The notes under the pieces: model-generated | What the model saw: only the letters and a program-made list of their open reading frames with translations | Told to the model about the DNA's origin: nothing | Databases searched by the model: none | NCBI RefSeq assembly: GCF_030294985.1 | Contig: NZ_AP024718.1 | Location: 1,317,001-1,381,000, forward strand | Length of the DNA stretch: 64,000 nt | Direction of reading: 5' to 3' | From: Methylomarinovum tepidoasis | Lineage (GTDB): Bacteria > Pseudomonadota > Gammaproteobacteria > Methylococcales > Methylothermaceae | Shown here: one piece after another, positions 1 to 64,000 of the stretch | How positions within the stretch are numbered: position 1 is the stretch's first letter | How the letters are laid out: the number at the start of each line of letters is the position of its first letter | Position numbers and translations under genes: made by a program

Positions 1-278
1 CGGGAATCGGTTTCGGCAAGCGCCGCCGCGACAACCTGCAGCTGATGGCCCATCTGGAGACGTTCACCGTCAGCGGTTTCCCGGTGCTGCTCGGGGCCAG
101 CCGTAAGCGTTTCATGGGATCGATCCTCGAGGTTTCCGACCCCACCGAACTGGTGGCCGCCACCGTGGCCACCACCACCATCGGGACGATGGCCGGGGTG
201 CGGATCTTCCGGGTCCACGACGTGGCCGAGAATTTTCAGGCCATGCAGGTGGCCTGGGCGATCCGCCAGGCCCGGTAA
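1..278 (+). CDS. folP: Dihydropteroate synthase, C-terminal part (5' end outside window)
   Basis: The window opens inside this gene; the reading frame runs from base 3 to a TAA at 276-278. The visible 90 or so residues carry the end of the DHPS barrel: GIGFGK near the edge, the pABA/pterin-binding motif LLGASRKRF, and the closing RVHDVAENFQAMQVAW helix. The enzyme condenses 4-aminobenzoate with hydroxymethyl-dihydropterin pyrophosphate in cytosolic folate synthesis. An IS element separates it from a pterin carbinolamine dehydratase gene, so a pterin-related neighbourhood existed before the insertion. The family is clear from the motifs; nothing can be said about the missing N-terminus. Confidence 0.93.
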   Translation, partial: GIGFGKRRRDNLQLMAHLETFTVSGFPVLLGASRKRFMGSILEVSDPTELVAATVATTTIGTMAGVRIFRVHDVAENFQAMQVAWAIRQAR

Positions 279-308
279 ACCTTCCCCATTGTTGACGAAA
301 GTGGTAGG

Positions 309-1424
309 TGTTGGGTCCCGTGTGATCATATTCCCAAGAGGAGCTATCCTTTGTTCCGTGCTTGGGATGTTCTGAGCGAGCTGATGGCAGAGTCCCAGGC
401 CGGAAAGACGACTCAAGCTTGATGGACGAGGAGGAAGTCATGGTCATCCGTCTCCACAAGAAAGCCCGCACCACGCCCGAGATCCGCCGGGAGATCCAGA
501 ACTCCAAGCTGCCGGCCACGGTTCTGGCCAGGAAATACGGGGTTCATCGTCATACCATCCGCAAGTGGCGCCAGCGCGATTCGGTCGAGGACGCCTCGCA
601 CCGGCCCCATCGCATCCATGCCACCCTGACCCCGCAGCAGGAAGCGATCGTCGTCTGTCTGCGCGAAACCCTGCTGTTGCCCCTGGATGACCTGCTGGCG
701 GTCGTTCATCGCTTCATCTATCCCGAGATGTCCCGCTCGGCTCTGGACCGGCTGCTGCGCCGCCATGGGGTTTCCAACCTCAAAGAACTGATCGCCGCCA
801 AGGAAGGAGAGAACGCCCCTTCCAAGGGCAAGAAGAAGGGCTTCAAGGACTACGAGCCCGGGTTTGTCCACATCGACATCAAGTACCTGCCTAAGATGCC
901 CGACGAGAGCCGGGGCCGTTACCTCTTCGTCGCCATCGATCGGGCCACCCGCTGGGTCTACCTGGAAATCCATCCCACCAAGGAAGCCAGGGTCGCCGCC
1001 GCCTTCCTCGAGCGCCTGATCGCCAAGGCCCCCTTCACAATCACCAAGGTCCTGACCGACAACGGCAAAGAGTTCACCGACCGCTTCTGCGCCACCGGGG
1101 AGCGCGAACCGACCGGCCGTCACCTTTTCGACCAGGGCTGCCAACGCCATGGCATCGAGCACCGCCTCATCCCGCCCAAACACCCCCAGACCAACGGCAT
1201 GGTAGAACGCTTCAACGGTCGGATCGCCGAAATCCTCAAAACCACTCGCTTCCAAAGCAGCCAGGATCTGGATCGGGCCCTGATGCAGTATGCCAGCGTC
1301 TACAACCATCAGATCCCCCAGAAGGCCCTGGGACACATCTCACCAGTACAGGCCCTCAAAGACTGGCAGAAGAAGCGGCCGGAGCTCTTCAAAAAACGTG
1401 TATATAATCTCACGGGGCTTGACA
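309..1424 (+). mobile_element. IS481-family insertion sequence, copy 1 (1116 bp)
   Basis: The ends are TGTTGGGTCCCGTG at 309 and, inverted, TGTCAAGCCCCGTG at 1424, imperfect terminal repeats of TGT...ACA type. A 6-bp direct repeat GGTAGG flanks the element at 303-308 and 1425-1430, which fits a target-site duplication. A second copy of exactly the same length lies at 16960-18075. The element sits between folP and phhB, and a TTGACG hexamer at 292-297 that could be an original -35 box is now cut off from phhB. The single gene inside is the transposase. Confidence 0.93.
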
Positions 1425-1429
1425 GGTAG
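440..1429 (+). CDS. IS481-family DDE transposase (copy 1)
   Basis: The 329-residue protein has an N-terminal helix-turn-helix (LARKYGVHRHTIRKWRQR) followed by an rve integrase core. The DDE triad is visible as HIDIKYLP, LTDNGKEF and TNGMVERFN. The start at 440 is chosen because GAGGAGGA lies just upstream; an in-frame ATG at 362 has no comparable ribosome site. The element carries no stop codon of its own: the last codons AGG TAG cross the IS end at 1424, so the stop is supplied by the duplicated target. It differs from copy 2 by two residues (GCQRH versus VCQCH), so the copies are recent duplicates. Confidence 0.9.
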   Translation: MVIRLHKKARTTPEIRREIQNSKLPATVLARKYGVHRHTIRKWRQRDSVEDASHRPHRIHATLTPQQEAIVVCLRETLLLPLDDLLAVVHRFIYPEMSRSALDRLLRRHGVSNLKELIAAKEGENAPSKGKKKGFKDYEPGFVHIDIKYLPKMPDESRGRYLFVAIDRATRWVYLEIHPTKEARVAAAFLERLIAKAPFTITKVLTDNGKEFTDRFCATGEREPTGRHLFDQGCQRHGIEHRLIPPKHPQTNGMVERFNGRIAEILKTTRFQSSQDLDRALMQYASVYNHQIPQKALGHISPVQALKDWQKKRPELFKKRVYNLTGLDR

Positions 1430-1467
1430 GTTTTACCTGTGTTCGAGACGATACGGGGAGGTGTGTC

Positions 1468-1848
1468 ATGGGCTGGCGCAAACGCGGACCGGAACCAACC
1501 TATTCCGACGCGGAGATCGAGGCGCGGCTCGCCGAGGAGCTGCCCTGCTGGTACTACGAGAAGGGCTGGATCCGGCGCAAGTACAGAACCGCCGGCTGGA
1601 AGGCGACCCTGATGGTGGTCAACACCATCGGCCATCTGGCCGAAGCGGCCTTCCACCATCCGGACCTGACGGTGTCCTATGCCTTCGTCATCGTCAAACT
1701 GATGACCCACTCGGCCAAGGGCATCACCGACAAAGACTTCGAGCTGGCGCGGAAGATCGAGGAAGTGGTGATGTGGCGTCCGGGTGAGGACAGCGCCCTG
1801 GAGGGAACGCCGGACGACCCGCGCTTCAAGTACCTCAAGTACGACTGA
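1468..1848 (+). CDS. phhB: Pterin-4a-carbinolamine dehydratase family protein
   Basis: A 126-residue protein with the PCD signature: AFHHPDLTVSYAFV followed by LMTHSAKGITDKDFELA. The family dehydrates 4a-hydroxytetrahydrobiopterin and recycles the pterin cofactor; in bacteria without an obvious aromatic hydroxylase partner the role may be in pterin or molybdopterin metabolism. The start has GGGGAGG upstream at about 1455-1461. It lies downstream of folP but copy 1 of the IS481 element now separates them, so its transcription may be altered. It converges on cysS with a 9-bp gap. Confidence 0.85.
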   Translation: MGWRKRGPEPTYSDAEIEARLAEELPCWYYEKGWIRRKYRTAGWKATLMVVNTIGHLAEAAFHHPDLTVSYAFVIVKLMTHSAKGITDKDFELARKIEEVVMWRPGEDSALEGTPDDPRFKYLKYD

Positions 1849-1857
1849 GCCGCGGCG

Positions 1858-3230
<1,373 letters not shown>

Positions 3231-3237
<7 letters not shown>

Positions 3238-4628
3238 CGGTGCGTGATCCATCGGGCCAGTCGGGTTTGTACCCGCCCAGGGCCGGGCAGGCGGTAGAGA
3301 CGTTCCAGTTCCGGGCCGTCGAGGCGGCCGCTGAGGGCGGCGCGCAGCGGCTGGAACAGCCGTTTGCCTTTGACGCCGGTGAGCGTTTTCAATTCCGTCA
3401 CGAAAGCCTGATAGTCCTCCGGGTGGCGGCGGGCCGCTTCCAGGGCGGCCTGGAAGAATTCCGCCGGGGTCTGTTCCAGGACCCGGCGGGCGTCTGGGTC
3501 AGGCTTCCCGGCGTCGCCGAACAGGATTTCGGCCCAGTGGCGGGCCTCCTTTGGAAACAGGCAATTGCTGCGCACCAAACTCAAGAATTCGCTGCGGCAG
3601 GGGGCGGGGATCAGGGTACGGGTGGCCTCGTCGAGCCAGTCCCACAGGATGGCGTCGTCAGCGGCGTGGACTGCCTGCTTCTGCCAGTAATCGAGCTGCT
3701 GGGGGTCGAAGCGGGCCGGGGACTTGCCGATGGCGGCCAGATCGAAGCCTTCGCTCAGTTCCGCCAAGGTCAACAGCGCCTCCTCGCGGTAATGATGACC
3801 GAGACGGGCGAGCAGGTTGACCACCGCGAGGGGCAGATAGCCCTGCTGGCGCAGCTCGCGGATACTGCGGCTGCCGTTGCGCTTGGACAGGGGGGCGCCG
3901 TCGTCGCCGAGAATCAGGGGCAGATGGCCGTAGCGCGGCGGAGTCAGCCGCAAAGCTTCGAGGATGAGCAGCTGGCGCGGGGTGTTGGCCAGGTGGTCCT
4001 CGCCGCGCAGCACGTGGGTGACCGCCATGAGGGCGTCGTCTACGGCGTTGCAGAACAGGAACGCCGGGGTGCCGTCGGCGCGGCGGATGATGAAATCGCC
4101 GATGTCGTCGCTGCGGAATGCCTGGGGGCCGCGGATCAGGTCGTCGAAGGTGATCTGACGTCCCGGCGGGACGCGGAAGCGCAGCGTCGATTTCAGGCCC
4201 CGGGCCAGGCGGGCTTCGACCTCCTCCGGGGAAAGCCGCGCGCAGGTGCCCGGATAACGGGGAGGCTGACCGGCGGCGCGTTGGCGGGCGCGGATTTGCG
4301 CCAGTTCTTCAGGGGAGCAGAAGCAGGGATAGGCGCTTCCTGCTTGTTCCAGACAGGCGTAATAGCGGTCGTAGATCGCCTGGCGCCGGGATTGGAAATA
4401 ATCGTCCGGTGCGGCCGAATGGGGGCCTTCGTCCCAGTCGATGCCGAGCCACTGCAAGTCCTCGATCAACGCGGCGACATACTCGGTGCGGCAGCGCTCC
4501 CGGTCGGTGTCCTCGATGCGCAGCAGGAAGCGCTCGCCGGCGAGGCGGTTGAACAGGGCGGTGCGGGCGTTGCCGAGATGGATGAAGCCGGTGGGGCTGG
4601 GCGCAAAGCGCGTCTTGCCTGGGCGCAT
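3231..4628 (-). CDS. gltX: Glutamyl-tRNA synthetase
   Basis: A 465-residue class I synthetase attaching glutamate to tRNA-Glu. [13 protein letters not shown] is the HIGH region, [11 protein letters not shown] follows, and the signature lysine loop is GAPLSKRNG rather than the usual KLSKRHG. Cysteines in PCFCSPEEL and YPGTC match the zinc-binding positions known from several bacterial GluRS proteins. The altered KMSKS context and short C-terminal anticodon domain leave it open whether this is the only GluRS in the genome or a second, more specialised one. It is the upstream gene of the gltX-cysS pair. Confidence 0.93.
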
Positions 4629-4744
4629 GTCGTTTCATCTGTCAGGGAAACGAGTATTTTATTGAATTTCCACGGAGAACGAAAACAGAGCAGCCCCGGT
4701 AAACGAAATCGACAGGCGCCCAGGGAGAAAACATACCCCTTTGC

Positions 4745-4773
4745 TTGACAGGATGAGGGCAATTCGTAAAAAT
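4745..4773 (+). promoter_or_regulatory. Candidate sigma-70 promoter for the 45-residue membrane protein gene
   Basis: TTGACA at 4745-4750 is followed after 16-17 bases by TAAAAAT around 4767-4773, in an AT-rich stretch about 60 bases upstream of the start at 4834. Only the sequence match supports it. The rest of the 205-bp gap after gltX holds no gene that I can see. Confidence 0.45.
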
Positions 4774-4833
4774 GAGACTGCTTGCATTTTGCGTAGCACG
4801 ACCGATTAAAACAAATTTTCAAGGTAGGATCTC

Positions 4834-4971
4834 ATGGGAGCTATACTCGACTTAGTGGAAAAGATGCGCACCCCGGGCGGCATCGTCGTGACCATCCTCG
4901 TCATCGTGGCCGCTTATTTCTTCTATAAGTGGGTGATGGCCGAGCCTGAAGATCAGGACAAGGGCGAGTAA
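4834..4971 (+). CDS. Small single-pass membrane protein (45 residues)
   Basis: The frame starts at ATG 4834 behind AAGGTAGGA and ends at TAA 4969-4971. The product has a short amphipathic start (MGAILDLVEKMRTPGG), one strongly hydrophobic segment (IVVTILVIVAAYFFYKW) and an acidic tail (AEPEDQDKGE). It has its own candidate promoter and a perfect hairpin terminator behind it, which supports a real monocistronic gene. I do not recognise a family. One-pass topology with a cytoplasmic or periplasmic acidic tail is inference from hydrophobicity alone. Confidence 0.65.
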   Translation: MGAILDLVEKMRTPGGIVVTILVIVAAYFFYKWVMAEPEDQDKGE

Positions 4972-5006
4972 TCCACGTCTCGGACCTGAATTTCCCCCCG
5001 GGGAAA

Positions 5007-5048
5007 GCACGAAAAAAGCGGGATGTTTCCATCCCGCTTTTTTCGTGC
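5007..5048. terminator. Strong bidirectional intrinsic terminator
   Basis: A perfect 19-bp inverted repeat starting GCACGAAAAAAGCGGGATG, with a short TTTC loop, gives a GC-rich hairpin followed by a U-tract on either strand. It ends the 45-residue membrane protein gene and insulates the DUF2782 gene downstream. Confidence 0.9.
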
Positions 5049-5106
5049 CTGAAAACAGCGCCGCCACCGTTATAATGGGGCCATGCAAGCCACCAGGAGA
5101 ACAGTG

Positions 5107-5433
5107 ATGCGCCGGCTTTTACCCGTTTTGCTTCAGGTCCTGATCGGCGGTGTAACCTGGGCCGCTGACGATGATGCGCCGCCGCCACTGGAACCGCTGC
5201 CGCAAGTGGAAGAGGACCGGGAGCTGCAGCCGGAGGTGACGATTCGCCGCCGCGGCAAGAGTGTGATCGAGGAATACCGCATCGGTGGGCAGCTTTATAT
5301 GATCAAGGTCATTCCGCCCATCGGTCCGCCCTATTATCTGGTGGATACCGATGCCGACGGCACCCTCGACACCCGCCGCAGCGATCTGGAGGAGGGAGTC
5401 CGGGTGCACCAGTGGCGCATCCTGGAATGGTAG
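5107..5433 (+). CDS. DUF2782 domain protein, secreted or periplasmic
   Basis: A 108-residue protein with an N-terminal signal-like segment (MRRLLPVLLQVLIGGVTWA) followed by the DUF2782 core: PEVTIRRRGKSVIEEYR, IGGQLYMIKVIPPIGPPYYL, and the acidic VDTDADGTLD. The start at 5107 is chosen because AGGAGA lies 8 bases upstream; an ATG at 5083 gives eight extra residues but a weaker site. The family is common in gammaproteobacteria and has no established biochemical role. Export is inferred from the signal peptide. Confidence 0.8.
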   Translation: MRRLLPVLLQVLIGGVTWAADDDAPPPLEPLPQVEEDRELQPEVTIRRRGKSVIEEYRIGGQLYMIKVIPPIGPPYYLVDTDADGTLDTRRSDLEEGVRVHQWRILEW

Positions 5434-5437
5434 GATC

Positions 5438-5869
5438 TCAGCGCAGCCCTTCGACCACGTGGTCGTGAACGTCTTCCACCTCCGTCTCCGGAATCGCGAA
5501 GCTGCGGATGGAAATGCCGGCTTCGTGCACCGTTTCCGGGTCACCGCTCACCAGGGGATGCCACCAGGGTAAGGGTTTGCTCTCCGCCAGCAGGCGATAG
5601 GCGCAGGTTTGCGGCAGCCAGTGCAGCGGCGGCAGACCTTCCTTGAGGTCGAGGCAGTCGGGCACCAGCTGGCGGCGGATGCGGTACCGGGTGCAGCGGC
5701 CGCCGGCCAGGTCGAACAGGGCGCAGACCACGTTGGTGAACAGGATTTCACCGGTGTCGATGTCCTCGATCTTGTGCAGGCAGCAGCGGCCGCAGCGGTC
5801 GCACAGGCTTTCCCACTCCGCCTCGGTCATCTCCGCCAATGATTTGCGCCGCCAGAACGGTTCGGTCAT
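5438..5869 (-). CDS. YcgN family cysteine cluster protein
   Basis: A 143-residue protein of the UPF0260/YcgN family, marked by LCDRCGRCCLHK, CALFDLAGGRCTRY, PDCLDL and LPQTCAYR. The conserved cysteines suggest metal or Fe-S binding, but the function of the family is unknown. The start MTEPFWRRKSLAEM at 5869 matches family members; the open frame continues upstream into the rhomboid gene and that extension is rejected. It lies just 4 bases downstream of the rhomboid stop, so the pair is likely an operon. Confidence 0.87.
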   Translation of the reverse strand: MTEPFWRRKSLAEMTEAEWESLCDRCGRCCLHKIEDIDTGEILFTNVVCALFDLAGGRCTRYRIRRQLVPDCLDLKEGLPPLHWLPQTCAYRLLAESKPLPWWHPLVSGDPETVHEAGISIRSFAIPETEVEDVHDHVVEGLR

Positions 5870-5873
5870 GCCG

Positions 5874-6629
5874 TCACCAGCGGTAGTCGCTGCGTTGCCG
5901 CGGGGTCTGGGCGATATGTTCGGCCAGATAGTCGGGCCGGTGCAGCGGGCCGGCCAGCAGCAACCCGGCGAGGAAACCGCCGGCATGGGCCCAGAAGGCC
6001 ACTCCGCCCGCTGCGGTGTCGGTCGCCAGGCCGGCGATGATCTGGATCAGGAACCAGTAGCCGAGCATGAAATAGGCCGGCACCGACACGATGGCCAGAT
6101 AGAAACCCATCGGCACCAGATTCTCCACCCGGGCGTTGGGATACAGGCGGGCGTAAGCGCCCATCACCCCGCCGATGGCCCCGGAGGCGCCGACCATCGG
6201 CACCGGGCTGGACGGATCGGCCAGTACCTGGGCCGCAGCCGCCGCCAGGCCGCACAGCAGGTAGAAGAGCAGGAAACGGCCGGATCCCATCGCGTCCTCG
6301 ACGTTGTCTCCGAAGATCCATAGAAACCACATGTTGGAGATCAGGTGGAACCAGCTGCCGTGCATGAACATGGACATGAACACGGTCAGCCAGGGAGAAC
6401 GGTTCTCCAGCACGCATTCCACCTCCGGCCCCAGTGGAATGCTGTCTCCAGGTTTGAGATGGCCGAACAGTTCGGCGGGAATCATGGCCCAGTCGCACAG
6501 GGCCTGCAGCACCGTCATCGGCTGGCCGAAACCTTCCAGCCCGGCCCAGACCAGCACGTTGAGGGCGATGATGGCCCAGGTGGCGATGGGGGTATGGAGC
6601 GTCGGGTTCTCGTCGCGTAAAGGGAACAT
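5874..6629 (-). CDS. Rhomboid family intramembrane serine protease
   Basis: A 251-residue polytopic membrane protein. The catalytic serine sits in MVGASGAIGGVMGAY, the catalytic histidine in AFWAHAGGFLAGLL, and the oxyanion-side residues in FMHGSWFHLISNMWFLW. About six hydrophobic segments are visible, as in the GlpG-type core. Rhomboids cleave substrate transmembrane segments within the bilayer; the substrate is unknown here. The acidic loop near residues 60-75 is a lineage-specific feature of this subgroup. Confidence 0.92.
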   Translation of the reverse strand: MFPLRDENPTLHTPIATWAIIALNVLVWAGLEGFGQPMTVLQALCDWAMIPAELFGHLKPGDSIPLGPEVECVLENRSPWLTVFMSMFMHGSWFHLISNMWFLWIFGDNVEDAMGSGRFLLFYLLCGLAAAAAQVLADPSSPVPMVGASGAIGGVMGAYARLYPNARVENLVPMGFYLAIVSVPAYFMLGYWFLIQIIAGLATDTAAGGVAFWAHAGGFLAGLLLAGPLHRPDYLAEHIAQTPRQRSDYRW

Positions 6630-6685
6630 GGCTCGACCTCGTCGTTATTGGTTTTGGCCTTGAACTACCAGATTCGCCGCCCTGG

Positions 6686-7867
6686 TCAAACGCCCAGGAA
6701 CAGCCGCTCCGGCGCCTCCAGGATTTCCTTGACGGTACGCAGGAACAGCACCGCTTCGCGGCCGTCGATGAGGCGGTGGTCGTAGGTCAGGGCCAGATAC
6801 ATCATCGGCCGGATCACCACCTCGCCGTCCACCGCCACCGGCCGTTCCTTGATGGCGTGCATGCCGAGAATGGCGCTCTGGGGCGGGTTGAGCAGCGGGG
6901 TGGAGAGCAGGGAACCGAAGATGCCGCCGTTGGTGATGGTGAAGGTGCCGCCCTGCAGGTCCTCCAGCGCCAGGGTCCCCTCCCGGGCCTTGCGGGCGAA
7001 TTCGTCGATCCGTTTTTCGATGTCGGCCAGGCCCAGCCGGTCGGCATCGCGCAGGATCGGCACCACCAGGCCGCGGTCGGTGGAGACGGCGATGCCGATA
7101 TCGAAATAACCGTGATAGACGACGTCCTCCCCGTCGATGCTGGCGTTGACGATGGGAAAGGCTTTCAGCGCCTCCACCGAGGCCTTGACGAAGAAGCTCA
7201 TGAAGCCGAGCTTGATGCCGTGTTTCTTCCGGAACGCCTCGCCGTGGCGTTTACGGATCTGCATGACCTGAAGGAGGTCCACCTCGTTGAAGGTGGTGAG
7301 CATCGCGGTGTTGCGCTGCACCTCCAGCAGCCTTTGGGCGATGCGGGCGCGGATACGGGTCATGGGAACCCGTTGTTCGGGACGCTCGCCGGCAGCCGGC
7401 GCCGGTGCGGCGGCCTTGTGGCGTTCCAGATAGGCGAGCACGTCTTCCCGGGTCAGACGGCCGTCTTTGCCGGTGGCGGGAATCTGGCTGGCGTCAAGAT
7501 CGTGTTCGGTCAGCAGGCGGCGCACCGAAGGACTGAGCGCCGGCGGCTGCGCTTCCGGTTTGGCCGGCGCCAGCGGCGGCGGAGCCTGGGGGGCGCCGGT
7601 GGGCGGTTTCTCGGCCGGGGCCTCCGCGGCGACTTCACCAGGTTCGAGAACCGCCAGTACCTCGCCGCTGGTGACGGTGTCGCCTTCCGGGTGCTGGATT
7701 TCCTTCAGGGTGCCGTCGGCAGGCGCGGGCACCTCCAAAACCACCTTGTCGGTTTCCAAATCCACCAACTTTTCATCGCGGCGGACTGTCTCGCCGGGTT
7801 TTTTGTGCCAGGCGGCGACGGTGGCGTCGGTGACCGATTCCGGCAAAGGAGGAACGCGTATTTCCAT
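6686..7867 (-). CDS. sucB: Dihydrolipoyllysine succinyltransferase, E2 of 2-oxoglutarate dehydrogenase
   Basis: A 393-residue E2 subunit. The lipoyl domain has its lipoylated lysine in [11 protein letters not shown] (about residue 41), followed by an Ala/Pro-rich linker, an E3-binding domain ([18 protein letters not shown], about 112-150) and the catalytic acyltransferase core with [11 protein letters not shown] near residue 364. It transfers the succinyl group to CoA in the TCA cycle. The gene overlaps the sucA stop by one base and is transcribed after it. Having a sucAB pair bears on whether this methylotroph-like organism has a complete TCA cycle. Confidence 0.96.
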
Positions 7868-10707
7868 CAGCCTGCTGCCCGTTTGAGTTCGTCGATTTGG
7901 GGATGCAACGCGGCCTCAATGATAGCGTGTTGCCGTTCCACGTGCATGGCGAAAGTGCCTTCGGCGGGGGCGGCCGCCGGCGGGCGGCCCACGTAGCGCA
8001 GTTCCACCCCGGAAGGCAGGGTTTCCAGGAAGCGGTGGCGGATTTGGTACCAGGCGCCCTGATTCTTGGGCTCCTCCTGGCACCATACCAGCTCGCGCAA
8101 CTTGGGATAGCCCTCCAAGGCTTGTTGCAGTGCCTGGACGGGAAAGGGGTAGAGCTGTTCCAGGCGGAGGATGGCGATGTCGTCGATTTGCGCCTGGCGC
8201 CGGGCTTCCAGCAGTTCGTAGTAGAGCTTGCCGCAGCACAGGATCACCCGCCGTACCCGGTCGCGGTCGATGGGATCGGTTTCGTCGATCACCAGCTGGA
8301 AGCGGCCTTCGGCCAGTTCCTCCAGGGTGGAGACGGCCAGGCGGTGGCGCAACAGGCTCTTGGGGGTGAAGGTGATGAGGGGCTTGCGGTAAGGCCGCAG
8401 CATCTGCCGCCGCAGCAGGTGGAAAATCTGGGCCGGTGTGGTGGGGACGCAGGCCTGCATGTTGTCCTCGGCGCACAGTTGCAGGAAGCGTTCGAGGCGG
8501 GCGGAGGAATGTTCCGGCCCCTGGCCTTCGTAGCCGTGGGGCAGAAACAGGGTCAGCCCCGACAGCCGCCCCCACTTGGCTTCGCCGGAGCTGATGAACT
8601 GGTCGATCACCACCTGGGCGACGTTGGCGAAGTCGCCGAACTGGGCCTCCCAGATCACCAGGGTTTCCGGATCGGCGGTGCTGTAACCGTATTCGAACCC
8701 CAGCACCCCTTCCTCGGACAGCAGCGAGTCGTAGAGGTAGAAGCGGGTATCGAAGCGGTAGGCGATCTTCTTCAGGGGAATGAAGGGCTCGCCGGTCTTG
8801 TAGTGATAGACGATGCCATGGCGGTGAAAGAAAGTGCCGCGGCCCGAATCCTGGCCGGTCAGTCTTACCGCCTTGCCGTCCGCCAGCAGGGTGGCGTAGG
8901 CCATGTTTTCGGCATAGCCCCAGTCCACCGGCAGCTCGCCTTCGGTCATCTTGCGCCGGTCCTCCCAGATCTTGGCGACCCGGGGATGAAGCTCGAAACC
9001 TTCCGGCAGCTTGAGCCACTCGTAGGCCAGTTCCCGGAGTTTCTCCAGCGGGAAGCGGGAGTCGTAGGGCGCGTCCCAGCGTTTGCCCACGTAGGGATGC
9101 CAGGCGACCCGGTTGCGGAAGGTGGTCTTGGGCAGGGGTTGGCGCAGCAGCGGTCCGCCCTGTTCCAGGGCCTGGGTGTATTCGCGCTCGAAACGTTCAG
9201 GGGTGGCCGGATCGATCACGCCTTCCTCGATCAGCCGGCGGGCGTAGAGGAAGGCGGCGCTGGGATGCCGGCGGATGTGGCGGTACATCACCGGCTGGGT
9301 CACCGCCGGCTCGTCGGCCTCGTTGTGGCCGTGGCGGCGGTAGCAGACCAGGTCGATGACCACGTCGCGGTTGAAGGTCATGCGGAATTCCAGCGCCAGG
9401 CGGATGACGTAGATCACCGCTTCGGGATCGTCACCGTTGACGTGGAAGACCGGCGCCTCGATCATCTTGGCCACGTCGGTGGGATAGGTGGTGGAGCGGG
9501 CGTCGAAGGGATTGCTGATGGTGAAGCCGATCTGATTGTTCACCACCACATGGACGGTGCCGCCGGTGTGAAAGGCGCGGGTCTGGGCCATCTGCAGGGT
9601 CTCCATCACCACCCCCTGGGCGGCGAAAGCGGCATCGCCGTGAATCAGCAGCGGCAGCACCCGGTCGGGGCCGGTCTTGCCGATGCGGTCCTGGCGTGCC
9701 CGGGTCGAACCTTCGGCGACCGGGTCGATGATCTCCAGATGGGAAGGGTTGAAAGCCAGGGCCAGATGCAAAGGGCCGCCCGGGGTGGGGATGTCGGAGG
9801 AAAAGCCCAGGTGATACTTGACGTCGCCGGTGGTCCCCCCGCTGGGCTTGGCCTTGCCCTCGAATTCCTGGAACAGCGATTCCGGCTGCTTGCCGAGGAT
9901 GTTGACCAGCACGTTGAGGCGGCCGCGGTGGGCCATGCCCATGACCATCTCCTCGATCCCCTTCTCTCCGGCGCTCTGGATGAGCTCGTCCAGGAGAGGG
10001 ATGAGGCTCTCGCCGCCTTCCAGGGAAAAGCGTTTCTGGCCCACGTAGCGGCGGTGAAGGTATTTCTCGATGCCTTCGGCGGCGATCAGCAGTTTCAGGA
10101 TCCAGCGCTTCTCCTCCGGCGTCAGCCGCGGTTGGCATTCGCGGGTTTCCAGTTGCCGCTGGACCCAGTGACGCACGTCGCGGGAGAGAATGTGCATGGT
10201 TTCGCTGCCCACCTTGCCGCAGTAGATGCGCTTGAGCTTGGCGAGAATCTCGCGCAGGGTCAGGCGGTCTGCGCCGTGGATCAAGGAGGCGTCGAATTCC
10301 CGGTCCAGGTCGGCCTCGGTGAGGCCGTAGAAGCCTGGGTCAAGCTCCGGCAGGTAGGGCCTGGGGCGCAGCGGCAGGGGATTGGTGTCGGCCACCAGGT
10401 GGCCCAGAAGGCGGTACTGGACGATGAGGCGGTTGACCGCGATCTGCTTGGCGCAGGCGGTTTCCCCGCCGGTCGTCGCCACCGCTTTCGCTTCCCGGAC
10501 CAGGGCGGCGAAACGCTGACGCACCGGCCGGTGGGGGATGTCCGGATGATCGGGCAGCTGCCGCTGCAACTGGCGGAAACGCTCGCGCCAGTGGGGCGGG
10601 ACGCTGTCGGGATCTTCCAGGAAGCGCTCGTAGAGGGTCTCCAGATATTGGACGTTGCCCCCGTAGAAGGGGGAGGACTGGCGCCAGCGTTCGAAGGATT
10701 CGCTCAT
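7867..10707 (-). CDS. sucA: 2-oxoglutarate dehydrogenase E1 component
   Basis: A 946-residue thiamine diphosphate enzyme that decarboxylates 2-oxoglutarate. The N-terminal E2-interaction stretch ([18 protein letters not shown]), the [10 protein letters not shown] motif, the TPP/Mg region [15 protein letters not shown] with VVVNNQIGF, and the transketolase-like C-terminal domain ([27 protein letters not shown]) are all present and in order. Length matches the family. It is the first gene of sucAB and is divergent from lptF across about 165 bp that should hold both promoters. A 956-codon open frame on the opposite strand is a codon-bias shadow. Confidence 0.97.
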
Positions 10708-10871
10708 AGGCCCTCGTCGGGGTTGCGGGTGTTGATGGCGGGGGCAATTGGTACAATGGCCGAATGACCGGTTTTCACGATCGCCGTTCCCCCCCCAAGC
10801 TTTGGAATGAAATTATAGGGAGATTGACGCAAGATGCAGGCACTTTCTCACTTTCGGGGTGCGCCGCGCCG

Positions 10872-11996
10872 ATGATCGCCTGGTTGCGCTGGTCCTTGCT
10901 CGACCGCTACCTGGCTCTGGAAGTCATGCGCCCGCTGCTGGCTACCGGCGGATTCTTCGTCCTGCTGTTCGGGGGCTACAGCAGCGCCCAACTGCTCGCC
11001 GATGCGGTGGCCGGCATCCTCCCCATGGACATCGTCTGGCAGCTGGTGGGTCTCAAGATTCTCATCGCCTTGGAAGTGCTGTTGCCCATCGCCCTGTATC
11101 TGTCGGTGGTGCTGGGGCTGGGCCGGCTCTACAACGATGCCGAGATGACGGCGATGTTCGCCTGCGGCTACAGCGAGCTGCGGGTGACCTGGGCGGTCTT
11201 GCGTCTGGGGATGCTCGTCGCGCTGGGGGTGGCGCTGCTTTCCTGGTACGTGCGTCCCTGGGCCTATGCACGCAGTTACGTGCTCCAGGATCGGGCCAAG
11301 GCCCAGTTCGACATCGACAAGCTGGAGCCGGGCCGTTTCCACAGCAGCGAGAGCGGCCACTACGTGCTGTTCGCGGAAGGCATCGACCGCAGGCAGGCGC
11401 GCCTGGAGCGGGTGTTCTTCACCCGTCCCAAGGACAACGGCCGCCGCCAGACCGTCCATGCCCGTTACCTGACCCAGGAGACCACCGAAGACCTGCGCAC
11501 CGCGCTGGTCTTCCACCAGGGATATGCTTACGATCTGAATCCCGGCGGCCGTGACGATGTGGTGCTGCATTTTCAGACCTTCACCCTGACGCTGGCGGGA
11601 GCGCCCAAACCGCTGGGTTACAAAGCCAAGGCCGCCGGTCTGGAAGCGCTCTGGCGCCACGCCGACGACGATCCCAAGAATCTGGCCGAACTCCAGTGGC
11701 GCCTGCTGCGGCCCGTCTCGGCCCTGCTGCTGGCGCTGCTGGCGGTCCCTTTGAGCCGCAGCGCGCCGCGCCGCGGCCGCTTCGCCCGGACGATACTCGC
11801 CATCGTCCTGTTCGCGGTCTATTACAACCTGTCGGGAATCGCCAAGACCTGGGTCAAGGAAGGCCAGGTGGGGGCCATGCCCGGCCTGTGGTGGGTGGAT
11901 GCGCTGCTGGCCGTCATCGTCGTGATCTGGTACGCCCCCCTGTTGCTCGCCGCCTGGCGCTCGCGGCATCTCAGGGCGCGTTGGAGGGCCGCCTGA
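10872..11996 (+). CDS. lptF: LPS export permease LptF
   Basis: A 374-residue inner-membrane permease with three hydrophobic segments at the N-terminus, a periplasmic beta-jellyroll region (residues about 130-260) and three more at the C-terminus, the usual LptF/LptG plan. LptF and LptG form the membrane part of the LptB2FG transporter that extracts lipopolysaccharide from the inner membrane. The start at MIAWLRWSLLDRYL is chosen because the upstream in-frame extension reads through promoter sequence. Its stop overlaps the lptG start (TGATG). Confidence 0.92.
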   Translation: MIAWLRWSLLDRYLALEVMRPLLATGGFFVLLFGGYSSAQLLADAVAGILPMDIVWQLVGLKILIALEVLLPIALYLSVVLGLGRLYNDAEMTAMFACGYSELRVTWAVLRLGMLVALGVALLSWYVRPWAYARSYVLQDRAKAQFDIDKLEPGRFHSSESGHYVLFAEGIDRRQARLERVFFTRPKDNGRRQTVHARYLTQETTEDLRTALVFHQGYAYDLNPGGRDDVVLHFQTFTLTLAGAPKPLGYKAKAAGLEALWRHADDDPKNLAELQWRLLRPVSALLLALLAVPLSRSAPRRGRFARTILAIVLFAVYYNLSGIAKTWVKEGQVGAMPGLWWVDALLAVIVVIWYAPLLLAAWRSRHLRARWRAA

Positions 11997-13066
11997 TGGG
12001 CATCCTCGAGCGCTATCTGGCCGGCCACTTCCTGCGATTCTACCTGATCGTGATCCTGGTGCTGCTGGCCCTGTTCGGCTTCCTGGATCTGGTGGACGAG
12101 CTCGGCGAGGTGGGCGAGGGCAACTACCGCCTGCGGCACGCATTGTGGTACGTGGCTTCCTCCTTTCCCACCAAACTGCTGGAATTCTCCGCCATCGCCA
12201 CCCTGATGGGCGGCAGCCTGGCGCTGGCGGCGCTGGTGGGAAGCCGCGAGATTCTGGCCATGCGCGCGGCCGGGCTGTCGCTGGCGAAGCTGGCCTGGGG
12301 GCTGCTCAAGGCTGTGTCGCTCCTGGCCGCCCTGTTGATGCTCGACGCCCAGTTCATCGCTCCCAGAACCTCCCAGTGGGGTTTCGTCATGCGCCAACAG
12401 GCCCTGGCGGGGCAGGGAACCCTGCGGACCGAGTACGGTTTCTGGTCCCGGGACGGCCGGCGTTTCGTCAACGTCCACGCCATCCGCCACGGCCGTCTGC
12501 CCCAGGACGTGGACATCTACGAATTCGATGCCCAGGGCCGTCTGCTGACCTATCTCCACGCCCGTCAGGCCCAGGTGCTCGACGAGAGAACCTGGCAGCT
12601 GCAGCAGGTGACCGAGAAACGCTGGCGGGGCGGCATGCTCCAGACCGAATTTTTGCCCCGGTTGCAATGGCGCGCGTTCCTGTCCCCGAGGCAGCTGGCG
12701 ACCCTGGAACTGCCGCCGGAAACCCTGGCGCTGGCCGATCTGTGGGGTTACGTCCAGTATCTCAAGGCCACCCGTCAGAAGGCGGAAGGCTACGAACTGC
12801 TGTTCTGGCAGCGCCTGCTGCTGCCCCTGAACATGGCGGTGATGGTGCTGTTCCTGCTGCCGGTGGCGGCGACCAATCCCCGCGGCGGTGGATTCGGCTG
12901 GCAGGTGGTGGCGGCCATCGTGATCGGGGTGTTGTATTTCCTCGCCACCCAGGTGATCGCCAATCTGGGGCTGTTGTGGAATCTGCCGCCGCTGCTCACG
13001 GCGTTGGCGCCGACGGGACTGATTCTGGCGCTGAGCCTGGGGTGGGTGCGTCAGTTGCGGCAGTGA
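11996..13066 (+). CDS. lptG: LPS export permease LptG
   Basis: A 356-residue partner of LptF with the same six-segment layout. Recognisable parts are the N-terminal LERYLAGHFLRFYL, the conserved LMGGSLALAALVGSREILAMRAAG loop that contacts LptB, and the C-terminal LPLNMAVMVLFLLP segment. It is coupled to lptF by a TGATG overlap, as in most proteobacteria. Its 3' end overlaps the convergent metallophosphoesterase gene by 16 bp. Confidence 0.93.
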   Translation: MGILERYLAGHFLRFYLIVILVLLALFGFLDLVDELGEVGEGNYRLRHALWYVASSFPTKLLEFSAIATLMGGSLALAALVGSREILAMRAAGLSLAKLAWGLLKAVSLLAALLMLDAQFIAPRTSQWGFVMRQQALAGQGTLRTEYGFWSRDGRRFVNVHAIRHGRLPQDVDIYEFDAQGRLLTYLHARQAQVLDERTWQLQQVTEKRWRGGMLQTEFLPRLQWRAFLSPRQLATLELPPETLALADLWGYVQYLKATRQKAEGYELLFWQRLLLPLNMAVMVLFLLPVAATNPRGGGFGWQVVAAIVIGVLYFLATQVIANLGLLWNLPPLLTALAPTGLILALSLGWVRQLRQ

Positions 13067-13929
13067 AGCTGGAAGCCACCCTCGTGGCGGAAAGTCCCGC
13101 TTGCCGGATCGAGCCCGCGGATTTCCACCGCGATGCGCCAGCCGTCTGCGGCCGCTTCGATGTCGTAGAGGTGATAACGGGCCCGGTAGCCGCGCCGGCG
13201 GCCGAGGGCGGAAGCCGAGGGGACGCCGAGGCAGGGGATGGGGCCGGCGGGCCCTTCGAGCCAGTGCAGCTGCCAGTGGTGGGTGTGGCCATGCAGCAGC
13301 AGTTCGCAGCCGTGGCGGCGCAGCGCCGCCAGCAGCCGGTCGCGGTCGGTGAGGCGCTTGCGGGCCTTGGCGGCTTCCGGGTGGGGCGGGTGATGGATGG
13401 CTACGATGCGGCAGCCTTGGGTTTCCGCCAGCAGGGTCTCGAGACGACGGCACTGGGCGGCTCCGAGCGCCCCGGTGGCCAGAAAGGGGGCGGTGGGTGG
13501 CGCCGAATCGAGGCCGATCAGGCGGACCGGACCCAGGATCTTGACGAAGGGAAACCGCCCCCCCTGGCAATAGGGGGCCCACCGGGCCACGGTATCGGCT
13601 TCGTTTTCGGTGACGTAGCGGTCGTGGTTGCCGGGGATGACGCTGACCTGTGCCGGCGGGCCAAGGCTTGCCAGCCAGGCGGCCGCCTCCCGGCATTCGT
13701 GGGGCAGGCCGATCTGGGTCAGATCGCCGGTGACCACGGTATGGTCGGGGGCCTGCCGCCTCAGATCGGCCACCAGCGCGGCCAGCACCTCGGGGCGGTG
13801 TTCGCGGCGGCGGCGCAGGCGCCAGGACAGCCACCCCAGCAGGCGCTTGCTGCACAACTGCCGCAGGCGGGGACGGGGATCGGTGAGATGAGGATCGGAA
13901 AGATGGGCGAGACGGAAGCGATGGGACAT
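13051..13929 (-). CDS. Calcineurin-like metallophosphoesterase
   Basis: A 292-residue protein with the ordered metallophosphoesterase motifs: LSDPHLTDP, TGDLTQ, IPGNHDRY, AIHHPPHP and LLHGHTHHW. These residues bind two metal ions. The arrangement resembles the 3',5'-cyclic-AMP phosphodiesterase (CpdA-like) branch, but the substrate cannot be assigned from motifs. It converges on lptG and its start overlaps the start of the divergent nucleotidyltransferase-like gene. Confidence 0.88.
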   Translation of the reverse strand: MSHRFRLAHLSDPHLTDPRPRLRQLCSKRLLGWLSWRLRRRREHRPEVLAALVADLRRQAPDHTVVTGDLTQIGLPHECREAAAWLASLGPPAQVSVIPGNHDRYVTENEADTVARWAPYCQGGRFPFVKILGPVRLIGLDSAPPTAPFLATGALGAAQCRRLETLLAETQGCRIVAIHHPPHPEAAKARKRLTDRDRLLAALRRHGCELLLHGHTHHWQLHWLEGPAGPIPCLGVPSASALGRRRGYRARYHLYDIEAAADGWRIAVEIRGLDPASGTFRHEGGFQLHCRN

Positions 13930-14853
13930 GAATTATCGGCCTGGATGCGGCAAGTGATCGAAACTCCCGTGCCCGAGGCGGTGCGGGTGCTGGCGGAACG
14001 CCTGGCGGCGCGTCATCCGGGTGCGGCGGCGGTGCTGATGTACGGTTCCTGTTTGCGCAGCGGCGATCCCTACGACGGCCTGGTGGATCTGTACGTGCTG
14101 GTGGACGATTATACCAGGGCTTACGAACGCCGCTGGCTGGCCTGGGCCAATCGGCTGCTGCCGCCCAACGTCTTCTACGCCGAAATCCGCCACGACGGCA
14201 GAACGGTGCGCAGCAAGTACGCCGTGCTCACCCTTGCCGACTTCCAACGGGGCACCCAGGGTTGGTTTCATTCCTATCTTTGGGGGCGCTTCTCCCAGCC
14301 CTGCCGTCTGGTCTGGCGCCGTGACGGGGCGGTGGCCGAGCGTATCGCCGCCTGTCTTGTCGCCGCCGCCGCCCGTTTCGTCAGCGAGACCGTGCCTCTG
14401 TTGCCCCCCTGTTTCGACACCGCCACCCTGTGGCAGACGGGCCTGCGCTACAGTTACGGGGCCGAGCTGCGGGCCGAGAAAGCGGCGGAGCGGGCCCGGC
14501 AGCTGTATCGGTGGGCGCAAGATGATTATCAGCGCCTGACGCCCTTCCTGTTGGCCGGGTTGCCCTATCGGCTGCGGCGCCGGCAGGCGCTTTGGTGTCT
14601 CGACATCCCAACGCCGGTGAGGCGCTGGTATCGCTGGCGTTGGCGAGTGCGCGGCATCCAGGGCAAGGTGTTGTCGCTGCTGCGGCTGATCAAGGCCCTG
14701 TTCACCTTCCAGGGCGGGGTCGATTACATCCTCTGGAAGCTGACCCGCCACACCGGCCGCACCATCGAAGTCCCCGCGCGCGTCCGCCGCCACCCCTTGA
14801 TTTACGGCTGGGGGCTGTTGTGGCGCCTGTACCGGGAAGGCGTGTTCCGTTAG
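13921..14853 (+). CDS. Nucleotidyltransferase-fold protein, possibly Tam41-like
   Basis: A 310-residue protein. The N-terminal part has a glycine-serine/acidic pattern typical of nucleotidyltransferases (LMYGSCLRSG, then DGLVDLYVLVDDY), followed by LLPPNVFYAEIRHDG, SKYAVLTLADF and a basic helical C-terminus. The pattern brings to mind the mitochondrial phosphatidate cytidylyltransferase Tam41, but that is a loose resemblance. The start could also be 13909 or 13945; at 13921 the gene overlaps the start of the divergent phosphoesterase by 9 bp. Its stop overlaps the convergent sulfotransferase stop. Function is unproven. Confidence 0.6.
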   Translation: MGHELSAWMRQVIETPVPEAVRVLAERLAARHPGAAAVLMYGSCLRSGDPYDGLVDLYVLVDDYTRAYERRWLAWANRLLPPNVFYAEIRHDGRTVRSKYAVLTLADFQRGTQGWFHSYLWGRFSQPCRLVWRRDGAVAERIAACLVAAAARFVSETVPLLPPCFDTATLWQTGLRYSYGAELRAEKAAERARQLYRWAQDDYQRLTPFLLAGLPYRLRRRQALWCLDIPTPVRRWYRWRWRVRGIQGKVLSLLRLIKALFTFQGGVDYILWKLTRHTGRTIEVPARVRRHPLIYGWGLLWRLYREGVFR

Positions 14854-15824
14854 ATCCGCTTCCAGTGACTCAGGTCCCGTTCCAGCAGGGTCCCGAGGCG
14901 GTCGATGTCGGCAGCGAAGGTCTCCACCAGTTCGGCGCGCAGTTCCCGCGGCAGCGGGGGGCGGGGGCGATAGACCGTGTTCCATTTCAACAGCCGCTTG
15001 CGCAGGCGTTTGACGGCGGACTTGCGTTTCCCCTGTTTGCGGCGGCGCTGGTGCTCCAGGGTGGCGGCGAAGCTGGCCACCTGTGTCGGCGGCCGCTTGA
15101 GCCAGCGCTGCAACCATTTGATGCGGGCGACCTTGTTGCTCTCCCGCGGCGGAAATTCGGCACGGCCGTCGTCCTCGACGCCGATGAAGTCGAGGATGTT
15201 CCGATAGACCCGGCGCGGATCGGCGATGAAATCGTCGAATACCTGCACCAGACAGCGTTCCCTGCCGGCCTGGTTCCACAGCCTTTCCAGGTATTTGCCC
15301 AGCTGGCCGATCTCGGCGTACTGGAGCAGGAAGGGGTTGCGGCAGGTTTTGGGGATGCGCTCGCCGCGGGCGCGGGTTTTCTGCAGGCGCCAGGCGCTGG
15401 CAAAATCTTCCTCGTCCTCGTCGAGCAGGGCCACCAGGCGGGCATGGTAGGAATAGACCAAATCCACCGGATTGCGCACCATGACGATGAAGCGGGCGTC
15501 GGGATTGTGACGCAGGATGGTGGCGATGGCGGTGTCGTCATAAAGGTAGGACACCGAGCCTTCCCCCACGGCCCGGTGCCGCTGCGGGTCGTAGTGGGGG
15601 AAGCAGTGGGCCAGGTAGTCGGCCACCGTCATCTGCGGCATCAATTGCCGCAGCAGGCTGAAGAAGTGGGGTTCCTTGGGTTTGGAAAAGCAGACCTGCG
15701 GATGGTGGCCGAGATAGTGGCTCATGGCCGTGGTGCCGCAGCGGGGGGCGCCGACCAGGAAAAAGTCCGGAAAGCGCGCGCTCCCTGTCGCTTCCGTGCC
15801 GACCGATGGCCCCGGTTCAGGCAT
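14850..15824 (-). CDS. Sulfotransferase domain protein
   Basis: A 324-residue protein with the PAPS-binding 5'-phosphosulfate loop VGAPRCGTTAMSHYL near residue 24 and the 3'-phosphate motif MVRNPVDLVYSYHARL. The C-terminal part is rich in basic residues. Bacterial members sulfate carbohydrates, peptides or lipids; the acceptor is unknown here. The start MPEPGPSVG at 15824 overlaps the end of the upstream hydroxylase gene by 8 bp, so the two are probably one transcript. Confidence 0.87.
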   Translation of the reverse strand: MPEPGPSVGTEATGSARFPDFFLVGAPRCGTTAMSHYLGHHPQVCFSKPKEPHFFSLLRQLMPQMTVADYLAHCFPHYDPQRHRAVGEGSVSYLYDDTAIATILRHNPDARFIVMVRNPVDLVYSYHARLVALLDEDEEDFASAWRLQKTRARGERIPKTCRNPFLLQYAEIGQLGKYLERLWNQAGRERCLVQVFDDFIADPRRVYRNILDFIGVEDDGRAEFPPRESNKVARIKWLQRWLKRPPTQVASFAATLEHQRRRKQGKRKSAVKRLRKRLLKWNTVYRPRPPLPRELRAELVETFAADIDRLGTLLERDLSHWKRI

Positions 15825-16596
15825 CGGTGGTGACCGGTTGATTCTCCATGCGCTTGAGGGCGGCCGCATAACGGTCTTCCCACTTGCGCATGTTTTTGAC
15901 TCCGTCCTTGAAATAGGGCGACGCCTTGATGAGGGCGAGCATGGCGCGGCTGACCCATTGCCCCAGGGGCTTCATGGGGCGGGCGACGTGCACCAGCAAC
16001 ACCACCCGGGTCTCGTCGGTGTCGTTACGGACTTCGTGATCGAAGGTGTCGTCGAACACGAAACACTTGCCTTCCTCCCAGTGGAGTTTGCGATCGGCCA
16101 CCCGCAGATAGCATTTGTCCCTTTCTTTGGGGATGATGAGCCCCAGATGACAGACCACAAAGCTCTTGCTCGGGCCGCGGTGGGGCGGAATGTGATAGCC
16201 GGGGTCGATGATCGAGAACCAAGCGGTCATCATGCCGGGGATCTGTTCCAGTACCCGGGCGGTTTCCGGGCAGCGCCGGCAGTTGGTCTCGATGCGGCGG
16301 CCGAAGCCGTAAAGGATGTGGGTTTTCCAGTGATCGCCCTTGGAGATGCGTTTCTGATCCGGTGACACCTCGTGGAAGGCCGGGATCAGCTCCCGCTCTT
16401 TGAGCAGCTGCTCGGCCTCGCGGCGGATCGGTTCGTAGTTCTGTTCCAGAATCCGGACCCAGTCGAACCGGGCCGGGTCGAACACCGGGGCATCGCCGAT
16501 CAGCGACTGGGCGGCGAGGATACGGTCAACCATGCGGGTGAGGAATTTGCCGGTTTTGATGATGGCGCGGCGTTTGATCTGCTGCAGACGCTCCAT
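15817..16596 (-). CDS. Aspartyl/asparaginyl beta-hydroxylase domain protein
   Basis: A 259-residue protein of the 2-oxoglutarate/Fe(II)-dependent Asp_Arg_Hydrox family. Iron and cosubstrate residues are visible in YHIPPHRGPSKSFVVCHLGL and in FDDTFDHEVRNDTDETR. Relatives include LpxO, which hydroxylates lipid A acyl chains, and peptide hydroxylases. The start MERLQQIKRRA at 16596 is preferred; the open frame further upstream reads into TnpB-relic sequence (see 16680-16845) and is not part of the gene. It is the first gene of a two-gene operon with the sulfotransferase, suggesting modification of an envelope component. Confidence 0.85.
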   Translation of the reverse strand: MERLQQIKRRAIIKTGKFLTRMVDRILAAQSLIGDAPVFDPARFDWVRILEQNYEPIRREAEQLLKERELIPAFHEVSPDQKRISKGDHWKTHILYGFGRRIETNCRRCPETARVLEQIPGMMTAWFSIIDPGYHIPPHRGPSKSFVVCHLGLIIPKERDKCYLRVADRKLHWEEGKCFVFDDTFDHEVRNDTDETRVVLLVHVARPMKPLGQWVSRAMLALIKASPYFKDGVKNMRKWEDRYAAALKRMENQPVTTDA

Positions 16597-16679
16597 GAGG
16601 ACCTCGTAGTTTGCTGATAATTGCCGATGGACAACAAATAATAGCATTTTTGCAACGAGTAGCACATGGAGGATAAGAC

Positions 16680-16845
16680 GGCTGGGCAAAGGTGGGGGGG
16701 CTGATGAGAACCACCGCAGCCTCTCTGCCATCCCTGTACAGGATGGAAGCCTCGGCTTTGGCTGTCCCAGCTTCTCCGGACGACCCGCTCCGCCTCCGAA
16801 AAGCCCCGAAGGATGCGCCGGCACCCGGTAACCGCATCCGGCAAT
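16680..16845 (-). mobile_element. TnpB 3'-end / omega-RNA-like relic, no nuclease gene
   Basis: Read on the minus strand, this stretch closely matches the last 150 or so bases of the tnpB element at 37540-37700. The shared run includes CTTCGGGGCTTTTCGGAGGC with one substitution region and GTCGTCCGGAGAAG. In one frame it still reads FGAFRRRSGSSGEAGTAKAE, against FGAFRRQSGSSGEGGTAKPK in the tnpB product. In TnpB elements this 3' segment doubles as guide-RNA scaffold, but the terminal hairpin here is degraded. It fills most of the roughly 300-bp gene-free stretch between the hydroxylase start and CRISPR array 1. Confidence 0.65.
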
Positions 16846-16853
16846 CTTTTATC

Positions 16854-16882
16854 GCCCGATGCGCTGCGCTTATCGGGCCTAC
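16854..16882 (-). repeat. REP-like palindrome with GTAG foot
   Basis: On the minus strand GTAG precedes a hairpin with a GCCCGAT / ATCGGGC stem and a GCGCTGCGCT loop, the layout of RAYT-associated REP sequences. A second imperfect hairpin (GGATGCG ... CGCATCC) lies just before it at about 16812-16840. It sits at the distal end of array 1. Confidence 0.5.
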
Positions 16883-16918
16883 GACTGGCCCACATCGCCG
16901 CCAGGTCTTAATCCCTTT

Positions 16919-17944
16919 TCAAACAGGTCGCTTTCTAGACTCCGCGAGTCTTTGGTAGCTGTCAAGCCCCGTGAGATTATATACACGTTTTTTGAAGAGC
17001 TCCGGCCGCTTCTTCTGCCAGTCTTTGAGGGCCTGTACTGGTGAGATGTGTCCCAGGGCCTTCTGGGGGATCTGATGGTTGTAGACGCTGGCATACTGCA
17101 TCAGGGCCCGATCCAGATCCTGGCTGCTTTGGAAGCGAGTGGTTTTGAGGATTTCGGCGATCCGACCGTTGAAGCGTTCTACCATGCCGTTGGTCTGGGG
17201 GTGTTTGGGCGGGATGAGGCGGTGCTCGATGCCATGGCATTGGCAGACCTGGTCGAAAAGGTGTCGGCCGGTCGGTTCGCGCTCCCCGGTGGCACAGAAG
17301 CGGTCGGTAAACTCTTTGCCGTTATCGGTCAGGACCTTGGTGATTGTGAAGGGGGCCTTGGCGATCAGGCGCTCGAGGAAGGCGGCGGCGACCCTGGCTT
17401 CCTTGGTGGGATGGATTTCCAGGTAGACCCAGCGGGTGGCCCGATCGATGGCGACGAAGAGGTAACGGCCCCGGCTCTCGTCGGGCATCTTAGGCAGGTA
17501 CTTGATGTCGATGTGGACAAACCCGGGCTCGTAGTCCTTGAAGCCCTTCTTCTTGCCCTTGGAAGGGGCGTTCTCTCCTTCCTTGGCGGCGATCAGTTCT
17601 TTGAGGTTGGAAACCCCATGGCGGCGCAGCAGCCGGTCCAGAGCCGAGCGGGACATCTCGGGATAGATGAAGCGATGAACGACCGCCAGCAGGTCATCCA
17701 GGGGCAACAGCAGGGTTTCGCGCAGACAGACGACGATCGCTTCCTGCTGCGGGGTCAGGGTGGCATGGATGCGATGGGGCCGGTGCGAGGCGTCCTCGAC
17801 CGAATCGCGCTGGCGCCACTTGCGGATGGTATGACGATGAACCCCGTATTTCCTGGCCAGAACCGTGGCCGGCAGCTTGGAGTTCTGGATCTCCCGGCGG
17901 ATCTCGGGCGTGGTGCGGGCTTTCTTGTGGAGACGGATGACCAT
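16919..17944 (-). CDS. IS481-family DDE transposase (copy 2)
   Basis: Nearly identical to copy 1 (HTH LARKYGVHRHTIRKW, DDE residues in HIDIKYLP, TDNGKEF, GMVERFN), with VCQCH in place of GCQRH. The start at 17944 follows the same GAGGAGGA site. Because the IS lacks a stop codon, translation runs past the IS end at 16960 into the CRISPR spacer and then into the repeat, adding SYQRLAESRKRPV before a TGA inside the repeat. The last six residues are thus encoded by CRISPR repeat DNA. It should still be active if the tail is tolerated. Confidence 0.9.
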   Translation of the reverse strand: MVIRLHKKARTTPEIRREIQNSKLPATVLARKYGVHRHTIRKWRQRDSVEDASHRPHRIHATLTPQQEAIVVCLRETLLLPLDDLLAVVHRFIYPEMSRSALDRLLRRHGVSNLKELIAAKEGENAPSKGKKKGFKDYEPGFVHIDIKYLPKMPDESRGRYLFVAIDRATRWVYLEIHPTKEARVAAAFLERLIAKAPFTITKVLTDNGKEFTDRFCATGEREPTGRHLFDQVCQCHGIEHRLIPPKHPQTNGMVERFNGRIAEILKTTRFQSSQDLDRALMQYASVYNHQIPQKALGHISPVQALKDWQKKRPELFKKRVYNLTGLDSYQRLAESRKRPV

Positions 17945-18075
17945 GACTTCCTCCTCGTCCATCAAGCTTGAGTCGTCTTTCCGGCCTGGGACTCTGCCAT
18001 CAGCTCGCTCAGAACATCCCAAGCACGGAACAAAGGATAGCTCCTCTTGGGAATATGATCACACGGGACCCAACA
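16960..18075 (-). mobile_element. IS481-family insertion sequence, copy 2 (1116 bp), inside a CRISPR spacer
   Basis: It has the same length and ends as copy 1, in opposite orientation. The 6-bp direct repeat GGTAGC at 16954-16959 and 18076-18081 is the target duplication. Removing the element and one duplicate restores a 34-bp spacer between two perfect repeats, so the insertion point is unambiguous. Confidence 0.96.
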
Positions 18076-18202
18076 GGTAGCTTCAGTCCGGGCCTTGTCT
18101 TAATCCCTTTTCAAACAGGTCGCTTTCTAGACCACCGCAGACAAGTACAATCAGAATCCGGGTCCCGTCTTAATCCCTTTTCAAACAGGTCGCTTTCTAG
18201 AC

Positions 18203-18290
18203 TGCACCCTCCTTTTTTCTTCAATGAAATCAAATCGTTACAGAGCCACTTCGAGAGAATCATTCTCATTTGGGCCGAGCAATGGTTATA
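18203..18290 (-). promoter_or_regulatory. Leader of CRISPR array 1
   Basis: This 88-bp AT-rich block abuts the first repeat and matches the array 2 leader (35684-35771) with only three mismatches, after which similarity stops. It ends in a purine-rich GAAAAAAGGAGGGTGCA next to the repeat. It contains a 13-bp dyad GAGAATCATTCTC at 18255-18267. The region should hold the crRNA promoter and the integration signal for new spacers. Confidence 0.85.
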
Positions 18291-18354
18291 AGGGATGCAA
18301 TATCGGTTATATAGTCGTCCCTTTCCACCATTTCGGTTATGTATAGCACGAAAA

Positions 18355-19509
18355 TCATGGCTCTGGAAGCAAATCATCGAACAGGCGTTGCAGGGCGCCG
18401 CTGAGACGCTGCGCGTCGGTGAGGTAGTCCAGGACCTTGGCGTTGCGGCTGCGGACGCCGTGGGCCATGGCGTTGCGTAGCTGGGTCAACAGACGGAACG
18501 CTTCCGATTCGGCACGCAGGGCCTCGGCGGCCCGGGTGCGGTCGCCGTAGTCGTTCAGATTGCCGCCTTCCGCTGCAATCCTCAGGGATTTGACCGCCTC
18601 CAGGCCATAGATGGCGGCACGCAGCCAGTCACCGTGGGTCAGGTAGCGGCGCGCCAGTTCGGCCTCCCACTGGGGGCGGCGGCCCTGTTTCCACCAGCCG
18701 ATGCGGTGGTGCAGATCGTCGCGGAACAGGTCATAGGCCGGGTTCCCGTCGATGCGGTCTTTCCAGCCGGCCAGCTTTTCCCGGGCCTTGACCGGATTGG
18801 TGGTGCGTTCGTAAAAGGCCGCCTGGCGCAGCGCTTTGCCGCTTTCCCCCAGCAACGGGGCGAAGACGCCGTAGTCGCCGTTCCGGTCGTAAACGGCCAG
18901 GGCCTGGAGCCAATCCGCCAGGTGCAGCAGGCCGGACAGTTCCAGCACTTGAGCCTTGCCGCTGTCGGGATCGAAACTGCCGTACCAGATGCCGCCGATG
19001 TCGGCGTCCTTGACCAGGCGCAGGTGCAGGGCGGCGAGCAGGGCCAGCATCGGCAGGTGGCGGAAACCGTGGGTCACGTCCAGATGCACCGTGTCGCCGC
19101 GGCGCACCTGGCCGGCAAGGGTGCGCAGCAGCGCGACTTGTCCCGGTTCGTCACGCGCTTCGGGAATCAGCGCCAGGCGAACGTCGCAGCCCAGCTTTGC
19201 GGCCAGCAGCGGCGCCAGGGGCCGCAGGTGATCTTCCCCGACCGCCTTGCCTTCCACCGCTTCGACCAGCTTCAGGCGGGTGGCCTCCGCTTCATTTCCC
19301 AGATCGAGATCCCCCTCGAACAGGTGATCCCACATGCTGCCGGCGGTGCCGAGGATGACCAGCCGCTCGGCCTGCAAACGCTCCTGCAACGGCCAGCCGA
19401 AGAAGGCCACCGACCCGGTGCGGCTGCCATCCGGAAACTCATAGACGGTGGTGCGGTAGCCGTTTTCCCCTTTGGGAACCCAGCCGAGGAAGGTGATCAG
19501 CGTGATCAT
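18355..19509 (-). CDS. csx2: CARF-HEPN ribonuclease, Csx2/Csx1 type (DxTHG family)
   Basis: A 384-residue type III accessory effector. The N-terminal CARF half has the family marks LITFLGWVPKG, VILGTAGSMWDHL (about 51-63) and the DxTHG motif DVTHGFRHLPM (144-154). The C-terminal HEPN domain has RNAMAH at 345-350, the Rx4-6H catalytic pair of HEPN RNases. Family members are switched on by cyclic oligoadenylate made by Cas10 and then degrade RNA nonspecifically. It is on the same strand as the csm genes but separated by a divergent Uma2 gene, so it may have its own promoter. No canonical csm6 is present; this probably takes its place. Confidence 0.87.
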   Translation of the reverse strand: MITLITFLGWVPKGENGYRTTVYEFPDGSRTGSVAFFGWPLQERLQAERLVILGTAGSMWDHLFEGDLDLGNEAEATRLKLVEAVEGKAVGEDHLRPLAPLLAAKLGCDVRLALIPEARDEPGQVALLRTLAGQVRRGDTVHLDVTHGFRHLPMLALLAALHLRLVKDADIGGIWYGSFDPDSGKAQVLELSGLLHLADWLQALAVYDRNGDYGVFAPLLGESGKALRQAAFYERTTNPVKAREKLAGWKDRIDGNPAYDLFRDDLHHRIGWWKQGRRPQWEAELARRYLTHGDWLRAAIYGLEAVKSLRIAAEGGNLNDYGDRTRAAEALRAESEAFRLLTQLRNAMAHGVRSRNAKVLDYLTDAQRLSGALQRLFDDLLPEP

Positions 19510-19551
19510 GGCACGGTTTCCGGTTTTGTTAAACTATCGGGAAATTAAAGC

Positions 19552-20136
19552 ATGGCGCGGATGTCCATGGCCGAACCTGCCCACAAGCCTGCCCGCTACG
19601 AGGATCTGTTCGACCTGCCGGAAAACCGGGTGGGAGAGATCATTCACGGCGTGCTGCACACCCATCCCCGTCCGGCGCCCAGACATGCCAGGGCTTATTC
19701 CGCCTTGGGCCATCATGTCGGCGGCCCGTTCGACTTTGATCCAAACGGTCCCGGCGGCTGGTGGATTCTGGATGAACCGGAACTGCATTTGGGAGAAGAT
19801 GTTCTGGTGCCGGATCTGGCCGGGTGGCGGCGGGAGCGGCTGCCGGAGTTGCCCCGGACTGCCTGGTTCGAGCTGGCGCCGGACTGGGTGTGCGAGATTC
19901 TGTCGCCCTCGACGGCGCGGCTGGACCGGGCGGTGAAGATGCCGCTGTACGCCCGGGAGGGCGTGGCGCATCTGTGGCTGGTGGACCCGGACCTGCAAAC
20001 CCTGGAGGTGTACGTGCTCGACACGGCGCACCAACGGCCCGGCTGGCTGCTGCTGGCCATCCTGGAAGGCGATGCCGAGGTGCGCCAGCCGCCCTTCGAG
20101 GCGGTGGCGTTTTCGCTGGGGAGTCTTTGGGGCTGA
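19552..20136 (+). CDS. Uma2 family (DUF820) PD-(D/E)XK endonuclease-like protein
   Basis: A 194-residue protein. The family core is visible as DVLVPDLAGWRRERLPELP, then VCEILSPSTARLDRAVKMPLYAREGVAHLWLVDPD: the acidic D, E and the later K form the PD-(D/E)XK set. Uma2 proteins are abundant in cyanobacteria and some proteobacteria and have mostly unknown roles. It lies in the opposite orientation between csm5 and csx2, which suggests insertion into the locus. ATGs at 19561 and 19567 are alternative starts. Confidence 0.82.
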   Translation: MARMSMAEPAHKPARYEDLFDLPENRVGEIIHGVLHTHPRPAPRHARAYSALGHHVGGPFDFDPNGPGGWWILDEPELHLGEDVLVPDLAGWRRERLPELPRTAWFELAPDWVCEILSPSTARLDRAVKMPLYAREGVAHLWLVDPDLQTLEVYVLDTAHQRPGWLLLAILEGDAEVRQPPFEAVAFSLGSLWG

Positions 20137-20148
20137 ACGCATTGCTGA

Positions 20149-21804
20149 TCACGCCTGGCGCAATGCCGACAGCTTTTCCCTAATCGCCTTCTTTCGTTTC
20201 TTCGCCCACGGCAGAAAACGGGCGGTTTCCTCCAGCAGATCGGCGGCCTGGCGGCGGAGTTCCGCGTCCTCCCATTGCAACGCCGCCTCCAGGAGTTTCA
20301 GGCGCTGTTCGTTGAGCTCCCCGCCGGGTTCCTTGCAGTTCGCCTGACGGTCGCGTTCCAGCAGGGCGCGCACCGCCTCGATCCGGCGTTCCTCCTCGCT
20401 CATGGCGGCCAGCCTGCGGGCCTGTTCCTCCTCGCGGCGGCGGCGTTCTGCCTCGGCCCGGGCCCTTTCCTGCTCCTTCTGGCGTATCGCTTCCAGTTGT
20501 CCGGCCAGTCGCCGCCGGCGATCCAAAACTTTTTCCAGCCAGGCGGCCTGTTCCCGATGGATCGCTTCGGTCAGGGATTCGGCCGTGGGCCAGTCCGGCG
20601 CCTGGCCCATTTCCACCAGCAGCCAGCCGAAGGGCATCAGGCCATGCCGGTCGTCTTTCTCACGGGCCGCAAGCCACCAGGTCCTGGCTTCCGGTTCCCG
20701 GGCAGGCGGTTGTCCCTTGCCCTGCATGATTTTGATATTGCGCACCCCGTTCAACGTCACCGATTCGGCGCCGCTGTGGCGACCCACCCGCAGCAGGAAG
20801 GCGCAGTTTTCCTCCAGGCGCTTTTGGAGGCCGGGGTCGTCCAGCAGAGTTTGGACGGTCTGGTGCCAGGAGGCGTCCAGAAAGCTACGGGCCTGGAGTC
20901 GTTCGAGTTCGCGATCGAAGATCGGGCGATAAAAAGCGTTGCAGGCGGCGGCGATGGCCTCGAAATCGAAGCGTAGCTTCGGCAGGGCGGGGTGGTCGTC
21001 TGCGGCATGGACGTCGCTCACCGCCAGGCTGCTTCGGAAGGCGCGCAGGCGCAAAGGTGCGGCGCATTCGAGGAGCAAGGGCAAATTACCCTGTTTGGCT
21101 TGGGAGCGGACTTCTTTGCCGTTTCGGGTCACCGGCTGCTTCTTGCGGTTGACGGCGAACAGGATCTCGGCGCTGTTGAGGGATTCCGGCCCGCACCAGC
21201 GGGCGTCGCTCACCTGGACCAGGCGCATGGGATCCTTGTGGAGTTCGCGCATGCTATAGCCGAACAGCCGTTCCTGGAGTTTCTGATTGGCGCGCCGGTC
21301 CCCTTTCAGATCGGGTGGCAAAGGGCGGCCCTGGTTGATCTGATCCAACAGCGCGGTGCGGATCGCCCCCTTGAGGCCACTGCCCGGCAGCAGCAGGCGG
21401 CGGTCTCCCGGGTTGTAGGCGGCCCGTTCGATGGCCAGTTGATTGATTGCTTCCTTGCCGCTGGCCTCCACGTTGGCGGCCTTGCCCACCCGGGCCCGGT
21501 AGAGGGCGGCGACCCCCCGGCAGGTCCTGACCAGATTGACGGCATGGGGAATGAGCCTTTCGCGGCGCTCGTGGAAGAAAGCTTGGACCTGCCTGATCAT
21601 CCGCGTTTCCGGTTTGCCGTTCAGGATGCGGTCAAGCGCCCGGCGGTCCGCCTCCGGGAGGTTGGTCAGCGCTTCGACATCGAACTCGAACAGCGCCTCG
21701 TCCTCGATGACGTAGTTGGTGGGTACGTAATCCTCGCCGGTGCCCATGTGCACCGGCGACAGGGGGGTGATCCACAGGGTTCGGGTGCGCGGCAGTCCAC
21801 TCAT
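20149..21804 (-). CDS. csm5: Type III-A effector subunit Csm5 with C-terminal coiled coil
   Basis: A 551-residue RAMP protein that caps the crRNA 3' end in the Csm complex and recruits maturation nucleases. The N-terminus LWITPLSPVHMGTGEDYVPTN and the glycine-rich LLLPGSGLKGAIRTALLDQ are typical RAMP signatures. From about residue 415 a long charged helix region (many Glu/Arg/Ala, e.g. RARAEAERRRREEEQARR) extends the protein beyond the usual Csm5. The start at 21804 overlaps the csm4 stop as ATGA; the longer open frame upstream is a shadow in csm4. Confidence 0.88.
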   Translation of the reverse strand: MSGLPRTRTLWITPLSPVHMGTGEDYVPTNYVIEDEALFEFDVEALTNLPEADRRALDRILNGKPETRMIRQVQAFFHERRERLIPHAVNLVRTCRGVAALYRARVGKAANVEASGKEAINQLAIERAAYNPGDRRLLLPGSGLKGAIRTALLDQINQGRPLPPDLKGDRRANQKLQERLFGYSMRELHKDPMRLVQVSDARWCGPESLNSAEILFAVNRKKQPVTRNGKEVRSQAKQGNLPLLLECAAPLRLRAFRSSLAVSDVHAADDHPALPKLRFDFEAIAAACNAFYRPIFDRELERLQARSFLDASWHQTVQTLLDDPGLQKRLEENCAFLLRVGRHSGAESVTLNGVRNIKIMQGKGQPPAREPEARTWWLAAREKDDRHGLMPFGWLLVEMGQAPDWPTAESLTEAIHREQAAWLEKVLDRRRRLAGQLEAIRQKEQERARAEAERRRREEEQARRLAAMSEEERRIEAVRALLERDRQANCKEPGGELNEQRLKLLEAALQWEDAELRRQAADLLEETARFLPWAKKRKKAIREKLSALRQA

Positions 21805-22804
21805 GCTTGTCTCTCCAAACGAATGGCCAGCACCGGGGCGTAGCCCTGGTGGACGGTTTGCGGGATGGCCTTGGACAGGCCGCCGTCGCCGCCCAGTCCC
21901 CGGCCGGTGAAGCACCTTCCGGAATCGAAATGGAGCGGGGTGAGGACGGCGCCGGTGTCGGCCAAAAGCACCGGGGTCTTGAACGGGCGGCCGCTGTGGA
22001 CGGCCGCATCGCCGTGGCGGCCGAAGCGGGTGAATGGCTGATACCAGCAGCCGGATGGGTTCCATTCCAACCCCTGAGGCGCGCAGGGGGCCAGGGTGAG
22101 CCAGGCGTTGGCATGTTCCTGGGCCGGCCAGGGGCTGCCGTCCACGGCATCCACCTCGAATTTTCCCAGGCCGATGCTGGCGTCGCGGCCGAAACCGGTC
22201 TGGCCGATGTCCCGCAGCAGCGTCGTGAGATCGTCCACCGCGATACGGCCAGGATCGTGGGCCAGATAGACCGCCAGCTTCATCCCCCGGCAGTGCCAGT
22301 ACTGGGTCATGGCGTAGGGGGCGAATTCCCCGCTGGCGGTGGTGCCGGTCAGGCGGTGGATGGTGTTGTGGGGCTGGGCGCGGGTGGCGATGAGATCCGA
22401 GCCGCCGTCAGCGGGTGACCTGGTCGTCCGGCGCCGGCAAGCCTCCGCGGCGAAGTGCTCCACCAGTTCCCGGTCGCTTTTGGCCAGGGCAAGCCAGTCG
22501 GCGACGGGCCGCCCGAAATCCGCGCCGGCGATCCAGCGGTTTTTTTTGACCTGCTTGCGCTCGGCGGCGTCCACCTCGCCGAAATGGTGCAGGGGAAGTG
22601 CCGGCCGGGGCAGGAAGCCGGCGGGGAAGGCGTCGGAAACCACTGCGAAGGGACGGCCTTCGGTATAACCTTCGAGCAGCTCGGTCACCGCGCCTGACCG
22701 AAACGGTTCCGCACCGCCCAGCACAATTGCCCGAAGAGGGTGTCGCCCTTGAGGGGGGTGCCGAAGGGGGACAGGGGGGTGAGGGTGAGTTTGATGGTGT
22801 TCAT
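21801..22804 (-). pseudogene. csm4: Type III-A effector subunit Csm4, apparent one-base frameshift
   Basis: Csm4 binds the crRNA 5' handle and bridges Cas10 to the backbone. Translation from ATG 22804 gives MNTIKLTLTPLSPFGTPLKG and DTLFGQLCWAVRNRFGQAR, the expected Csm4 N-terminus, then a TGA at 22685-22687. One frame over it continues TELLEGYTEGRPFAVVSDAF and runs to 21801. Adding one base near 22688 would join the two as ...ARLTELLEGY. A GTG at 22724 could start the second part alone but would lose the first strand and glycine-rich loop. Either a real inactivating deletion, ribosomal or polymerase slippage, or a sequence error. It overlaps the PIN gene and csm5 by ATGA at both ends. Confidence 0.8.
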
Positions 22805-23193
22805 GCAGCGACCCTCGCTAGAGTCAACCCAGCAATATAATGAAAATCACGCCGGTTTCGGGTAGCAAGCATCGCCTGATGAATCAACGCAGTGGCGGCG
22901 ATCAATGCGTCCGCGATCAACAGGCCGTGACTCAATCGGTATTGCCGGATCAGGTCAACGGCCTTCGTGGAAACGGGTTCAGTAACGGGCAATCGATAAA
23001 ATCGCCGCAGACAATGCTCGATGGCTTGCAAGTCCTGCTTGTTGCGTGCGCCGACCATCATTTCCATCCAGGTGATGTCGCTGACCATTACAAGATCGTT
23101 TTTCTCCCAGGCAGCCAATTGTTCAGCAACCGCCTCATTCCCGCGGGAAAATTCGATCAGCACATCGGTATCCAGCAGAATGCGGTCGTTCAC
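22801..23193 (-). CDS. PIN domain (VapC-like) toxin inside the csm operon
   Basis: A 130-residue PIN-fold nuclease. MNDRILLDTDVLIEFSRGN gives the first acidic cluster, ITWMEMMVGARNK the second, and GLLIADALIAATALIHQAMLATRNRRDF the third, the usual four-acid site for Mg-dependent RNA cleavage. The GTG start at 23193 overlaps the upstream antitoxin stop (GTGA), and its own stop overlaps the csm4 start (ATGA). It is therefore translationally coupled between a toxin partner and a Csm subunit. Confidence 0.87.
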   Translation of the reverse strand: MNDRILLDTDVLIEFSRGNEAVAEQLAAWEKNDLVMVSDITWMEMMVGARNKQDLQAIEHCLRRFYRLPVTEPVSTKAVDLIRQYRLSHGLLIADALIAATALIHQAMLATRNRRDFHYIAGLTLARVAA

Positions 23194-23423
23194 GTTTCAG
23201 GTCCCCATTCCTTTTCGCGCAGTCGCCGGACGTATTCCACACTGTCCTTCATGTCTTCGCGCGCCTTCCAGAGACCAAAGAGCGCTTCATTGACCAAGGG
23301 GGTGGAAGGCGGTGGCCGGTGCGCCTGTTTTTTACTCAAAAATTCCACGAAGTCGGCCACCTCCTCTTGCTTGTCGGGAGGCAATTGAGCGATCAGTTCG
23401 ATGATTTTCTCCAGTTCCCTCAT
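23190..23423 (-). CDS. DUF2281-like antitoxin
   Basis: A 77-residue protein beginning MRELEKIIELIAQLPPDKQE and continuing EVADFVEFLSKKQ, which resembles the DUF2281 family of small antitoxins; the tail EDMKDSVEYVRRLREKEW is probably the toxin-binding part. It stands directly before the PIN gene with a GTGA overlap and 11 bp after the csm3 stop. Antitoxin identity rests on the pairing and the N-terminal motif. The much longer open frame through this region belongs to a shadow of csm3. Confidence 0.75.
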   Translation of the reverse strand: MRELEKIIELIAQLPPDKQEEVADFVEFLSKKQAHRPPPSTPLVNEALFGLWKAREDMKDSVEYVRRLREKEWGPET

Positions 23424-23434
23424 GATTTGTTTCC

Positions 23435-24151
23435 TCACAGCTGGATGTCGTTCAAGCGGTCCTGGATCGGTTGGCCGTCCAGATGCAGATCCCTGAAGGC
23501 GATCTTGCCGTAACCGCGCGAGACCGACCCGCCCAGCCCCGAAAGCTCCACCAGCTTGAGGCCGCGCAGCACCGGCGGCAAAAGGTCCTCGCCGTCGATC
23601 ACCTTGAGGGTGAGGCGGAAATTGAACCGGGCCCCGGCCGGCACCCGCTCGGTGTTGCGGGGATGTTCGGCCACGCCGCGGATACGGTCGATCATGTTCT
23701 CCATCTTGGTTTCGGTCAAAAGCAGGTTCTTTTCCTGCATCTCCTCGACCCAGGCCGGATCGAGCCCGCAGTCCCAGAACGACAGGCGGGTGGGGCCGAT
23801 TTCGGTGACCAGCGCCTCCATGTCGCGGTCCATGCCGCCGCCGGTAGGTGCATAGCCGAACAGCTTGAGAATGGTCAGGCCGGCCTCGCGGTTGCCATCG
23901 AGCTGGTCGAGATGCTGGATTCCGAGCGGCTTGCCCCGGGCCACTGCCACCACCCCGGCGTGCCATTCCATCAGACTGCGCATCTTGCCCTTGAGGCTGG
24001 AGCCGGGAATGTAGGGCTGACCGGTGACCGGGTTCTTGATCACCGGGCTGTCGGTGCCGCCGATGTGCATCTCGGCGTTGCCGGAGCCGATGTGCAGGCC
24101 GGTGACCAATTCGATGGTGCCTTCGAGATTGGCGATTTTGTCGAGCTTCAT
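23435..24151 (-). CDS. csm3: Type III-A effector subunit Csm3 (target-RNA endonuclease)
   Basis: A 238-residue RAMP backbone protein. GLHIGSGNAEMHIGGTDSPV holds the catalytic aspartate (D34, in GGTDSP) that cuts target RNA at 6-nt intervals in studied Csm complexes. The crRNA-binding motif PYIPGSSLKGKMRSLMEW and the G-rich SGLGGSVSRGYGKI are present. Length is normal. It is separated from csm2 by about 380 bp of structured sequence (see 24205-24532), unlike the tight spacing elsewhere in the operon. Confidence 0.95.
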   Translation of the reverse strand: MKLDKIANLEGTIELVTGLHIGSGNAEMHIGGTDSPVIKNPVTGQPYIPGSSLKGKMRSLMEWHAGVVAVARGKPLGIQHLDQLDGNREAGLTILKLFGYAPTGGGMDRDMEALVTEIGPTRLSFWDCGLDPAWVEEMQEKNLLLTETKMENMIDRIRGVAEHPRNTERVPAGARFNFRLTLKVIDGEDLLPPVLRGLKLVELSGLGGSVSRGYGKIAFRDLHLDGQPIQDRLNDIQL

Positions 24152-24204
24152 CTATTTCCCGCGCAGGTTTCCCCCGCCGAAAGGCGAAGGAGGAAAGCGC
24201 GGCC

Positions 24205-24532
24205 TCCTTCAAGTTGTTAAACACGAAACAGGTGCCGGGCTTTTCACCCGGCCGGGCCTTGCGGCTCTGCCCTTACGGGCCTGGTAACGCACCCATTTCA
24301 GGGTGTCTCCCTTCGGGAATGTTGCAAGCCGGCCGTCTGTCCCGATCCATTTCGTGGGTACCCGGCCCTTGTCTGCAACCGGGACTTCCAGAGCCTGGGA
24401 CTGAGGAAGCATCCCAGGGTGGGTCTTTTGGCCTTACCTGCAACGTAGCGGGTTGGTTACCGCTTTCCCTGTTCAACCCCGGGCTTGCAGGTTTCCCCGC
24501 AAGCCCCTCCCTTCAGGGAGGGGTGGTTGACG
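24205..24532 (-). ncRNA. HEARO / IscB-type omega RNA, without an iscB gene
   Basis: This fills the gap of about 380 bp between csm2 and csm3. Read on the minus strand it begins right after the csm2 stop with GTCAACC and a perfect CCCCTCCC-TGAA-GGGAGGGG hairpin, then a GAAA-capped stem (CTTGCGG...CTGCAAG). Next come GTAAGGCC-AAAAGACC and CACCCTGGGAT...CAGTCCC, which match, from memory, the conserved core of HEARO RNAs such as the OgeuIscB omega RNA. More stems follow. No protein frame is convincing. IscB normally follows its RNA directly; here csm3 does. The exact ends are not known. The region down to 24152 holds one more hairpin (GAAGGAGG/CCTCCTTC) and the csm3 upstream region. Confidence 0.6.
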
Positions 24533-24967
24533 TCAGTCTCCTTTCTCCAGCTTGTAGAAGCCCAGGAAGGCTTCGAGAAACAGTTTGGCGATGCGCAGGT
24601 CGTCGGCGGTCCGGACGAAGTCGATGGTCTGGTCAAGCAGATCGACGAAGCGACCGTCCACCAGCTTGCGCCCCTGGGCGTAGGCGGCCTTGGCTTTGAG
24701 CATGCGGATAAAGGGCAGGTAATCTTCGAACTTGTCCCGGTTCTGGGTCGTCTTCTCCTCCCACATCACCAGCTCGTCATAGAAGCGGCGCAGCTGGGTG
24801 GACTTGTTCACTTCCTTTTTACAGTCAGCCACGGTTTCGGCGGCTTTATGGGCGGTCTTGTCAAACAGCTCCGGGTGGATTTTGCCGTCTTCGGTGCGGA
24901 ATTGGACGGTGAATCCCAAGGTGCGGTCCTCCCTGCGGTGCGAGGATTTTCGTTGTTGATGGTTCAT
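24533..24967 (-). CDS. csm2: Type III-A effector subunit Csm2
   Basis: A 144-residue helical small subunit that lines the target-RNA channel of the Csm complex. The TIGR01870-type marks are KEVNKSTQLRRFYDELVMW and LPFIRMLKAKAAYAQGRKLV, with the closing LRIAKLFLEAFLGFYKL helix. The start MNHQQRKSS at 24967 lies 11 bases after the cas10 stop. The stop TGA abuts the predicted omega RNA element, so that element inserted immediately downstream without truncating the protein. Confidence 0.92.
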   Translation of the reverse strand: MNHQQRKSSHRREDRTLGFTVQFRTEDGKIHPELFDKTAHKAAETVADCKKEVNKSTQLRRFYDELVMWEEKTTQNRDKFEDYLPFIRMLKAKAAYAQGRKLVDGRFVDLLDQTIDFVRTADDLRIAKLFLEAFLGFYKLEKGD

Positions 24968-24978
24968 GGCATGGCTCC

Positions 24979-27624
24979 TCAGTGACGCTGCTGATACAGA
25001 TGGATGAACAGGGGAATGACGAAGCGGCTGCCGAAGCGCTCGATGGGCTCTCCCAGGACTTTCCAAAGCTCGGCCATCCGGCGGCGGCGTTCCTGGTCAC
25101 TCAACCCGCGCATCCGCTCCAGCATCCTGAAGGTGCGGTAGCTGAACCAGGATTTCCAGATGGCGTTCTCGGGCCGCTCGTGCACGTTTCCAGCCAGGTG
25201 AGCCAGTTCCTGGAGGCGGTACAGATAGGCGGTGCTGAGGTCGAGATCGCAGTGTTCGATCCCTTCCTTGACCTGCCACAGCTGTTCGAACTCGTCCCAG
25301 GAGACGCTCTGGTGGAACAGGGTGACGGCGTTCTTTCCCGGAAGGGCCTTGGCGTCTTCCAGGGCGTCTTCGGCCGTCTTTCCCAGTTGCCGCACCGGCT
25401 GGCCGGGTTTGGTCATGGACAGCCCGGCGGAAAAATGCAGCCCGGGATTTTTCGCCACGTAACGATGGAAGCGGTCGCGCATGTCGCGGGCCAGGCGGAT
25501 GGTGCTGTACCACGGGCCGATGAGGAAAAAGTCGTCGCCGCCGGCGAATACGGTGTAGGTGTCTCGATAGTGTTCCCGGCAGTACCAGGGCAGCCATACG
25601 GCGAAAAAGGCGTTCATCTGCCGCGACAGGCTGGCCCATTTGGCAAAGCTCGGCTGTTCCAGGCCCTTCTGGAAGATCAGTCCCAGATTGTCCACGTCCC
25701 CCTTGAGCACCGTCAGCGCCTCGGTGCCGACCCAGCCGTCGCCTTCCGGGCGCAGGTCGTCGCGGGCCAGGTGCTCAAAGGTCTTGGGGGCCCTGGGGTC
25801 CCAGTCTCCAGGGAGCTCGATGTCCCGGTAGCGGTCACGGTCGTACTGGTTCAAATCGCCGAGCAGGGGGACATAGGCGTTGATGAAACGGCGGGCGTAA
25901 CCGGAAAACAGCGGTGTCCGTTTGCCCTGCGGCAGGCTGAAATCCCAGGCCCGCCGCAGCGCCCCCTCCCTCACCAGGGGGCCGAACCTGCCGCTGGCCT
26001 CCTCGGGACCGGTGAAGCTGATGTGGTAACCGAACAAGTCGAGCCGCAGGGTATGGTGATCGATGGCGCGGGTCGTCACCAGCAGGCGGTCGTGGTGGGC
26101 CAGCCATTTGCCGGTATCGATCTGGTCGGCGGCCAGGGGGCTGATGTACCGGTTTTCGGCGCCTTCCAGCTTTTCGCTGGCCGGCGAGCGGCCGTCGATG
26201 GCGCAGACGCCCTTTTCGTTGTCGAAGGCATCAAGAAAACCCTTGAACACCGCTTCCGGCGCCTGCGGGGCGCACAGGTTCAGACGCTGGGACTTTTTGT
26301 CCTCCAGGCGATCGAACAGGCGCTTTAAGAGCCTTGCGAACGGGCGCTCCGTCTCGCCGCGGCGGTGGAGGAAATCGTTGCAGCAGGCCGCCTGCCAGGC
26401 GATGCCGATGCCGGAGGCGGCGTAGGTCCGCTCCAGGAACCAGCGGTCGAATTGCCGCTGGATGGCCGCCAGCCGCCGGCGCACCGCCTCGGTGTTGGGG
26501 GCGACGATGAGGAATTTGCCGGCGGCGTTTATCACCTGACTGGTGGGCGGCAGGCCCAATTCTTCGAGAATCCTTAAGGCGGCGCATTCGCACAGCAGGG
26601 AAACGTAGAAGGAACGCCCCCGCAGCAATTTGGCCGCCTGGCGCTGGGTTTCGCCGCCGCTGGTGAAGATGAAGTCCTGGATGCCGTAGAAATCGCCGAG
26701 CACCAGCAGGAACTTGTTCTCGTCCCAGTCGCTGCGGGTGCGCATCGCTTCCGCTGCGGCCTTCGGGTCGTCGCCGCGGTCGTCGTGCCAGCGCCACAGC
26801 GCCGTGGCCAGGGCCGAGGCGGTGCGGGAATGGTCGTAGAGGGACACCTCCGGGCGCACCTTGCCGGCGGTGGCGGCGGGAACGGCATGGGCGAAGGCGG
26901 CCCACAGGGAATCGAAATGGTCCAGCCACAGGGCCCAGTCGTCTCGGTGGCTGGCCGGAATCTCCTTCAGGGCCCGGCGGAAGCCGTCCCACAGGCGGCG
27001 GTATTCCGCCTGGGCGGCCTGGCGGTCGTTGCCTTCGCAGGCGTCCGCCGGCTGGGGGAACAGGGCCGCGACGCTCAGGGGCTCGAGGGGATAACGCCAG
27101 CGGAAATCGGCCCGGTTCCGAGGGGCCTCGCCGTCCAGGCGGATCTGCTCGAACAGGGTCAGAAGGCGGGCGGTGTAGTGGTCGCGGCCGGTGCTGGCGC
27201 CTTCCTCGGCCTGGTTGTAACGGTCGAATTCCTCCCGTTCGAAACCGGAGGCCACCCGGTCGGCGGTGGCGACGATCCATTGCAGGAAGGTTTGCGGTTT
27301 GTGATGCATCGCCGCGGCGTTGATGAGGGAATCGTCCACGTTCCTTTCCCCCCAGGCGGCGAAGGGAGAGACGTCGCGCCCTTTGAGCGGTGGCAGATCG
27401 TCCTCGATCAAATCCAGGGCGATGGCCGTATAGGCGGCGTGGACGTGGGACCAGCGCCCGTTCCAGCCCGGGCAGTACTGCTGCTTGTTGCGATCGGCTA
27501 CCGAGTTTCCCTCGGCGTCTTTGGCCTCGGCCTCCCCGATCCGCGCCCGCTCGGCCAGTTTGCCCAGGTCGTGGACGTAGGCGGCAAAGGCCACCCGGCA
27601 GCTTGGTTCCAGCTTGGTTTTCAT
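24979..27624 (-). CDS. csm1: Type III-A Cas10/Csm1, HD nuclease and cyclic oligoadenylate synthase
   Basis: An 881-residue large subunit. The HD nuclease motif is AYVHDLGKLAE (H18, D19), with HHKPQTF as a further metal site. Two GGDEF-like palm domains follow; the second has the active VFAGGDDFFLIGPW (GGDD at about 695-698) and its partner LKGDVDNLGLIF. Cas10 with intact HD and GGDD is expected to cut ssDNA and to make cyclic oligoadenylates when target RNA binds. It heads the leftward csm operon, divergent from a toxin-antitoxin pair, so its promoter lies in 27625-27738. Confidence 0.96.
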   Translation of the reverse strand: MKTKLEPSCRVAFAAYVHDLGKLAERARIGEAEAKDAEGNSVADRNKQQYCPGWNGRWSHVHAAYTAIALDLIEDDLPPLKGRDVSPFAAWGERNVDDSLINAAAMHHKPQTFLQWIVATADRVASGFEREEFDRYNQAEEGASTGRDHYTARLLTLFEQIRLDGEAPRNRADFRWRYPLEPLSVAALFPQPADACEGNDRQAAQAEYRRLWDGFRRALKEIPASHRDDWALWLDHFDSLWAAFAHAVPAATAGKVRPEVSLYDHSRTASALATALWRWHDDRGDDPKAAAEAMRTRSDWDENKFLLVLGDFYGIQDFIFTSGGETQRQAAKLLRGRSFYVSLLCECAALRILEELGLPPTSQVINAAGKFLIVAPNTEAVRRRLAAIQRQFDRWFLERTYAASGIGIAWQAACCNDFLHRRGETERPFARLLKRLFDRLEDKKSQRLNLCAPQAPEAVFKGFLDAFDNEKGVCAIDGRSPASEKLEGAENRYISPLAADQIDTGKWLAHHDRLLVTTRAIDHHTLRLDLFGYHISFTGPEEASGRFGPLVREGALRRAWDFSLPQGKRTPLFSGYARRFINAYVPLLGDLNQYDRDRYRDIELPGDWDPRAPKTFEHLARDDLRPEGDGWVGTEALTVLKGDVDNLGLIFQKGLEQPSFAKWASLSRQMNAFFAVWLPWYCREHYRDTYTVFAGGDDFFLIGPWYSTIRLARDMRDRFHRYVAKNPGLHFSAGLSMTKPGQPVRQLGKTAEDALEDAKALPGKNAVTLFHQSVSWDEFEQLWQVKEGIEHCDLDLSTAYLYRLQELAHLAGNVHERPENAIWKSWFSYRTFRMLERMRGLSDQERRRRMAELWKVLGEPIERFGSRFVIPLFIHLYQQRH

Positions 27625-27676
27625 GGCGCCAGTCCTTCGCCCCCATGCCTGGGGCTGACGGCGTTGAGAAACATCA

Positions 27677-27705
27677 TTGCCTTGCTTTGAAACATGGTCT
27701 AGTAT
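27677..27705 (+). promoter_or_regulatory. Candidate promoter of the Phd/PIN toxin-antitoxin operon
   Basis: TTGCCT at 27677-27682, a 17-bp spacer, and TAGTAT at 27700-27705, about 34 bases before the antitoxin start. The same short intergenic stretch must also serve csm1 on the other strand. Confidence 0.5.
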
Positions 27706-27738
27706 CCCCTCGGTTGGTCAATTAGGAGGTCATTGTCA

Positions 27739-28032
27739 ATGAAAATCGTCAACGTGCACGAGGCCAAGGCGCATCTGTCCGAATATCTTGCCGCCGTGGA
27801 GCGGGGCGAGGAAATCGTCATCGCCCGGCGCAACAGGCCGGTGGCGCGGTTGGTGGCGGTGGCGCCCGAGCAGCCGAAGAAGTGCCGTCCCTTTGGTCTG
27901 GCCAGAGGCATGGGCCATGTGCCCGAGGATTTCAATGACCCGCTGGACGACGAAGACCTGGCCCTGTTCACCGGTGAAAAGATGCTGCCCGGCGACCCGC
28001 TCAATCCTGCCTGGAAGCCGGAGAAACCGTGA
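27739..28032 (+). CDS. Phd/YefM-type antitoxin
   Basis: A 97-residue protein. MKIVNVHEAKAHLSEYLAAV and the following GEEIVIARRNRPVARLVAV form the Phd/YefM DNA-binding N-terminal fold; the acidic C-terminal tail (EDFNDPLDDEDLALF) would wrap the toxin. The ATG at 27739 follows TAGGAGGT; a TTG at 27733 is also possible. It is coupled to the PIN toxin by a GTGA overlap and probably autorepresses the operon. Confidence 0.88.
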   Translation: MKIVNVHEAKAHLSEYLAAVERGEEIVIARRNRPVARLVAVAPEQPKKCRPFGLARGMGHVPEDFNDPLDDEDLALFTGEKMLPGDPLNPAWKPEKP

Positions 28033-28424
28033 ATTTGTTGCTCGATACCTGCACCTTTCTCTGGATGATCTGGGACGAACCCAAGATTCGTCCCGCGATA
28101 CGCAAGCTGCTTATCGACCCAGACAATACGCTGTTTCTCAGCACTATTTCGTTGTGGGAGGCCACTGCGAAATATGCCGCAGGGCGGCTGGAAATTCGGG
28201 CGCCGGGTCCAGCCTGGCGTCACTTGGTTGAACAACGTGATGCCCATGACATCAGGCCTCTGTTGCTTGATGAAACCAGCGTGGCGCACGTGGAAACCCT
28301 GCCATTCGTACACAAAGATCCCTTCGACCGCCTGCTCATCTGTCAGGCCATCGAACATGGCCTGGCCATCGTCACGCCGGACGATCACATCCGCCGCTAT
28401 CCGATCAAAACCGTCTGGGAGTAA
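28029..28424 (+). CDS. PIN domain toxin (VapC-like)
   Basis: A 131-residue PIN nuclease of the subgroup paired with Phd-type antitoxins: NLLLDTCTFLWMIWDEPK, STISLWEATAKYAAGRLEI, and HKDPFDRLLICQAIEHGLAIVTPD carry the acidic residues of the active site. It begins with GTG inside the antitoxin stop. The pair sits between csm1 and csx16 and is a separate system from the PIN pair inside the csm operon. Confidence 0.9.
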   Translation: MNLLLDTCTFLWMIWDEPKIRPAIRKLLIDPDNTLFLSTISLWEATAKYAAGRLEIRAPGPAWRHLVEQRDAHDIRPLLLDETSVAHVETLPFVHKDPFDRLLICQAIEHGLAIVTPDDHIRRYPIKTVWE

Positions 28425-28465
28425 CCCGGACATCGCCACCTGCCCCGCTCGAAACGGTTGCAACC

Positions 28466-28792
28466 TTACGCCGTTCCTTGGATTTTGCGAATCTCATATT
28501 CCTCCAGCCTGGCCCCATATTTGTCCAGCTCCTCGGCGCTCAGCTCCCGCCCCCGGGCCTCGGGGGGAATCTCCAATGACAAGTGTAGATACCTCGCCCC
28601 GCGGCGGCACACTTGGGCGGCCAGATGGACCGGCAGGGTGCCGATGACGGTGTCGCCCGGCTGGATCTCTTCCACATCCAGATGATCCACCTGGCGGTCG
28701 ATCCGAAGCCCCTGCCGCCGGGCCCATTCCACCGCCCCCGGATGGCGGGAGACGAAAAAGGTGGTGCGGCAGTTTGGCTGGGTTTCGCGCAT
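28466..28792 (-). CDS. csx16: CRISPR-associated protein Csx16
   Basis: A 108-residue protein with the Csx16 (TIGR02620) pattern: TTFFVSRHPGAVEWARRQG, VDHLDVEEIQPGDTVIGTLP, VHLAAQVCRRGARYLHLSLE and ELSAEELDKYGARLEEY. Csx16 occurs only with type III systems; recent work places it among cyclic-oligoadenylate-degrading ring nucleases, which I recall but cannot check here. It lies between the PIN toxin (convergent) and the CARF gene on the same strand 31 bp upstream, so csx16 and the CARF gene are probably cotranscribed. Confidence 0.85.
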   Translation of the reverse strand: MRETQPNCRTTFFVSRHPGAVEWARRQGLRIDRQVDHLDVEEIQPGDTVIGTLPVHLAAQVCRRGARYLHLSLEIPPEARGRELSAEELDKYGARLEEYEIRKIQGTA

Positions 28793-28823
28793 GACCGGCT
28801 TTCCTTGGATGATGGTGATGGAG

Positions 28824-30008
28824 TCAATGGTGGCCTGCCGGCGGCGGCCTGTCAGCGGTGGCAGGCTTGCCGTCCAGGGTCTGGTAACAGATGGCCTCAG
28901 GCGGCAGCCTGAGGCGGTAACGGCGGGGGCGGGCGCCGCCGTCGTGGATGAGATAGGGCCCGGCCGCCGGTCCCAGGGCCTTTCTCAAGGCCCGGTGCAG
29001 CTTGGCCTTGCGCTGGGAAAAGTAGTCCCCGTCCATGCCGTTTGCCAGCGCCCTTTCGGTGCTTTCCCGGTCTTCCAGCTCGCCCCCGCGGATCAGCCGG
29101 TATTCCGCCAGGAAAAGCCGGCCCCATTCGGGATCGGGCACGCCCTTGGGCGGCGCCTGCAGCGGGGATTCTTCGGCCAGGGCGCGGCGGGCGAAAACGC
29201 TCAGCAATGCCAGGTCCGCCGGGCGCAGAGGAACGATCCGGCCGGCAGCCTGAATGCGTTGGCCGGCCAGGTCGATGACCAGCCGGGGCGGCGCCAGCGC
29301 CCTGCGGGCGGCCGTCACCGCCTCGCAAAAGCGGACTTCCCCGTGCAGCAGCCGCTCATCGAAGCCGTGGCGCAGGCTGACGAAGGGAATCTCCGCCAGG
29401 GTCACCTCGGCCTGCTTGCAGTCCAGGGGGATCTGCCGCTTGTCGAGGGAATGGACGATGCGCTGGCAGGGGGTGGGATAGAAGAACTGGGGGTGGGACT
29501 CGAACGGCGGCGACACCAGCACGTGGCTGAGCCGGTCCTGGGGACGGCCGAACAGGGATAGGGCGTAACCGGCGTAATAGCCCAGGGTCTTGCGGCCGCC
29601 GGCGATGGAGACGTGGAGGGCGGCATCGGGATCGGCGCTCAGTTCCCTGACCGTGTTGGCGAGAAAATCGGCGGCGCTTTCGTTGTCGGCGGGGGTGCGG
29701 ATGTCCTCCAGGGGCCGGCCGTCGGGGCCGGGAATGACGCGGATCCGGCCGCCGTCGAAGGCGATGTCCGGCAGGTCGTAGTCCCGCCGCAGGCGGTGGA
29801 ACCAGCCGGGCTCCTCGGAGAGCAGGTCGAGGCGGACGTACTCGGCCCCGGCGCTGGTGGTGACGACCACGATTTCCGTGGGCACGAAGGCAGGCCGGCG
29901 GCGGACCGCCAGGGCATACAGGGTCTCGGTGACCACCTGGGGGGACAGGCCCGTGACCGCCAGCAGAATGCGGCGGGGATAGGTTTCGGGACGGTTCGGG
30001 TCGGGCAA
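28824..30008 (-). CDS. NE0113-family CARF protein (TIGR02584) with winged-helix-like C-terminus
   Basis: A 394-residue protein. The CARF N-terminal half has RRILLAVTGLSPQVVTETL, VVTTSAGAEYVRLDLL and the ligand-loop HVSIAGGRKTLGYYAGYAL. The C-terminal part (IDLAGQRIQAAGRIVPLRPA, then KAKLHRALRKALGP and PRRYRLRLPP) looks like an OmpR-type winged helix. This suggests a cyclic-nucleotide-controlled regulator rather than an RNase. The TTG at 30008 is chosen because GGAGG lies 6 bases upstream; the open frame extends to a TTG at 30098 without a ribosome site. It is divergent from the dual-OB/DUF488 operon. Confidence 0.8.
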   Translation of the reverse strand: MPDPNRPETYPRRILLAVTGLSPQVVTETLYALAVRRRPAFVPTEIVVVTTSAGAEYVRLDLLSEEPGWFHRLRRDYDLPDIAFDGGRIRVIPGPDGRPLEDIRTPADNESAADFLANTVRELSADPDAALHVSIAGGRKTLGYYAGYALSLFGRPQDRLSHVLVSPPFESHPQFFYPTPCQRIVHSLDKRQIPLDCKQAEVTLAEIPFVSLRHGFDERLLHGEVRFCEAVTAARRALAPPRLVIDLAGQRIQAAGRIVPLRPADLALLSVFARRALAEESPLQAPPKGVPDPEWGRLFLAEYRLIRGGELEDRESTERALANGMDGDYFSQRKAKLHRALRKALGPAAGPYLIHDGGARPRRYRLRLPPEAICYQTLDGKPATADRPPPAGHH

Positions 30009-30150
30009 GGCGGGCCTCCGGCTGAAATCGCTTCGCCGGCTAGCGTAAAGGATGCGGGGCCGGTCTGACAACGCCGGCAAGCCTGCCGCTTCTGACAAAT
30101 GGCGCCCGCTTTTCCAAAATGCCCTCCGTTCTCACTGCAACGGGGGCGTT

Positions 30151-30774
30151 ATGTTGCGCGTTTCGATCGTCTGTCTGGCCAATTCCTACAAGCACCAAGG
30201 TTCCTGCATCGCCGGGAAAATCTGGGACGGAAGCCGGCCCGGCCAGTGGGTCCGTCCGGTCGCTGACGCCGGCGGCGGGGCGCTGCCACGGCGGGCGCTT
30301 CAGCCCGGCGCCGTCGTCGAAATGCCTTTGGCCGGCCGGGTTCCTCTTGGGCATCAACGGGAAAATTACCTGCTCGGAGAAGGCCATTGGCGTATGTTAG
30401 GCCACCTGCCCTGGTCCGGGTTGACGGATTTTCTCGATCCTCCGGCGCCTTTGTGGCAGTCCGGCCATCACAGCAGCTGTGGCCTGAATGACCGGGTGCC
30501 TGCCGGAACCGCCTCCGAGTCCCTGCGTCTGATCGCCGTGGACCGGCTGGATCTGACCGTCACCGACGAAGGCAAACTGCGCGGCCAATTCCGCTACCAG
30601 GGCATGGACTACGATCTTTGCGTCACGGACCGCCGCTGGCGGTGCTGCCATGTCCGCTATCTGTGCGGGCGGCCTTTGCAGAACGTAATCCTCTGCATCA
30701 GTTTGGGGGAGGACTTCAAGGGTTATTGTTATAAACTCATCGCTGCCATCCTATGGGAACGACGTTACCGATGA
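30151..30774 (+). CDS. Dual OB-fold (DuOB) domain protein
   Basis: A 207-residue protein starting MLRVSIVCLANSYKHQGSCI with GKIWDGSRPGQWVRPV next, the pattern of the dual-OB family often found with DUF488 genes. HQRENYLLGEGHW and a C-terminal CVTDRRW...LCISLGEDFKGYCYKLIAAI complete it. Nucleic-acid binding is inferred from the OB folds. The ATG at 30151 is preferred over in-frame codons from 30052 because these fall in the divergent promoter. Its stop overlaps the DUF488 start (ATGA). It opens the rightward operon that continues into the cas adaptation genes. Confidence 0.72.
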   Translation: MLRVSIVCLANSYKHQGSCIAGKIWDGSRPGQWVRPVADAGGGALPRRALQPGAVVEMPLAGRVPLGHQRENYLLGEGHWRMLGHLPWSGLTDFLDPPAPLWQSGHHSSCGLNDRVPAGTASESLRLIAVDRLDLTVTDEGKLRGQFRYQGMDYDLCVTDRRWRCCHVRYLCGRPLQNVILCISLGEDFKGYCYKLIAAILWERRYR

Positions 30775-31361
30775 TTTACACGATCGGCCACTCCAGCCAC
30801 GAACCGGACGCCCTGTTGACGTTGTTGCGCCGCCATGGCGTCACTGCGGTCGCCGATGTGCGCTCCCAGCCCTACAGCCGGCGCTTCCCCCATTACAGCC
30901 GGAAGGCGTTGAAGGGCTGGCTGCAGGAACAGGGCATCGCCTACGTCTTTCTGGGCAGGGAACTGGGCGGCCGTAGCGCTGATCCGGACCATTACGACGA
31001 AACCGGCCGGGTGGATTACGGGAAACTCGCCGCCAGTGAGCCTTTCCGTAGCGGCATCGACCGCCTGCGCCAGGGGATGGCGGCCTACCGGATCGCCCTG
31101 CTGTGCGCCGAACGCGACCCGCTGGACTGCCACCGCGGCCTGCTGATCGCCCCCCGGCTGCAGGAGGCGGGCGTCGAGGTGGGGCACATTCTGGCCGACG
31201 GCGGGCTGGAACCGCATCGGCAGACGGAAGAGCGGCTGCTGTCCCTTTTGGGTCTGGCCGACGATCTGTTCGGGGAGCCGCGCGCGCAGCGGCTCATGCT
31301 CGCCTACCGCCGCCGGGCGGAGGAAGCCGCCTACCGGAAACCCACAGGAGGCCGCCCGTGA
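30771..31361 (+). CDS. DUF488 family protein (first copy)
   Basis: A 196-residue protein with the DUF488 marks MIYTIGHSSHEPDALLTLLR, VADVRSQPYSRRFPHYS, YVFLGRELGGR and LLCAERDPLDCHRGLLIAPRL. The conserved Cys/Glu/Arg/Asp-Cys-His cluster suggests an enzyme, and the family is often placed among predicted nucleic-acid-processing or defence proteins, without an established reaction. The start at 30771 overlaps the dual-OB stop. It is followed by a second, diverged DUF488 gene. Confidence 0.88.
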   Translation: MIYTIGHSSHEPDALLTLLRRHGVTAVADVRSQPYSRRFPHYSRKALKGWLQEQGIAYVFLGRELGGRSADPDHYDETGRVDYGKLAASEPFRSGIDRLRQGMAAYRIALLCAERDPLDCHRGLLIAPRLQEAGVEVGHILADGGLEPHRQTEERLLSLLGLADDLFGEPRAQRLMLAYRRRAEEAAYRKPTGGRP

Positions 31362-31792
31362 AAGTGTTCACCATCGGTTTCACCCAAAAAAGCGCCGAGG
31401 CATTCTTCGGCCGGTTGCAGCAGGCCGGCGTCAAGCGCCTGCTCGACATCCGCCTCAATCCCGGCTCCCAGCTGGCCGGTTTCGCCAAGCAGCGCGATCT
31501 GCCGTTCTTTCTCCGCGCCCTGGCCGGCATCGACTACCGCCATCTGCCGGAGCTGGCCCCGACCCGCGCCATTCTGGACGCCTACAAGAAGCACGGCGGC
31601 GCTTGGGCCGAGTATGAGCGCCGCTTTCTGGCCCTGCTGCGGGAGCGGCAGGTGGAGTCGCGTTTCGCCCCGGCGCTGTTCGAATCGGCCTGCCTGCTCT
31701 GCAGCGAGCCCACCCCGCAGCACTGCCACCGGCGGCTGGTGGCGGAATACCTGCAACGGCACTGGTCCGGCCTGGAAATCGTTCACCTTTGA
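31358..31792 (+). CDS. DUF488 family protein (second, shorter copy)
   Basis: A 144-residue paralogue: VFTIGFTQKSAEAFFGRLQ, LLDIRLNPGSQLAGFAKQRD and ACLLCSEPTPQHCHRRLVAEYL. It keeps the C-x2-(S/A)E-x4-(H/D)CHR cluster. It begins with GTG at 31358 overlapping the first DUF488 stop. The two belong to different DUF488 subgroups, which suggests they act together rather than being a recent tandem duplication. Confidence 0.86.
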   Translation: MKVFTIGFTQKSAEAFFGRLQQAGVKRLLDIRLNPGSQLAGFAKQRDLPFFLRALAGIDYRHLPELAPTRAILDAYKKHGGAWAEYERRFLALLRERQVESRFAPALFESACLLCSEPTPQHCHRRLVAEYLQRHWSGLEIVHL

Positions 31793-31825
31793 CCGTTCCA
31801 CCTTTTCTGGAGAGGCAGCAAGCGC

Positions 31826-32347
31826 ATGTGGTCCGTTTTCGCCGATTTCGTCGTGACCTGGCTCGATCCTGTCGGCGTGGTGCTGGGGCTGATCGCCACC
31901 CTGCCGGTGTTCTGGACCTGGTACGAGGTCGTCTTCGGCGAACGCCGCCGCCGGAAGCGCTGGTTCGACGAGGTGCGCCGTCAGCCGGGCCGGCGCCCGG
32001 CGATCCTGGTGCTGGATCTGCTGCCGGGAAAGGAGATCCGCACCCAGGTGGAGCACTTTCGCGCCCACAGCGACGCCCTCAAGGACATCCCCGAAGAGCG
32101 GGTCTTCGTCATCAGCCGCGAAAAGGCGCTGACGCCGGCGGAGGTTCCCGCCCTGCAGGACGAAATACGCTGCACCGCCAGGCGCATCCTGGCCAGCGGG
32201 GCCGACCGGGTCCACTATTTCCACGCCGGTCCCGCCTTCGCCGCCGCCCTGGTGGGAGCGGAATTCGCCAACGCCGCGCCGTTGTTGCTCTATCATTACC
32301 AGGGCGGCGCCTACCGAAACTTCGGTCCCCTGAGGATGATGCCGTGA
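31826..32347 (+). CDS. Membrane-anchored SAVED-like protein (TM-SAVED candidate)
   Basis: A 173-residue protein. One hydrophobic segment (DPVGVVLGLIATLPVFWTWY, about 14-33) is followed by a very basic stretch (GERRRRKRW). The rest is a Rossmann-like domain: PAILVLDLLPGKEI, EERVFVISREKALTP and, near the end, VHYFHAGPAFAAALVGAEFA with LLLYHYQGGAYRNF. That last pattern resembles SAVED domains, the CARF relatives that sense cyclic nucleotides in CBASS and type III systems. The call is by eye. It lies 33 bp after the DUF488 pair and overlaps the cas2-like start (GTGA). By analogy with Cam1 it could be a membrane effector. Confidence 0.6.
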   Translation: MWSVFADFVVTWLDPVGVVLGLIATLPVFWTWYEVVFGERRRRKRWFDEVRRQPGRRPAILVLDLLPGKEIRTQVEHFRAHSDALKDIPEERVFVISREKALTPAEVPALQDEIRCTARRILASGADRVHYFHAGPAFAAALVGAEFANAAPLLLYHYQGGAYRNFGPLRMMP

Positions 32348-32631
32348 AAATCCACCGCCGTCTGCATCTGGCCGCCTACGACGTCAGCGACGCCAAACGC
32401 CTGCGCGCCGCGCTCCATATCACCCGCCGTTACGCCACCGGGGGCCAGAAGTCGGTGCACGAATGCTGGGTGACGGCGGCGGAGAAAGGCCATCTGATCG
32501 CCGATCTGAGCCAGGTGCTCGACGAGGCCCGCGACCGTCTTCTGATCCTGCGGCTGGATCCCCGCCAGACGGTGACCGCCCTGGGCCGGGCCGTGCCGCC
32601 CGCCGATCCCGAGTGGTTCTACATCGGCTGA
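32344..32631 (+). CDS. cas2: Cas2 family protein (first of two)
   Basis: A 95-residue protein with a ferredoxin-like Cas2 pattern: LHLAAYDVSDAKRLRAALHI carries the conserved Asp after the first strand, followed by YATGGQKSVHECWV and a second strand LLILRLDP. It is the diverged type of Cas2 seen in some proteobacterial type III loci. It starts at GTG 32344 inside the TM-SAVED stop, and lies 14 bp before cas6. A canonical cas2 follows later (35321). Confidence 0.8.
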   Translation: MKIHRRLHLAAYDVSDAKRLRAALHITRRYATGGQKSVHECWVTAAEKGHLIADLSQVLDEARDRLLILRLDPRQTVTALGRAVPPADPEWFYIG

Positions 32632-32645
32632 CGACGGAGGCCGCC

Positions 32646-33596
32646 ATGCAATCGCCCCGCATCCCGCTGGTCCGGTACCGCTTCCACTGCCGCGCCCTCG
32701 ACCCGATCCGCCTGCCGCACTATGCCGGTTCCACCTGGCGCGGAGCCTTCGGCCACGCCCTCAAGCGCACCGTCTGCGTCACCCGGATGCGCGACTGCCG
32801 TCAATGCCTGCTGTGGCGCCAGTGCGCCTACAGCGACATCTTCGAGACCCCGCCGCCGGAAGACACCCCGCTGCTGGCCGATTATCCCGCCGCCCCGCAT
32901 CCCTTCATCATCCACCCGGAGGCGACCGGTGGCGGCAGTTACGCGCCGGGCCAGCCGTTCCAGGTGGACCTGACCCTGATCGGCCGCGCCAACGCCCAGT
33001 TGCCCTATATCGTCCATGCCTGGCGGGTGATGGGGCGGCAGGGCGTGGGAAAGACGCGCAGCCGCTTCAAACTGGAAGCGGTGGCGCAGGCCGATGATGC
33101 CGGCTGGCGGGCGATCCACCGCGAGGGAGAACCGCTCACCCCCCGGCCGCCCGCCGTCCCCGTCCTGCCGCCGCCACCGGCGGAGCGCTGCCGGATGGTG
33201 CTGGAAACCCCGCTGCGCATCAAACACCAGGGCCGGCTGATGGGCGCCGCCGGCTTCTCCTTCCGCGGCCTGATCGCCAGCCTGTTGCGGCGGCTGTCGC
33301 TGTTGCAGCATTTCCACGGCGACGGGCCGCTCGAGGCCGACTTCCGCGCCCTGGTGGCGCGGGCCGGCGCGGTCCGCCCCCTCGAATGCGATCTGCGCTG
33401 GTACGACTGGACCCGCTATTCCGCCCGCCAGCGCACCAGGATGCAGATGGGCGGGCTGCTGGGGTGGATCGATTTCCGCGCCGAAGATCTGGAACCTTTC
33501 TGGCCCTGGCTCGCCGCCGGCCAATGGCTCCACGCCGGCAAAGGGGCCAGCATGGGGCTGGGGCGCTACCGCCTGGACGGCAAGCCTGCCGCCTGA
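32646..33596 (+). CDS. cas6: CRISPR RNA-processing endoribonuclease Cas6
   Basis: A 316-residue RAMP protein of the PF10040-type Cas6 group. LPHYAGSTWRGAFGHALKR is the N-terminal glycine/aromatic motif, a CxxC-type cluster (MRDCRQCLLWRQCAYSDIF) follows, and the C-terminal glycine-rich loop is GKGASMGLGRYRL. It cuts the pre-crRNA within the repeats. The start MQSPRIPLVRYRF at 32646 follows GGAGGCC; the longer open frame starts in the cas2-like gene and is rejected. It should process both arrays, since the repeat is the same. Confidence 0.9.
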   Translation: MQSPRIPLVRYRFHCRALDPIRLPHYAGSTWRGAFGHALKRTVCVTRMRDCRQCLLWRQCAYSDIFETPPPEDTPLLADYPAAPHPFIIHPEATGGGSYAPGQPFQVDLTLIGRANAQLPYIVHAWRVMGRQGVGKTRSRFKLEAVAQADDAGWRAIHREGEPLTPRPPAVPVLPPPPAERCRMVLETPLRIKHQGRLMGAAGFSFRGLIASLLRRLSLLQHFHGDGPLEADFRALVARAGAVRPLECDLRWYDWTRYSARQRTRMQMGGLLGWIDFRAEDLEPFWPWLAAGQWLHAGKGASMGLGRYRLDGKPAA

Positions 33597-33654
33597 GTTT
33601 TTTCCGCCCGCCTGGGGTAGATTTCCTCCATCGCCGAGCCGATGGAGGGCTTTC

Positions 33655-34569
33655 ATGGCCACCGTGTACGTGGATCACAGCGGCACCCGCATCCGCCTGC
33701 AAAGCGGCAGTCTGGTGCTGGAATCCCCCGCCGGCCGCCGCACCGTACCGGCCCGCCTGCTGCGCCGCCTGGTCATCACCGCCAAAAGCGAGCTCGACAG
33801 CGGCACCCTGAACCGGCTGGCGGAAGCCGGCATCGCCGTGGTCCTGCTCGATCCCCACCGCTGCCGCCGCCGCGCCCTGGTGCTGGGCGGTCACCAGCCC
33901 GACGCCGGGCTGCGCCTGGCGCAGTACCGCGCCGCTCAGGACACCGCCTTCCGGCTCGAAATCGCCCGCGCCCTGGTGCGGGCCAAACTGCAGCGCCAGC
34001 TGCGCTGGCTGGCCTCGTCGTCCTGCCCCTCCTGCGATGCCGCCCGCCGGCGCTTGCAAGGGATCCTGACGCGCCTGGACGGGATGGCCGACCCGGCCGG
34101 CCTGCGCGGTCTGGAAGGCAGCGCGGGACGGGCGTTCTTCGCCGCCTACCGGCGCCTGTTTCCGGACCACCTGGGCTTCGACGGCCGGCGCCGCCGCCCG
34201 CCGCCCGATCCGGTCAACGCCTGCCTGTCCCTGGGGTATGCCTTGCTGCACAGCCGCGCCGTCCAGGCCGCATGGAGCGCCGGCCTGGACCCGATGATCG
34301 GCTTCTACCACGAACCGGCCTGGGGGCGCGAATCCCTCGCCTGCGACCTGATCGAACCCTGGCGCCCCTGCATCGAACGGTGGGTGGCCGGGTGGTTCGG
34401 GCAGCGCTGGCTGGAAGCTGGTCATTTCTCCCGCCAGGGGGACAGCGTCCGCCTCGGCAAGGCCGGCCGCCAGCGCTTCTTCGGCGCTTTCGAAAAAGGC
34501 ATGCCGCCGGTCGAGCGCAGCCTGCGCCGTCAAATCCGCCACCTGATCCAGCGTCTGGAGAGGCTGTGA
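33655..34569 (+). CDS. cas1: CRISPR integrase Cas1
   Basis: A 304-residue Cas1. The N-terminal beta domain (VYVDHSGTRIRLQSGSLVLE) is followed by the helical catalytic domain with all three metal ligands: Glu in GLEGSAGRAFFAAY, His in PMIGFYHEPAWGRES, and Glu in CDLIEPWRPCIERW. It integrates new spacers with Cas2. Its stop overlaps the start of a second Cas1-like gene (TGATG). Confidence 0.95.
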   Translation: MATVYVDHSGTRIRLQSGSLVLESPAGRRTVPARLLRRLVITAKSELDSGTLNRLAEAGIAVVLLDPHRCRRRALVLGGHQPDAGLRLAQYRAAQDTAFRLEIARALVRAKLQRQLRWLASSSCPSCDAARRRLQGILTRLDGMADPAGLRGLEGSAGRAFFAAYRRLFPDHLGFDGRRRRPPPDPVNACLSLGYALLHSRAVQAAWSAGLDPMIGFYHEPAWGRESLACDLIEPWRPCIERWVAGWFGQRWLEAGHFSRQGDSVRLGKAGRQRFFGAFEKGMPPVERSLRRQIRHLIQRLERL

Positions 34570-35324
34570 TGCTGCAACCCGTCTATCTCAACAGTCCCGG
34601 CGTCGTCCGGGTCACCCTCGAAGGCCCGGCCCTGCGCATTCACAGCCGCCACGAAGCGGACCGCTTCCTGCCGCTCGCCCGCCTGGCGCGCATCGTCAGC
34701 CGCGGCCGGATTCAATGGAGCACCGCCGCCCTGCTGCAATGCCTCCAGACCGGCGTGCCCGTCACCTTCCTCGACTCGGAGGGGCGGGCCGTCGGCCTCT
34801 GCATCAGCGCCTGGCCCCACTACAGCCCTCTGAACGAATTGCTCGAAGGGGTCGTCGCCAGCCCCGAAGGCCCGGCGCGGCTGGTGGACTGGTTCCGCAG
34901 CCAGAGCCGCTGCCGCCTGCTGAAGCTGCTGCGTCGCCACCGGCTCGATCCCCCGGACCTGCGCATCCGCACCGTGCGCCGGTATCTGCGTCAAGGGTGG
35001 CGGCAGCGCCACGACACCCCCGAACCGGTCACGCCGCTCAAGCCGCTGTTGCTGGCCCAGCTGGTCGAGGTGCTCACCAGCTACCGTATCGACCCGTCCC
35101 TGCTGGAAGCCGGCCCCGGTTGGGCCGGGCTGGCCGCCTATCTGGGCGGCGTTCTGGAATGGGAATTGTGGCGCCTGGCCCTGAACGGGCGGCTGGCGGA
35201 CGCCGACACGCCCCGTCGCCGGGTGGCCGCCTATCAGCGCCACGCCGACCTCCTCGACACCCGAATGCGTCAACTCGTCGGCCAGCTGTGGCGCTGGCTG
35301 GAACAGGAGGGCCCGATTTCATGA
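34569..35324 (+). CDS. Cas1-like protein without catalytic residues
   Basis: A 251-residue protein. Its first 80 residues (PVYLNSPGVVRVTLEGPALR ... LLQCLQTGVPVTFLDSEGRA) track the Cas1 beta domain closely. The rest is helical (LAQLVEVLTSYRIDPSLLEA, GWAGLAAYLGGVLEWELWRL), but I find no counterpart of the GxEG, FYHEP and DLxEPxRP metal-binding motifs. It is therefore probably a structural partner rather than an integrase. It is coupled to cas1 (TGATG) and to cas2 (ATGA), so its product is made in step with both. Confidence 0.75.
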   Translation: MLQPVYLNSPGVVRVTLEGPALRIHSRHEADRFLPLARLARIVSRGRIQWSTAALLQCLQTGVPVTFLDSEGRAVGLCISAWPHYSPLNELLEGVVASPEGPARLVDWFRSQSRCRLLKLLRRHRLDPPDLRIRTVRRYLRQGWRQRHDTPEPVTPLKPLLLAQLVEVLTSYRIDPSLLEAGPGWAGLAAYLGGVLEWELWRLALNGRLADADTPRRRVAAYQRHADLLDTRMRQLVGQLWRWLEQEGPIS

Positions 35325-35647
35325 GCCTGCACGCCAAGCACCCCCATCTGGTTTGCTACGATATCGCCGATCCCCGCCGCCTGCAGCGGGTCCACCGCTA
35401 TCTGAAGAAATTGGGGCTGCCGTTGCAGTATTCGGTGTTCCTGCTTTTCCTCGACGCCCCGGGACGCCAGCGGCTCGCCGCCGCCCTGCTGGAAATGATC
35501 GATCCCCGCCACGACGACGTGCGCATCTATCCGCTGCCCCGCCGTCCCGATTGGCAATGGTGGGGCAAGCCTCTGTGGCCGGACGGCATCCTGCTGCCCG
35601 GCCTGGACTTGCCAACACCGCTGAATGGGGCTAAATTTGACCAATGA
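35321..35647 (+). CDS. cas2: CRISPR-associated Cas2 (canonical)
   Basis: A 108-residue protein: HLVCYDIADPRRLQRVHRYL has the conserved Asp and is followed by KLGLPLQYSVFLLFLDA and VRIYPLPRRPDW, the usual Cas2 fold order. Cas2 dimers bridge Cas1 dimers in the integration complex. The ATG at 35321 overlaps the Cas1-like stop. It ends the rightward operon 36 bp before the leader of array 2. Confidence 0.92.
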   Translation: MSLHAKHPHLVCYDIADPRRLQRVHRYLKKLGLPLQYSVFLLFLDAPGRQRLAAALLEMIDPRHDDVRIYPLPRRPDWQWWGKPLWPDGILLPGLDLPTPLNGAKFDQ

Positions 35648-35683
35648 GCGAGGGAGTGTCCTCATTACCAGTAGTTATCGGCA

Positions 35684-35771
35684 TATAACCATTGCTCGAC
35701 CCAAATGAGAATGATTCTCTCGAACTGGCTCTGTAACGATTTGATTTCATTGAGGAAAAAAGGAGGGTGCA
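35684..35771 (+). promoter_or_regulatory. Leader of CRISPR array 2
   Basis: An 88-bp block matching the leader of array 1 in inverse orientation with three mismatches, beginning at TATAACCATTGCTCG and ending GGAGGGTGCA against the first repeat. It contains GAGAATGATTCTC (35707-35719), a 13-bp dyad similar to a Fur box. It lies just downstream of cas2, so read-through from the cas operon could add to its own promoter. Confidence 0.85.
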
Positions 35772-36017
35772 GTCTAGAAAGCGACCTGTTTGAAAAGGGA
35801 TTAAGACTTCAGTTCTTCGGCAAACGTTATCAGCTCATTCGTCTAGAAAGCGACCTGTTTGAAAAGGGATTAAGACCCAGCACCAGCAAGTTCCTCAAGC
35901 GCCCCCGGGTGTCTAGAAAGCGACCTGTTTGAAAAGGGATTAAGACTCAAACCCGAAAAAGGTTCCGATGCGGCGACCATAGTCTAGAAAGCGACCTGTT
36001 TGAAAAGGGATTAAGAC
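35772..36017 (+). CRISPR. CRISPR array 2 (4 repeats, 3 spacers)
   Basis: Four identical 36-bp repeats at 35772-35807, 35841-35876, 35911-35946 and 35982-36017, starting GTCTAGAAAGCG and ending GGGATTAAGAC. Spacers are 33, 34 and 35 bp. After the last repeat come 23 bases without a further repeat and then the left flank of the TnpB element, so the distal end may have been cut. If Cas6 leaves an 8-nt handle as in other type III systems, it would be ATTAAGAC. Confidence 0.98.
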
Positions 36018-36040
36018 GACACGGTGGTGTCACTTTTCAC

Positions 36041-37712
36041 GCAGCCAATGCGCTATCGCCAGGCTGATCGTGTGCCTCATCGTCCTGCGCCGGGTTGACC
36101 GAATAGCGCCGCGCAAGCCCCTGCCGGAAGGCTAGGGATAAGCGGCGCCCTGTAGCTGGTTGTATACTATCGCCATGTCCAAGCGCAGCCCATCGCCCTC
36201 GTTCGTTCTGGAACTGCCCTTCGGGTCGATAGGGCGGCAGAGCGTGTTTTGATGGCCCGCTTCGAGGCGGCAAGGCAGCTGTACAACGCCTGCCTGGGGG
36301 AGGCCCTGCGGCGGTTGGACCGGATGCGGTCCTCCAGGGATTGGCAGGCGGCCCAGCAGATACCCAGGGAGCAGAAGCAGGCAAGGCGGGCGGCGTTCGA
36401 CGGGCTGCAACAGCGTTTCGGTTTCAGCGCCCATGCCATCGAGGCGTATGGCACGGCCTGCAAGAATGCCTGCTGGATTGGCGATCATCTCGACGCTCAC
36501 GTCACCCAGAAGACAGCCCTCCGGGCCTTCAACGCGGTGGAGCAGTACCGCTTAGGCAAGCGGGGCCGGCCCCGGTTCAAGGGCCGGATCAAGGCGCTGC
36601 AATCGGTCGAAGGCAAGAGCAACGCGGCAGGCATCCGCTGGCGCGGCGACCGGGTGGAATGGAAGGGAGTGGTGCTGCGCCCCCTGTTCGACCGTAAGGA
36701 CAAGCATGGTGTGCAAACCTTCGCCCTGCAATGCCGGGTCAAGTACGTCCGGCTGGTGTGGCGCCAGCTTCGGGGGCGGCGGCGCTGGTACGTCCAGCTG
36801 GTGCTGGAAGGCCGGCCCAAGTGGAAGGACAAGCACCCCATCGGCGAAGGCGACGTGGGCCTGGACATCGGCCCCTCCACCATCGCCGCGGTGGGGGAAG
36901 AAGAAGCCCTGCTGGAACCCTTCTGCCCCTCGGTCGAATATCTGGGCAGGAAGATCCGGCGGATTCAACGGGCCATGGACCGCTCCCGGCGGGCCACCAA
37001 CCCCGACAACTACCACCCGGATGGGACGGTCAAGAAAGGCCCCCAGCGCTGGGTCCATTCCCACGGCTATCTGAGGCTCCAGGCCGAGCTTCGGGAATTG
37101 CAGCGCCGTATGGCAGAAGCCCGCAAGACCGAACACGGCCGGCTGGCCAATAGGCTCATGGCTATGGGACGGGTCTTCAAGACCGAAGCCGTCTCCATCC
37201 GGGCCTGGCAAAAGCGCTTCGGGCGCAGTATCCGCGACCGGGCGCCGTCCCTGTTTCTGAACCGGCTGAACCGCAAGGCTGAAAGCGCCGGCGGGAGGCT
37301 GGAAACCTTTCCGACCCGCACCACCCGGTTGAGCCAGGTGTGCCACCACTGCGGGTCGGTCGAGAAAAAGCCCCTCTCCCAACGCATCCACGCCTGCGGG
37401 TGTGGTGTTGTCATGCAACGCGACCTCTACAGCGCGTTTCTGGCCCGCTGCGTTGAAGGAGAGGCCCTCCACGTGGGGCTGGCGCGCGAGCGCTGGCCGG
37501 GTGCGGAACCGCTCCTTCGGGCGGCGTGGAGGCGAGCAACCTGCGATGGCAAGGGCAAGGTTCCTGCCACCTTCGGGGCTTTTCGGAGGCAGAGCGGGTC
37601 GTCCGGAGAAGGCGGGACAGCCAAACCCAAGGCTTTCATGCCCGGAAGGGATGGAAGAGAGGCGGCGGCGGTTTCCGCCAGAACCCCCTGCCTTTAGGCG
37701 TGGGGAGGTTCA
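36041..37712 (+). mobile_element. IS200/IS605-type (IS1341-like) TnpB element, approximate ends
   Basis: It contains only a tnpB-type gene, no tnpA. TTCAC at 36036-36040 would be a typical target/TAM next to the left end. At the right, CCCCTGCCTTTAGGCGTGGGG (37685-37705) forms the hairpin expected at the right end and in the omega-RNA scaffold, followed by AGGTTCA. Both ends are estimated by eye. The left 130 bp hold a TATACT-like -10 box and the ribosome region, but no other gene. The element abuts the distal end of CRISPR array 2. Confidence 0.6.
36175..37697 (+). pseudogene. tnpB: TnpB-family RNA-guided nuclease gene with a 5' frameshift
   Basis: The downstream frame (from 36249) encodes most of a TnpB: LMARFEAARQLYNACLGEAL, the RuvC-I motif GDVGLDIGPSTIAAVG, the zinc ribbon CHHCGS...CGCG and the final RuvC aspartate in MQRDLYSAFL. 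The expected start is ATG 36175 (MSKRSPSPSFVLELP), but this frame hits a TGA at 36250. One extra C in the CCC run near 36214-36217 would give FVLELPLRVDRAAERVLMARF, a standard TnpB N-terminus. So a single-base deletion, slippage site or sequence error. The C-terminal tail after the zinc ribbon (about 70 residues) overlaps the presumed omega-RNA. Confidence 0.8.
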
Positions 37713-37722
37713 GGCAGAACAT

Positions 37723-39435
37723 CTATTCCCACCCCAACCGCTCGGCTAGGCCGGAGGCGCGCTCGACCTGCCTTTTTAATCCTGTCTCCAGCGCGTTTTT
37801 CGGCCCGGCCAGGATGCAGCGTTTTCGGGCCCGGGTGATTCCCGTGTAGATCAGTTCCCGGGTCAGCACCGGCGTTTCCGGCGGCGGCAGGAGCAGCAGC
37901 ACCGCATCGAACTCCGAGCCCTGGGCGCGGTGGACGGTCATGGCCCAGGCCTTTTGCCAGTGGGGGAGCTGGCGCAGAGGAATGCGGCGGATTTCATCGC
38001 CGCTGGGGAAGCAGGCGCGGAGATGGCCTTCCTCTTGCCAGAGAATGCCGATGTCGCCGTTGAACAGTCCGGTTTCGTAATCGTTGCGGGTGATGAGGAT
38101 CGGCAAGCCGTGATAGGGGCGGGCGGGATCGGCGATCTTCCCCCACCGGGAGAGGCCGGTCTCGAACCGGGTCGTCAGTCCCTCCTCCCCCCAGGGACCT
38201 GCGTGCACGGCGGTCAGGACCCGGGATTTGGCCAGCGCCGCCAGGGCTTCTCCCACCGTGGACGCCTCGAGCACCGGGCGGTAATGGCGGTCCATCCATT
38301 TGAGCACGTGCCGGTCCGGCGCTTCATCGGCCTGCGGCCAGAAATCCACCTCTTTCTCCTCTTTCAGGCAGGCTTTCGCGGCGGCGGTTTTGCCTTCCCG
38401 CACCGCCTGCGCCAGGCGCCCGATTCCCTGGTCGCTGGAAAAGCGGTGGCTGCGGCGCAGCTCCACGATGGCGTCGTGAATGCCCCCGAACAGCTCGGGA
38501 TCGTCGCCCGGATCGGCCTCCAGCCGTTCGAGCCAGGCGGCCATCTCCTGGCTGTAGGCCAGACGCCGGCCCCGGCCGGTGATGTCTCCCAGCACGCTGC
38601 CGGCTTCCACCGAGGCCAGCTGATGACGGTCGCCCAGCAGGATCAGCCGGGATTGCGGCGGCAGCGCGGCCATCAGGCGGGCCATCAGCTCCTGGTCCAC
38701 CATCGAGGCCTCATCGACGATCAGGGCGTCGAGGGGGAGGGGATGGTCCGGCCCGTGGGGATCGGCGCGGCCGATGCCCAGCAGCCGGTGCAGGGTGGCC
38801 GCCCGCTCCGGAATCCCGGCCCCGAATCCCGGCGGCAGGCCCGCCCTGCCGGCCGCCAGCGACTCGGCCAGGCGGCCGGCGGCCTTGCCCGTGGGGGCCG
38901 CCAGTCCCAGGCGCAGCCCCGGGCGCAGATGTTGCCACAGGGCGATCAGGCGCAGCACCGTGGTGGTCTTGCCGGTGCCGGGACCGCCGGTGATGACCGC
39001 AAAACGGCGGGCGCAGGCCACGGCCACGGCGGTCTTCTGCTCGCCGCTTTCGGGAAACAGCTTTTTGAGGGTGGGACGGATCTTGTCAGTCTCGGCCAGA
39101 GAATCGAATTCCAGCCGTGCGAGAATGCCCTCGGCGATGGTTTTCTCCGCCTCGTGGTGGCGGGCCAGATACAGGCGGTGGCCGTCGAGGACCAGGGGTT
39201 TTCCCGGCCCGATGTGGGGATGGGCCAGCAGTTGCTCACGCCAGGCATTTATATCCGGACAAAGGGGGCCGTCCTCCCCCAAAGGACGCCCGGCCCAGGC
39301 GTTGAGATCCAGACAGGTTTCCCCGGCCTGACAGCGTTCCACCAGCCAGGCCACGGTGCGTTCCACCAGGCCTTCGGCCCCGAGGAAACGGGGAAAATGG
39401 CGGGCCAGGGGAGAAAGATCGGTCATGCCGCTCAT
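37723..39435 (-). CDS. recD: Exodeoxyribonuclease V alpha subunit RecD
   Basis: A 570-residue SF1 helicase subunit. Walker A is VITGGPGTGKTTTVLRLIA, Walker B LIVDEASMVDQELM, with LLGDRHQLASVEAGSVLGDI and the C-terminal AMTVHRAQGSEFDAV and YTGITRARKRC. RecD gives RecBCD its fast 5'-3' motor and regulates the nuclease. The gene follows recB with a 4-bp overlap and ends close to the TnpB element. An ATG at 39423 (MTDLSPLARHF) is an alternative start. Confidence 0.95.
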   Translation of the reverse strand: MSGMTDLSPLARHFPRFLGAEGLVERTVAWLVERCQAGETCLDLNAWAGRPLGEDGPLCPDINAWREQLLAHPHIGPGKPLVLDGHRLYLARHHEAEKTIAEGILARLEFDSLAETDKIRPTLKKLFPESGEQKTAVAVACARRFAVITGGPGTGKTTTVLRLIALWQHLRPGLRLGLAAPTGKAAGRLAESLAAGRAGLPPGFGAGIPERAATLHRLLGIGRADPHGPDHPLPLDALIVDEASMVDQELMARLMAALPPQSRLILLGDRHQLASVEAGSVLGDITGRGRRLAYSQEMAAWLERLEADPGDDPELFGGIHDAIVELRRSHRFSSDQGIGRLAQAVREGKTAAAKACLKEEKEVDFWPQADEAPDRHVLKWMDRHYRPVLEASTVGEALAALAKSRVLTAVHAGPWGEEGLTTRFETGLSRWGKIADPARPYHGLPILITRNDYETGLFNGDIGILWQEEGHLRACFPSGDEIRRIPLRQLPHWQKAWAMTVHRAQGSEFDAVLLLLPPPETPVLTRELIYTGITRARKRCILAGPKNALETGLKRQVERASGLAERLGWE

Positions 39436-42400
39436 CGTGGAAACACCTCGGTATCGAGCCGTTCGATCAGGGCGCGGGGCGGGCGGGTGGAAAAGATGCC
39501 GTAGCGGCGCTTTCCAGGGCGCATCCCGCGCAGGAAGAGGTAGAACACCCCGCCAAAGTGAGTGGCGTAATCGTAGTCCCTCAGGCGCACCCTCAGATAG
39601 CGGTGCAGGGCCAGGGTGTAGAGGGCGTACTGGAGATCGTAACGGCGCTGGCGGATCTCCTCGCCCATCCGCTTCGGGCCGTAGTCCCTCAGGCGGGCGC
39701 CGAGAAAATCGCTTTTGAAGTCGGCGATCCAGTATCGGCCTTCGTGTTCGAACACCAGGTCGATGACACCGGTGACCAGACCTTCGAACGCCTCCAGGCT
39801 CAGGGGCGGGCGCTCGCCTTTGGGTTCCAGTTCATTAAGACAGGCTTCCAGGGTTTTCGGATCGACCGGCCCGGTGGCGAAATCGAACGACAGCTCCCGC
39901 AGCTGCCGCTCCAGGGGGATGCCGGCCAGGGTCAGGCCGGGTTGCAGCGGCGTTTGGGCGACCTTCTCGAGCCAGTCCAGCAGGCCGGGCTCCATGTCTT
40001 CAGGATCGAGGCCGTGACGGGGGGCCAGGCGTTGGACCAGCGCCGGGATCTGCGCCGCCAGGGAGCCGGCGAAATCGAGGTGCTCCAGCAGTTCGTGGAG
40101 AAAGGCCCCGACCAGGGGACCTGCCGGATAGGCCAGGGCCGGATCGGTGACCGCCTCGTCGCGCGGTACCGACGGCGGCCGCGGCAGCCCTTCGCTCATG
40201 GCGGTGTAGGACTGGACCTGCCAGATGCGTTCCAGCCGGCGCTGGAACCGGGCCGGCTCCAGATCCTGCGGCGGCGGACGCCGCTGCCGGGTTGCCGCGG
40301 CGTCCCCTTCAGGCTCCGGCAGGGGCAGAACCCGGATGTGCTCGGATACGGCCAGCTTCTCCAGCCAGGCCGGATCGACCTTGCCGGGCTTGATCTCCCG
40401 GTCGCTGCCCGACAGCAGCCGGGCCAGGGCGGTTCTGCCGGCATGGCCTTCCCGGGTGCCGGCCGGGCCGAAGGCCAGGTAGAGGGCGCTTTCGGCGCGG
40501 GTGAGGGCGACGTACAGCAGGCGGATGTCCTCGGCAAGCCGTTCGGCCTCGGCCCGCCGCATGGCCTCGCTGTCCTTGTCCGGCTCGAAGGTGGCCCGCC
40601 GGATTCCTTTCTCGTCGTGCCACAATACCAGTCCCTCGGCCTTGCGGGGGCGGCAGGAAAACAGGAAGGGAACGAAAACGATGGGATACTGCAGGCCCTT
40701 GGCGGCATGGATGGTGGCGATGCGCACCAGTTTTTCGTCGTCTTCCAGGCGCAGCTCGTTGGCCTCCCCGTGCCGTTCCGCCCGGGTCCGGCGCACCCAG
40801 GTCAGACAGGCGTCGATGCCGGCATGGGTGCGGGCCGCCTGATGGATGAGCTCTCCCAGATGGATGAGATTGGTCAGCCGCCGGGCCGGATCGCCGCTGC
40901 GGTTGAGGCGCCCGGGCAGCCCGATGCGGCCGAGCAGATGCCAGAACGCCGGCAGAAAGCCCTGTTCCAGCCAGCGGCTGCGGGTCGTCTCCAGGGTTTC
41001 CACCCATTCGGCCCAGCCGCGCTCGTCGGCCAGGCGCCGGCCGATTTCCTCCAGGGTCAGCCCCAGCAGGGGCGAGGCCAGGGCCCGGCGGGCCAGCCGA
41101 CGGTCCTCGGGGGCGGCGACCGCCTCGAGCAGTTGCACCAGGCCCTCGGCTTCCTCGCTCTCCCAAACGCTGTCGCGGGAGATGAGCACCGCCGGAATAC
41201 CCAGGGCGGCCAGCGCCCGTTTTATCCGGGCCCCTTCGCGGGAAGTCGGCACCAGTACCGCCACGTCGCCGGCCTGGACAGGATCGTCTCCCAGCTTGGT
41301 GGTTTTGGCTTCCCCCTCGGCCAGGAGGGCGGCGATTTCAGCGGCGACCGCCCGGGCCACCCTGTCCCGGGCCTCGTCCAGATTCAGCGGCTTGGGCTTT
41401 TCGGTCTCATCCCAGGGCAGTTGCCAGACGGTGACCGGCGGCTGGCCATTGCGTATCAGATGCCGGTGTCGTTGCGGCGCCGGCTCTGCCGCAATGAAGG
41501 GGATATTCTCGTCCAGGAAGGGATTTTCCGTGATTTGGAAGAAGCGGTTGACCGCCTCGATCAGGCCCGGGGTAGAGCGCCAGTTGGTGACCAGCGTCCA
41601 GCGGTTTTCCTTCGGGATCTCGGCCTTGGCGCGGAGATAGATGAACAGATCGGCATCGCGGAAGCTGTAGATGGCCTGCTTGGGATCGCCGATGAGCGTC
41701 AGGCAGATGTCGTCCCGATCCCGGTAGATCCGGCGGAAGATCCGGTACTGGATCGGATCGGTATCCTGGAACTCGTCCACCATGGCCACCGGGAACCGCT
41801 CGGCCAGGTGGCCGGCCAGCTGCGGCGCGTCGGCCAGGGCCTGGTCGAGGCCGGTCAGCAGGTCGTCGAAGGTGCGAAGGCCCTGGCGGCGCTTGGCCTC
41901 GGCGGTTTGCTCGCGGACGTATTGCAGGGCGTCGTGGAAACAGCTGTGGGCCAGATCGGCCTGGATTTCCTGATAGGTTTTCCAGAAGATGCCGCAGGCG
42001 TCGAGGAAGGGATCCTGAGGCGCCGGCCCTGCATTTTTCTTCAAGCTGCTCTTTAGTTTCTGCGGCGTCAGCAGTTCCAGCTTGTCCGGGACGCTGTCGA
42101 TGCCGGGATTGCGGAAAAAGGCTTCGAGCTGTTCGAATGCCTGTTCCAAGGCGGCCTGTTTGTAGCCGCCATTGCGCTTGAGAGCCGGACAATCGCTGAG
42201 CTGGCGGCAAATCTTCCCTTTAACCCCGGGCCATTGCCCCGCCAACGTGGCAAGTTGCGCCCTCAGTTTGGGGAGGGTCTTCCGGATTTGCGCCAGGGGC
42301 TGTGGCGCCGGGTCCAGTTGTGGCGGTTCGGGACGGTCCAGGGCCTTCATGGTCTGGCAGAAGCGCTCGAAACCGCCGACGGCCCGTTCGATCAGGGCGG

Positions 42401-42908
42401 CGGTTTCCACCTCGAGGGGGTAGAGGGTGCGCCGCCACCAGTCGGCCAGGGCCTGCTGGCGCAGGGCTTCGTCCTCGCCAATTTCCATGGCGAAGAGCTG
42501 GCCGCTGAGGAAGGCGAATTCCTCCAGCGCCCGCTGGCAAAAGCCGTGGATGGTGTAGATGGCCGCCTCGTCCATGCTCTGCAGGGCCAGGGTCAGGCGG
42601 CGGATGGTCAGATCCCGGTCTTCGAGCCCGGCGGCGAAACGGGACAGGGCGGCATCGTCGTTCTCCTCGCCGTCGCGCAGCCAGGCCAGCGCCTGGTACA
42701 GACGCAGGCGGATGCGCCCGCGCAGTTCCTCGGTGGCGGCGTTGGTGAAGGTCACCACCAGGATGTCGCGGGGCTGGCGGCCGGCGGCGATGTGACGCAG
42801 ATAGAGGTTGGCGAGGGTGTAGGTCTTGCCGGTGCCGGCGCTGGCCTCGATCAGGGTGGTGCCGGCCAGGGGCAGCTCGAACAGGGTGTCGGTGGTCAGC
42901 GGTTTCAT
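39432..42908 (-). CDS. recB: Exodeoxyribonuclease V beta subunit RecB
   Basis: A 1158-residue helicase-nuclease. Walker A is LIEASAGTGKTYTLANLYLRH near residue 19, Walker B AMVDEFQDTDPIQYRIF, and HAAKGLQYPIVFVPF is a later helicase motif. The C-terminal nuclease domain shows GVIDLVFEHEGRYWIADFKS, with the D and DxK residues of the active site. The start MKPLTTDTLFEL at 42908 overlaps the recC stop; a longer open frame upstream lies inside recC and is rejected. RecBCD processes DNA ends for repair and degrades linear phage DNA. Confidence 0.95.
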   Translation of the reverse strand: MKPLTTDTLFELPLAGTTLIEASAGTGKTYTLANLYLRHIAAGRQPRDILVVTFTNAATEELRGRIRLRLYQALAWLRDGEENDDAALSRFAAGLEDRDLTIRRLTLALQSMDEAAIYTIHGFCQRALEEFAFLSGQLFAMEIGEDEALRQQALADWWRRTLYPLEVETAALIERAVGGFERFCQTMKALDRPEPPQLDPAPQPLAQIRKTLPKLRAQLATLAGQWPGVKGKICRQLSDCPALKRNGGYKQAALEQAFEQLEAFFRNPGIDSVPDKLELLTPQKLKSSLKKNAGPAPQDPFLDACGIFWKTYQEIQADLAHSCFHDALQYVREQTAEAKRRQGLRTFDDLLTGLDQALADAPQLAGHLAERFPVAMVDEFQDTDPIQYRIFRRIYRDRDDICLTLIGDPKQAIYSFRDADLFIYLRAKAEIPKENRWTLVTNWRSTPGLIEAVNRFFQITENPFLDENIPFIAAEPAPQRHRHLIRNGQPPVTVWQLPWDETEKPKPLNLDEARDRVARAVAAEIAALLAEGEAKTTKLGDDPVQAGDVAVLVPTSREGARIKRALAALGIPAVLISRDSVWESEEAEGLVQLLEAVAAPEDRRLARRALASPLLGLTLEEIGRRLADERGWAEWVETLETTRSRWLEQGFLPAFWHLLGRIGLPGRLNRSGDPARRLTNLIHLGELIHQAARTHAGIDACLTWVRRTRAERHGEANELRLEDDEKLVRIATIHAAKGLQYPIVFVPFLFSCRPRKAEGLVLWHDEKGIRRATFEPDKDSEAMRRAEAERLAEDIRLLYVALTRAESALYLAFGPAGTREGHAGRTALARLLSGSDREIKPGKVDPAWLEKLAVSEHIRVLPLPEPEGDAAATRQRRPPPQDLEPARFQRRLERIWQVQSYTAMSEGLPRPPSVPRDEAVTDPALAYPAGPLVGAFLHELLEHLDFAGSLAAQIPALVQRLAPRHGLDPEDMEPGLLDWLEKVAQTPLQPGLTLAGIPLERQLRELSFDFATGPVDPKTLEACLNELEPKGERPPLSLEAFEGLVTGVIDLVFEHEGRYWIADFKSDFLGARLRDYGPKRMGEEIRQRRYDLQYALYTLALHRYLRVRLRDYDYATHFGGVFYLFLRGMRPGKRRYGIFSTRPPRALIERLDTEVFPR

Positions 42909-45900
42909 TCCAGGACTCCTGCCTCCAAAGGGGGCTTGAACAGCCGCAGCGCCCAATCCTGAAAGTCGGCATCGGTGTAGACCGGATCGCTCCGGCCCCG
43001 CAGCGCCAGGGCGACGTAGGCGTCCCGTTCCCGTTCTCCCGAGTACTGCCAGCTGCCTTCGAGCGCCTGCCTGGCGGCCGTTTCCGGGTCCTTTTCCGCG
43101 GTGATCCAGGCCCAGGCGGTCTTGGGCGGCAGCGGCAGGGGCCGGTGCAGGGCCTGCCAGGCGATGTCGAGCAGCTCGGCCAGATGGCGGCGGGCCTGGG
43201 TTTGCGGCAGTTTCTTCTCGAGGCGGTAGCGCTGGATGCCGGCCTTGCTGCGTCCGTAGTGGCAGGCCTCGCCTTCCCCCGGCTCGGTCAGGGACCAGAG
43301 CAGGTGTTCGAGCCACAGGGTCACCACGTCCCGGCCGTCGATGGCGGCCGGGCGCAGCCGCAGCAACCGCTCGCCCCGCAGGGTCAGGCGGCCGTGCAAC
43401 CGCCAGGGCCGCCCGCCGCTGTCTTGCAACTCGAGGGCGATCGGCAGGTGATGGGGCGCTTCCGGGTCGATTTCCGCCGTCAGGGATGCGATGGCTTCCT
43501 GCAGTTCGCGCAGCACCCGGGTTCCCGGGGCGCCGTGGGGCAGGCGGCCTTCGGCGCGAAGGTCCGCTTCCGTGACCGTCCGGCCTTCGAGCCAGGCCTG
43601 GAGGAGATGGTCCTCGAGACTGTAGCGCTCCAGCCCCTCGAGGCTGAAGATCTCGGTGTCGGGCGCCGCGTCCGGGTCGTCGAGGCGGAGGCCGAGGCGC
43701 CGCTGGATGAAGGCCCGCAGGGGATGGGTCAGAATCTGCCGCAACCGCGCCAGGGAAACGTCCCGGGCGCTGTCGTCGGGGGGCTCGGGATGCCAGGGTT
43801 CGGGTTCGCCGGGGGCGGCCGGCCGGGCCAGATGGCGGGCGATCTCGCACCACCAGGGATCGAAACTTGGGCCGTGCTTGAAATTGCGGGGGCTGAAGGG
43901 CTGCAGAGGGTGTTCGTGGACCAGGACCTTGCGGGGCTTTTGGCCGCCGATGCGGTAGCGGCGGTCGAGGTCGTCGAGCAGCTCGGACACCAGGGCCGAG
44001 GGCGGGATCTCCTCGTTGCTGCGAAGGTCGCGGCCGGTGTAGCTGATGATCAGGCGCTCGCGGGCGGCCAGCAGGGTTTCGAGCAGCAGGAAGCGGTCCT
44101 CGTGGCCGGGATGGGGGTCGCCCGGGCGGGGGTGGCCGGCCAGGGCGTCGAACTCGGCCCGGCCGGCCTGGCGGGGGAAGTCGCCGTCGTTCATGCCCAG
44201 AAGGACGATCACCCGGAAGGGAACCCCGCGCAGGGGCAGCATGCCGCAGAAGGTCACCCCGCCCCGGAACAGGCGGCCGGGGCGGGGGGTGTCGGCCAGG
44301 CAGGTCTGGAGCCAGTGGCGCACCAGGAGCCAGTCCAGGGTCCTGTCGCCTGCCAGTTCGCCCAGCTCGGCGCACGCCTCGCGGATGCGCTGCAGGTAGC
44401 CGTCCGGATCCCGGGCGGCCTCACCGAAGAAGGCGTCCAGCAATTGGTTGAGACGCCGTTGCCAGTCCGCTCCGGTGGCCGGGGTTTGCAGGATTTCGCG
44501 CCATTCCCGCAGGCGGTCGAGCAGGTCGGCCAGTTTTCCCACGGCGTCGGCGAGCGAACCGCTCACCGGCAGGGCGGCGATGCCGTCGTAATGGCTCGGG
44601 CGGCCCAGGGCGTAGCCGAGCAGCAGCCGCTCGAGCCCCTGCCGCCAGGTGTTTTCGTGGGTTTGCGGCAGGTCCAGATCCTGTTTCTGGGAGGCGTCCA
44701 TTCCCCAGAAGATCCTCGCCTGGTCGCTCCAGTCGTGGATGGCCTCGATTTCGTCGTCGTCGAAGCCGAACTGCCGGGCGACCTGGGGGATGTCCAGCAA
44801 GGCGAGCACCTCGGGGCGGGTGAAGCGGCTTTCCGGCAGTGCCACCAGCTGCAGAAAGGCGGTCAGGAGGGGATGGGCGTCGGCGATGGAGACGTCGGCC
44901 AGGTGCCAGGGCAGGGCGGGGCGGTCCGGGTGGTCGTCACCGAAGACCGCCTCGATGTAGGGGGCGTAGCTGTTGATCTTCGGCACCAGCACCAGGATGT
45001 CCTCCGGTTCGAGGCTGGCATCGGCGTTCAGCAGCCCCAGCAGGGTGTCGTGCAAAACCTGGCATTCCCGCAGGGGGCTGTGGGCCACGTGGATCTGGAG
45101 GGAACCGTCGGCCCCGGACAAGTGGCGGATTTTCGGGGTATCCTCGCCGCCCTGAAGTTCGAAGATGTCGGCCTGCACATGCCTGAGCAGGGTGGTTCTC
45201 TCCGGCGGGCGCAGGTGCGAAGTTTCGAGGGGGGAGTCGAAGGCGTCGAGCAGCAGATCCTGGAAGGTCTGGCCCTCCCGCCCCCAGGATGCCAGCAGGG
45301 GGTGGCCGGTTTCCTGCAGTTCGGCCGCCTCCGGATCGTGCAGGCGGGTGCGGGCCCGGGCCTTGAGGGAGCGCAGGTCGGCCCAGTAGTGTTCGGTGGG
45401 GCTCAGCAGCCAGAAATGCAGCTCGGTGTGCCGGCTCAGGGCGGCGAGCAGGGGCATGAAGCCCGGCGGCAGGCTGTGAAGGGCGAAAAAGTCCACCCGT
45501 CCGGGCAGGCCGGCCGGCTGTCCGTCTGCCAGCGCCTGGCCCAGGCGGTCGAGGGCGATGACCCGGTGACTGGCGGCGTCCCGGCTGACATGCCGCCACA
45601 GTTCGCCCTGCCAGGCCGGCGGCCCCTTAGGGTGCTCGCCGGCGTCCCAGGTCCGGATCCAGTCCGGGCGGTAATACAGATAGCGGTCGTAGACGTCGGC
45701 CAGGCGCCCGGCCAGCTGGAAGCGGCCGATGCTGTCGCGGCAGCGCTCGAGATAGGCTTGGACGGTTTCGAATCCGGGCCGGGGGGCCAGTTCGGGCAAG
45801 GCTTCGTACAGGCGCCAGGTCAGGCGTTCCCGCGACAGCGGATCGTCGGCCGGCAGGTCCTGCAGCAGCCGCCGGGCCAGGGACCAGAGAAAGCCGCCGG

Positions 45901-46099
45901 GGAGGGGATAGTCGATGTGGGCAGCGATGCCAAGACGGCCGGCCAGCTGCCATTGCAGCCACAGGGCGAGGGCCGGGGCGCCGACGACCACGGTCTGGGG
46001 CGTCAGCGGCGGGGTGCGACTGGCCTCGAGCGCCCGGGACAGTTCAGCCGCCAGAGTCTCGAGGTGGTTGGCGCTGTGGATGTGAACGTGTTCAGGCAT
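42905..46099 (-). CDS. recC: Exodeoxyribonuclease V gamma subunit RecC
   Basis: A 1064-residue Chi-recognition subunit, an inactivated helicase relative. Family marks are HIHSANHLETLAAELSRAL at the N-terminus, LQWQLAGRLGIAAHIDYPLP, HLSGADGSLQIHVAHSPLRE, EDILVLVPKINSYAPYIEAVF, and GVTFCGMLPLRGVPFRVIVL with LLGMNDGDFPR. It is the first gene of recC-recB-recD, with 4-bp overlaps between them. It is divergent from the unknown gene at 46133 across 33 bp. Confidence 0.95.
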   Translation of the reverse strand: MPEHVHIHSANHLETLAAELSRALEASRTPPLTPQTVVVGAPALALWLQWQLAGRLGIAAHIDYPLPGGFLWSLARRLLQDLPADDPLSRERLTWRLYEALPELAPRPGFETVQAYLERCRDSIGRFQLAGRLADVYDRYLYYRPDWIRTWDAGEHPKGPPAWQGELWRHVSRDAASHRVIALDRLGQALADGQPAGLPGRVDFFALHSLPPGFMPLLAALSRHTELHFWLLSPTEHYWADLRSLKARARTRLHDPEAAELQETGHPLLASWGREGQTFQDLLLDAFDSPLETSHLRPPERTTLLRHVQADIFELQGGEDTPKIRHLSGADGSLQIHVAHSPLRECQVLHDTLLGLLNADASLEPEDILVLVPKINSYAPYIEAVFGDDHPDRPALPWHLADVSIADAHPLLTAFLQLVALPESRFTRPEVLALLDIPQVARQFGFDDDEIEAIHDWSDQARIFWGMDASQKQDLDLPQTHENTWRQGLERLLLGYALGRPSHYDGIAALPVSGSLADAVGKLADLLDRLREWREILQTPATGADWQRRLNQLLDAFFGEAARDPDGYLQRIREACAELGELAGDRTLDWLLVRHWLQTCLADTPRPGRLFRGGVTFCGMLPLRGVPFRVIVLLGMNDGDFPRQAGRAEFDALAGHPRPGDPHPGHEDRFLLLETLLAARERLIISYTGRDLRSNEEIPPSALVSELLDDLDRRYRIGGQKPRKVLVHEHPLQPFSPRNFKHGPSFDPWWCEIARHLARPAAPGEPEPWHPEPPDDSARDVSLARLRQILTHPLRAFIQRRLGLRLDDPDAAPDTEIFSLEGLERYSLEDHLLQAWLEGRTVTEADLRAEGRLPHGAPGTRVLRELQEAIASLTAEIDPEAPHHLPIALELQDSGGRPWRLHGRLTLRGERLLRLRPAAIDGRDVVTLWLEHLLWSLTEPGEGEACHYGRSKAGIQRYRLEKKLPQTQARRHLAELLDIAWQALHRPLPLPPKTAWAWITAEKDPETAARQALEGSWQYSGERERDAYVALALRGRSDPVYTDADFQDWALRLFKPPLEAGVLE

Positions 46100-46132
46100 G
46101 TTTCAAATATAATCGCCGAAGAAGGTTTTTCC

Positions 46133-46843
46133 ATGTACGAGGATCTGTTTTCCGGCCATCAGAGCGCGGTTTCCGTCGCCGTGGGCGATGCCCCTGGAGA
46201 ATCGCCATGGATGCTTCCCTGGTGCGACGATCGTGGCCGCCCGTTGCCGCTGCCGGCCTTGGCCCGGGCGACGGTCCGTTTTCTGAGACAGGCCAGCCGG
46301 CAGCCTGGGCAGACCTTCGATCTGAGTTCCCTGACGTGCTGGGACGGCTATCCTGCCGCGCATGTGGCGCCGTTGTTTGCCGCAGCATCTGCCAATTGCC
46401 GGCTGCCTGCCGCCTGGCAGGACTTGTTGAAACCCTGGAACGGGATGGCCGCAAAAACCGTCCGCATCGCCTTGGTGGGGCGGGCGGGCGACAGCCACAC
46501 TGTGGCGCAGGGGCTGAGCCGCCTGACGGCGCGTCTCGATGCCGCCCGTATGGCGCTGCTGCTACCGGAAGAGGGCGTCCTGGCCGAAGAGGCCAGGGTC
46601 TGGGCCGGCCGTCGGGGGATTGCCTGCTACCGCTTTCCCGCCTTCTGGCGGGAGGTGCGGGTGCCCCATGCCGAAATCCGCCACGGTTCGGTCGGCAAGC
46701 GCTACAACCTCCGCGCCGGCCGGGACCGGGACGCCAGAATCCTGGCGAACGCCACCCATGTGATCGGCTTTGGTGCTTGGCCCGGTGAGATCCGGGAATT
46801 GGTCCGGGCATTGGCGCTGCCCTCGCGCCTGGTCCGCTCATGA
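46133..46843 (+). CDS. Uncharacterised protein with a possible SLOG/DUF2493-like C-terminus
   Basis: A 236-residue protein that I do not recognise. It begins MYEDLFSGHQSAVSVAVGD and contains LTCWDGYPAAHVAPLFAAAS. The second half reads VRIALVGRAGDSHTVAQGLS ... RHGSVGKRYNLRAGRDRDAR followed by ILANATHVIGFG; the nucleotide-binding look (early VG.AGDS, later R-RD-x-A-R then an ADxVIxF-like strand) resembles SLOG-fold DUF2493 proteins. The start has AAGAAGG upstream. Its divergent, 33-bp proximity to recC could mean shared control, but no role is shown. Confidence 0.6.
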   Translation: MYEDLFSGHQSAVSVAVGDAPGESPWMLPWCDDRGRPLPLPALARATVRFLRQASRQPGQTFDLSSLTCWDGYPAAHVAPLFAAASANCRLPAAWQDLLKPWNGMAAKTVRIALVGRAGDSHTVAQGLSRLTARLDAARMALLLPEEGVLAEEARVWAGRRGIACYRFPAFWREVRVPHAEIRHGSVGKRYNLRAGRDRDARILANATHVIGFGAWPGEIRELVRALALPSRLVRS

Positions 46844-46917
46844 GCCGTCCGGTTCGATGCGGTGTTTTTTCAGCAGGTGGTAAGTGCTGTCGTCACGAGT
46901 TTATGGGATGCTGAAGT

Positions 46918-47203
46918 CTGTTTGGACTCGCTATGCCATGACGACACCTGCCCACCGTCGTCACGATATTTCCGGCTGGGTTTGGGGATTGTTGGAACCG
47001 CATCTTCCCGGGCGGGATCTGCCGCCGGATTGCGGGGATTGGAAGAACGTCCATCGAAGGTTCTGCCGCTGGCGAGACAAGGGGGTGTGGGAGAAGGTTC
47101 TCAAGCAGCTGAAAATACGGCTTCTTTCCTTGCCGCCGTGCACATCCGCTGTATCGCCATTTGGGCATCAATTTTGTGATGACATTATCTAGAGTCCAAA
47201 CAG
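46918..47203 (+). mobile_element. Internally deleted IS5-family element (286 bp)
   Basis: Perfect 12-bp terminal inverted repeats: CTGTTTGGACTC at 46918-46929 and its complement at 47192-47203. Inside is a shortened transposase frame (46938 onward). This is a MITE-like deletion derivative, possibly mobilised in trans by a full-length relative elsewhere. With its flanks it accounts for the 370-bp gene-free stretch between the SLOG-like gene and the ELM1-like gene. Confidence 0.8.
46938..47192 (+). pseudogene. IS5-family transposase fragment
   Basis: Beginning at ATG 46938 the frame reads MTTPAHRRHDISGWVWGLLE and PHLPG, the IS5 (DUF4096-type) N-terminus, then jumps directly to DLPPDCGDWKNVHRRFCRW and RDKGVWEKVLKQL. 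Intact members have about 25 residues between these two blocks, and the whole DDE core is missing after this point. The remainder up to the terminal repeat is unrelated. No activity is expected. Confidence 0.8.
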
Positions 47204-47211
47204 GCGCTGTC

Positions 47212-48297
47212 TTACATATCCAGAAGCGCCCGGATGCGTCGCGTTACCTTGGGCAATTCGTCTTCAAGCGATGGCGGTGACAGGGACAGGATGTCGCCCT
47301 GCCCCAAAGGCAGGGCGGCGCCGCTGTGGTAGAGGTGCTGATGGATGTTCTCCAGGCGGCGTTCGTAGCCGATCAGTCCCAGACCGAACAGCAGCTGGCC
47401 AAGCCGGGCCCGGATGCTGCCGGGGGGCGGGTGATAGAGCAGCTCTCGCCCCAGCATCCGGGCCCAGGTGTGTCGCCACGACTGCTGGACCGGTAGCGGA
47501 AAGATCGCCAGCGGTTTGCCCAGGCGTGCCACTTCCATCATCATGGAAATGCTGTCGCCGGTGACGACGAAGGCATCGCCGTGGGCCAGCAGGCCGAAGT
47601 AGGGATTGTCGCCGCCTTCATGCCAGTCGTAGTAGGGCAGGCCGCTGGCACGGACCGCCTCCCGGACCGGGGCCTTGGTGCGCCGGCTGGTGCATAAGAA
47701 CGCCGTGCCCCTGCCTGCCAGGCGGCGGCTGCGTTCGATCAGGATCTCGGCTTCGGTCCGGCCGAAACGGTAGGGGCGGGTGCGGCCGCCGATCAGGACC
47801 GGAACCAATGGCCGCGGCAGGCCGGCGAGATGGTCGGCCCAGGCCGTGCGGGCTGCCTCGATCCTTTCCCGGTCGGGAAAAATGAGCGGAAACTTGAGTT
47901 CGAGCACCCGCGGATCGGGGGGCAGGGGATAGTGGGCGGCGGTGATGATGAGGTCATAAGGTGCCCACCCCCCTTTTGGCCGTCCCACCACGACGATCCG
48001 GCTGCGCCCGCCGCTCTGTCGTTTGATCCACAGGGCGGCGCTCATAGGACGGCGGCCGATGGTGAGGATCAGATCCGGCCAGGGGGGCGTCAGGGGATCC
48101 GAACGTTCAAGATCCAGATGGCTCAGGCTTGGGCGTATCTGCGGTTTGCCTTCCTGGTAGGCAGGTTTGCAGCGCAGGATCTTCCATTCGCACGGAAGCT
48201 CCAGGGCATTGGCGATGGCGCGCACCTGGGCGTTGTCGCCCGGCTTTTCTCCGACCACCAACCAGATGCGGGGATCAGACGGTTGTCGCGATGGCAT
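47212..48297 (-). CDS. ELM1/GtrOC1-like glycosyltransferase-fold protein (mitochondrial fission ELM1 family)
   Basis: A 361-residue protein of the PF06258 family: IWLVVGEKPGDNAQVRAIAN, LILTIGRRPMSAALWIKR, VVVGRPKGGWAPYDLIIT, LIGGRTRPYRF and VTGDSISMMMEVARLGKPLA. The fold is a GT-B glycosyltransferase-like two-domain Rossmann; bacterial members lie in LPS or envelope contexts, and the reaction is unproven. The start MPSRQPSDPRIW at 48297 overlaps the end of the upstream HAD gene, so both are likely one transcript. Confidence 0.8.
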   Translation of the reverse strand: MPSRQPSDPRIWLVVGEKPGDNAQVRAIANALELPCEWKILRCKPAYQEGKPQIRPSLSHLDLERSDPLTPPWPDLILTIGRRPMSAALWIKRQSGGRSRIVVVGRPKGGWAPYDLIITAAHYPLPPDPRVLELKFPLIFPDRERIEAARTAWADHLAGLPRPLVPVLIGGRTRPYRFGRTEAEILIERSRRLAGRGTAFLCTSRRTKAPVREAVRASGLPYYDWHEGGDNPYFGLLAHGDAFVVTGDSISMMMEVARLGKPLAIFPLPVQQSWRHTWARMLGRELLYHPPPGSIRARLGQLLFGLGLIGYERRLENIHQHLYHSGAALPLGQGDILSLSPPSLEDELPKVTRRIRALLDM

Positions 48298-48934
48298 CGG
48301 CAAGCTGTTGCAATGATTCGAAAGTATGGGCGGCCAGCTGCAGTGCTTCCGGGGGACGGTATTCGCCCGGGACCAAGACCGGCACGGCGCCGGCCCGGGC
48401 CGCCGCCAGCAGGCCGGTATGGGAATCTTCGACCGCCAGACAGTCGCCCGGTGCCTGCCCCAGCCGCTCACAAGCGAGCAGATAGATTTCCGGTGCGGGC
48501 TTGCCGGCCTCGACCTCGTCGCGGCAGACCAGTTCGGGGATCTCGGCGCGGATGCCGGCCAGCGCCAGGCATTTTTCCGCATAGGGGCGGCGGCTGTTGG
48601 TGGCGACCAGATAGGGGATCTCATGCCGCCGCAGCGCCGTCATCAGCGCCCCATAGCCGGGACGGGTGGCAATGCCTTCCGCTTCGACCTGACGGCGCCA
48701 GTGTTCGGCGCTCAAACGCTGGAAGCGCCCGAAATCGAAGCCGGGGCCAAAGGCTTCCGCCAAGATGTGGGCGATGCGGTCGATGCTCTGGCCGCTCAGG
48801 CGCCGGGCCAGGGGATCGTCGAGTTCGAATCCCAGCTCGGCGGCGGTCCGGCGCCAGGCGCGCAGATAACCGGCCTCGGTGTCGAGCAGCAGGCCGTCTA
48901 GGTCGAGGACGACGGCGCGGAAGGGCGGTAACAT
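48275..48934 (-). CDS. HAD family hydrolase, beta-phosphoglucomutase-like
   Basis: A 219-residue HAD phosphatase. Motif I is VVLDLDGLLLDTEAGYLRAW, motif II VATNSRRPYAEKCL, motif III the lysine in EVEAGKPAPEIYLL and motif IV VEDSHTGLLAA. The alpha-helical cap between residues about 15 and 80 places it in the beta-PGM/GS1-like subgroup. The substrate is unknown. The start MLPPFRAVVLD at 48934 is preferred; the frame upstream runs into the palindromic repeat. Confidence 0.87.
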   Translation of the reverse strand: MLPPFRAVVLDLDGLLLDTEAGYLRAWRRTAAELGFELDDPLARRLSGQSIDRIAHILAEAFGPGFDFGRFQRLSAEHWRRQVEAEGIATRPGYGALMTALRRHEIPYLVATNSRRPYAEKCLALAGIRAEIPELVCRDEVEAGKPAPEIYLLACERLGQAPGDCLAVEDSHTGLLAAARAGAVPVLVPGEYRPPEALQLAAHTFESLQQLADAIATTV

Positions 48935-48957
48935 CGGGTCTGCCTCCCAAGGTTGGC

Positions 48958-49061
48958 GGATGCCGGTCATTCGTCCTCCGGGACGCTGTGAATCCTTCCC
49001 TGGACGCTCGGTGCTTGGCCATCCAGGCCAAGTACGCCCTGCGAACGAATGACCGGCATCC
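48958..49061. repeat. Long inverted-repeat element with inner hairpin (104 bp)
   Basis: A perfect 17-bp inverted repeat, GGATGCCGGTCATTCGT at 48958-48974 and its complement at 49045-49061, encloses a second hairpin CTTGGCC-ATCCA-GGCCAAG. It fills the gap between the HAD gene and the flavin reductase gene. It could be an interspersed repeat/MITE or a transcript-end structure. Confidence 0.6.
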
Positions 49062-49075
49062 TCTCTCACGGGGGC

Positions 49076-49564
49076 CTAGAAGCGCTCGGGGAACAGCCGG
49101 CTGGCGCCGTCCATGTCGCCGGTGTCACGGTACAACAGCGGTTCTCCCAGGCGCTGGATCGCCCCGCCGACGACCCGCCCCATCACCACCCGGTGGTCGC
49201 CGGCAGGGCAGTCGTGATGGAAGTCGCAGTCGAGCCAGGCCAGGGCGTCGGTGAGGATCGGCGCGCCGCAGTGACCCGCCAGCCAGGGGACGCCGGCCAG
49301 CTTGTCGATGTCGCCGGGCTGGCCGAAGTGGCGCGCCAGTTCCAGTTGATCCTTCGCCAGCACGTTGACGGTGAAACCGTCCCCCTGCTTGAGGAGGGCG
49401 TAGGAGCGGTGGTCGGGATTGATGCTGAGGGCGACCAGCAGGGGGTCGAAGGAAACCTGCATCACCCAGGCGGCGGTGAAAGCGTTGCGGATCTCGCCCG
49501 CCGCCACACCGATGACATAGACGCCGCAGCTGATCAGCTTGAGCAGCTCCGCCGGGCGGGTCAC
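49076..49564 (-). CDS. Flavin reductase-like FMN-binding protein
   Basis: A 162-residue protein of the flavin reductase-like (DIM6/NTAB) fold: LISCGVYVIGVAAGEIRNAF, AAWVMQVSFDPLLVALSINP, GDGFTVNVLAKDQLELARHF and a C-terminal VVMGRVVGGAIQRLGEPLLYRD. Such proteins pass electrons from NAD(P)H to flavin or, fused to other modules, reduce oxygen or NO. The GTG start at 49564 overlaps the MutS-like stop (GTGA). Confidence 0.85.
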   Translation of the reverse strand: MTRPAELLKLISCGVYVIGVAAGEIRNAFTAAWVMQVSFDPLLVALSINPDHRSYALLKQGDGFTVNVLAKDQLELARHFGQPGDIDKLAGVPWLAGHCGAPILTDALAWLDCDFHHDCPAGDHRVVMGRVVGGAIQRLGEPLLYRDTGDMDGASRLFPERF

Positions 49565-51177
49565 GGGCTGTCCTCCCCGAGGTAGCGGTCGATGTCCTCC
49601 TTGGAAAAGCCGACTTCTCTGGCGACCCGGTCGGCATGGCTGACCCGGGAGATGCCGTCGATGAGGCGGTGGGTCGGGCGATCGCCTACGAATTCCACCT
49701 GTTTGGCCTGGCTGATGCCCTGTTCGATGAACTTGTCCACCAGCTGATGGTTGTGGGTCACCAGGAGGGTGGTGCAACCCTTTTTGTGGAAGCCTTCCAT
49801 GATGTCGTAGGAGATCTTGAGGCGTTCCTCGTAGGTGGTGCCTTCGGCCAGTTCGTCGAGGATGACCAGGCTTCTCGGGGTGGCGGCGAGGAAGATTTCC
49901 TTGGTGTGGCGCAGCTCGGTGGCGAAGCGTCCCTCGCCGGAGGTGAGCTGGCTGACTTCCGGCACCTGATAGAAGATGCGGTCGGCCACGGTCATCCGGG
50001 CTTCGCGGGCCGGCACGTAGGCGCCGATCTGGGCCAGCAGCTGCGACTGGGCGATGGTCTTGCAGATGGCGGTCTTGCCGCCGCTGTTGGGGCCGGTGAT
50101 GAAGGTGAGGCGGTGCCGATCCAGCTCGATGTCGTTGGGGACGTAGTCAGGATTGGCCTTGCCGAGAATGGGGTTGCGCAGCTCCCGGGCGACGAAGCGG
50201 TGGTGGCCGTCGTCGAGAATCTCCGGCAGGCAGGTGGGATGACCGAAGTCCTCCGAGAACCGGTGCAAGGCCAACAGCTCGTCCAGATAGCCGATCGTCT
50301 CCAGCAGTTGCTGAACATCCGGGTCTTCCCGGAACAGGCGGCGCAGGGGATAGATGAACTTGTCGCGGTCGAAGGTGCCCACCAGATGGGGGTAGAAGGC
50401 GCCCAGGGGCAGCAGGAACAGCCACAGCACCCCGATGGCCGGGCGGCTCATGTTCAGCAGCGCCGGCAGCCCGGCCCAGGCCGCCAGCAGGCCGCCGACC
50501 AGGCTGGCGATGAAGACCGGTTTGAACAGGGAAGGGCGGAAGCGGATCGCCGGCAGCCAGCCCTTTTCCTCCTGGGTCAGGAGGCGCTTTTCGGTGCGGT
50601 AGACCGGGCCGGTCATGAGGCGGTAGGCGCGGCTGCGGGCGAAGTCCCTCAGGCAGGCCAGAAGTTCCTGGAGATAGGGGCTTTGGGGCTCGGGCAGGTG
50701 TTGGGCTTGATCGACGCTTTCGAGCACGAAACGGGTGCCGTTGACGTAGGCTTCGTAGCCGTAGCCGCGCAAGTCGCGGCCGCTGACCGGGGCGCCGACG
50801 CCGCCGAGGAAGTTGCAGTAGAGCAGTTTGTAGAACTCGGGCTCGCGATCGCGGCGGGCGGCGTTGGCGAGCAGGTTCTCCAGTTGCCGGCGCAGCGCGG
50901 CGTTGTCCTGCAGTTCCCGCAGTGCGGCCTGCCTGGCGCGGATCAGCTCGGCATCGCGCAGGGGTCGGGCCAGGCTGCGGTGCAGCGTTGCCTTGCCCAC
51001 CTGGGTCCGGGCGGTGTCCAGGGCTTGATACAGGGCCGGCACCTCCAGGACTTCGTAGGTGGGCGGGTCGATGACGCCGTCTTCCGCCGGTGTGACCGCC
51101 TCCGTTTCCGGCCCATCGCGCCACAGTTTCAGGAAGGGTGTGTATAGCTGACGCAGTCGTTCGAGCATCGGATTCAC
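49561..51177 (-). CDS. MutS-related ATPase with membrane segments
   Basis: A 538-residue protein with the MutS domain V ATPase at its C-terminus: Walker A ITGPNSGGKTAICKTIA, ELRHTKEIFLAATPRSLVIL and DELAEGTTYEERL, then VTHNHQLVDKF. The mismatch-reading N-terminal domain of MutS is absent. In the middle, two adjacent hydrophobic stretches (VFIASLVGGLLAAWAGLPAL and AIGVLWLFLLPLGAF) look like a membrane hairpin. It belongs to the poorly known short MutS-like group and is unlikely to act in classical mismatch repair. GTG 51177 overlaps the upstream stop; ATG 51168 is an alternative. Confidence 0.82.
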   Translation of the reverse strand: MNPMLERLRQLYTPFLKLWRDGPETEAVTPAEDGVIDPPTYEVLEVPALYQALDTARTQVGKATLHRSLARPLRDAELIRARQAALRELQDNAALRRQLENLLANAARRDREPEFYKLLYCNFLGGVGAPVSGRDLRGYGYEAYVNGTRFVLESVDQAQHLPEPQSPYLQELLACLRDFARSRAYRLMTGPVYRTEKRLLTQEEKGWLPAIRFRPSLFKPVFIASLVGGLLAAWAGLPALLNMSRPAIGVLWLFLLPLGAFYPHLVGTFDRDKFIYPLRRLFREDPDVQQLLETIGYLDELLALHRFSEDFGHPTCLPEILDDGHHRFVARELRNPILGKANPDYVPNDIELDRHRLTFITGPNSGGKTAICKTIAQSQLLAQIGAYVPAREARMTVADRIFYQVPEVSQLTSGEGRFATELRHTKEIFLAATPRSLVILDELAEGTTYEERLKISYDIMEGFHKKGCTTLLVTHNHQLVDKFIEQGISQAKQVEFVGDRPTHRLIDGISRVSHADRVAREVGFSKEDIDRYLGEDSP

Positions 51178-52103
51178 CTCATGACTTTGACGTATTCGCC
51201 GGGCGCTTCACGGCTGGCCCCTACGATAACACGGCGGTCGCCGGCCTCCGAGATTTCCAGCCGGCCGCGGATCTCCACCCGTTCCCCGCGCCGGGCCTGG
51301 CCCATATAGGTGGCGGTGAAACACAGCACTTCAGGGATTTGTGGGTGGTCAAGTCGGTAGCGGGTCGGGGTGGCGAAGGCGTCGGCGTCGTCGATCACGG
51401 TGGCCTGCAGGGTGAGATGACCCGCCTTGTGCCAGTGCTGCCCGGTTTCCGGCGCTGGATTTTCCTCCACCAGCATCAGATCGAACTTGGTGCCGTCGAT
51501 GGCGCCCTTGTTGAACTTGCGGCGTTCGTGCCACAGCCAGGTGGGAAAATCCAGGGGACGGCCGCGCCGCTGCCAGGTGGTGCGCCACAGAGACTCGGAC
51601 AAGGGTTGCAGCCGGCCGGCCGCGGTCAGGTCGCGCACCGCCTCCCGGGCTTGGTGGAAGGTGTCGCGGTGGTAGCAGACCAGGTCCAAGTCGGAATCGG
51701 GGCGGTGACAGCCCAGCAGGAGCGAGCCGGTTATCCCCAGGTGCTCCGTGGCGATGCCGCAATCGGAAAGGCGGGCGGTCAGGCGCTGCAGACGCCGGAT
51801 CAGAGGATCGTCACGCTCCTGCGCCAAAAGTTCCCTCAGTCGCTCCCGGGGGCGCCGGTGGCGGCGGATTCGGTGGAGGGGAACCGCCTGCAGGATCGCA
51901 TCGCGCCGCGGTGAATAGTGGAGGTATTGAGGGAAGCGCTCCTGCAACAGCCCGATCGCCTCCCGGCTGCCGACCTTGGTCCAGCCGCCGGCCCCGGGGC
52001 GGTAACGCAGGCAGGCGATGATCCGCCCGTCCTCGATGCCGCTCAGAGTCACGGCGAAGACCAGTCCTTCTGCAGTTTCGATGAAGTCACGGGCCAGATA
52101 CAT
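51174..52103 (-). CDS. Nucleotidyltransferase domain protein
   Basis: A 309-residue protein. LGITGSLLLGCHRPDSDLDL has the GS and DxD residues of the Pol-beta/MNT nucleotidyltransferase superfamily, with FDLMLVEENP as a plausible third acidic strand. The N-terminal part (MYLARDFIETAEGLVFAVTL) and the C-terminal beta-rich region (VEIRGRLEISEAGDRRVIVG) are unassigned. Substrate unknown. The start at 52103 is preferred over the frame extension in the intergenic region. It is coupled to the MutS-like gene by a GTGA overlap. Confidence 0.75.
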   Translation of the reverse strand: MYLARDFIETAEGLVFAVTLSGIEDGRIIACLRYRPGAGGWTKVGSREAIGLLQERFPQYLHYSPRRDAILQAVPLHRIRRHRRPRERLRELLAQERDDPLIRRLQRLTARLSDCGIATEHLGITGSLLLGCHRPDSDLDLVCYHRDTFHQAREAVRDLTAAGRLQPLSESLWRTTWQRRGRPLDFPTWLWHERRKFNKGAIDGTKFDLMLVEENPAPETGQHWHKAGHLTLQATVIDDADAFATPTRYRLDHPQIPEVLCFTATYMGQARRGERVEIRGRLEISEAGDRRVIVGASREAPGEYVKVMR

Positions 52104-52151
52104 GGTGCCTATTATACCGGGAACGGGATCGGTCAAAATTGTCAAGAAGGT

Positions 52152-52287
52152 TTGACAAAAATGCCGCCGATGTCCGTGCCTTTCCATTGAAAAACAGGAA
52201 ATAGTCTGAATTTCAATGGGTTTTCGAGAATGGCAGGTTTGTTGCTTGACTCATAGCAGAAATATCGTTCTTAAGGAGGATCGTCCC
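52152..52287 (+). promoter_or_regulatory. Upstream region of a small gene with inverted repeat and -35-like boxes
   Basis: TTGACA at 52152-52157 and TTGACT at 52246-52251 are candidate -35 boxes. Between them lies CCATTGAAA ... TTTCAATGG (52184-52192 and 52211-52219), a perfect 9-bp inverted repeat that could be an operator or attenuator. AAGGAGGA at 52273-52280 is a strong ribosome site for the gene at 52288. Confidence 0.4.
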
Positions 52288-52467
52288 ATGCAACATCAAC
52301 TCAAACGCCTGGTTCAATCGTTTCACGGTTACACCTACGAAATGGCCGGCATGCTCGCCGCCTTCTTCGACGACCCCCAGGAGGCCCGCGCCTGTGCCGA
52401 ACGCATCACCCGGGAGTGGCGGCGGCCGGTGGAGGTGAACGGTACCAGCATCGTCATTCTGCTGTGA
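52288..52467 (+). CDS. Small uncharacterised protein (59 residues)
   Basis: The start follows AAGGAGGA with 7-base spacing. The product (MQHQLKRLVQSFHGYTYEMA, then GMLAAFFDDPQEARACAERI and a short basic end) is mixed helical with no membrane segment or signal peptide. I do not recognise it. The strong ribosome site and the structured upstream region support a real, probably regulated gene. Confidence 0.6.
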   Translation: MQHQLKRLVQSFHGYTYEMAGMLAAFFDDPQEARACAERITREWRRPVEVNGTSIVILL

Positions 52468-52516
52468 TTTCGGTCCGGGCAGCGCGCATCCAGGCGGAGC
52501 GGTCGGTGGTTTCGCC

Positions 52517-53266
52517 TCACGGAGTCGGATTATGGGTCGTTCCGGTATCGTCGCGGCCGTTTTTCTCCACCCCGTCGCCGGTCAGGGGGACGAAGGCGAC
52601 GCCTAGCACGTCCCGGGTTTCCAGGCGGCCGCTGTTGTCCTTGTCGACCACCTTGAGCATCTGGTAACCGAACGGCTCGCCCACGGGAATCACCAGCCGC
52701 CCGCCGGGCTTGAGCTGCTCGATCAGGGGAGGCGGGATTTCGGGGGCGGCGGCCGTGACGATGATCTTGTCGTAGGGTGCGTGTTCCGGCCAGCCATAGT
52801 AACCGTCCCCCACCTTGATCTCGACGTTGTCGATACCCAGTTTGCGCAGGCGCTCGCAGGCTTGTTCCGCCAGGACGCCGATGATTTCTACGCTGTAAAC
52901 TTTCTTGACGAGCCTGGCCAGAATGGCGGTCTGATAGCCGGAGCCGGTGCCGACCTCCAGCACTACATCCTTGGGTTTCGGTTCGAGCAGGTCGGTCATG
53001 AGGGCGACGATGAAGGGCTGGGAGACGGTCTGACCGAAACCGATCGGCAGCGGCCCGTCATCGTAGGCGTAGCGGCGCGATTCCTCGGGCACGAATTCGT
53101 GCCGCGGCACAGCGGTGATGGCTTCCATCACCCTCGGGTCGAAACGGTCCTTGCCGATCTCCTTTTTGGTCAGATCCAGCTCCCACTCGATGTCGCGGAG
53201 CAGCTTGTCGATTTCGGGCGGGCGTTCGCGGGTCACGGTGTGACGTTGACGTTTTGCCGCAGACAT
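52517..53266 (-). CDS. pcm: Protein-L-isoaspartate O-methyltransferase
   Basis: A 249-residue SAM-dependent enzyme that repairs isoaspartyl residues in aged proteins. The Pcm marks are FVPEESRRYAYDDGPLPIGF and GQTVSQPFIVALMTDLL, SAM motif I VVLEVGTGSGYQTAIL, and YDKIIVTAAAPEIPPPLIEQL. The C-terminal 40 residues extend beyond the usual length. The ATG at 53266 overlaps the lipase gene; GTG 53236 (VTRERPPEIDKLL) would give a GTGA overlap with the lipase stop and is an equally good start. Confidence 0.94.
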   Translation of the reverse strand: MSAAKRQRHTVTRERPPEIDKLLRDIEWELDLTKKEIGKDRFDPRVMEAITAVPRHEFVPEESRRYAYDDGPLPIGFGQTVSQPFIVALMTDLLEPKPKDVVLEVGTGSGYQTAILARLVKKVYSVEIIGVLAEQACERLRKLGIDNVEIKVGDGYYGWPEHAPYDKIIVTAAAPEIPPPLIEQLKPGGRLVIPVGEPFGYQMLKVVDKDNSGRLETRDVLGVAFVPLTGDGVEKNGRDDTGTTHNPTP

Positions 53267-54045
53267 CGCAAATAGGCCGTCATGGCGTGATCCTTCATCC
53301 CGTCGGTTCCGGGTTTGCCCAGATCGTCAAGATGACCCCGGAGCCGATCCAAGAGCATTTCCCACCAGGACATGGAGAAACGCAGCCGCCCCCTGGCATC
53401 GAAATGACAGAGCCGGCCCACGTGGCGGTAATCCCAGCCGAAGATGCCAGGAACGGGGACGCGGGTGACCACGTCGTTGTTGTTGCGGAAGCGGAAGGTG
53501 ATGCGCCGGCAGCGCTGGTTGAACCGATCGGCGAAAACTTCGTTTCCCACCCGCGGGGAGCCGAAGGTGTAAAGCCCCTGCAGGCGGAAGTCGAAAGCCG
53601 GGTCGAACGCCAGCCGGGCGGTGGCGAGCGTGGCCAGGGCCGCCCCGAGACTGTGGCCGCAGAGCCAGATCGGCTGGTCCCGATATACGCTTTGAAGCCA
53701 CTGCTCGATCGGTTCCCAAACGCCGTTCAGAGCCCGCAAAAAGCCGTAGTGGACCTGGCCGACCGGGCCGGGTGTCAGGACGACGTTGACGTCGGTGAGG
53801 ATGTCGCGCAGGTCGTGCGGCTCGGTGCCGCGGAAGGCGATGAGGACCATGTGGTCGTTGGCCGCCAGATAACCCTGGGTCCCGTTTTTGTCCAGCCACT
53901 GGGTTTGCGGGAAGCCCCAGCGGTCGAGGGTGTCGAGCACCTTGGGGCGGGTTTCGTAGGCCAGGTCGGCCGCCAGGCCGAGCGCCAAGGCATTGCGGCC
54001 ATGATAGCCGGTGGCGTTGGGGTCGAAATCAAGGAAAGAACCCAT
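53233..54045 (-). CDS. Class 3 lipase family protein
   Basis: A 270-residue alpha/beta hydrolase. The nucleophile elbow is WLCGHSLGAALATLATARL, HMVLIAFRGTEPHDLRD is the oxyanion region, and FGSPRVGNEVFADRFNQ with RVPVPGIFGWDYRHVG supply the later acid and histidine. No signal peptide is evident, so it is probably cytosolic or exported by another route. The start MGSFLDFDPNATGYHG at 54045 follows GAGGGAT. It precedes pcm with overlap. Confidence 0.87.
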   Translation of the reverse strand: MGSFLDFDPNATGYHGRNALALGLAADLAYETRPKVLDTLDRWGFPQTQWLDKNGTQGYLAANDHMVLIAFRGTEPHDLRDILTDVNVVLTPGPVGQVHYGFLRALNGVWEPIEQWLQSVYRDQPIWLCGHSLGAALATLATARLAFDPAFDFRLQGLYTFGSPRVGNEVFADRFNQRCRRITFRFRNNNDVVTRVPVPGIFGWDYRHVGRLCHFDARGRLRFSMSWWEMLLDRLRGHLDDLGKPGTDGMKDHAMTAYLRCLRQNVNVTP

Positions 54046-54130
54046 GGCAGATCCCTCAGAATGACCAAGGAATCGCATGGTAGCACCGCTGACGGGGAAA
54101 GGAAACCGGCGGCCCGGACCGCCGGTTCGC

Positions 54131-55150
54131 TCAGGACTGCAGTCTGGCGACGATGGCGTCGGCCATTTCCTGGGTGGTGCAGGTCGATCCCGGTTTGAGG
54201 TCGGGGGTGACGTGCTTGCCTTCCTTGATGACGGCCCGGACCGCCTGTTCGATACGGCGGGCCGCGGCCTGTTCGCCCAGGTGTTCGAGCATCATCACCC
54301 CGGCCATGATGAGGGCGGTGGGATTGGCGATGCCCTTGCCTGCGATGTCCGGGGCGCTGCCGTGGACCGCCTCGAACATGGCCGCTTCCCTGCCGATGTT
54401 GGCGCCGGCGGTCAGTCCCAGGCCGCCGACGAGGCCGGAGGCCAGGTCCGAGAGGATGTCGCCGAACAGGTTGGTGGTGACGATGACGTCGAACTGGCCC
54501 GGGTCCATCACCATCTGCATGGCGCAGGCATCGACGATGCGGTCCTCGCATTCGATGTCGGGATAGCGCTTGGCCACCTCGCGGCCGATCTCCAAAAACA
54601 GCCCGGAGGTGCACTTGAGGATGTTGGCCTTGTGGACGATGGCCACCTTTTTGCGCCCGGTCTGGCGGGCGTAACGGAAGGCGTAATCGACGATGCGCTC
54701 GCAGCCGGTACGGGTCACCAGGGCGATGCTCTCGGCGGCAATGGTCTTGCCTTCGGCTTTGATGAAGTGCTCGATGCCGGCATACAGCCCTTCGGTGTTC
54801 TCACGCACCGTCACCAGGTTGACGTTATCGAAGCGGGCCTGGGTGCCTTCGAAGGACAGGGCTGGACGCACGTTGGCGAACAGATCGAATTCCTGGCGCA
54901 GGGTGACGTTGACGCTGCGGTAGCCGCCGCCCACCGGCGTGGTGAGCGGTGCCTTGAGAGCCACCTTGTTGCGGCGGAAGGATTCGAGGGTTTCCTCCGG
55001 CAGCGGGGTGCCGAACTTCTCCAGCGCCGCCATGCCGGCGAGCTGGCGGTCCCAGTGGATCGGCACCCCGCTGGTTTCGATGACCCTGACCGCCGCGGCG
55101 GTGATTTCCGGGCCGATGCCGTCGCCGGGAATGAGTGTGACGGTATGCAT
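54131..55150 (-). CDS. NAD-dependent isocitrate dehydrogenase-type (isocitrate/isopropylmalate family)
   Basis: A 339-residue beta-decarboxylating dehydrogenase. [56 protein letters not shown] and the metal-binding [20 protein letters not shown], plus [20 protein letters not shown], place it among short NAD-type isocitrate dehydrogenases rather than LeuB. It makes 2-oxoglutarate, the substrate of SucAB in this window. It lies 5 bp after fae on the same strand, so formaldehyde entry and the TCA step may be co-expressed. Confidence 0.85.
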
Positions 55151-55155
55151 GGCGC

Positions 55156-55707
55156 TCACCATTTGGACTCGCCGGTGACCGGGTCGTACATTTCGTGGTG
55201 GATCTTGTTGCGGTTCTCGATCAGCTCGTCGATGGTGGGCTCCCCGGCGATGGCACGTTTGATGGCCAGTTTGGTGGCCTCGTAATTGGTGCGGTACAGG
55301 TCCTTCTTGTCGGGGTTTTCCTGCTCGGCGCACCAGGGATCGAGCCAGACGTTGACGATGAGGCAGACTTTCTCGGCCCAGTCCTTGGGGATGACGCCGT
55401 CGATGACCGAGTCCAGCACCGCGTCGGCGATGGCCGACTGCACCACGCCGAAGAACAGGTTGATGTACTGGGTGCTCTTCATGGTCACCTTGGGCACCAT
55501 CAGGGTCGCCGGCTTGACCTGCTGATTGCAGGCGCGGATGGCGAACAGGCGGGTGTGGCCTTCGGTCTGGCCCATCAGGGTGGCGAAGGCGGTGCCGACC
55601 GGACCGTCCACCGCGCCCAGCACCACTTCGGGCATGGCGTCGGTGCCCTGGTCGTGGCTGGCGAAGACGGTGGCCTCTCCGGTTTTGAAGACGGGTACTT
55701 CGGACAT
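55156..55707 (-). CDS. fae: Formaldehyde-activating enzyme
   Basis: A 183-residue protein that condenses formaldehyde with tetrahydromethanopterin in methylotrophs. Visible parts are ATVFASHDQGTDAMPEVVLG, GPVGTAFATLMGQTEGHTRL, LMVPKVTMKSTQYINLFFG and a C-terminal KIHHEMYDPVTG. The histidine in the early HD/AMPEVV region is the catalytic candidate. Start at 55707 (MSEVPVFKTG) has GAGAGGG about 6 bases upstream; 55713 is too close. A fae gene is good evidence for methylotrophy via H4MPT-linked formaldehyde oxidation. Confidence 0.93.
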   Translation of the reverse strand: MSEVPVFKTGEATVFASHDQGTDAMPEVVLGAVDGPVGTAFATLMGQTEGHTRLFAIRACNQQVKPATLMVPKVTMKSTQYINLFFGVVQSAIADAVLDSVIDGVIPKDWAEKVCLIVNVWLDPWCAEQENPDKKDLYRTNYEATKLAIKRAIAGEPTIDELIENRNKIHHEMYDPVTGESKW

Positions 55708-55827
55708 GGGCATCCCTCTCGTGTTACGCTTCGAAAACTCGTCATTATACCAGTCCGGTGCCATGCCGCCGCCTGGGGAGCGGCGTGGTAAACTGAATGT
55801 TTCCAGGAACATCTCCCGGAGGCTGTC

Positions 55828-56607
55828 ATGACCGATTTCAGCCGGATCCGCGGATTGTTGCTCGATCTGGACGGCGTGTTTTACGTCGGCGACCAGGTGA
55901 TCGCAGGGACGCGAGAGGTATTGCCCTTGCTTCGCCGGCACTACATCTGCCGCTTCATCACTAACACCAGCACCCGCTCCCTGGACTCGCTTCACGCCAA
56001 ACTGACCCGTCTGGGATTCGAGGTCGCCCGCGAGGAGATCTTCAGCGCCCCCCAGGCGGTGTTGCGTTTCCTGCAGGCGCAGGGGACGCCGGTGTGCCAT
56101 CTGCTGCTGGCCAACGACGTACGCCGCGATTTCGCCTTCTTTCCCCAGTCGGATGCGCGCGCCGATTATGTGGTCGTCGGCGACATCGGCGAGCGTTGGA
56201 ACTATGCGATTCTGAACCGGGCCTTCAACCTGCTGTTCGCAGGCGCCGAGCTGCTGGCGGTGCACAAGAATCGTTTCTGGCAGACGGAAACTGGGCTGAA
56301 GATGGACATCGGCGGTTTCGTCGCCGCCCTCGAGTACGCCAGCAACAAGGAGGCGCGGATCTTTGGCAAGCCGGCACCGGATTTCTTCCGCATGGCCCTT
56401 GAGGACATGGGACTGCCGCCGGAGGCGGCGGCGGTGGTCGGTGACGACATCGAAACCGACATTGGCGGTGGCCAGCAGGTGGGCCTGACCGGGATCCTGG
56501 TGAAGACCGGCAAGTACCGCGAGGCTTTCGTGCGCGCCTCCAGGGTGCGTCCGGATGCGGTCATCGACTCCATTCGCGAGCTGCCGGCATTGCTTGGCAT
56601 CCGATGA
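55828..56607 (+). CDS. HAD-IIA family hydrolase (LHPP/NagD-like)
   Basis: A 259-residue phosphatase with HAD motif I GLLLDLDGVFYVGDQVIAGT, motif II FITNTSTRSLDSL, motif III in EARIFGKPAPDFFRMALEDM and motif IV AVVGDDIETDIGGGQQVG. The large C2a cap between motifs II and III marks the HAD-IIA class (TIGR01458-like). The substrate is not assignable. GGAGG lies upstream of the ATG. The gene overlaps the guanine deaminase start by 4 bp (ATGA). Confidence 0.88.
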   Translation: MTDFSRIRGLLLDLDGVFYVGDQVIAGTREVLPLLRRHYICRFITNTSTRSLDSLHAKLTRLGFEVAREEIFSAPQAVLRFLQAQGTPVCHLLLANDVRRDFAFFPQSDARADYVVVGDIGERWNYAILNRAFNLLFAGAELLAVHKNRFWQTETGLKMDIGGFVAALEYASNKEARIFGKPAPDFFRMALEDMGLPPEAAAVVGDDIETDIGGGQQVGLTGILVKTGKYREAFVRASRVRPDAVIDSIRELPALLGIR

Positions 56608-57881
56608 CCACCGTCTATCTGGGAACCCTGGCGCATCTGCGCGGCAATCCCTTCGTCCGCCCCGACGGTCTGGAAATCATCGCCGATGGGGCTCTGTGGG
56701 TGGACGGGGACGGCCGGATCGCCGGTTACGGCCGTGCCGCCGAGGCCCCCGAGGGTGCGGAACGGGTCGATTTCGGTGCCGCCTGGCTGCTTCCCGGCCT
56801 GATCGACGCCCATCTGCACTTCCCCCAATACTATGCCGTGGCGGCGGCCAACCGCGGTCTGCTGTCCTGGCTGCGGGAGACGGTGTATCCCGAGGAGGCC
56901 GCCTTCCGCGACGCCGGCTATGCGGCCGGGGTGGCCCGGGCGCTGGTGGCGCGGCTGCTGCACGGCGGAGTGACTTGCGCCTGCGTTTTCGGCTCCCAGT
57001 ACCCGGAGGCCACCGGAGCCCTGTTCGAGGCGGCCGGGCAGGCGGGGCTGCGCCTGATCGCCGGCATCACCCTGATGGACCGCAACGGGCCCGACGAACT
57101 GCTGACCACCCCGGAACGGGCCTGGCGGGCCAACGAAGCCCTGCTGGAGCGGTACGGCGGCGATCCCCGCCTGCACCTGGCCCTCACGCCCCGCTTCGCG
57201 CTCTCCTGTTCGCCGCAGTTGCTGGCGATGTGCGGCGAGTTCCGCCGCCGCCATCCCCAGGTGTATCTCCAGACCCATATCAACGAGACCTTGGAGGAGA
57301 TCGCCGCGGTCCAGCGCGTCTTCCCCGACGCCTGGAACTATCTCGACGTTTACGACCGCTACGGTCTGCTGGGGCCGCGCACCCTGCTGGCCCACGACAT
57401 CCATCCCCAAAGCGCCGAGCTGAGACGGATGGCGGAGAGCGAGTGCCGCGTCATCCACTGTCCCAGCAGCAACCTGTTTTTGGGCAGCGGCCTGTTTCCC
57501 CTGCGCCGCCACGTGGAACACGGCATTCCCCTGGCGCTCGGCAGCGACATCGGCGCCGGGCTGCACCTTTCGGTCTGGGAAGAGCTGTCCGAAGCGTACA
57601 AGATCCAGCGGCTGCGGGGAGAGACGCCGACCGCCGCCCAGTTGCTGTACCTGGCGACCCTGGGAGCGGCCGAGGCTCTGGGGCTGGCCGGGGAGATCGG
57701 CAATTTCCTGCCGGGCAAGGTGGCGGACTTCTTCGTCCTCGATCCCGGCGGTGACGACTATCTCGATGCCCGTCTGCAGCGCTGCCCCACGCTCGCCGCC
57801 CGGCTGTTCGTGCTCATGCAGCTGGCCGGTTCCGGTCACGTCCGCCGGACCTTCGTCGCCGGCAGGCCGGTGTCAGTGTAG
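56604..57881 (+). CDS. guaD: Guanine deaminase
   Basis: A 425-residue amidohydrolase converting guanine to xanthine. Metal ligands and family motifs are LIDAHLHFPQYYAVAAANRG, LLSWLRETVYPEE, YLQTHINETLEEI, TLLAHDIHPQSAEL and PLALGSDIGAGLHLSVWEEL. The first HxH, the later His residues and the Asp form the zinc site. It is coupled to the upstream HAD gene; the pair may work in purine salvage or nitrogen use. It converges on the permease gene with a 9-bp overlap. Confidence 0.91.
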   Translation: MTTVYLGTLAHLRGNPFVRPDGLEIIADGALWVDGDGRIAGYGRAAEAPEGAERVDFGAAWLLPGLIDAHLHFPQYYAVAAANRGLLSWLRETVYPEEAAFRDAGYAAGVARALVARLLHGGVTCACVFGSQYPEATGALFEAAGQAGLRLIAGITLMDRNGPDELLTTPERAWRANEALLERYGGDPRLHLALTPRFALSCSPQLLAMCGEFRRRHPQVYLQTHINETLEEIAAVQRVFPDAWNYLDVYDRYGLLGPRTLLAHDIHPQSAELRRMAESECRVIHCPSSNLFLGSGLFPLRRHVEHGIPLALGSDIGAGLHLSVWEELSEAYKIQRLRGETPTAAQLLYLATLGAAEALGLAGEIGNFLPGKVADFFVLDPGGDDYLDARLQRCPTLAARLFVLMQLAGSGHVRRTFVAGRPVSV

Positions 57882-59636
57882 CGGCCAGATTTTCGGCACC
57901 AGCCACAGCCCCATCAGCCCGACCACGAGCGTCAGGCCGCCGCCGAAGCGCAGATAGTCGCGGAAGCGGTAGCCGCCGGGACCGTAGACCATCAGATTGG
58001 TCTGGTAGCCGATGGGAGTGGCGAAGCTGCTGGAGGCGGCCAGCATCAGCACCACCAGATAGGGCAGGGGATTGAGCCGAAAGTGTTCCACCACCGCCAT
58101 CAGGATCGGGAACACCAGCACCGCCGCGGCGTTGTTGCTGATCAGCGAGGTCAGCAGCGTCACCAACCCGTAGGTCAGCGCCAGCAGCACATAAGGGTCG
58201 TCGCTGAGCCGCAACAGGTTGGCGGCGAGAAAGCTGCTGGCGCCGCTGGTTTCCAGGGCGCTGCCCAGGCCGAAGGCGGTGGCGATGGTCAGCAGCACCG
58301 AGGTATCGACGTTGCGCCGGGCCTTGGCGAAGGTGCAGCAGCCGGTGACCAGCATGGCCGCCGCCCCGGCCAGGGCCGCCTTGAAGAGATCCAGGATGCC
58401 GCTGGCGGCCAGCGCCACCACGGCGGCGAGGATCGACCAGGCCAGCCAAGCTTTCTCGTGCAGGGGCCGGGCAGGGCCGTCCACTTCGCTGACCAGCAGG
58501 AAATCGCGGGCGTGGCGGTACTGTTCCACGAAGCTGGGGCGGGTTTCCAGCAGCAGGGTGTCGGCCGGCTGCAGGCGAATCCGTCCCAGGTTGCCTTCCA
58601 CCCGTTTGCCCTCGCGGCACACCGCCAGCACCGCGGCGCCATACAGGGTGCGGAAGCGGCCGTCGCGGATGGTCTGGCCCACCAGGGCGCAATCGGGAGA
58701 CACCACCACCTCGACGATGCAGCGGTCCGGATGCTCTGCGAGGCCGAAGCGGCTGTGGGTGGAGGGACGCAGTCCCTTGATCTGCTGCAGATCGAGGGCG
58801 GCGTGGGTGCTGCCGGCGAACACCAGGCGGTCACCGCCCCGCAGCCGTTCGCCGGGTCCGACCGCCGCCAAGAGGGCCCCGTCGCGTTCGATTTCCACCA
58901 GATAGACATCGCCCAGATGACGCAGGCCGGCGGCTTCGATGGTCTTTCCCACCAGCGGGCCTGCGGGATCGACCTCCATCTCGATGGTGTATTCCTTGGG
59001 ATCGGCGAACAGCCTGGCGCCGTTGCGGTCGGGAAGCAGCCAGCGGGCGGCCACCAGCAGGTAGGCGATGCCGGCAAGGCCCACCGGCACGCCGATCCAG
59101 GCCAGATCGAACAGCCCTAGCGCCAGTTCCGGGTGGCGCCGGGTCAGCAGGCCGTTGACCACCAGATTGGTGCTGGTGCCGATCAGGGTGCAGGTGCCGC
59201 CGAGCATGGCGGCATAGCTCAGGGGCAGCAGCAGCCGGGCCACCGGCAGCTTGAAGCGCCGGGCCCAGGTGAGGACCGCGGGAATGAAGGTGGCCACCAC
59301 CGGGGTGTTGTTGAGGAAAGCGCTCAGCATCCATACCGGCAGCACCACCCGCAGCAGGGCGCCGGCCGGATGACGCGGCCGGCCGAGCAGATGACGGACG
59401 ATGGTTTCCACCCCGCCGGTTTCGCGGATGCCCGCCACCAGCACGTACATCAGGGCCACGGTGGCCACGCTCGGCTGGCTCAGTCCCGCCAGGGCGATGG
59501 GAACGTCGATGACTCCGGCCAGCAGCAACAGGGTCAGGCCGCCGCTGAGAACCAGTTCCGGCGCCCAGCGGCCCCAAGCCAGCAGCAGAATGCACAACCC
59601 TGTGACCGCCAGGGCCAGCCAGGCGGAAAGCGGCAT
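57873..59636 (-). CDS. SLC13/DASS-type anion permease with two RCK-C (TrkA-C) domains
   Basis: A 587-residue membrane protein. About eleven hydrophobic segments are split by a soluble middle of about 200 residues (206-400) containing two TrkA-C-like units ([20 protein letters not shown] and [20 protein letters not shown]). The hairpin motifs [15 protein letters not shown] and [14 protein letters not shown] are typical of the ion-transporter/DASS fold. Such proteins move sulfate, carboxylates or phosphate with Na+; the ligand is unknown. The start [13 protein letters not shown] at 59636 avoids the upstream overlap with glgA. Confidence 0.87.
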
Positions 59637-59638
59637 CG

Positions 59639-61087
59639 TCAGGTACGATCGCGGTCGCTCATGGCCTGCAAGTATAGCCGGCAGTAGGCTTCTGCGCTGC
59701 GGTGCCAGGAGAAATCCCGGGCCATGGCGTTGCGCTGCAGCCGCCGCCACACTTCCGGTTGCCCATAGAGCAGCCAGCCGCGCTTGACCGCTTCCTCCAG
59801 GGCACCGGTCTCGGGGTGATCGAAACTGAGGCCCGTGGCCTCCCCGAGCCGGCTGGGAAGGGCGTCGGTGACGGTATCGGCCAGCCCTCCGGTGCGGTGG
59901 ACGATGGGAAGCGTGCCGTAGCGCTGGCTGTACATCTGGTTGAGCCCGCAGGGCTCGAAGCGCGATGGCATCAGGAACAGATCGGCGCCGGCCTCGATCC
60001 GGTGCGACAGGGCCTCATCGTAGCCGATGTGGACGGCGACCTGCTGCGGCTGGCGCCGGGACCAGTACAGCAGGCTGTGTTCGTAATCGCTGTCGCCGGA
60101 ACCGAGGAACACGAACTGCAGGGGGTGTTGCAGCAGTCCCGGCAGGGCCTTGAGGATGAGATCGACGCCTTTCTGGGACACCAGCCGGCCGATGAAGGCG
60201 ATCAGAGGGACGATGGCTTCCTGGGGCAACCCGAAGTGGGCCTGCAGGGCCTGCTTGTTGGCCTGTTTGGCCTCCAGGTGGTCGCTGTCGTAGTTCGCGG
60301 CGATCAGGGGGTCGGTGGCCGGATTCCACTTGTCGGTGTCGATGCCGTTGAGGATGCCGCTGAGGCGCCCGGCCCGGGCCCTGAGCACCCCTTCCAGGCC
60401 GCAGCCGAAACGCGGGGTCTGGATTTCCCGGGCATAGGTGGGGCTGACGGTGTTGACCCGGTCGGCATAGACGATCCCGCCCTTGATGAACGACAGCTGG
60501 TGGTGGAATTCCAGCCCTTCCGGATGCCACAGCACCTTGGGAAGCTGCAGTTTTTCCACCGACTCGGCCGGGAACACCCCCTGATAGGCCAGATTGTGGA
60601 TGGTGAACACCGAGGCCGGCCGCTGCGGCTCCAGCGACAATAATGCCGGGATCAGGCCAGTCTGCCAGTCGTTGCAGTGGACCACGTCCGGGCGCCAGTC
60701 GATTCCGGCGCGGCCGCAGGCGAGCGCGAGCCCGGCCCGGCACAGGGCGCCGAAACGGACGTCGTTGTCGGGCCAGGGTTCTCCCTCCGGGGTCAGGTAG
60801 GGATTGCCGGGGCGGTCGAACCAACTTGGAGCGTCGAGGAGCCAGACGGGGGTCTCGCTGCCGGGGACGGTGTCGGCGAGCAGGCGCACCGGCTGGCCGA
60901 GGACGGTCAGTTCCGCCACCGGCCGGGCTTCGGGCAGTTTCTCCTTGACCGACTGGTAGCCGGGCAGCAGGACGCGCACGTCCTTGCCTAGTTCGGTCAG
61001 GGCCTTGGGCAGGCTGCCGGCCACGTCCGCAAGCCCCCCGGTCTTGATCAGGGGATACAGTTCACTGGCGACGAAAAGGATTTTCAC
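59639..61087 (-). CDS. glgA: Glycogen synthase (ADP-glucose)
   Basis: A 482-residue GT5 enzyme. KTGGLADVAGSLPKALTELG near the N-terminus binds ADP-glucose, DVVHCNDWQTGLIPALL and YADRVNTVSPTYAREIQTP follow, and FEPCGLNQMYSQRYGTLPIV is the C-terminal catalytic loop. It extends alpha-1,4-glucan chains from ADP-glucose. It lies 7 bp after glgB on the same strand. Confidence 0.96.
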   Translation of the reverse strand: MKILFVASELYPLIKTGGLADVAGSLPKALTELGKDVRVLLPGYQSVKEKLPEARPVAELTVLGQPVRLLADTVPGSETPVWLLDAPSWFDRPGNPYLTPEGEPWPDNDVRFGALCRAGLALACGRAGIDWRPDVVHCNDWQTGLIPALLSLEPQRPASVFTIHNLAYQGVFPAESVEKLQLPKVLWHPEGLEFHHQLSFIKGGIVYADRVNTVSPTYAREIQTPRFGCGLEGVLRARAGRLSGILNGIDTDKWNPATDPLIAANYDSDHLEAKQANKQALQAHFGLPQEAIVPLIAFIGRLVSQKGVDLILKALPGLLQHPLQFVFLGSGDSDYEHSLLYWSRRQPQQVAVHIGYDEALSHRIEAGADLFLMPSRFEPCGLNQMYSQRYGTLPIVHRTGGLADTVTDALPSRLGEATGLSFDHPETGALEEAVKRGWLLYGQPEVWRRLQRNAMARDFSWHRSAEAYCRLYLQAMSDRDRT

Positions 61088-61094
61088 AGGCGTC

Positions 61095-63284
61095 TTACTT
61101 TTCCGGTTGACGACACAGGACGATGCCGGCCAGGGGCGGCAGGGTCAGGCTGATGGAGTAGGGGCGGCCCATCCAGGGGATTTCCTCGGCCTCCACCCAA
61201 CCGTTGCCGACGTTGCTGCCGCCGTAATAGCTCGAATCGGAATTGAAGATTTCCTGGTAGGTGCCGGCCTCGGGCACGCCGAGGCGGTAGTCGTAGCGGG
61301 GCACCGGGGTGAAATTGAGGGCGACGAGCAGGAAATCGTCGTCGCTCTTGCGCAGATAGGAGAGGGTGGACTGGGCCGAGTCGTGGCAGTCGATCCACTC
61401 GAAACCCTGGGATTCGAAGTCGTAGCGATGCAGTTCCGGATGGCTGCGGTAGAGGCGGTTGAGGTCCGCCAGCAGGCTCTGGATCCCCTTGTGCAACGGA
61501 TACTGGAGCAGGTGCCACTCCAGTTCGGTGTCGAAGTTCCACTCCGCCGGCTGGGCCAGTTCGTTGCCCATGAACAGCAGTTTCTTGCCCGGATAGGTGA
61601 GCATGTAGGTGTAGAGCAGGCGCAGATTGGCGAAGCGCTGCCATTCGTCCCCCGGCATCTTGCCCAGCATGGAGCCTTTGCCGTGAACCACCTCGTCGTG
61701 GGAGAAGGGGAGGACGAAATTTTCGGTGAAGGCGTACAGCAGTCCGAAGGTGAGCTGGTCGTGGTGGTACTTGCGATAGATCGGGTCCTGCTGGAAATAG
61801 GCCAGGGTGTCGTGCATCCAGCCCATGTTCCACTTCATCGCGAAGCCGAGGCCGCCGACCCAGGGCGGCCGGGTCACCTGGGGCCAGGCGGTGGATTCCT
61901 CGGCGATCACCACGCTGCCGGGATGCTGTTCCTGGGTGACCGAATTGAGCTCGCGCAGGAAGGCGATGGCTTCCAGGTTTTCGTTGCCGCCATACTGGTT
62001 GGGGACCCAGTCGCCCGGTTCGCGGGAATAGTCCAGGTACAGCATGGAGGCGACCGCATCGACCCGCAGGCCGTCGATGTGGAATTCCTCCAGCCAGTAC
62101 ATGGCGCTGCCGAGGAGGAAGTTGCGCACCTCGTTGCGGCCGTAGTCGTAGATCAGGGTGCCCCAGTCGCGGTGCTCGCCGCGGCGGGGATCGGCGTGCT
62201 CGTACAGGGGTTCGCCGTCGAACCAGGCCAGGGCCCAGGCGTCCTTGGGGAAGTGGGCCGGCACCCAGTCGAGAATCACGCCGATGCCGTTCTGGTGGCA
62301 GTGGTCCACGAACCAGCGGAAGTCGTCCGGTTTGCCGAAGCGGCTGGTGGGGGCGTAGTAGCCGGTGGTCTGGTAGCCCCAGGAGGCGTCCAGGGGGTGT
62401 TCGGTGATCGGCAGCAGCTCGATGTGGGTGAAACCCTGTTCCTTGACGTAGGGCACCAGCTGACGGGCCAGCTCCCGATAGTCCAGGAAGCCGCCGTCCT
62501 CGGCCCGGCGCCACGAGCCCAGATGCACCTCGTAGATGGACATCGGCGTGTGTTGCCAGTCCCACTGGCGGCGTTTTTGCAGCCAGTCCCGGTCGCCCCA
62601 CGGGTAGCCGCCTTCCTCGACCACGATGGCGGCGGTCTTGGGGCGCAGTTCGAAGAAGCGGCCGTAGGGGTCGGTCTTGACGAACACGTTGCCGGTGCGG
62701 CGGTTGCGGATCTCGAATTTGTACAGCTCGCCCGCCCCGATGCCGGGAATGAAGATTTCCCACACCCCGGCGTCGTAACGGCAGCGCATGGGATGGCGGC
62801 GGCCGTCCCAGGCGTTGAAGTCGCCGACCACGCTGACCCGCTCGGCGTTGGGGGCCCAGACCGCGAACAGGGTGCCGTCGATGCCGTCCACGGTGCGTCG
62901 TTGGGCGCCGAGCACCCGGTAGATGTGCCAGTGCTTGCCGGTACCGAACAGGTACAGGTCGAAGTCCGGGATCTGCGGCATGAAGGTATAGGGATCGACG
63001 TAGCGGTGGGTGTTGCCGGCTTTGTCGTTCCAGATCACGGTGTAATGCAGGGGGAGGTCCCAGTCGCCCACTTCGGCCTGAAACAGGTCGGTGCCTTCGA
63101 TCCGCTGCAGTTCCGGGCCGTTCTCGATGCGGACGCTCTGGGCCCCGGGCAGGAACACGCGGACGATGTCGCGGCCCTGTTCGTGGTGGCGTCCGAGGAC
63201 CGAGAACGGATCGTGATGGCGTGCCTGGACGATCAGTTCCAGAGCGGGCGGCAATGGTTCGGCAGGCGAAAGGGTTGTGTTCAC
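61095..63284 (-). CDS. glgB: 1,4-alpha-glucan branching enzyme
   Basis: A 729-residue GH13 enzyme with an N-terminal CBM48 ([22 protein letters not shown]), then catalytic motifs [28 protein letters not shown] (nucleophile Asp), [10 protein letters not shown] (acid Glu) and [15 protein letters not shown]. It makes alpha-1,6 branches in glycogen. It is the first gene of glgB-glgA and is divergent from glgC across 88 bp that must carry promoters for both. Confidence 0.97.
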
Positions 63285-63372
63285 TTTGGCGCTTCTCTGA
63301 TAATGGATTGGACGTTTTTATTCTTGTGTGCGAAAAATAGTAACAAATTCTGCCTGGCCAGGGAGATCCAGT

Positions 63373-64000
63373 ATGTCCGCAAACCGTTTCGTCAGCCGCC
63401 TGACCCGTCAAACCGTCGCCATGGTCCTCGCCGGAGGCCGGGGAACCCGCCTGCGCAAGCTCACCGAATGGCGCGCCAAGCCGGCGGTGCACTTCGGCGG
63501 CAAGTACCGTATCATCGACTTCACCCTCTCCAATTGCCTCAATTCCGGCATCCGCCGCATCGGCGTGCTGACCCAGTACAAGGCCGACTCCCTGATCCGC
63601 CACATCCAGAAAGGTTGGGGGTTCCTGCGCGGCGAGCTGGGCGAGTTCATCGACATCCTGCCGGCTCAGCAGCGCCTCCACGACGAGTGGTACAAGGGCA
63701 CCGCCGACGCCATTTACCAGAATCTCGACATCGTCCGCAACTACGGCCCCGAATACGTGCTGGTGCTGGCCGGCGACCACGTGTACAAGATGGACTACGG
63801 CGCCATGCTGGCCTACCACGTGGAAAACGACGCTGATCTCACCATCGCCTGCATCGAGGTGCCGGTCAAGGACGCCAGCGCTTTCGGGGTGATGCAGGTG
63901 GACGAGAACAGCCGCATCGTCGATTTCATCGAAAAACCCGAATCTCCTCCCTGCATTCCCGGCCGGCCCGACATGGCCCTGGCCTCCATGGGGATCTACA
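63373..64000 (+). CDS. glgC: Glucose-1-phosphate adenylyltransferase, N-terminal part (3' end outside window)
   Basis: The first 209 codons are present. [20 protein letters not shown] is the nucleotide-binding loop, [20 protein letters not shown] follows, and [15 protein letters not shown] holds the metal Asp; FIEKPE is the Glc-1-P side. It makes ADP-glucose for GlgA, the regulated step of glycogen synthesis. The ATG at 63373 follows GGGAGATC. The three glg genes form one divergent cluster. Confidence 0.96.

Follow-up and report, generated by a model that had tools for sequence, protein, structure and literature searches.

In the 64-kb window analysed here (the whole stretch of DNA under study), csm2 and csm3 lie on the minus strand downstream of csm1/cas10, which is on the minus strand as well, and they are separated by a gap that extends from the csm2 stop codon (24535-24533) to the csm3 ATG (24151-24149). 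A cmscan search of the window against all of Rfam gave the HEARO RNA (RF02033) as its sole match, and this match fell in the gap, where it scores 119.4 bits (E 4.4e-24) against a gathering cut-off of 83 bits and covers the model end to end (positions 1-211 of 211). The RNA starts 1 nt past the csm2 stop and shares the orientation of the csm genes, and inspection of the frames of the csm2-csm3 gap, including the sequence directly downstream of the RNA, found no iscB. Given that HEARO RNAs lacking iscB are already known, its absence here is compatible with this RNA family, and the RNA in the gap is a bona fide HEARO/IscB omega RNA without iscB. The original prediction had called it an orphan omega RNA, with a minus-strand HEARO core, no iscB frame, an orientation allowing transcription with the csm genes and the csm2 3' end in the guide position, all of which was borne out. 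It had also placed the RNA at 24205-24532, which is right as to location and slightly off as to extent: the recognised RNA is the 5' part of a longer element (Table 1).

Table 1. Features of the csm2-csm3 junction, in window coordinates
Feature	Position	Strand	Evidence
csm2, upstream gene (start codon uncertain)	24533-25066	-	TIGR01870, 59 bits
Inferred 16-nt guide GAGAAAGGAGACTGAC	24532-24547	-	directly 5' of scaffold; length and position per PMC9640706
Whole non-autonomous element, 380 nt	24152-24531	-	same ends in the iscB element and all five iscB-less copies; relatives' csm2-csm3 junction empty
HEARO/omega RNA scaffold (5' 231 nt of element)	24301-24531	-	RF02033, 119.4 bits, full length
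Hairpin GCCGGGTGAAAAGCCCGGCACCT after scaffold, iscB-less copies only	24230-24252	-	copy comparison
Right end, common to iscB element and two tnpB-type elements; holds the element's own weak ribosome-binding site	24152-24218	-	sequence comparison
ATGA at right flank, made up of the csm3 ATG and the next base; probable TAM/insertion motif	24148-24151	-	ATGA in 8 of 8 related elements of the genome
csm3, downstream gene	23435-24151	-	TIGR02582, 208 bits

A search across both contigs of the genome (2.44 Mb) returned six HEARO copies, all above threshold, one belonging to a complete iscB element and five lacking iscB. A single protein of the same genome has the IscB domain RRXRR; it is 451 aa long, scores 462.9 bits against the guided_IscB equivalog (cut-off 175) and possesses an HNH domain, and its gene starts ~50 nt past the HEARO copy at C1:773185. 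The five iscB-less copies are 380-381 nt in length and 91.5-97.2% mutually identical, with common ends of GTCAACC on the left and GCGCGGGAAAYAG on the right (GTCAACC and GGGAAATAG at the csm site), and the right end recurs in the iscB element and in two tnpB-type elements. All five bear a post-scaffold segment that is absent from the iscB element. In that element the last iscB codons and the stop fall inside the transposon's shared right end (L009 4795-4851; C1:774792-774853). Two of the iscB-less elements lie ~1.1 kb apart (L010; C1:51319 and C1:52415), before narI and before the next gene, so that two genes in a row have an element at the start. The sole Y1 transposase found in the genome, of the IS200/IS605 family, is encoded on the 20.5-kb contig inside another element.

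Similar elements occur outside this genome. A hairpin of the form GCCGGG..AAAG..CCGGC, usually followed by CCT, stands after the scaffold of iscB-less elements in several genera of the same class (including loci L145, L156, L136 and L146), and such a post-scaffold hairpin was present in 32 of 39 iscB-less copies, many of the 32 being sister copies within one genome, versus 0 of 10 iscB copies. A 20-mer of the hairpin, GCCGGGAAAGACCGGCNCCT, was found in 106 viral-contig stretches, in many cases close to tRNAs or to the starts of genes, and no HEARO core lay upstream of it in the 80 viral stretches inspected (L217-L296). A search of five of the loci matched it to no Rfam family. Phage records yielded no match when searched, and plasmid records yielded HEARO-like matches at ~68-80% identity, all four of those inspected (H1, H5, H8 and H9) adjoining iscB; a tandem-repeat scan found nothing. 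Three genomes from one other family of the class (G176, G291 and G388; for example L130-L214) contain 124, 69 and 37 HEARO matches, respectively. The 22 copies read in G291 are near-identical, with a length of ~378 nt and ATGA or GTGA as boundary, and are best interpreted as omega-RNA-only elements that multiplied in a very recent burst.

The feature of this family that we find most interesting is its habit of sitting right before start codons. All six HEARO elements end directly before an ATGA that opens a same-sense gene, these genes being csm3, narI, gltX, pdxJ and an alginate-export-like outer-membrane gene for the iscB-less copies and accA for the complete iscB element (gene identities were assigned with family models and element boundaries from sequence). 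Two further elements with the same right end carry tnpB-like frames, recognised by eye only, on the opposite strand, and abut the ATGA with which aroB and a DUF423 gene begin (L035 and L036; G000 C1:529490 and C1:317507), bringing the ATGA right flank to eight of eight elements. The iscB/HEARO and tnpB-type elements appear, then, to use one insertion motif, read as TCAT or ATGA according to strand.

By a rough gene caller applied to DNA sampled from the same genome, gene starts account for 6.7% of all ATGA and for 38% of the ATGA at which insertion would disrupt no gene, and finding eight of eight elements at gene starts has a probability of ~4e-10 on the former basis or ~4e-4 on the latter. 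In the young G291 family, of 22 copies 4 are at called starts, 18 are intergenic and none is inside a gene, and the flank is ATGA in all except one, where it is GTGA. Given this distribution, active targeting of start codons is not needed, avoidance of gene disruption already explaining much. We consider that selection against disrupting genes, combined with a motif that happens to be a start codon, would explain much of the start-codon pattern.

Relatives that lack the element reveal what its target looked like. In the same genus, the csm2-csm3 junction of G008 reads CTGGAGAAGGGGGACTGAC up to the insertion point and ATGAAACTGG beyond it, that of G009 reads AAAAAGGAGACTGACCG and then ATGAAACTC, and the element is likewise absent from the junctions of G001 and G002. 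The csm element is thus found in one only of the csm-bearing relatives examined, four relatives with csm3 lacking it at the junction, and it does not show the conservation at csm2-csm3 across relatives that would mark a csm3 riboregulator. The original prediction would have been in difficulty had the HEARO match fallen below threshold or had these empty sites held an equally structured sequence; the match exceeds the threshold, the empty sites hold nothing comparable, and the prediction stands in both regards. For the pdxJ copy, the exact pre-insertion sequence is preserved in the sister species G003 (ACCATGGTGAAAAAGC followed by ATGAACC), from which it follows that insertion occurred without duplication or deletion of the target; the elements have defined ends, a fixed tetranucleotide flanking one side and no target-site duplication. 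The gltX insertion is common to G003, where its HEARO has decayed to a sub-threshold 70.9 bits, and G003 has a full iscB copy of its own at a different gene.

In a structural study of one IscB, the 5' guide was ~16-17 nt long with a requirement for matching over the TAM-proximal 14 nt, and the characterised IscB had its NNRR TAM at the opposite side of the target (PMC9640706). The ATGA flank is consistent with such a TAM. At the csm site the putative guide (24547-24532, minus strand) would consist of the csm2 3' end together with what was once the Shine-Dalgarno sequence of csm3, followed at an empty site by ATGA, and the occupied site would be safe, given that the guide sequence there precedes GTCA rather than a TAM. 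Against actual empty sites, the guide of the pdxJ copy matched G003 at 16 of 16 positions, and the csm guide matched the G008 junction at 14 of 16. No match to guide plus TAM with up to 2 mismatches exists elsewhere in the genome, and on this ground we rejected off-target use of the guide within the element's own genome.

The scaffolds were also examined for signs of function. Their core contains a 64-nt run that is invariant across the five copies (P 0.009 given the same number of variable columns), and in an eight-copy alignment that includes G003, 5 of 74 predicted pairs have changed on both sides with pairing kept. The csm copy has a C-G to G-C swap of its own among these compensatory pairs, and one of its terminal scaffold pairs is broken. 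Among copies that are few and close, this pattern of constraint fits RNAs that are now or were recently functional, and the constraint on the core could stem from past mobility and not from present use.

Taken together, we assign a probability of roughly 0.7 to the reading that the csm-gap element is a non-autonomous IS200/IS605-type IscB/HEARO element that would give IscB a trans guide against the element's own empty site. Under this reading the element would have entered the csm2-csm3 junction immediately 5' of the ATGA formed by the csm3 start codon and one further base, its mobility presumably supplied in trans by a Y1 transposase. Transcription of the csm genes through the element would produce an omega RNA guided by the 16 nt that directly precede the element. 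The one intact IscB would load this RNA and cut copies of the junction that have guide and ATGA and no element, and repair from a filled copy, as published work on IscB and TnpB would suggest, would keep or restore the element. The filled site would itself be protected, the element parting the guide match from the TAM. A trans-acting guide for an IscB elsewhere was among the roles originally proposed, and the one intact iscB in the genome makes that role plausible.

More tentatively, the single iscB locus might form a working trans system with the five iscB-less omega RNAs, in which one nuclease would be served by six guides, each directed at the region around the start codon of one host gene, with csm3 among these genes, as a homing drive acting on incoming or sister DNA without the element; a right end doubling as a ribosome-binding site would then let the family persist at the start codons of operons. 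We regard this broader scheme as possible, and as well short of probable.

Its effect on the host operon would depend on how csm3 is now translated. Predicted pairing with the 16S tail is -8.7 kcal/mol for the native csm3 Shine-Dalgarno sequence and -4.3 kcal/mol for the element end, and given that the insertion parts the native sequence from the csm3 start, the element's own weaker ribosome-binding site takes over, such that csm3 translation may be lowered or uncoupled. Between csm3 and the next csm gene the window also encodes a DUF2281 protein and a PIN-domain protein (22801-23423, minus strand) that resemble an antitoxin-toxin pair; in G009 csm3 directly adjoins the next csm gene, and the operon therefore seems to have taken a second insertion. 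Beside the cas genes, four direct repeats of 36-39 nt at a spacing of 69-71 nt (35772-36020) form an apparent short CRISPR array with three spacers.

Several other histories could leave an omega RNA at this site. The main rival to a trans guide is an inert relic, a transposed copy that is transcribed with csm, has fallen out of use by IscB and is decaying. Decay of this kind is visible in the gltX copy of G003, and the csm copy, with its broken end pair, is among the more divergent ones; on the other hand it retains its 119 bits, the invariant core and the compensatory swap, and the genome has an intact iscB, so that we hold the relic to be a genuine though distinctly lesser possibility. A different origin was assumed in the original prediction, namely that a complete iscB element had settled between csm2 and csm3 and later shed its nuclease gene. 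The csm copy does have the ends and scaffold of the complete iscB element, but the same iscB-less structure is present at five sites, near-identically and with a segment that the iscB element lacks, and similar elements are found in other genera. Given the common structure and the extra segment, one ready-made non-autonomous family is a better account than five separate losses of iscB, and the spread of such a family is likelier than loss of the nuclease at the csm site, which we disfavour and judge to be the least probable of the alternatives, and very unlikely.

Exaptation of the element to tune translation of csm3 and downstream genes had also been proposed, and could work through its RNA structure or its ribosome-binding site. 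What speaks for this is position alone, the element sitting exactly between the old Shine-Dalgarno sequence and the start codon, with the predicted weakening of pairing described above. However, the same element precedes the unrelated narI, gltX, pdxJ, accA and outer-membrane genes, which argues for a rule of insertion and not for a role in csm, and its presence in a single csm-bearing relative of those examined also speaks against an adopted regulator. We therefore consider exaptation improbable, if slightly less so than loss in place, and return to the non-autonomous element with a trans guide as the preferred reading.

What the present case adds is a single nuclease and six guides, together with defined empty sites, in a compact genome, and a probable TAM that coincides with a start codon inside a type III-A operon. 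With one IscB for six guides in 2.4 Mb, it offers a clear natural instance of omega RNAs that stand alone, with exact empty sites, and in which trans-loading is directly testable. The insertion motif ATGA doubles as a start codon, which would explain simply how such elements can settle in operons whose genes are tightly packed, and the csm copy poses the question of whether a type III CRISPR operon is altered by carrying a mobile guide element.

Insertion before ATGA or GTGA, HEARO RNAs without iscB and a retention role for TnpB/IscB guides have all been reported already; HEARO/IscB is a known system, and the csm-gap element is real but largely an ordinary non-autonomous transposon. It resembles the HEARO RNA (RF02033), the IscB omega RNA of IS200/IS605-type elements, in its full-length scaffold, in a guide position 5' of that scaffold and in insertion before ATGA, and differs in having an extra 3' hairpin segment in place of iscB. 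Like non-autonomous miniature IS200/IS605 derivatives it is short and multicopy, shares its ends with coding relatives (iscB and tnpB-type) and makes no target duplication, but it bears a structured guide RNA and not ends only. Stand-alone trans-acting omega RNAs were reportedly described by Altae-Tran and colleagues in 2021 in genomes with few IscB genes, such as that of Ktedonobacter racemifer. The present case likewise has several iscB-less loci beside an intact iscB, and differs in that its ends, its rule of insertion and its empty sites could all be defined, and in having one site within a type III-A operon. Finally, a 'gene drive' retention of insertion sequences has been described for TnpB (PMC11870625), and the csm element would share with TnpB/IscB drives a guide copied from the flank, a TAM that is the insertion motif and an empty site as target; in contrast to these, the nuclease here would act in trans.

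Follow-up and report, generated by a model that had tools for sequence, protein, structure and literature searches.

Organization of the type III-A locus

The window, by which we mean the whole 64,000-nt stretch of Methylomarinovum tepidoasis DNA analyzed here, contains a CRISPR locus that was assigned to type III-A by the presence of cas10/csm1 and csm2-csm5, with the csm5 match lying under its curated cut-off (Table 1). In this locus cas6 is inserted between the upstream cas2 (cas2a) and cas1, whereas cas2a and cas1 are adjacent in most relatives. The cas1 gene is the sole catalytic cas1 in the genome; the active-site residues of its product, E154, H219, D231, and E234, are 96-100% conserved among its relatives, and the metal site that the first-pass annotation had read in this protein is present. 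The closest named relatives place the host in Methylococcales, near Methylohalobius.

The same annotation had described the following ORF, here called cas1x, as a dead Cas1 paralogue whose start and stop overlap cas1 and cas2. The ORF and both overlaps were confirmed: the ATG of cas1x overlaps the cas1 stop codon (TGATG, 34567-34571), and at the other end the cas1x stop codon, TGA, runs into the ATG of the downstream cas2 (cas2b) at 35321. The coupling to cas1 and cas2 was thus correctly recognized, but the second cas2 gene, cas2a, which is a possible further source of asymmetry, had been overlooked.

Table 1. Features of the type III-A locus and its CRISPR array in the window
Feature	Position	Strand	Remarks
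csm5	within 20149-22065	-	strand as csm1; match below its curated cut-off
csm4	21801-22724	-	strand as csm1
csm3	23435-24151	-	strand as csm1
csm2	about 24533-24985	-	strand as csm1
csm1/cas10 (type III-A)	24979-27624	-	
csx16	28466-28792	-	
CARF protein, NE0113/Csm6 family	28824-30098	-	
Membrane-anchored CARF/SAVED protein	31826-32347	+	PADLOC 'CARF, 2 TMs'; overlaps cas2a
cas2a (upstream cas2)	32344-32631	+	Pfam E 4.6e-11; product ends ...WFYIG
cas6	32646-33596	+	Pfam E 1.4e-17; PADLOC E 5e-115
cas1 (catalytic)	33655-34569	+	E154, H219, D231, E234 intact
cas1x (P0001)	34569-35324	+	Cas1 paralogue of full length, catalytically dead; 251 aa
cas2b (downstream cas2)	35321-35647	+	Pfam E 2e-15
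CRISPR array	35772-36017	+	four 36-nt repeats ending AAGGGATTAAGAC; spacers of 33, 34, and 35 nt

Several other genes lie within or beside the locus. A VapC toxin gene and an apparent antitoxin gene are found within the csm operon, between csm3 and csm4 (22801-23500), and a TnpB-like (IS605-type) gene lies directly 3' of the CRISPR array (36249-37697). Two DUF488-domain genes (30753-31792) are located upstream of the CARF/SAVED gene; both adjoin the adaptation genes in the relative L039. Large exonuclease/helicase genes on the minus strand (37723-46099) resemble recD, recB, and recC by eye; RecBCD produces prespacer fragments in E. coli.

Fold and active site of Cas1x

The Pfam Cas_Cas1 match in P0001, the Cas1x protein of the window, was limited to residues 6-79 (E 1.2e-7), and a PDB sequence search returned weak Cas1 matches only. 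However, full-length profile-profile alignment (hhalign) of the Cas1x family with Cas1 gave Prob 99.3 and E 4e-20. The AlphaFold2 model of P0001, computed from an alignment with 54 relatives, had a pLDDT of 94.8 and a pTM of 0.91, and its best PDB match in VIA-align was the Cas1 chain 4xtk_A (Z 21.1, rmsd 3.2, 244 aligned, residues 2-249); the top 50 matches were Cas1 or casposase chains, all of the Cas1 family. The model combines the N-terminal beta domain with the alpha-helical C-terminal domain. Thus, the likeness to Cas1 that had first been seen in the N-terminal domain holds there, but it extends through the C-terminal half as well. Because the model has a complete Cas1 fold, the weak C-terminal similarity reflects divergence; as modelled, this half is a diverged Cas1 and not a replaced domain.

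P0001 carries Ile, Gly, and Tyr at the positions aligned with the active-site Glu, His, and Asp, the first (Glu) position being loosely aligned, and so lacks the metal-binding residues of a catalytic Cas1. The loss of the metal motifs in this protein was accordingly upheld, and the alignment revealed no intact metal site in it. Most relatives outside a Nitrospirota-type group also have no aligned His, and Glu is missing as far as it can be aligned; the Asp column is kept in many relatives. In the Nitrospirota-type group, His is present in 7 and Asp in all of the 11 members, and hhalign placed them on H219 and D231 with the Glu offset by a few residues. An intact E-H-D site in some of these proteins, suggested by the alignment, was dropped, the Glu being offset in hhalign. 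Across the aligned relatives, the pattern resembles that of a once active paralogue that has decayed step by step.

The Cas1x family is already catalogued. PADLOC holds the profile PDLC01185, 'Cas1, diverged variant, second in the loci', which represents the same family: it matched P0001 (E 6.7e-20) and 51 of the 54 aligned Cas1x members (best E 2.8e-121), and P0001 also lies beside a true cas1. We take this entry to stem from the published neighbourhood survey of Shmakov et al. 2018. It consists of a profile and a label; function, partner, and module are absent from it. The open-access literature that we searched contained no functional description of Cas1x and no account of the four-gene module described below, an absence that is not proof, and a term search of a 2025 classification found no mention of the family. 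One apparent literature match to a 'diverged Cas1' proved to read 'diverged Cas10'.

Conservation of a four-gene module

A module of four genes, cas2a-cas1-cas1x-cas2b, is present in 92 non-redundant loci, which belong to Pseudomonadota, Nitrospirota, Acidobacteriota, Planctomycetota, and further groups. A search of Methylococcales with the PADLOC model gave matches in 61 of 301 genomes, the few weakest of which were ordinary Cas1, and the regions fetched afterwards showed this gene order almost throughout. Scanning contigs with the Cas1 alignment recovered the same module in Thiothrix, Ectothiorhodospira, Thiocapsa, Microbulbifer, Nitrospirota, Candidatus Kuenenia, Acidobacteriota, and others; P0001 alone as a query of genome contigs found no relative, and none was found in the plasmid search.

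The junctions are tight (median -3 nt from cas1 to cas1x and 0 nt from cas1x to cas2b). With the exception of L090 (8921-11292), a rearranged locus that keeps all four genes and has cas2a between cas1 and cas1x, the complete loci all have cas2a upstream and cas2b downstream. No intact locus with cas1x and a single cas2 was present among the loci examined; this combination was confined to contigs that break off close to the module and to L088, which has a truncated cas1. The two cas2 types formed separate clades in a tree of only 97 columns, in which many forks are unresolved. The inter-locus distances of Cas1, Cas1x, Cas2a, and Cas2b were correlated in all six pairs (r 0.85-0.91, compared with at most 0.22 in 200 shuffles); such correlations indicate co-inheritance rather than contact, as operon linkage alone yields them.

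The CRISPR arrays found near the modules have as many as 114 repeats. Whether or not the module includes cas1x, the nearby repeats have in common, across phyla, a 36-37 nt form that ends near AAGGGATTAAGAC (L040-L174, e.g. L085:11905-19898), as if repeat and integrase had evolved together. Spacer lengths were ordinary (33-35 nt) and did not separate loci with cas1x from those without.

Repeated loss of cas1x

In the Cas1 tree, the two-cas2 loci fell into a single clade with support 100, and ordinary cas1-cas2 loci lay outside it. Not every locus of this clade retains cas1x: loci without it are nested within the clade in four or more places. In all, 15 loci with two cas2 genes and 12 with a plain cas1-cas2 pair lack cas1x while their cas1 is intact. 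Among Methylococcales, all 47 Cas1 loci scoring at least 423 bits (46 genomes) adjoined a cas1x match when compared by hand, and the 12 loci at 338-386 bits were plain cas1-cas2 pairs nested within the module clade. The single cas2 of these pairs (L187-L198) scores between cas2a and cas2b, and a reversion to the two-gene form is possible. The arrangement cas2-cas1-cas2 without cas1x was found in Pasteurellaceae, Zoogloea, and Accumulibacter loci. The type III-A cas2-cas1-cas2 locus of Gallibacterium anatis, known from a gene list only (PMC3554606), likewise has two cas2 genes around cas1 but no cas1x, and the 2013 genome paper is silent on the arrangement (PMC3554606).

Overall, about five lineages, or more, have lost cas1x and retained cas1. 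The first-pass annotation had held that frequent loss from otherwise intact loci would tell against a Cas1-Cas1' heterocomplex. The evidence supports such a complex in part: a dead paralogue that is conserved and co-inherited with cas1 and cas2 agrees with it, and loss of the kind that would tell against it was observed to some extent. The module can evidently drop cas1x alone or together with one cas2. Since cas1x was lost where cas1 stays, integration itself does not require it, and its repeated loss argues that it improves or restricts integration.

Possible signs of contact with Cas2

The third residue from the C-terminal end of Cas2a is aromatic in 95 of the 96 cas1x-bearing loci, compared with 3 of the 16 that lack the gene, a signal that rests largely on one old cas1x-less clade and one small lineage. 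The three exceptions (L128, L139, and L152) are placed next to cas1x-bearing relatives, as expected if cas1x was lost recently. The structure of a type II complex shows the Cas1 dimer complexed with Cas2 at the C-terminal strand of the latter (PMC6620040). An in-frame cas1x-cas2b fusion occurs in L119 (8936-9964), from an uncultured Pseudomonadales MAG; the Met of cas2b is retained, with no clear ribosome-binding site before it, and in a single MAG the fusion could be an assembly slip. The fusion and the Cas2a tail are two hints of contact.

A putative heteromeric integrase

Known Cas1-Cas2 integrases consist of a Cas2 dimer flanked by two Cas1 dimers. In each Cas1 dimer of the E. coli complex, only one subunit (Cas1a) catalyzes; its partner, Cas1b, makes the contact with Cas2 on which formation of the complex depends (PMC10011333). 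We consider it rather probable that Cas1x is a dedicated non-catalytic subunit of a heteromeric Cas1-Cas1x-Cas2a-Cas2b integrase, in the place that Cas1b takes in E. coli. The catalytic and Cas2-contacting roles of Cas1 would then be divided between two genes, with intact Cas1 in the catalytic slot and Cas1x in the Cas2-contacting slot, where a dead Cas1 could sit without impairing catalysis, and the central dimer would be Cas2a-Cas2b. As cas1x in complete loci always occurs with two different cas2 genes, the integrase probably has four different parts rather than two. The canonical type I-E complex of E. coli resembles the proposed one in the Cas1 fold and in pairing, within each dimer, a catalytic Cas1 with a non-catalytic one that contacts Cas2 (PMC10011333); there, however, one gene product plays both Cas1 roles around a Cas2 homodimer, whereas here there are two cas1 and two cas2 genes.

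The comparisons document the four genes with their linkage, conservation, and co-inheritance, and the Cas1x fold with its lost active site; for the Cas1-Cas1x-Cas2a-Cas2b complex we infer heterodimerization, the assignment of slots, stoichiometry, and polarity. A complex of this kind would lack the usual two-fold symmetry and could tell its two ends apart, be they the leader and spacer sides or the prespacer end that joins first. A C2-symmetric integrase still has to insert spacers in one orientation (PMC12259127), a problem that built-in asymmetry would solve. The same question of orientation has been addressed for Pseudomonas aeruginosa Cas1-Cas2/3, where it is solved with the PAM and Cas3 domains and not with distinct subunits (PMC12259127). 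We suggest more tentatively that a dead Cas1 is locked in the non-catalytic slot and that the two-fold symmetry is broken by the presence of two Cas2 types, in which case spacer orientation may be built into a four-subunit integrase; it is plausible that Cas1x sets the polarity of insertion.

Alternative explanations

Cas1x might instead be a separate DNA-binding specificity factor, for the leader, the repeat, or prespacer ends, that acts outside the Cas1 slots beside an ordinary Cas1 homotetramer. The family evolves fast, above all in its C-terminal half (mean identity within the family 26%, versus 46% for Cas1), its median pI is 9.2, and loss of cas1x is tolerated, as expected of an accessory factor. 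However, the whole Cas1 fold is kept, the best conserved part is the N-terminal beta domain, by which Cas1 dimerizes, and cas1x co-occurs strictly with two Cas2 types, which together make this explanation unlikely.

We regard as improbable an arrangement in which a Cas2a-Cas2b heterodimer carries a Cas1-Cas1 dimer next to Cas2a and has Cas1x only in the dimer next to Cas2b, with arms that differ in chemistry. Gene order pairs cas1x with cas2b, and the two are fused in L119, but the covarying tail belongs to Cas2a. It is more doubtful still, indeed very improbable, that Cas1x inhibits or regulates the system and keeps spacer uptake low as a dominant-negative Cas1. Dead paralogues might be expected often to behave so, and cas1x can disappear while arrays stay; this role would leave the strict tie to two Cas2 types unexplained, however, and the arrays near modules are long.

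In the 30 pairs with at least 70% identity, the dN/dS of cas1x was 0.01-0.27 (typically about 0.15), somewhat above that of cas1; the median of 0.48 over all 116 pairs was set aside, as it includes very distant, partly saturated pairs. Purifying selection acts on cas1x, and we reject a decaying pseudogene or annotation artefact as almost certainly wrong in spite of the lost active site and fast divergence, because dN/dS in close pairs is well below 1 and also in view of open frames with tight junctions in about 90 loci, their persistence across phyla, and a confidently predicted compact fold.

If Cas1x is the non-catalytic subunit of a heteromeric integrase, the module would offer an approach to a general difficulty: the two-fold symmetric Cas1-Cas2 has to insert spacers at a single place as well as in a single orientation, and identical subunits make this hard to dissect, as a mutation affects every copy. 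Here the roles seem to be split into genes, so that one could mutate or remove the catalytic Cas1, the Cas1 that contacts Cas2, or either Cas2 on its own, and the loci that have lost cas1x, or cas1x and a cas2, provide natural comparisons. The four-part build could explain how the integrase distinguishes its two ends.
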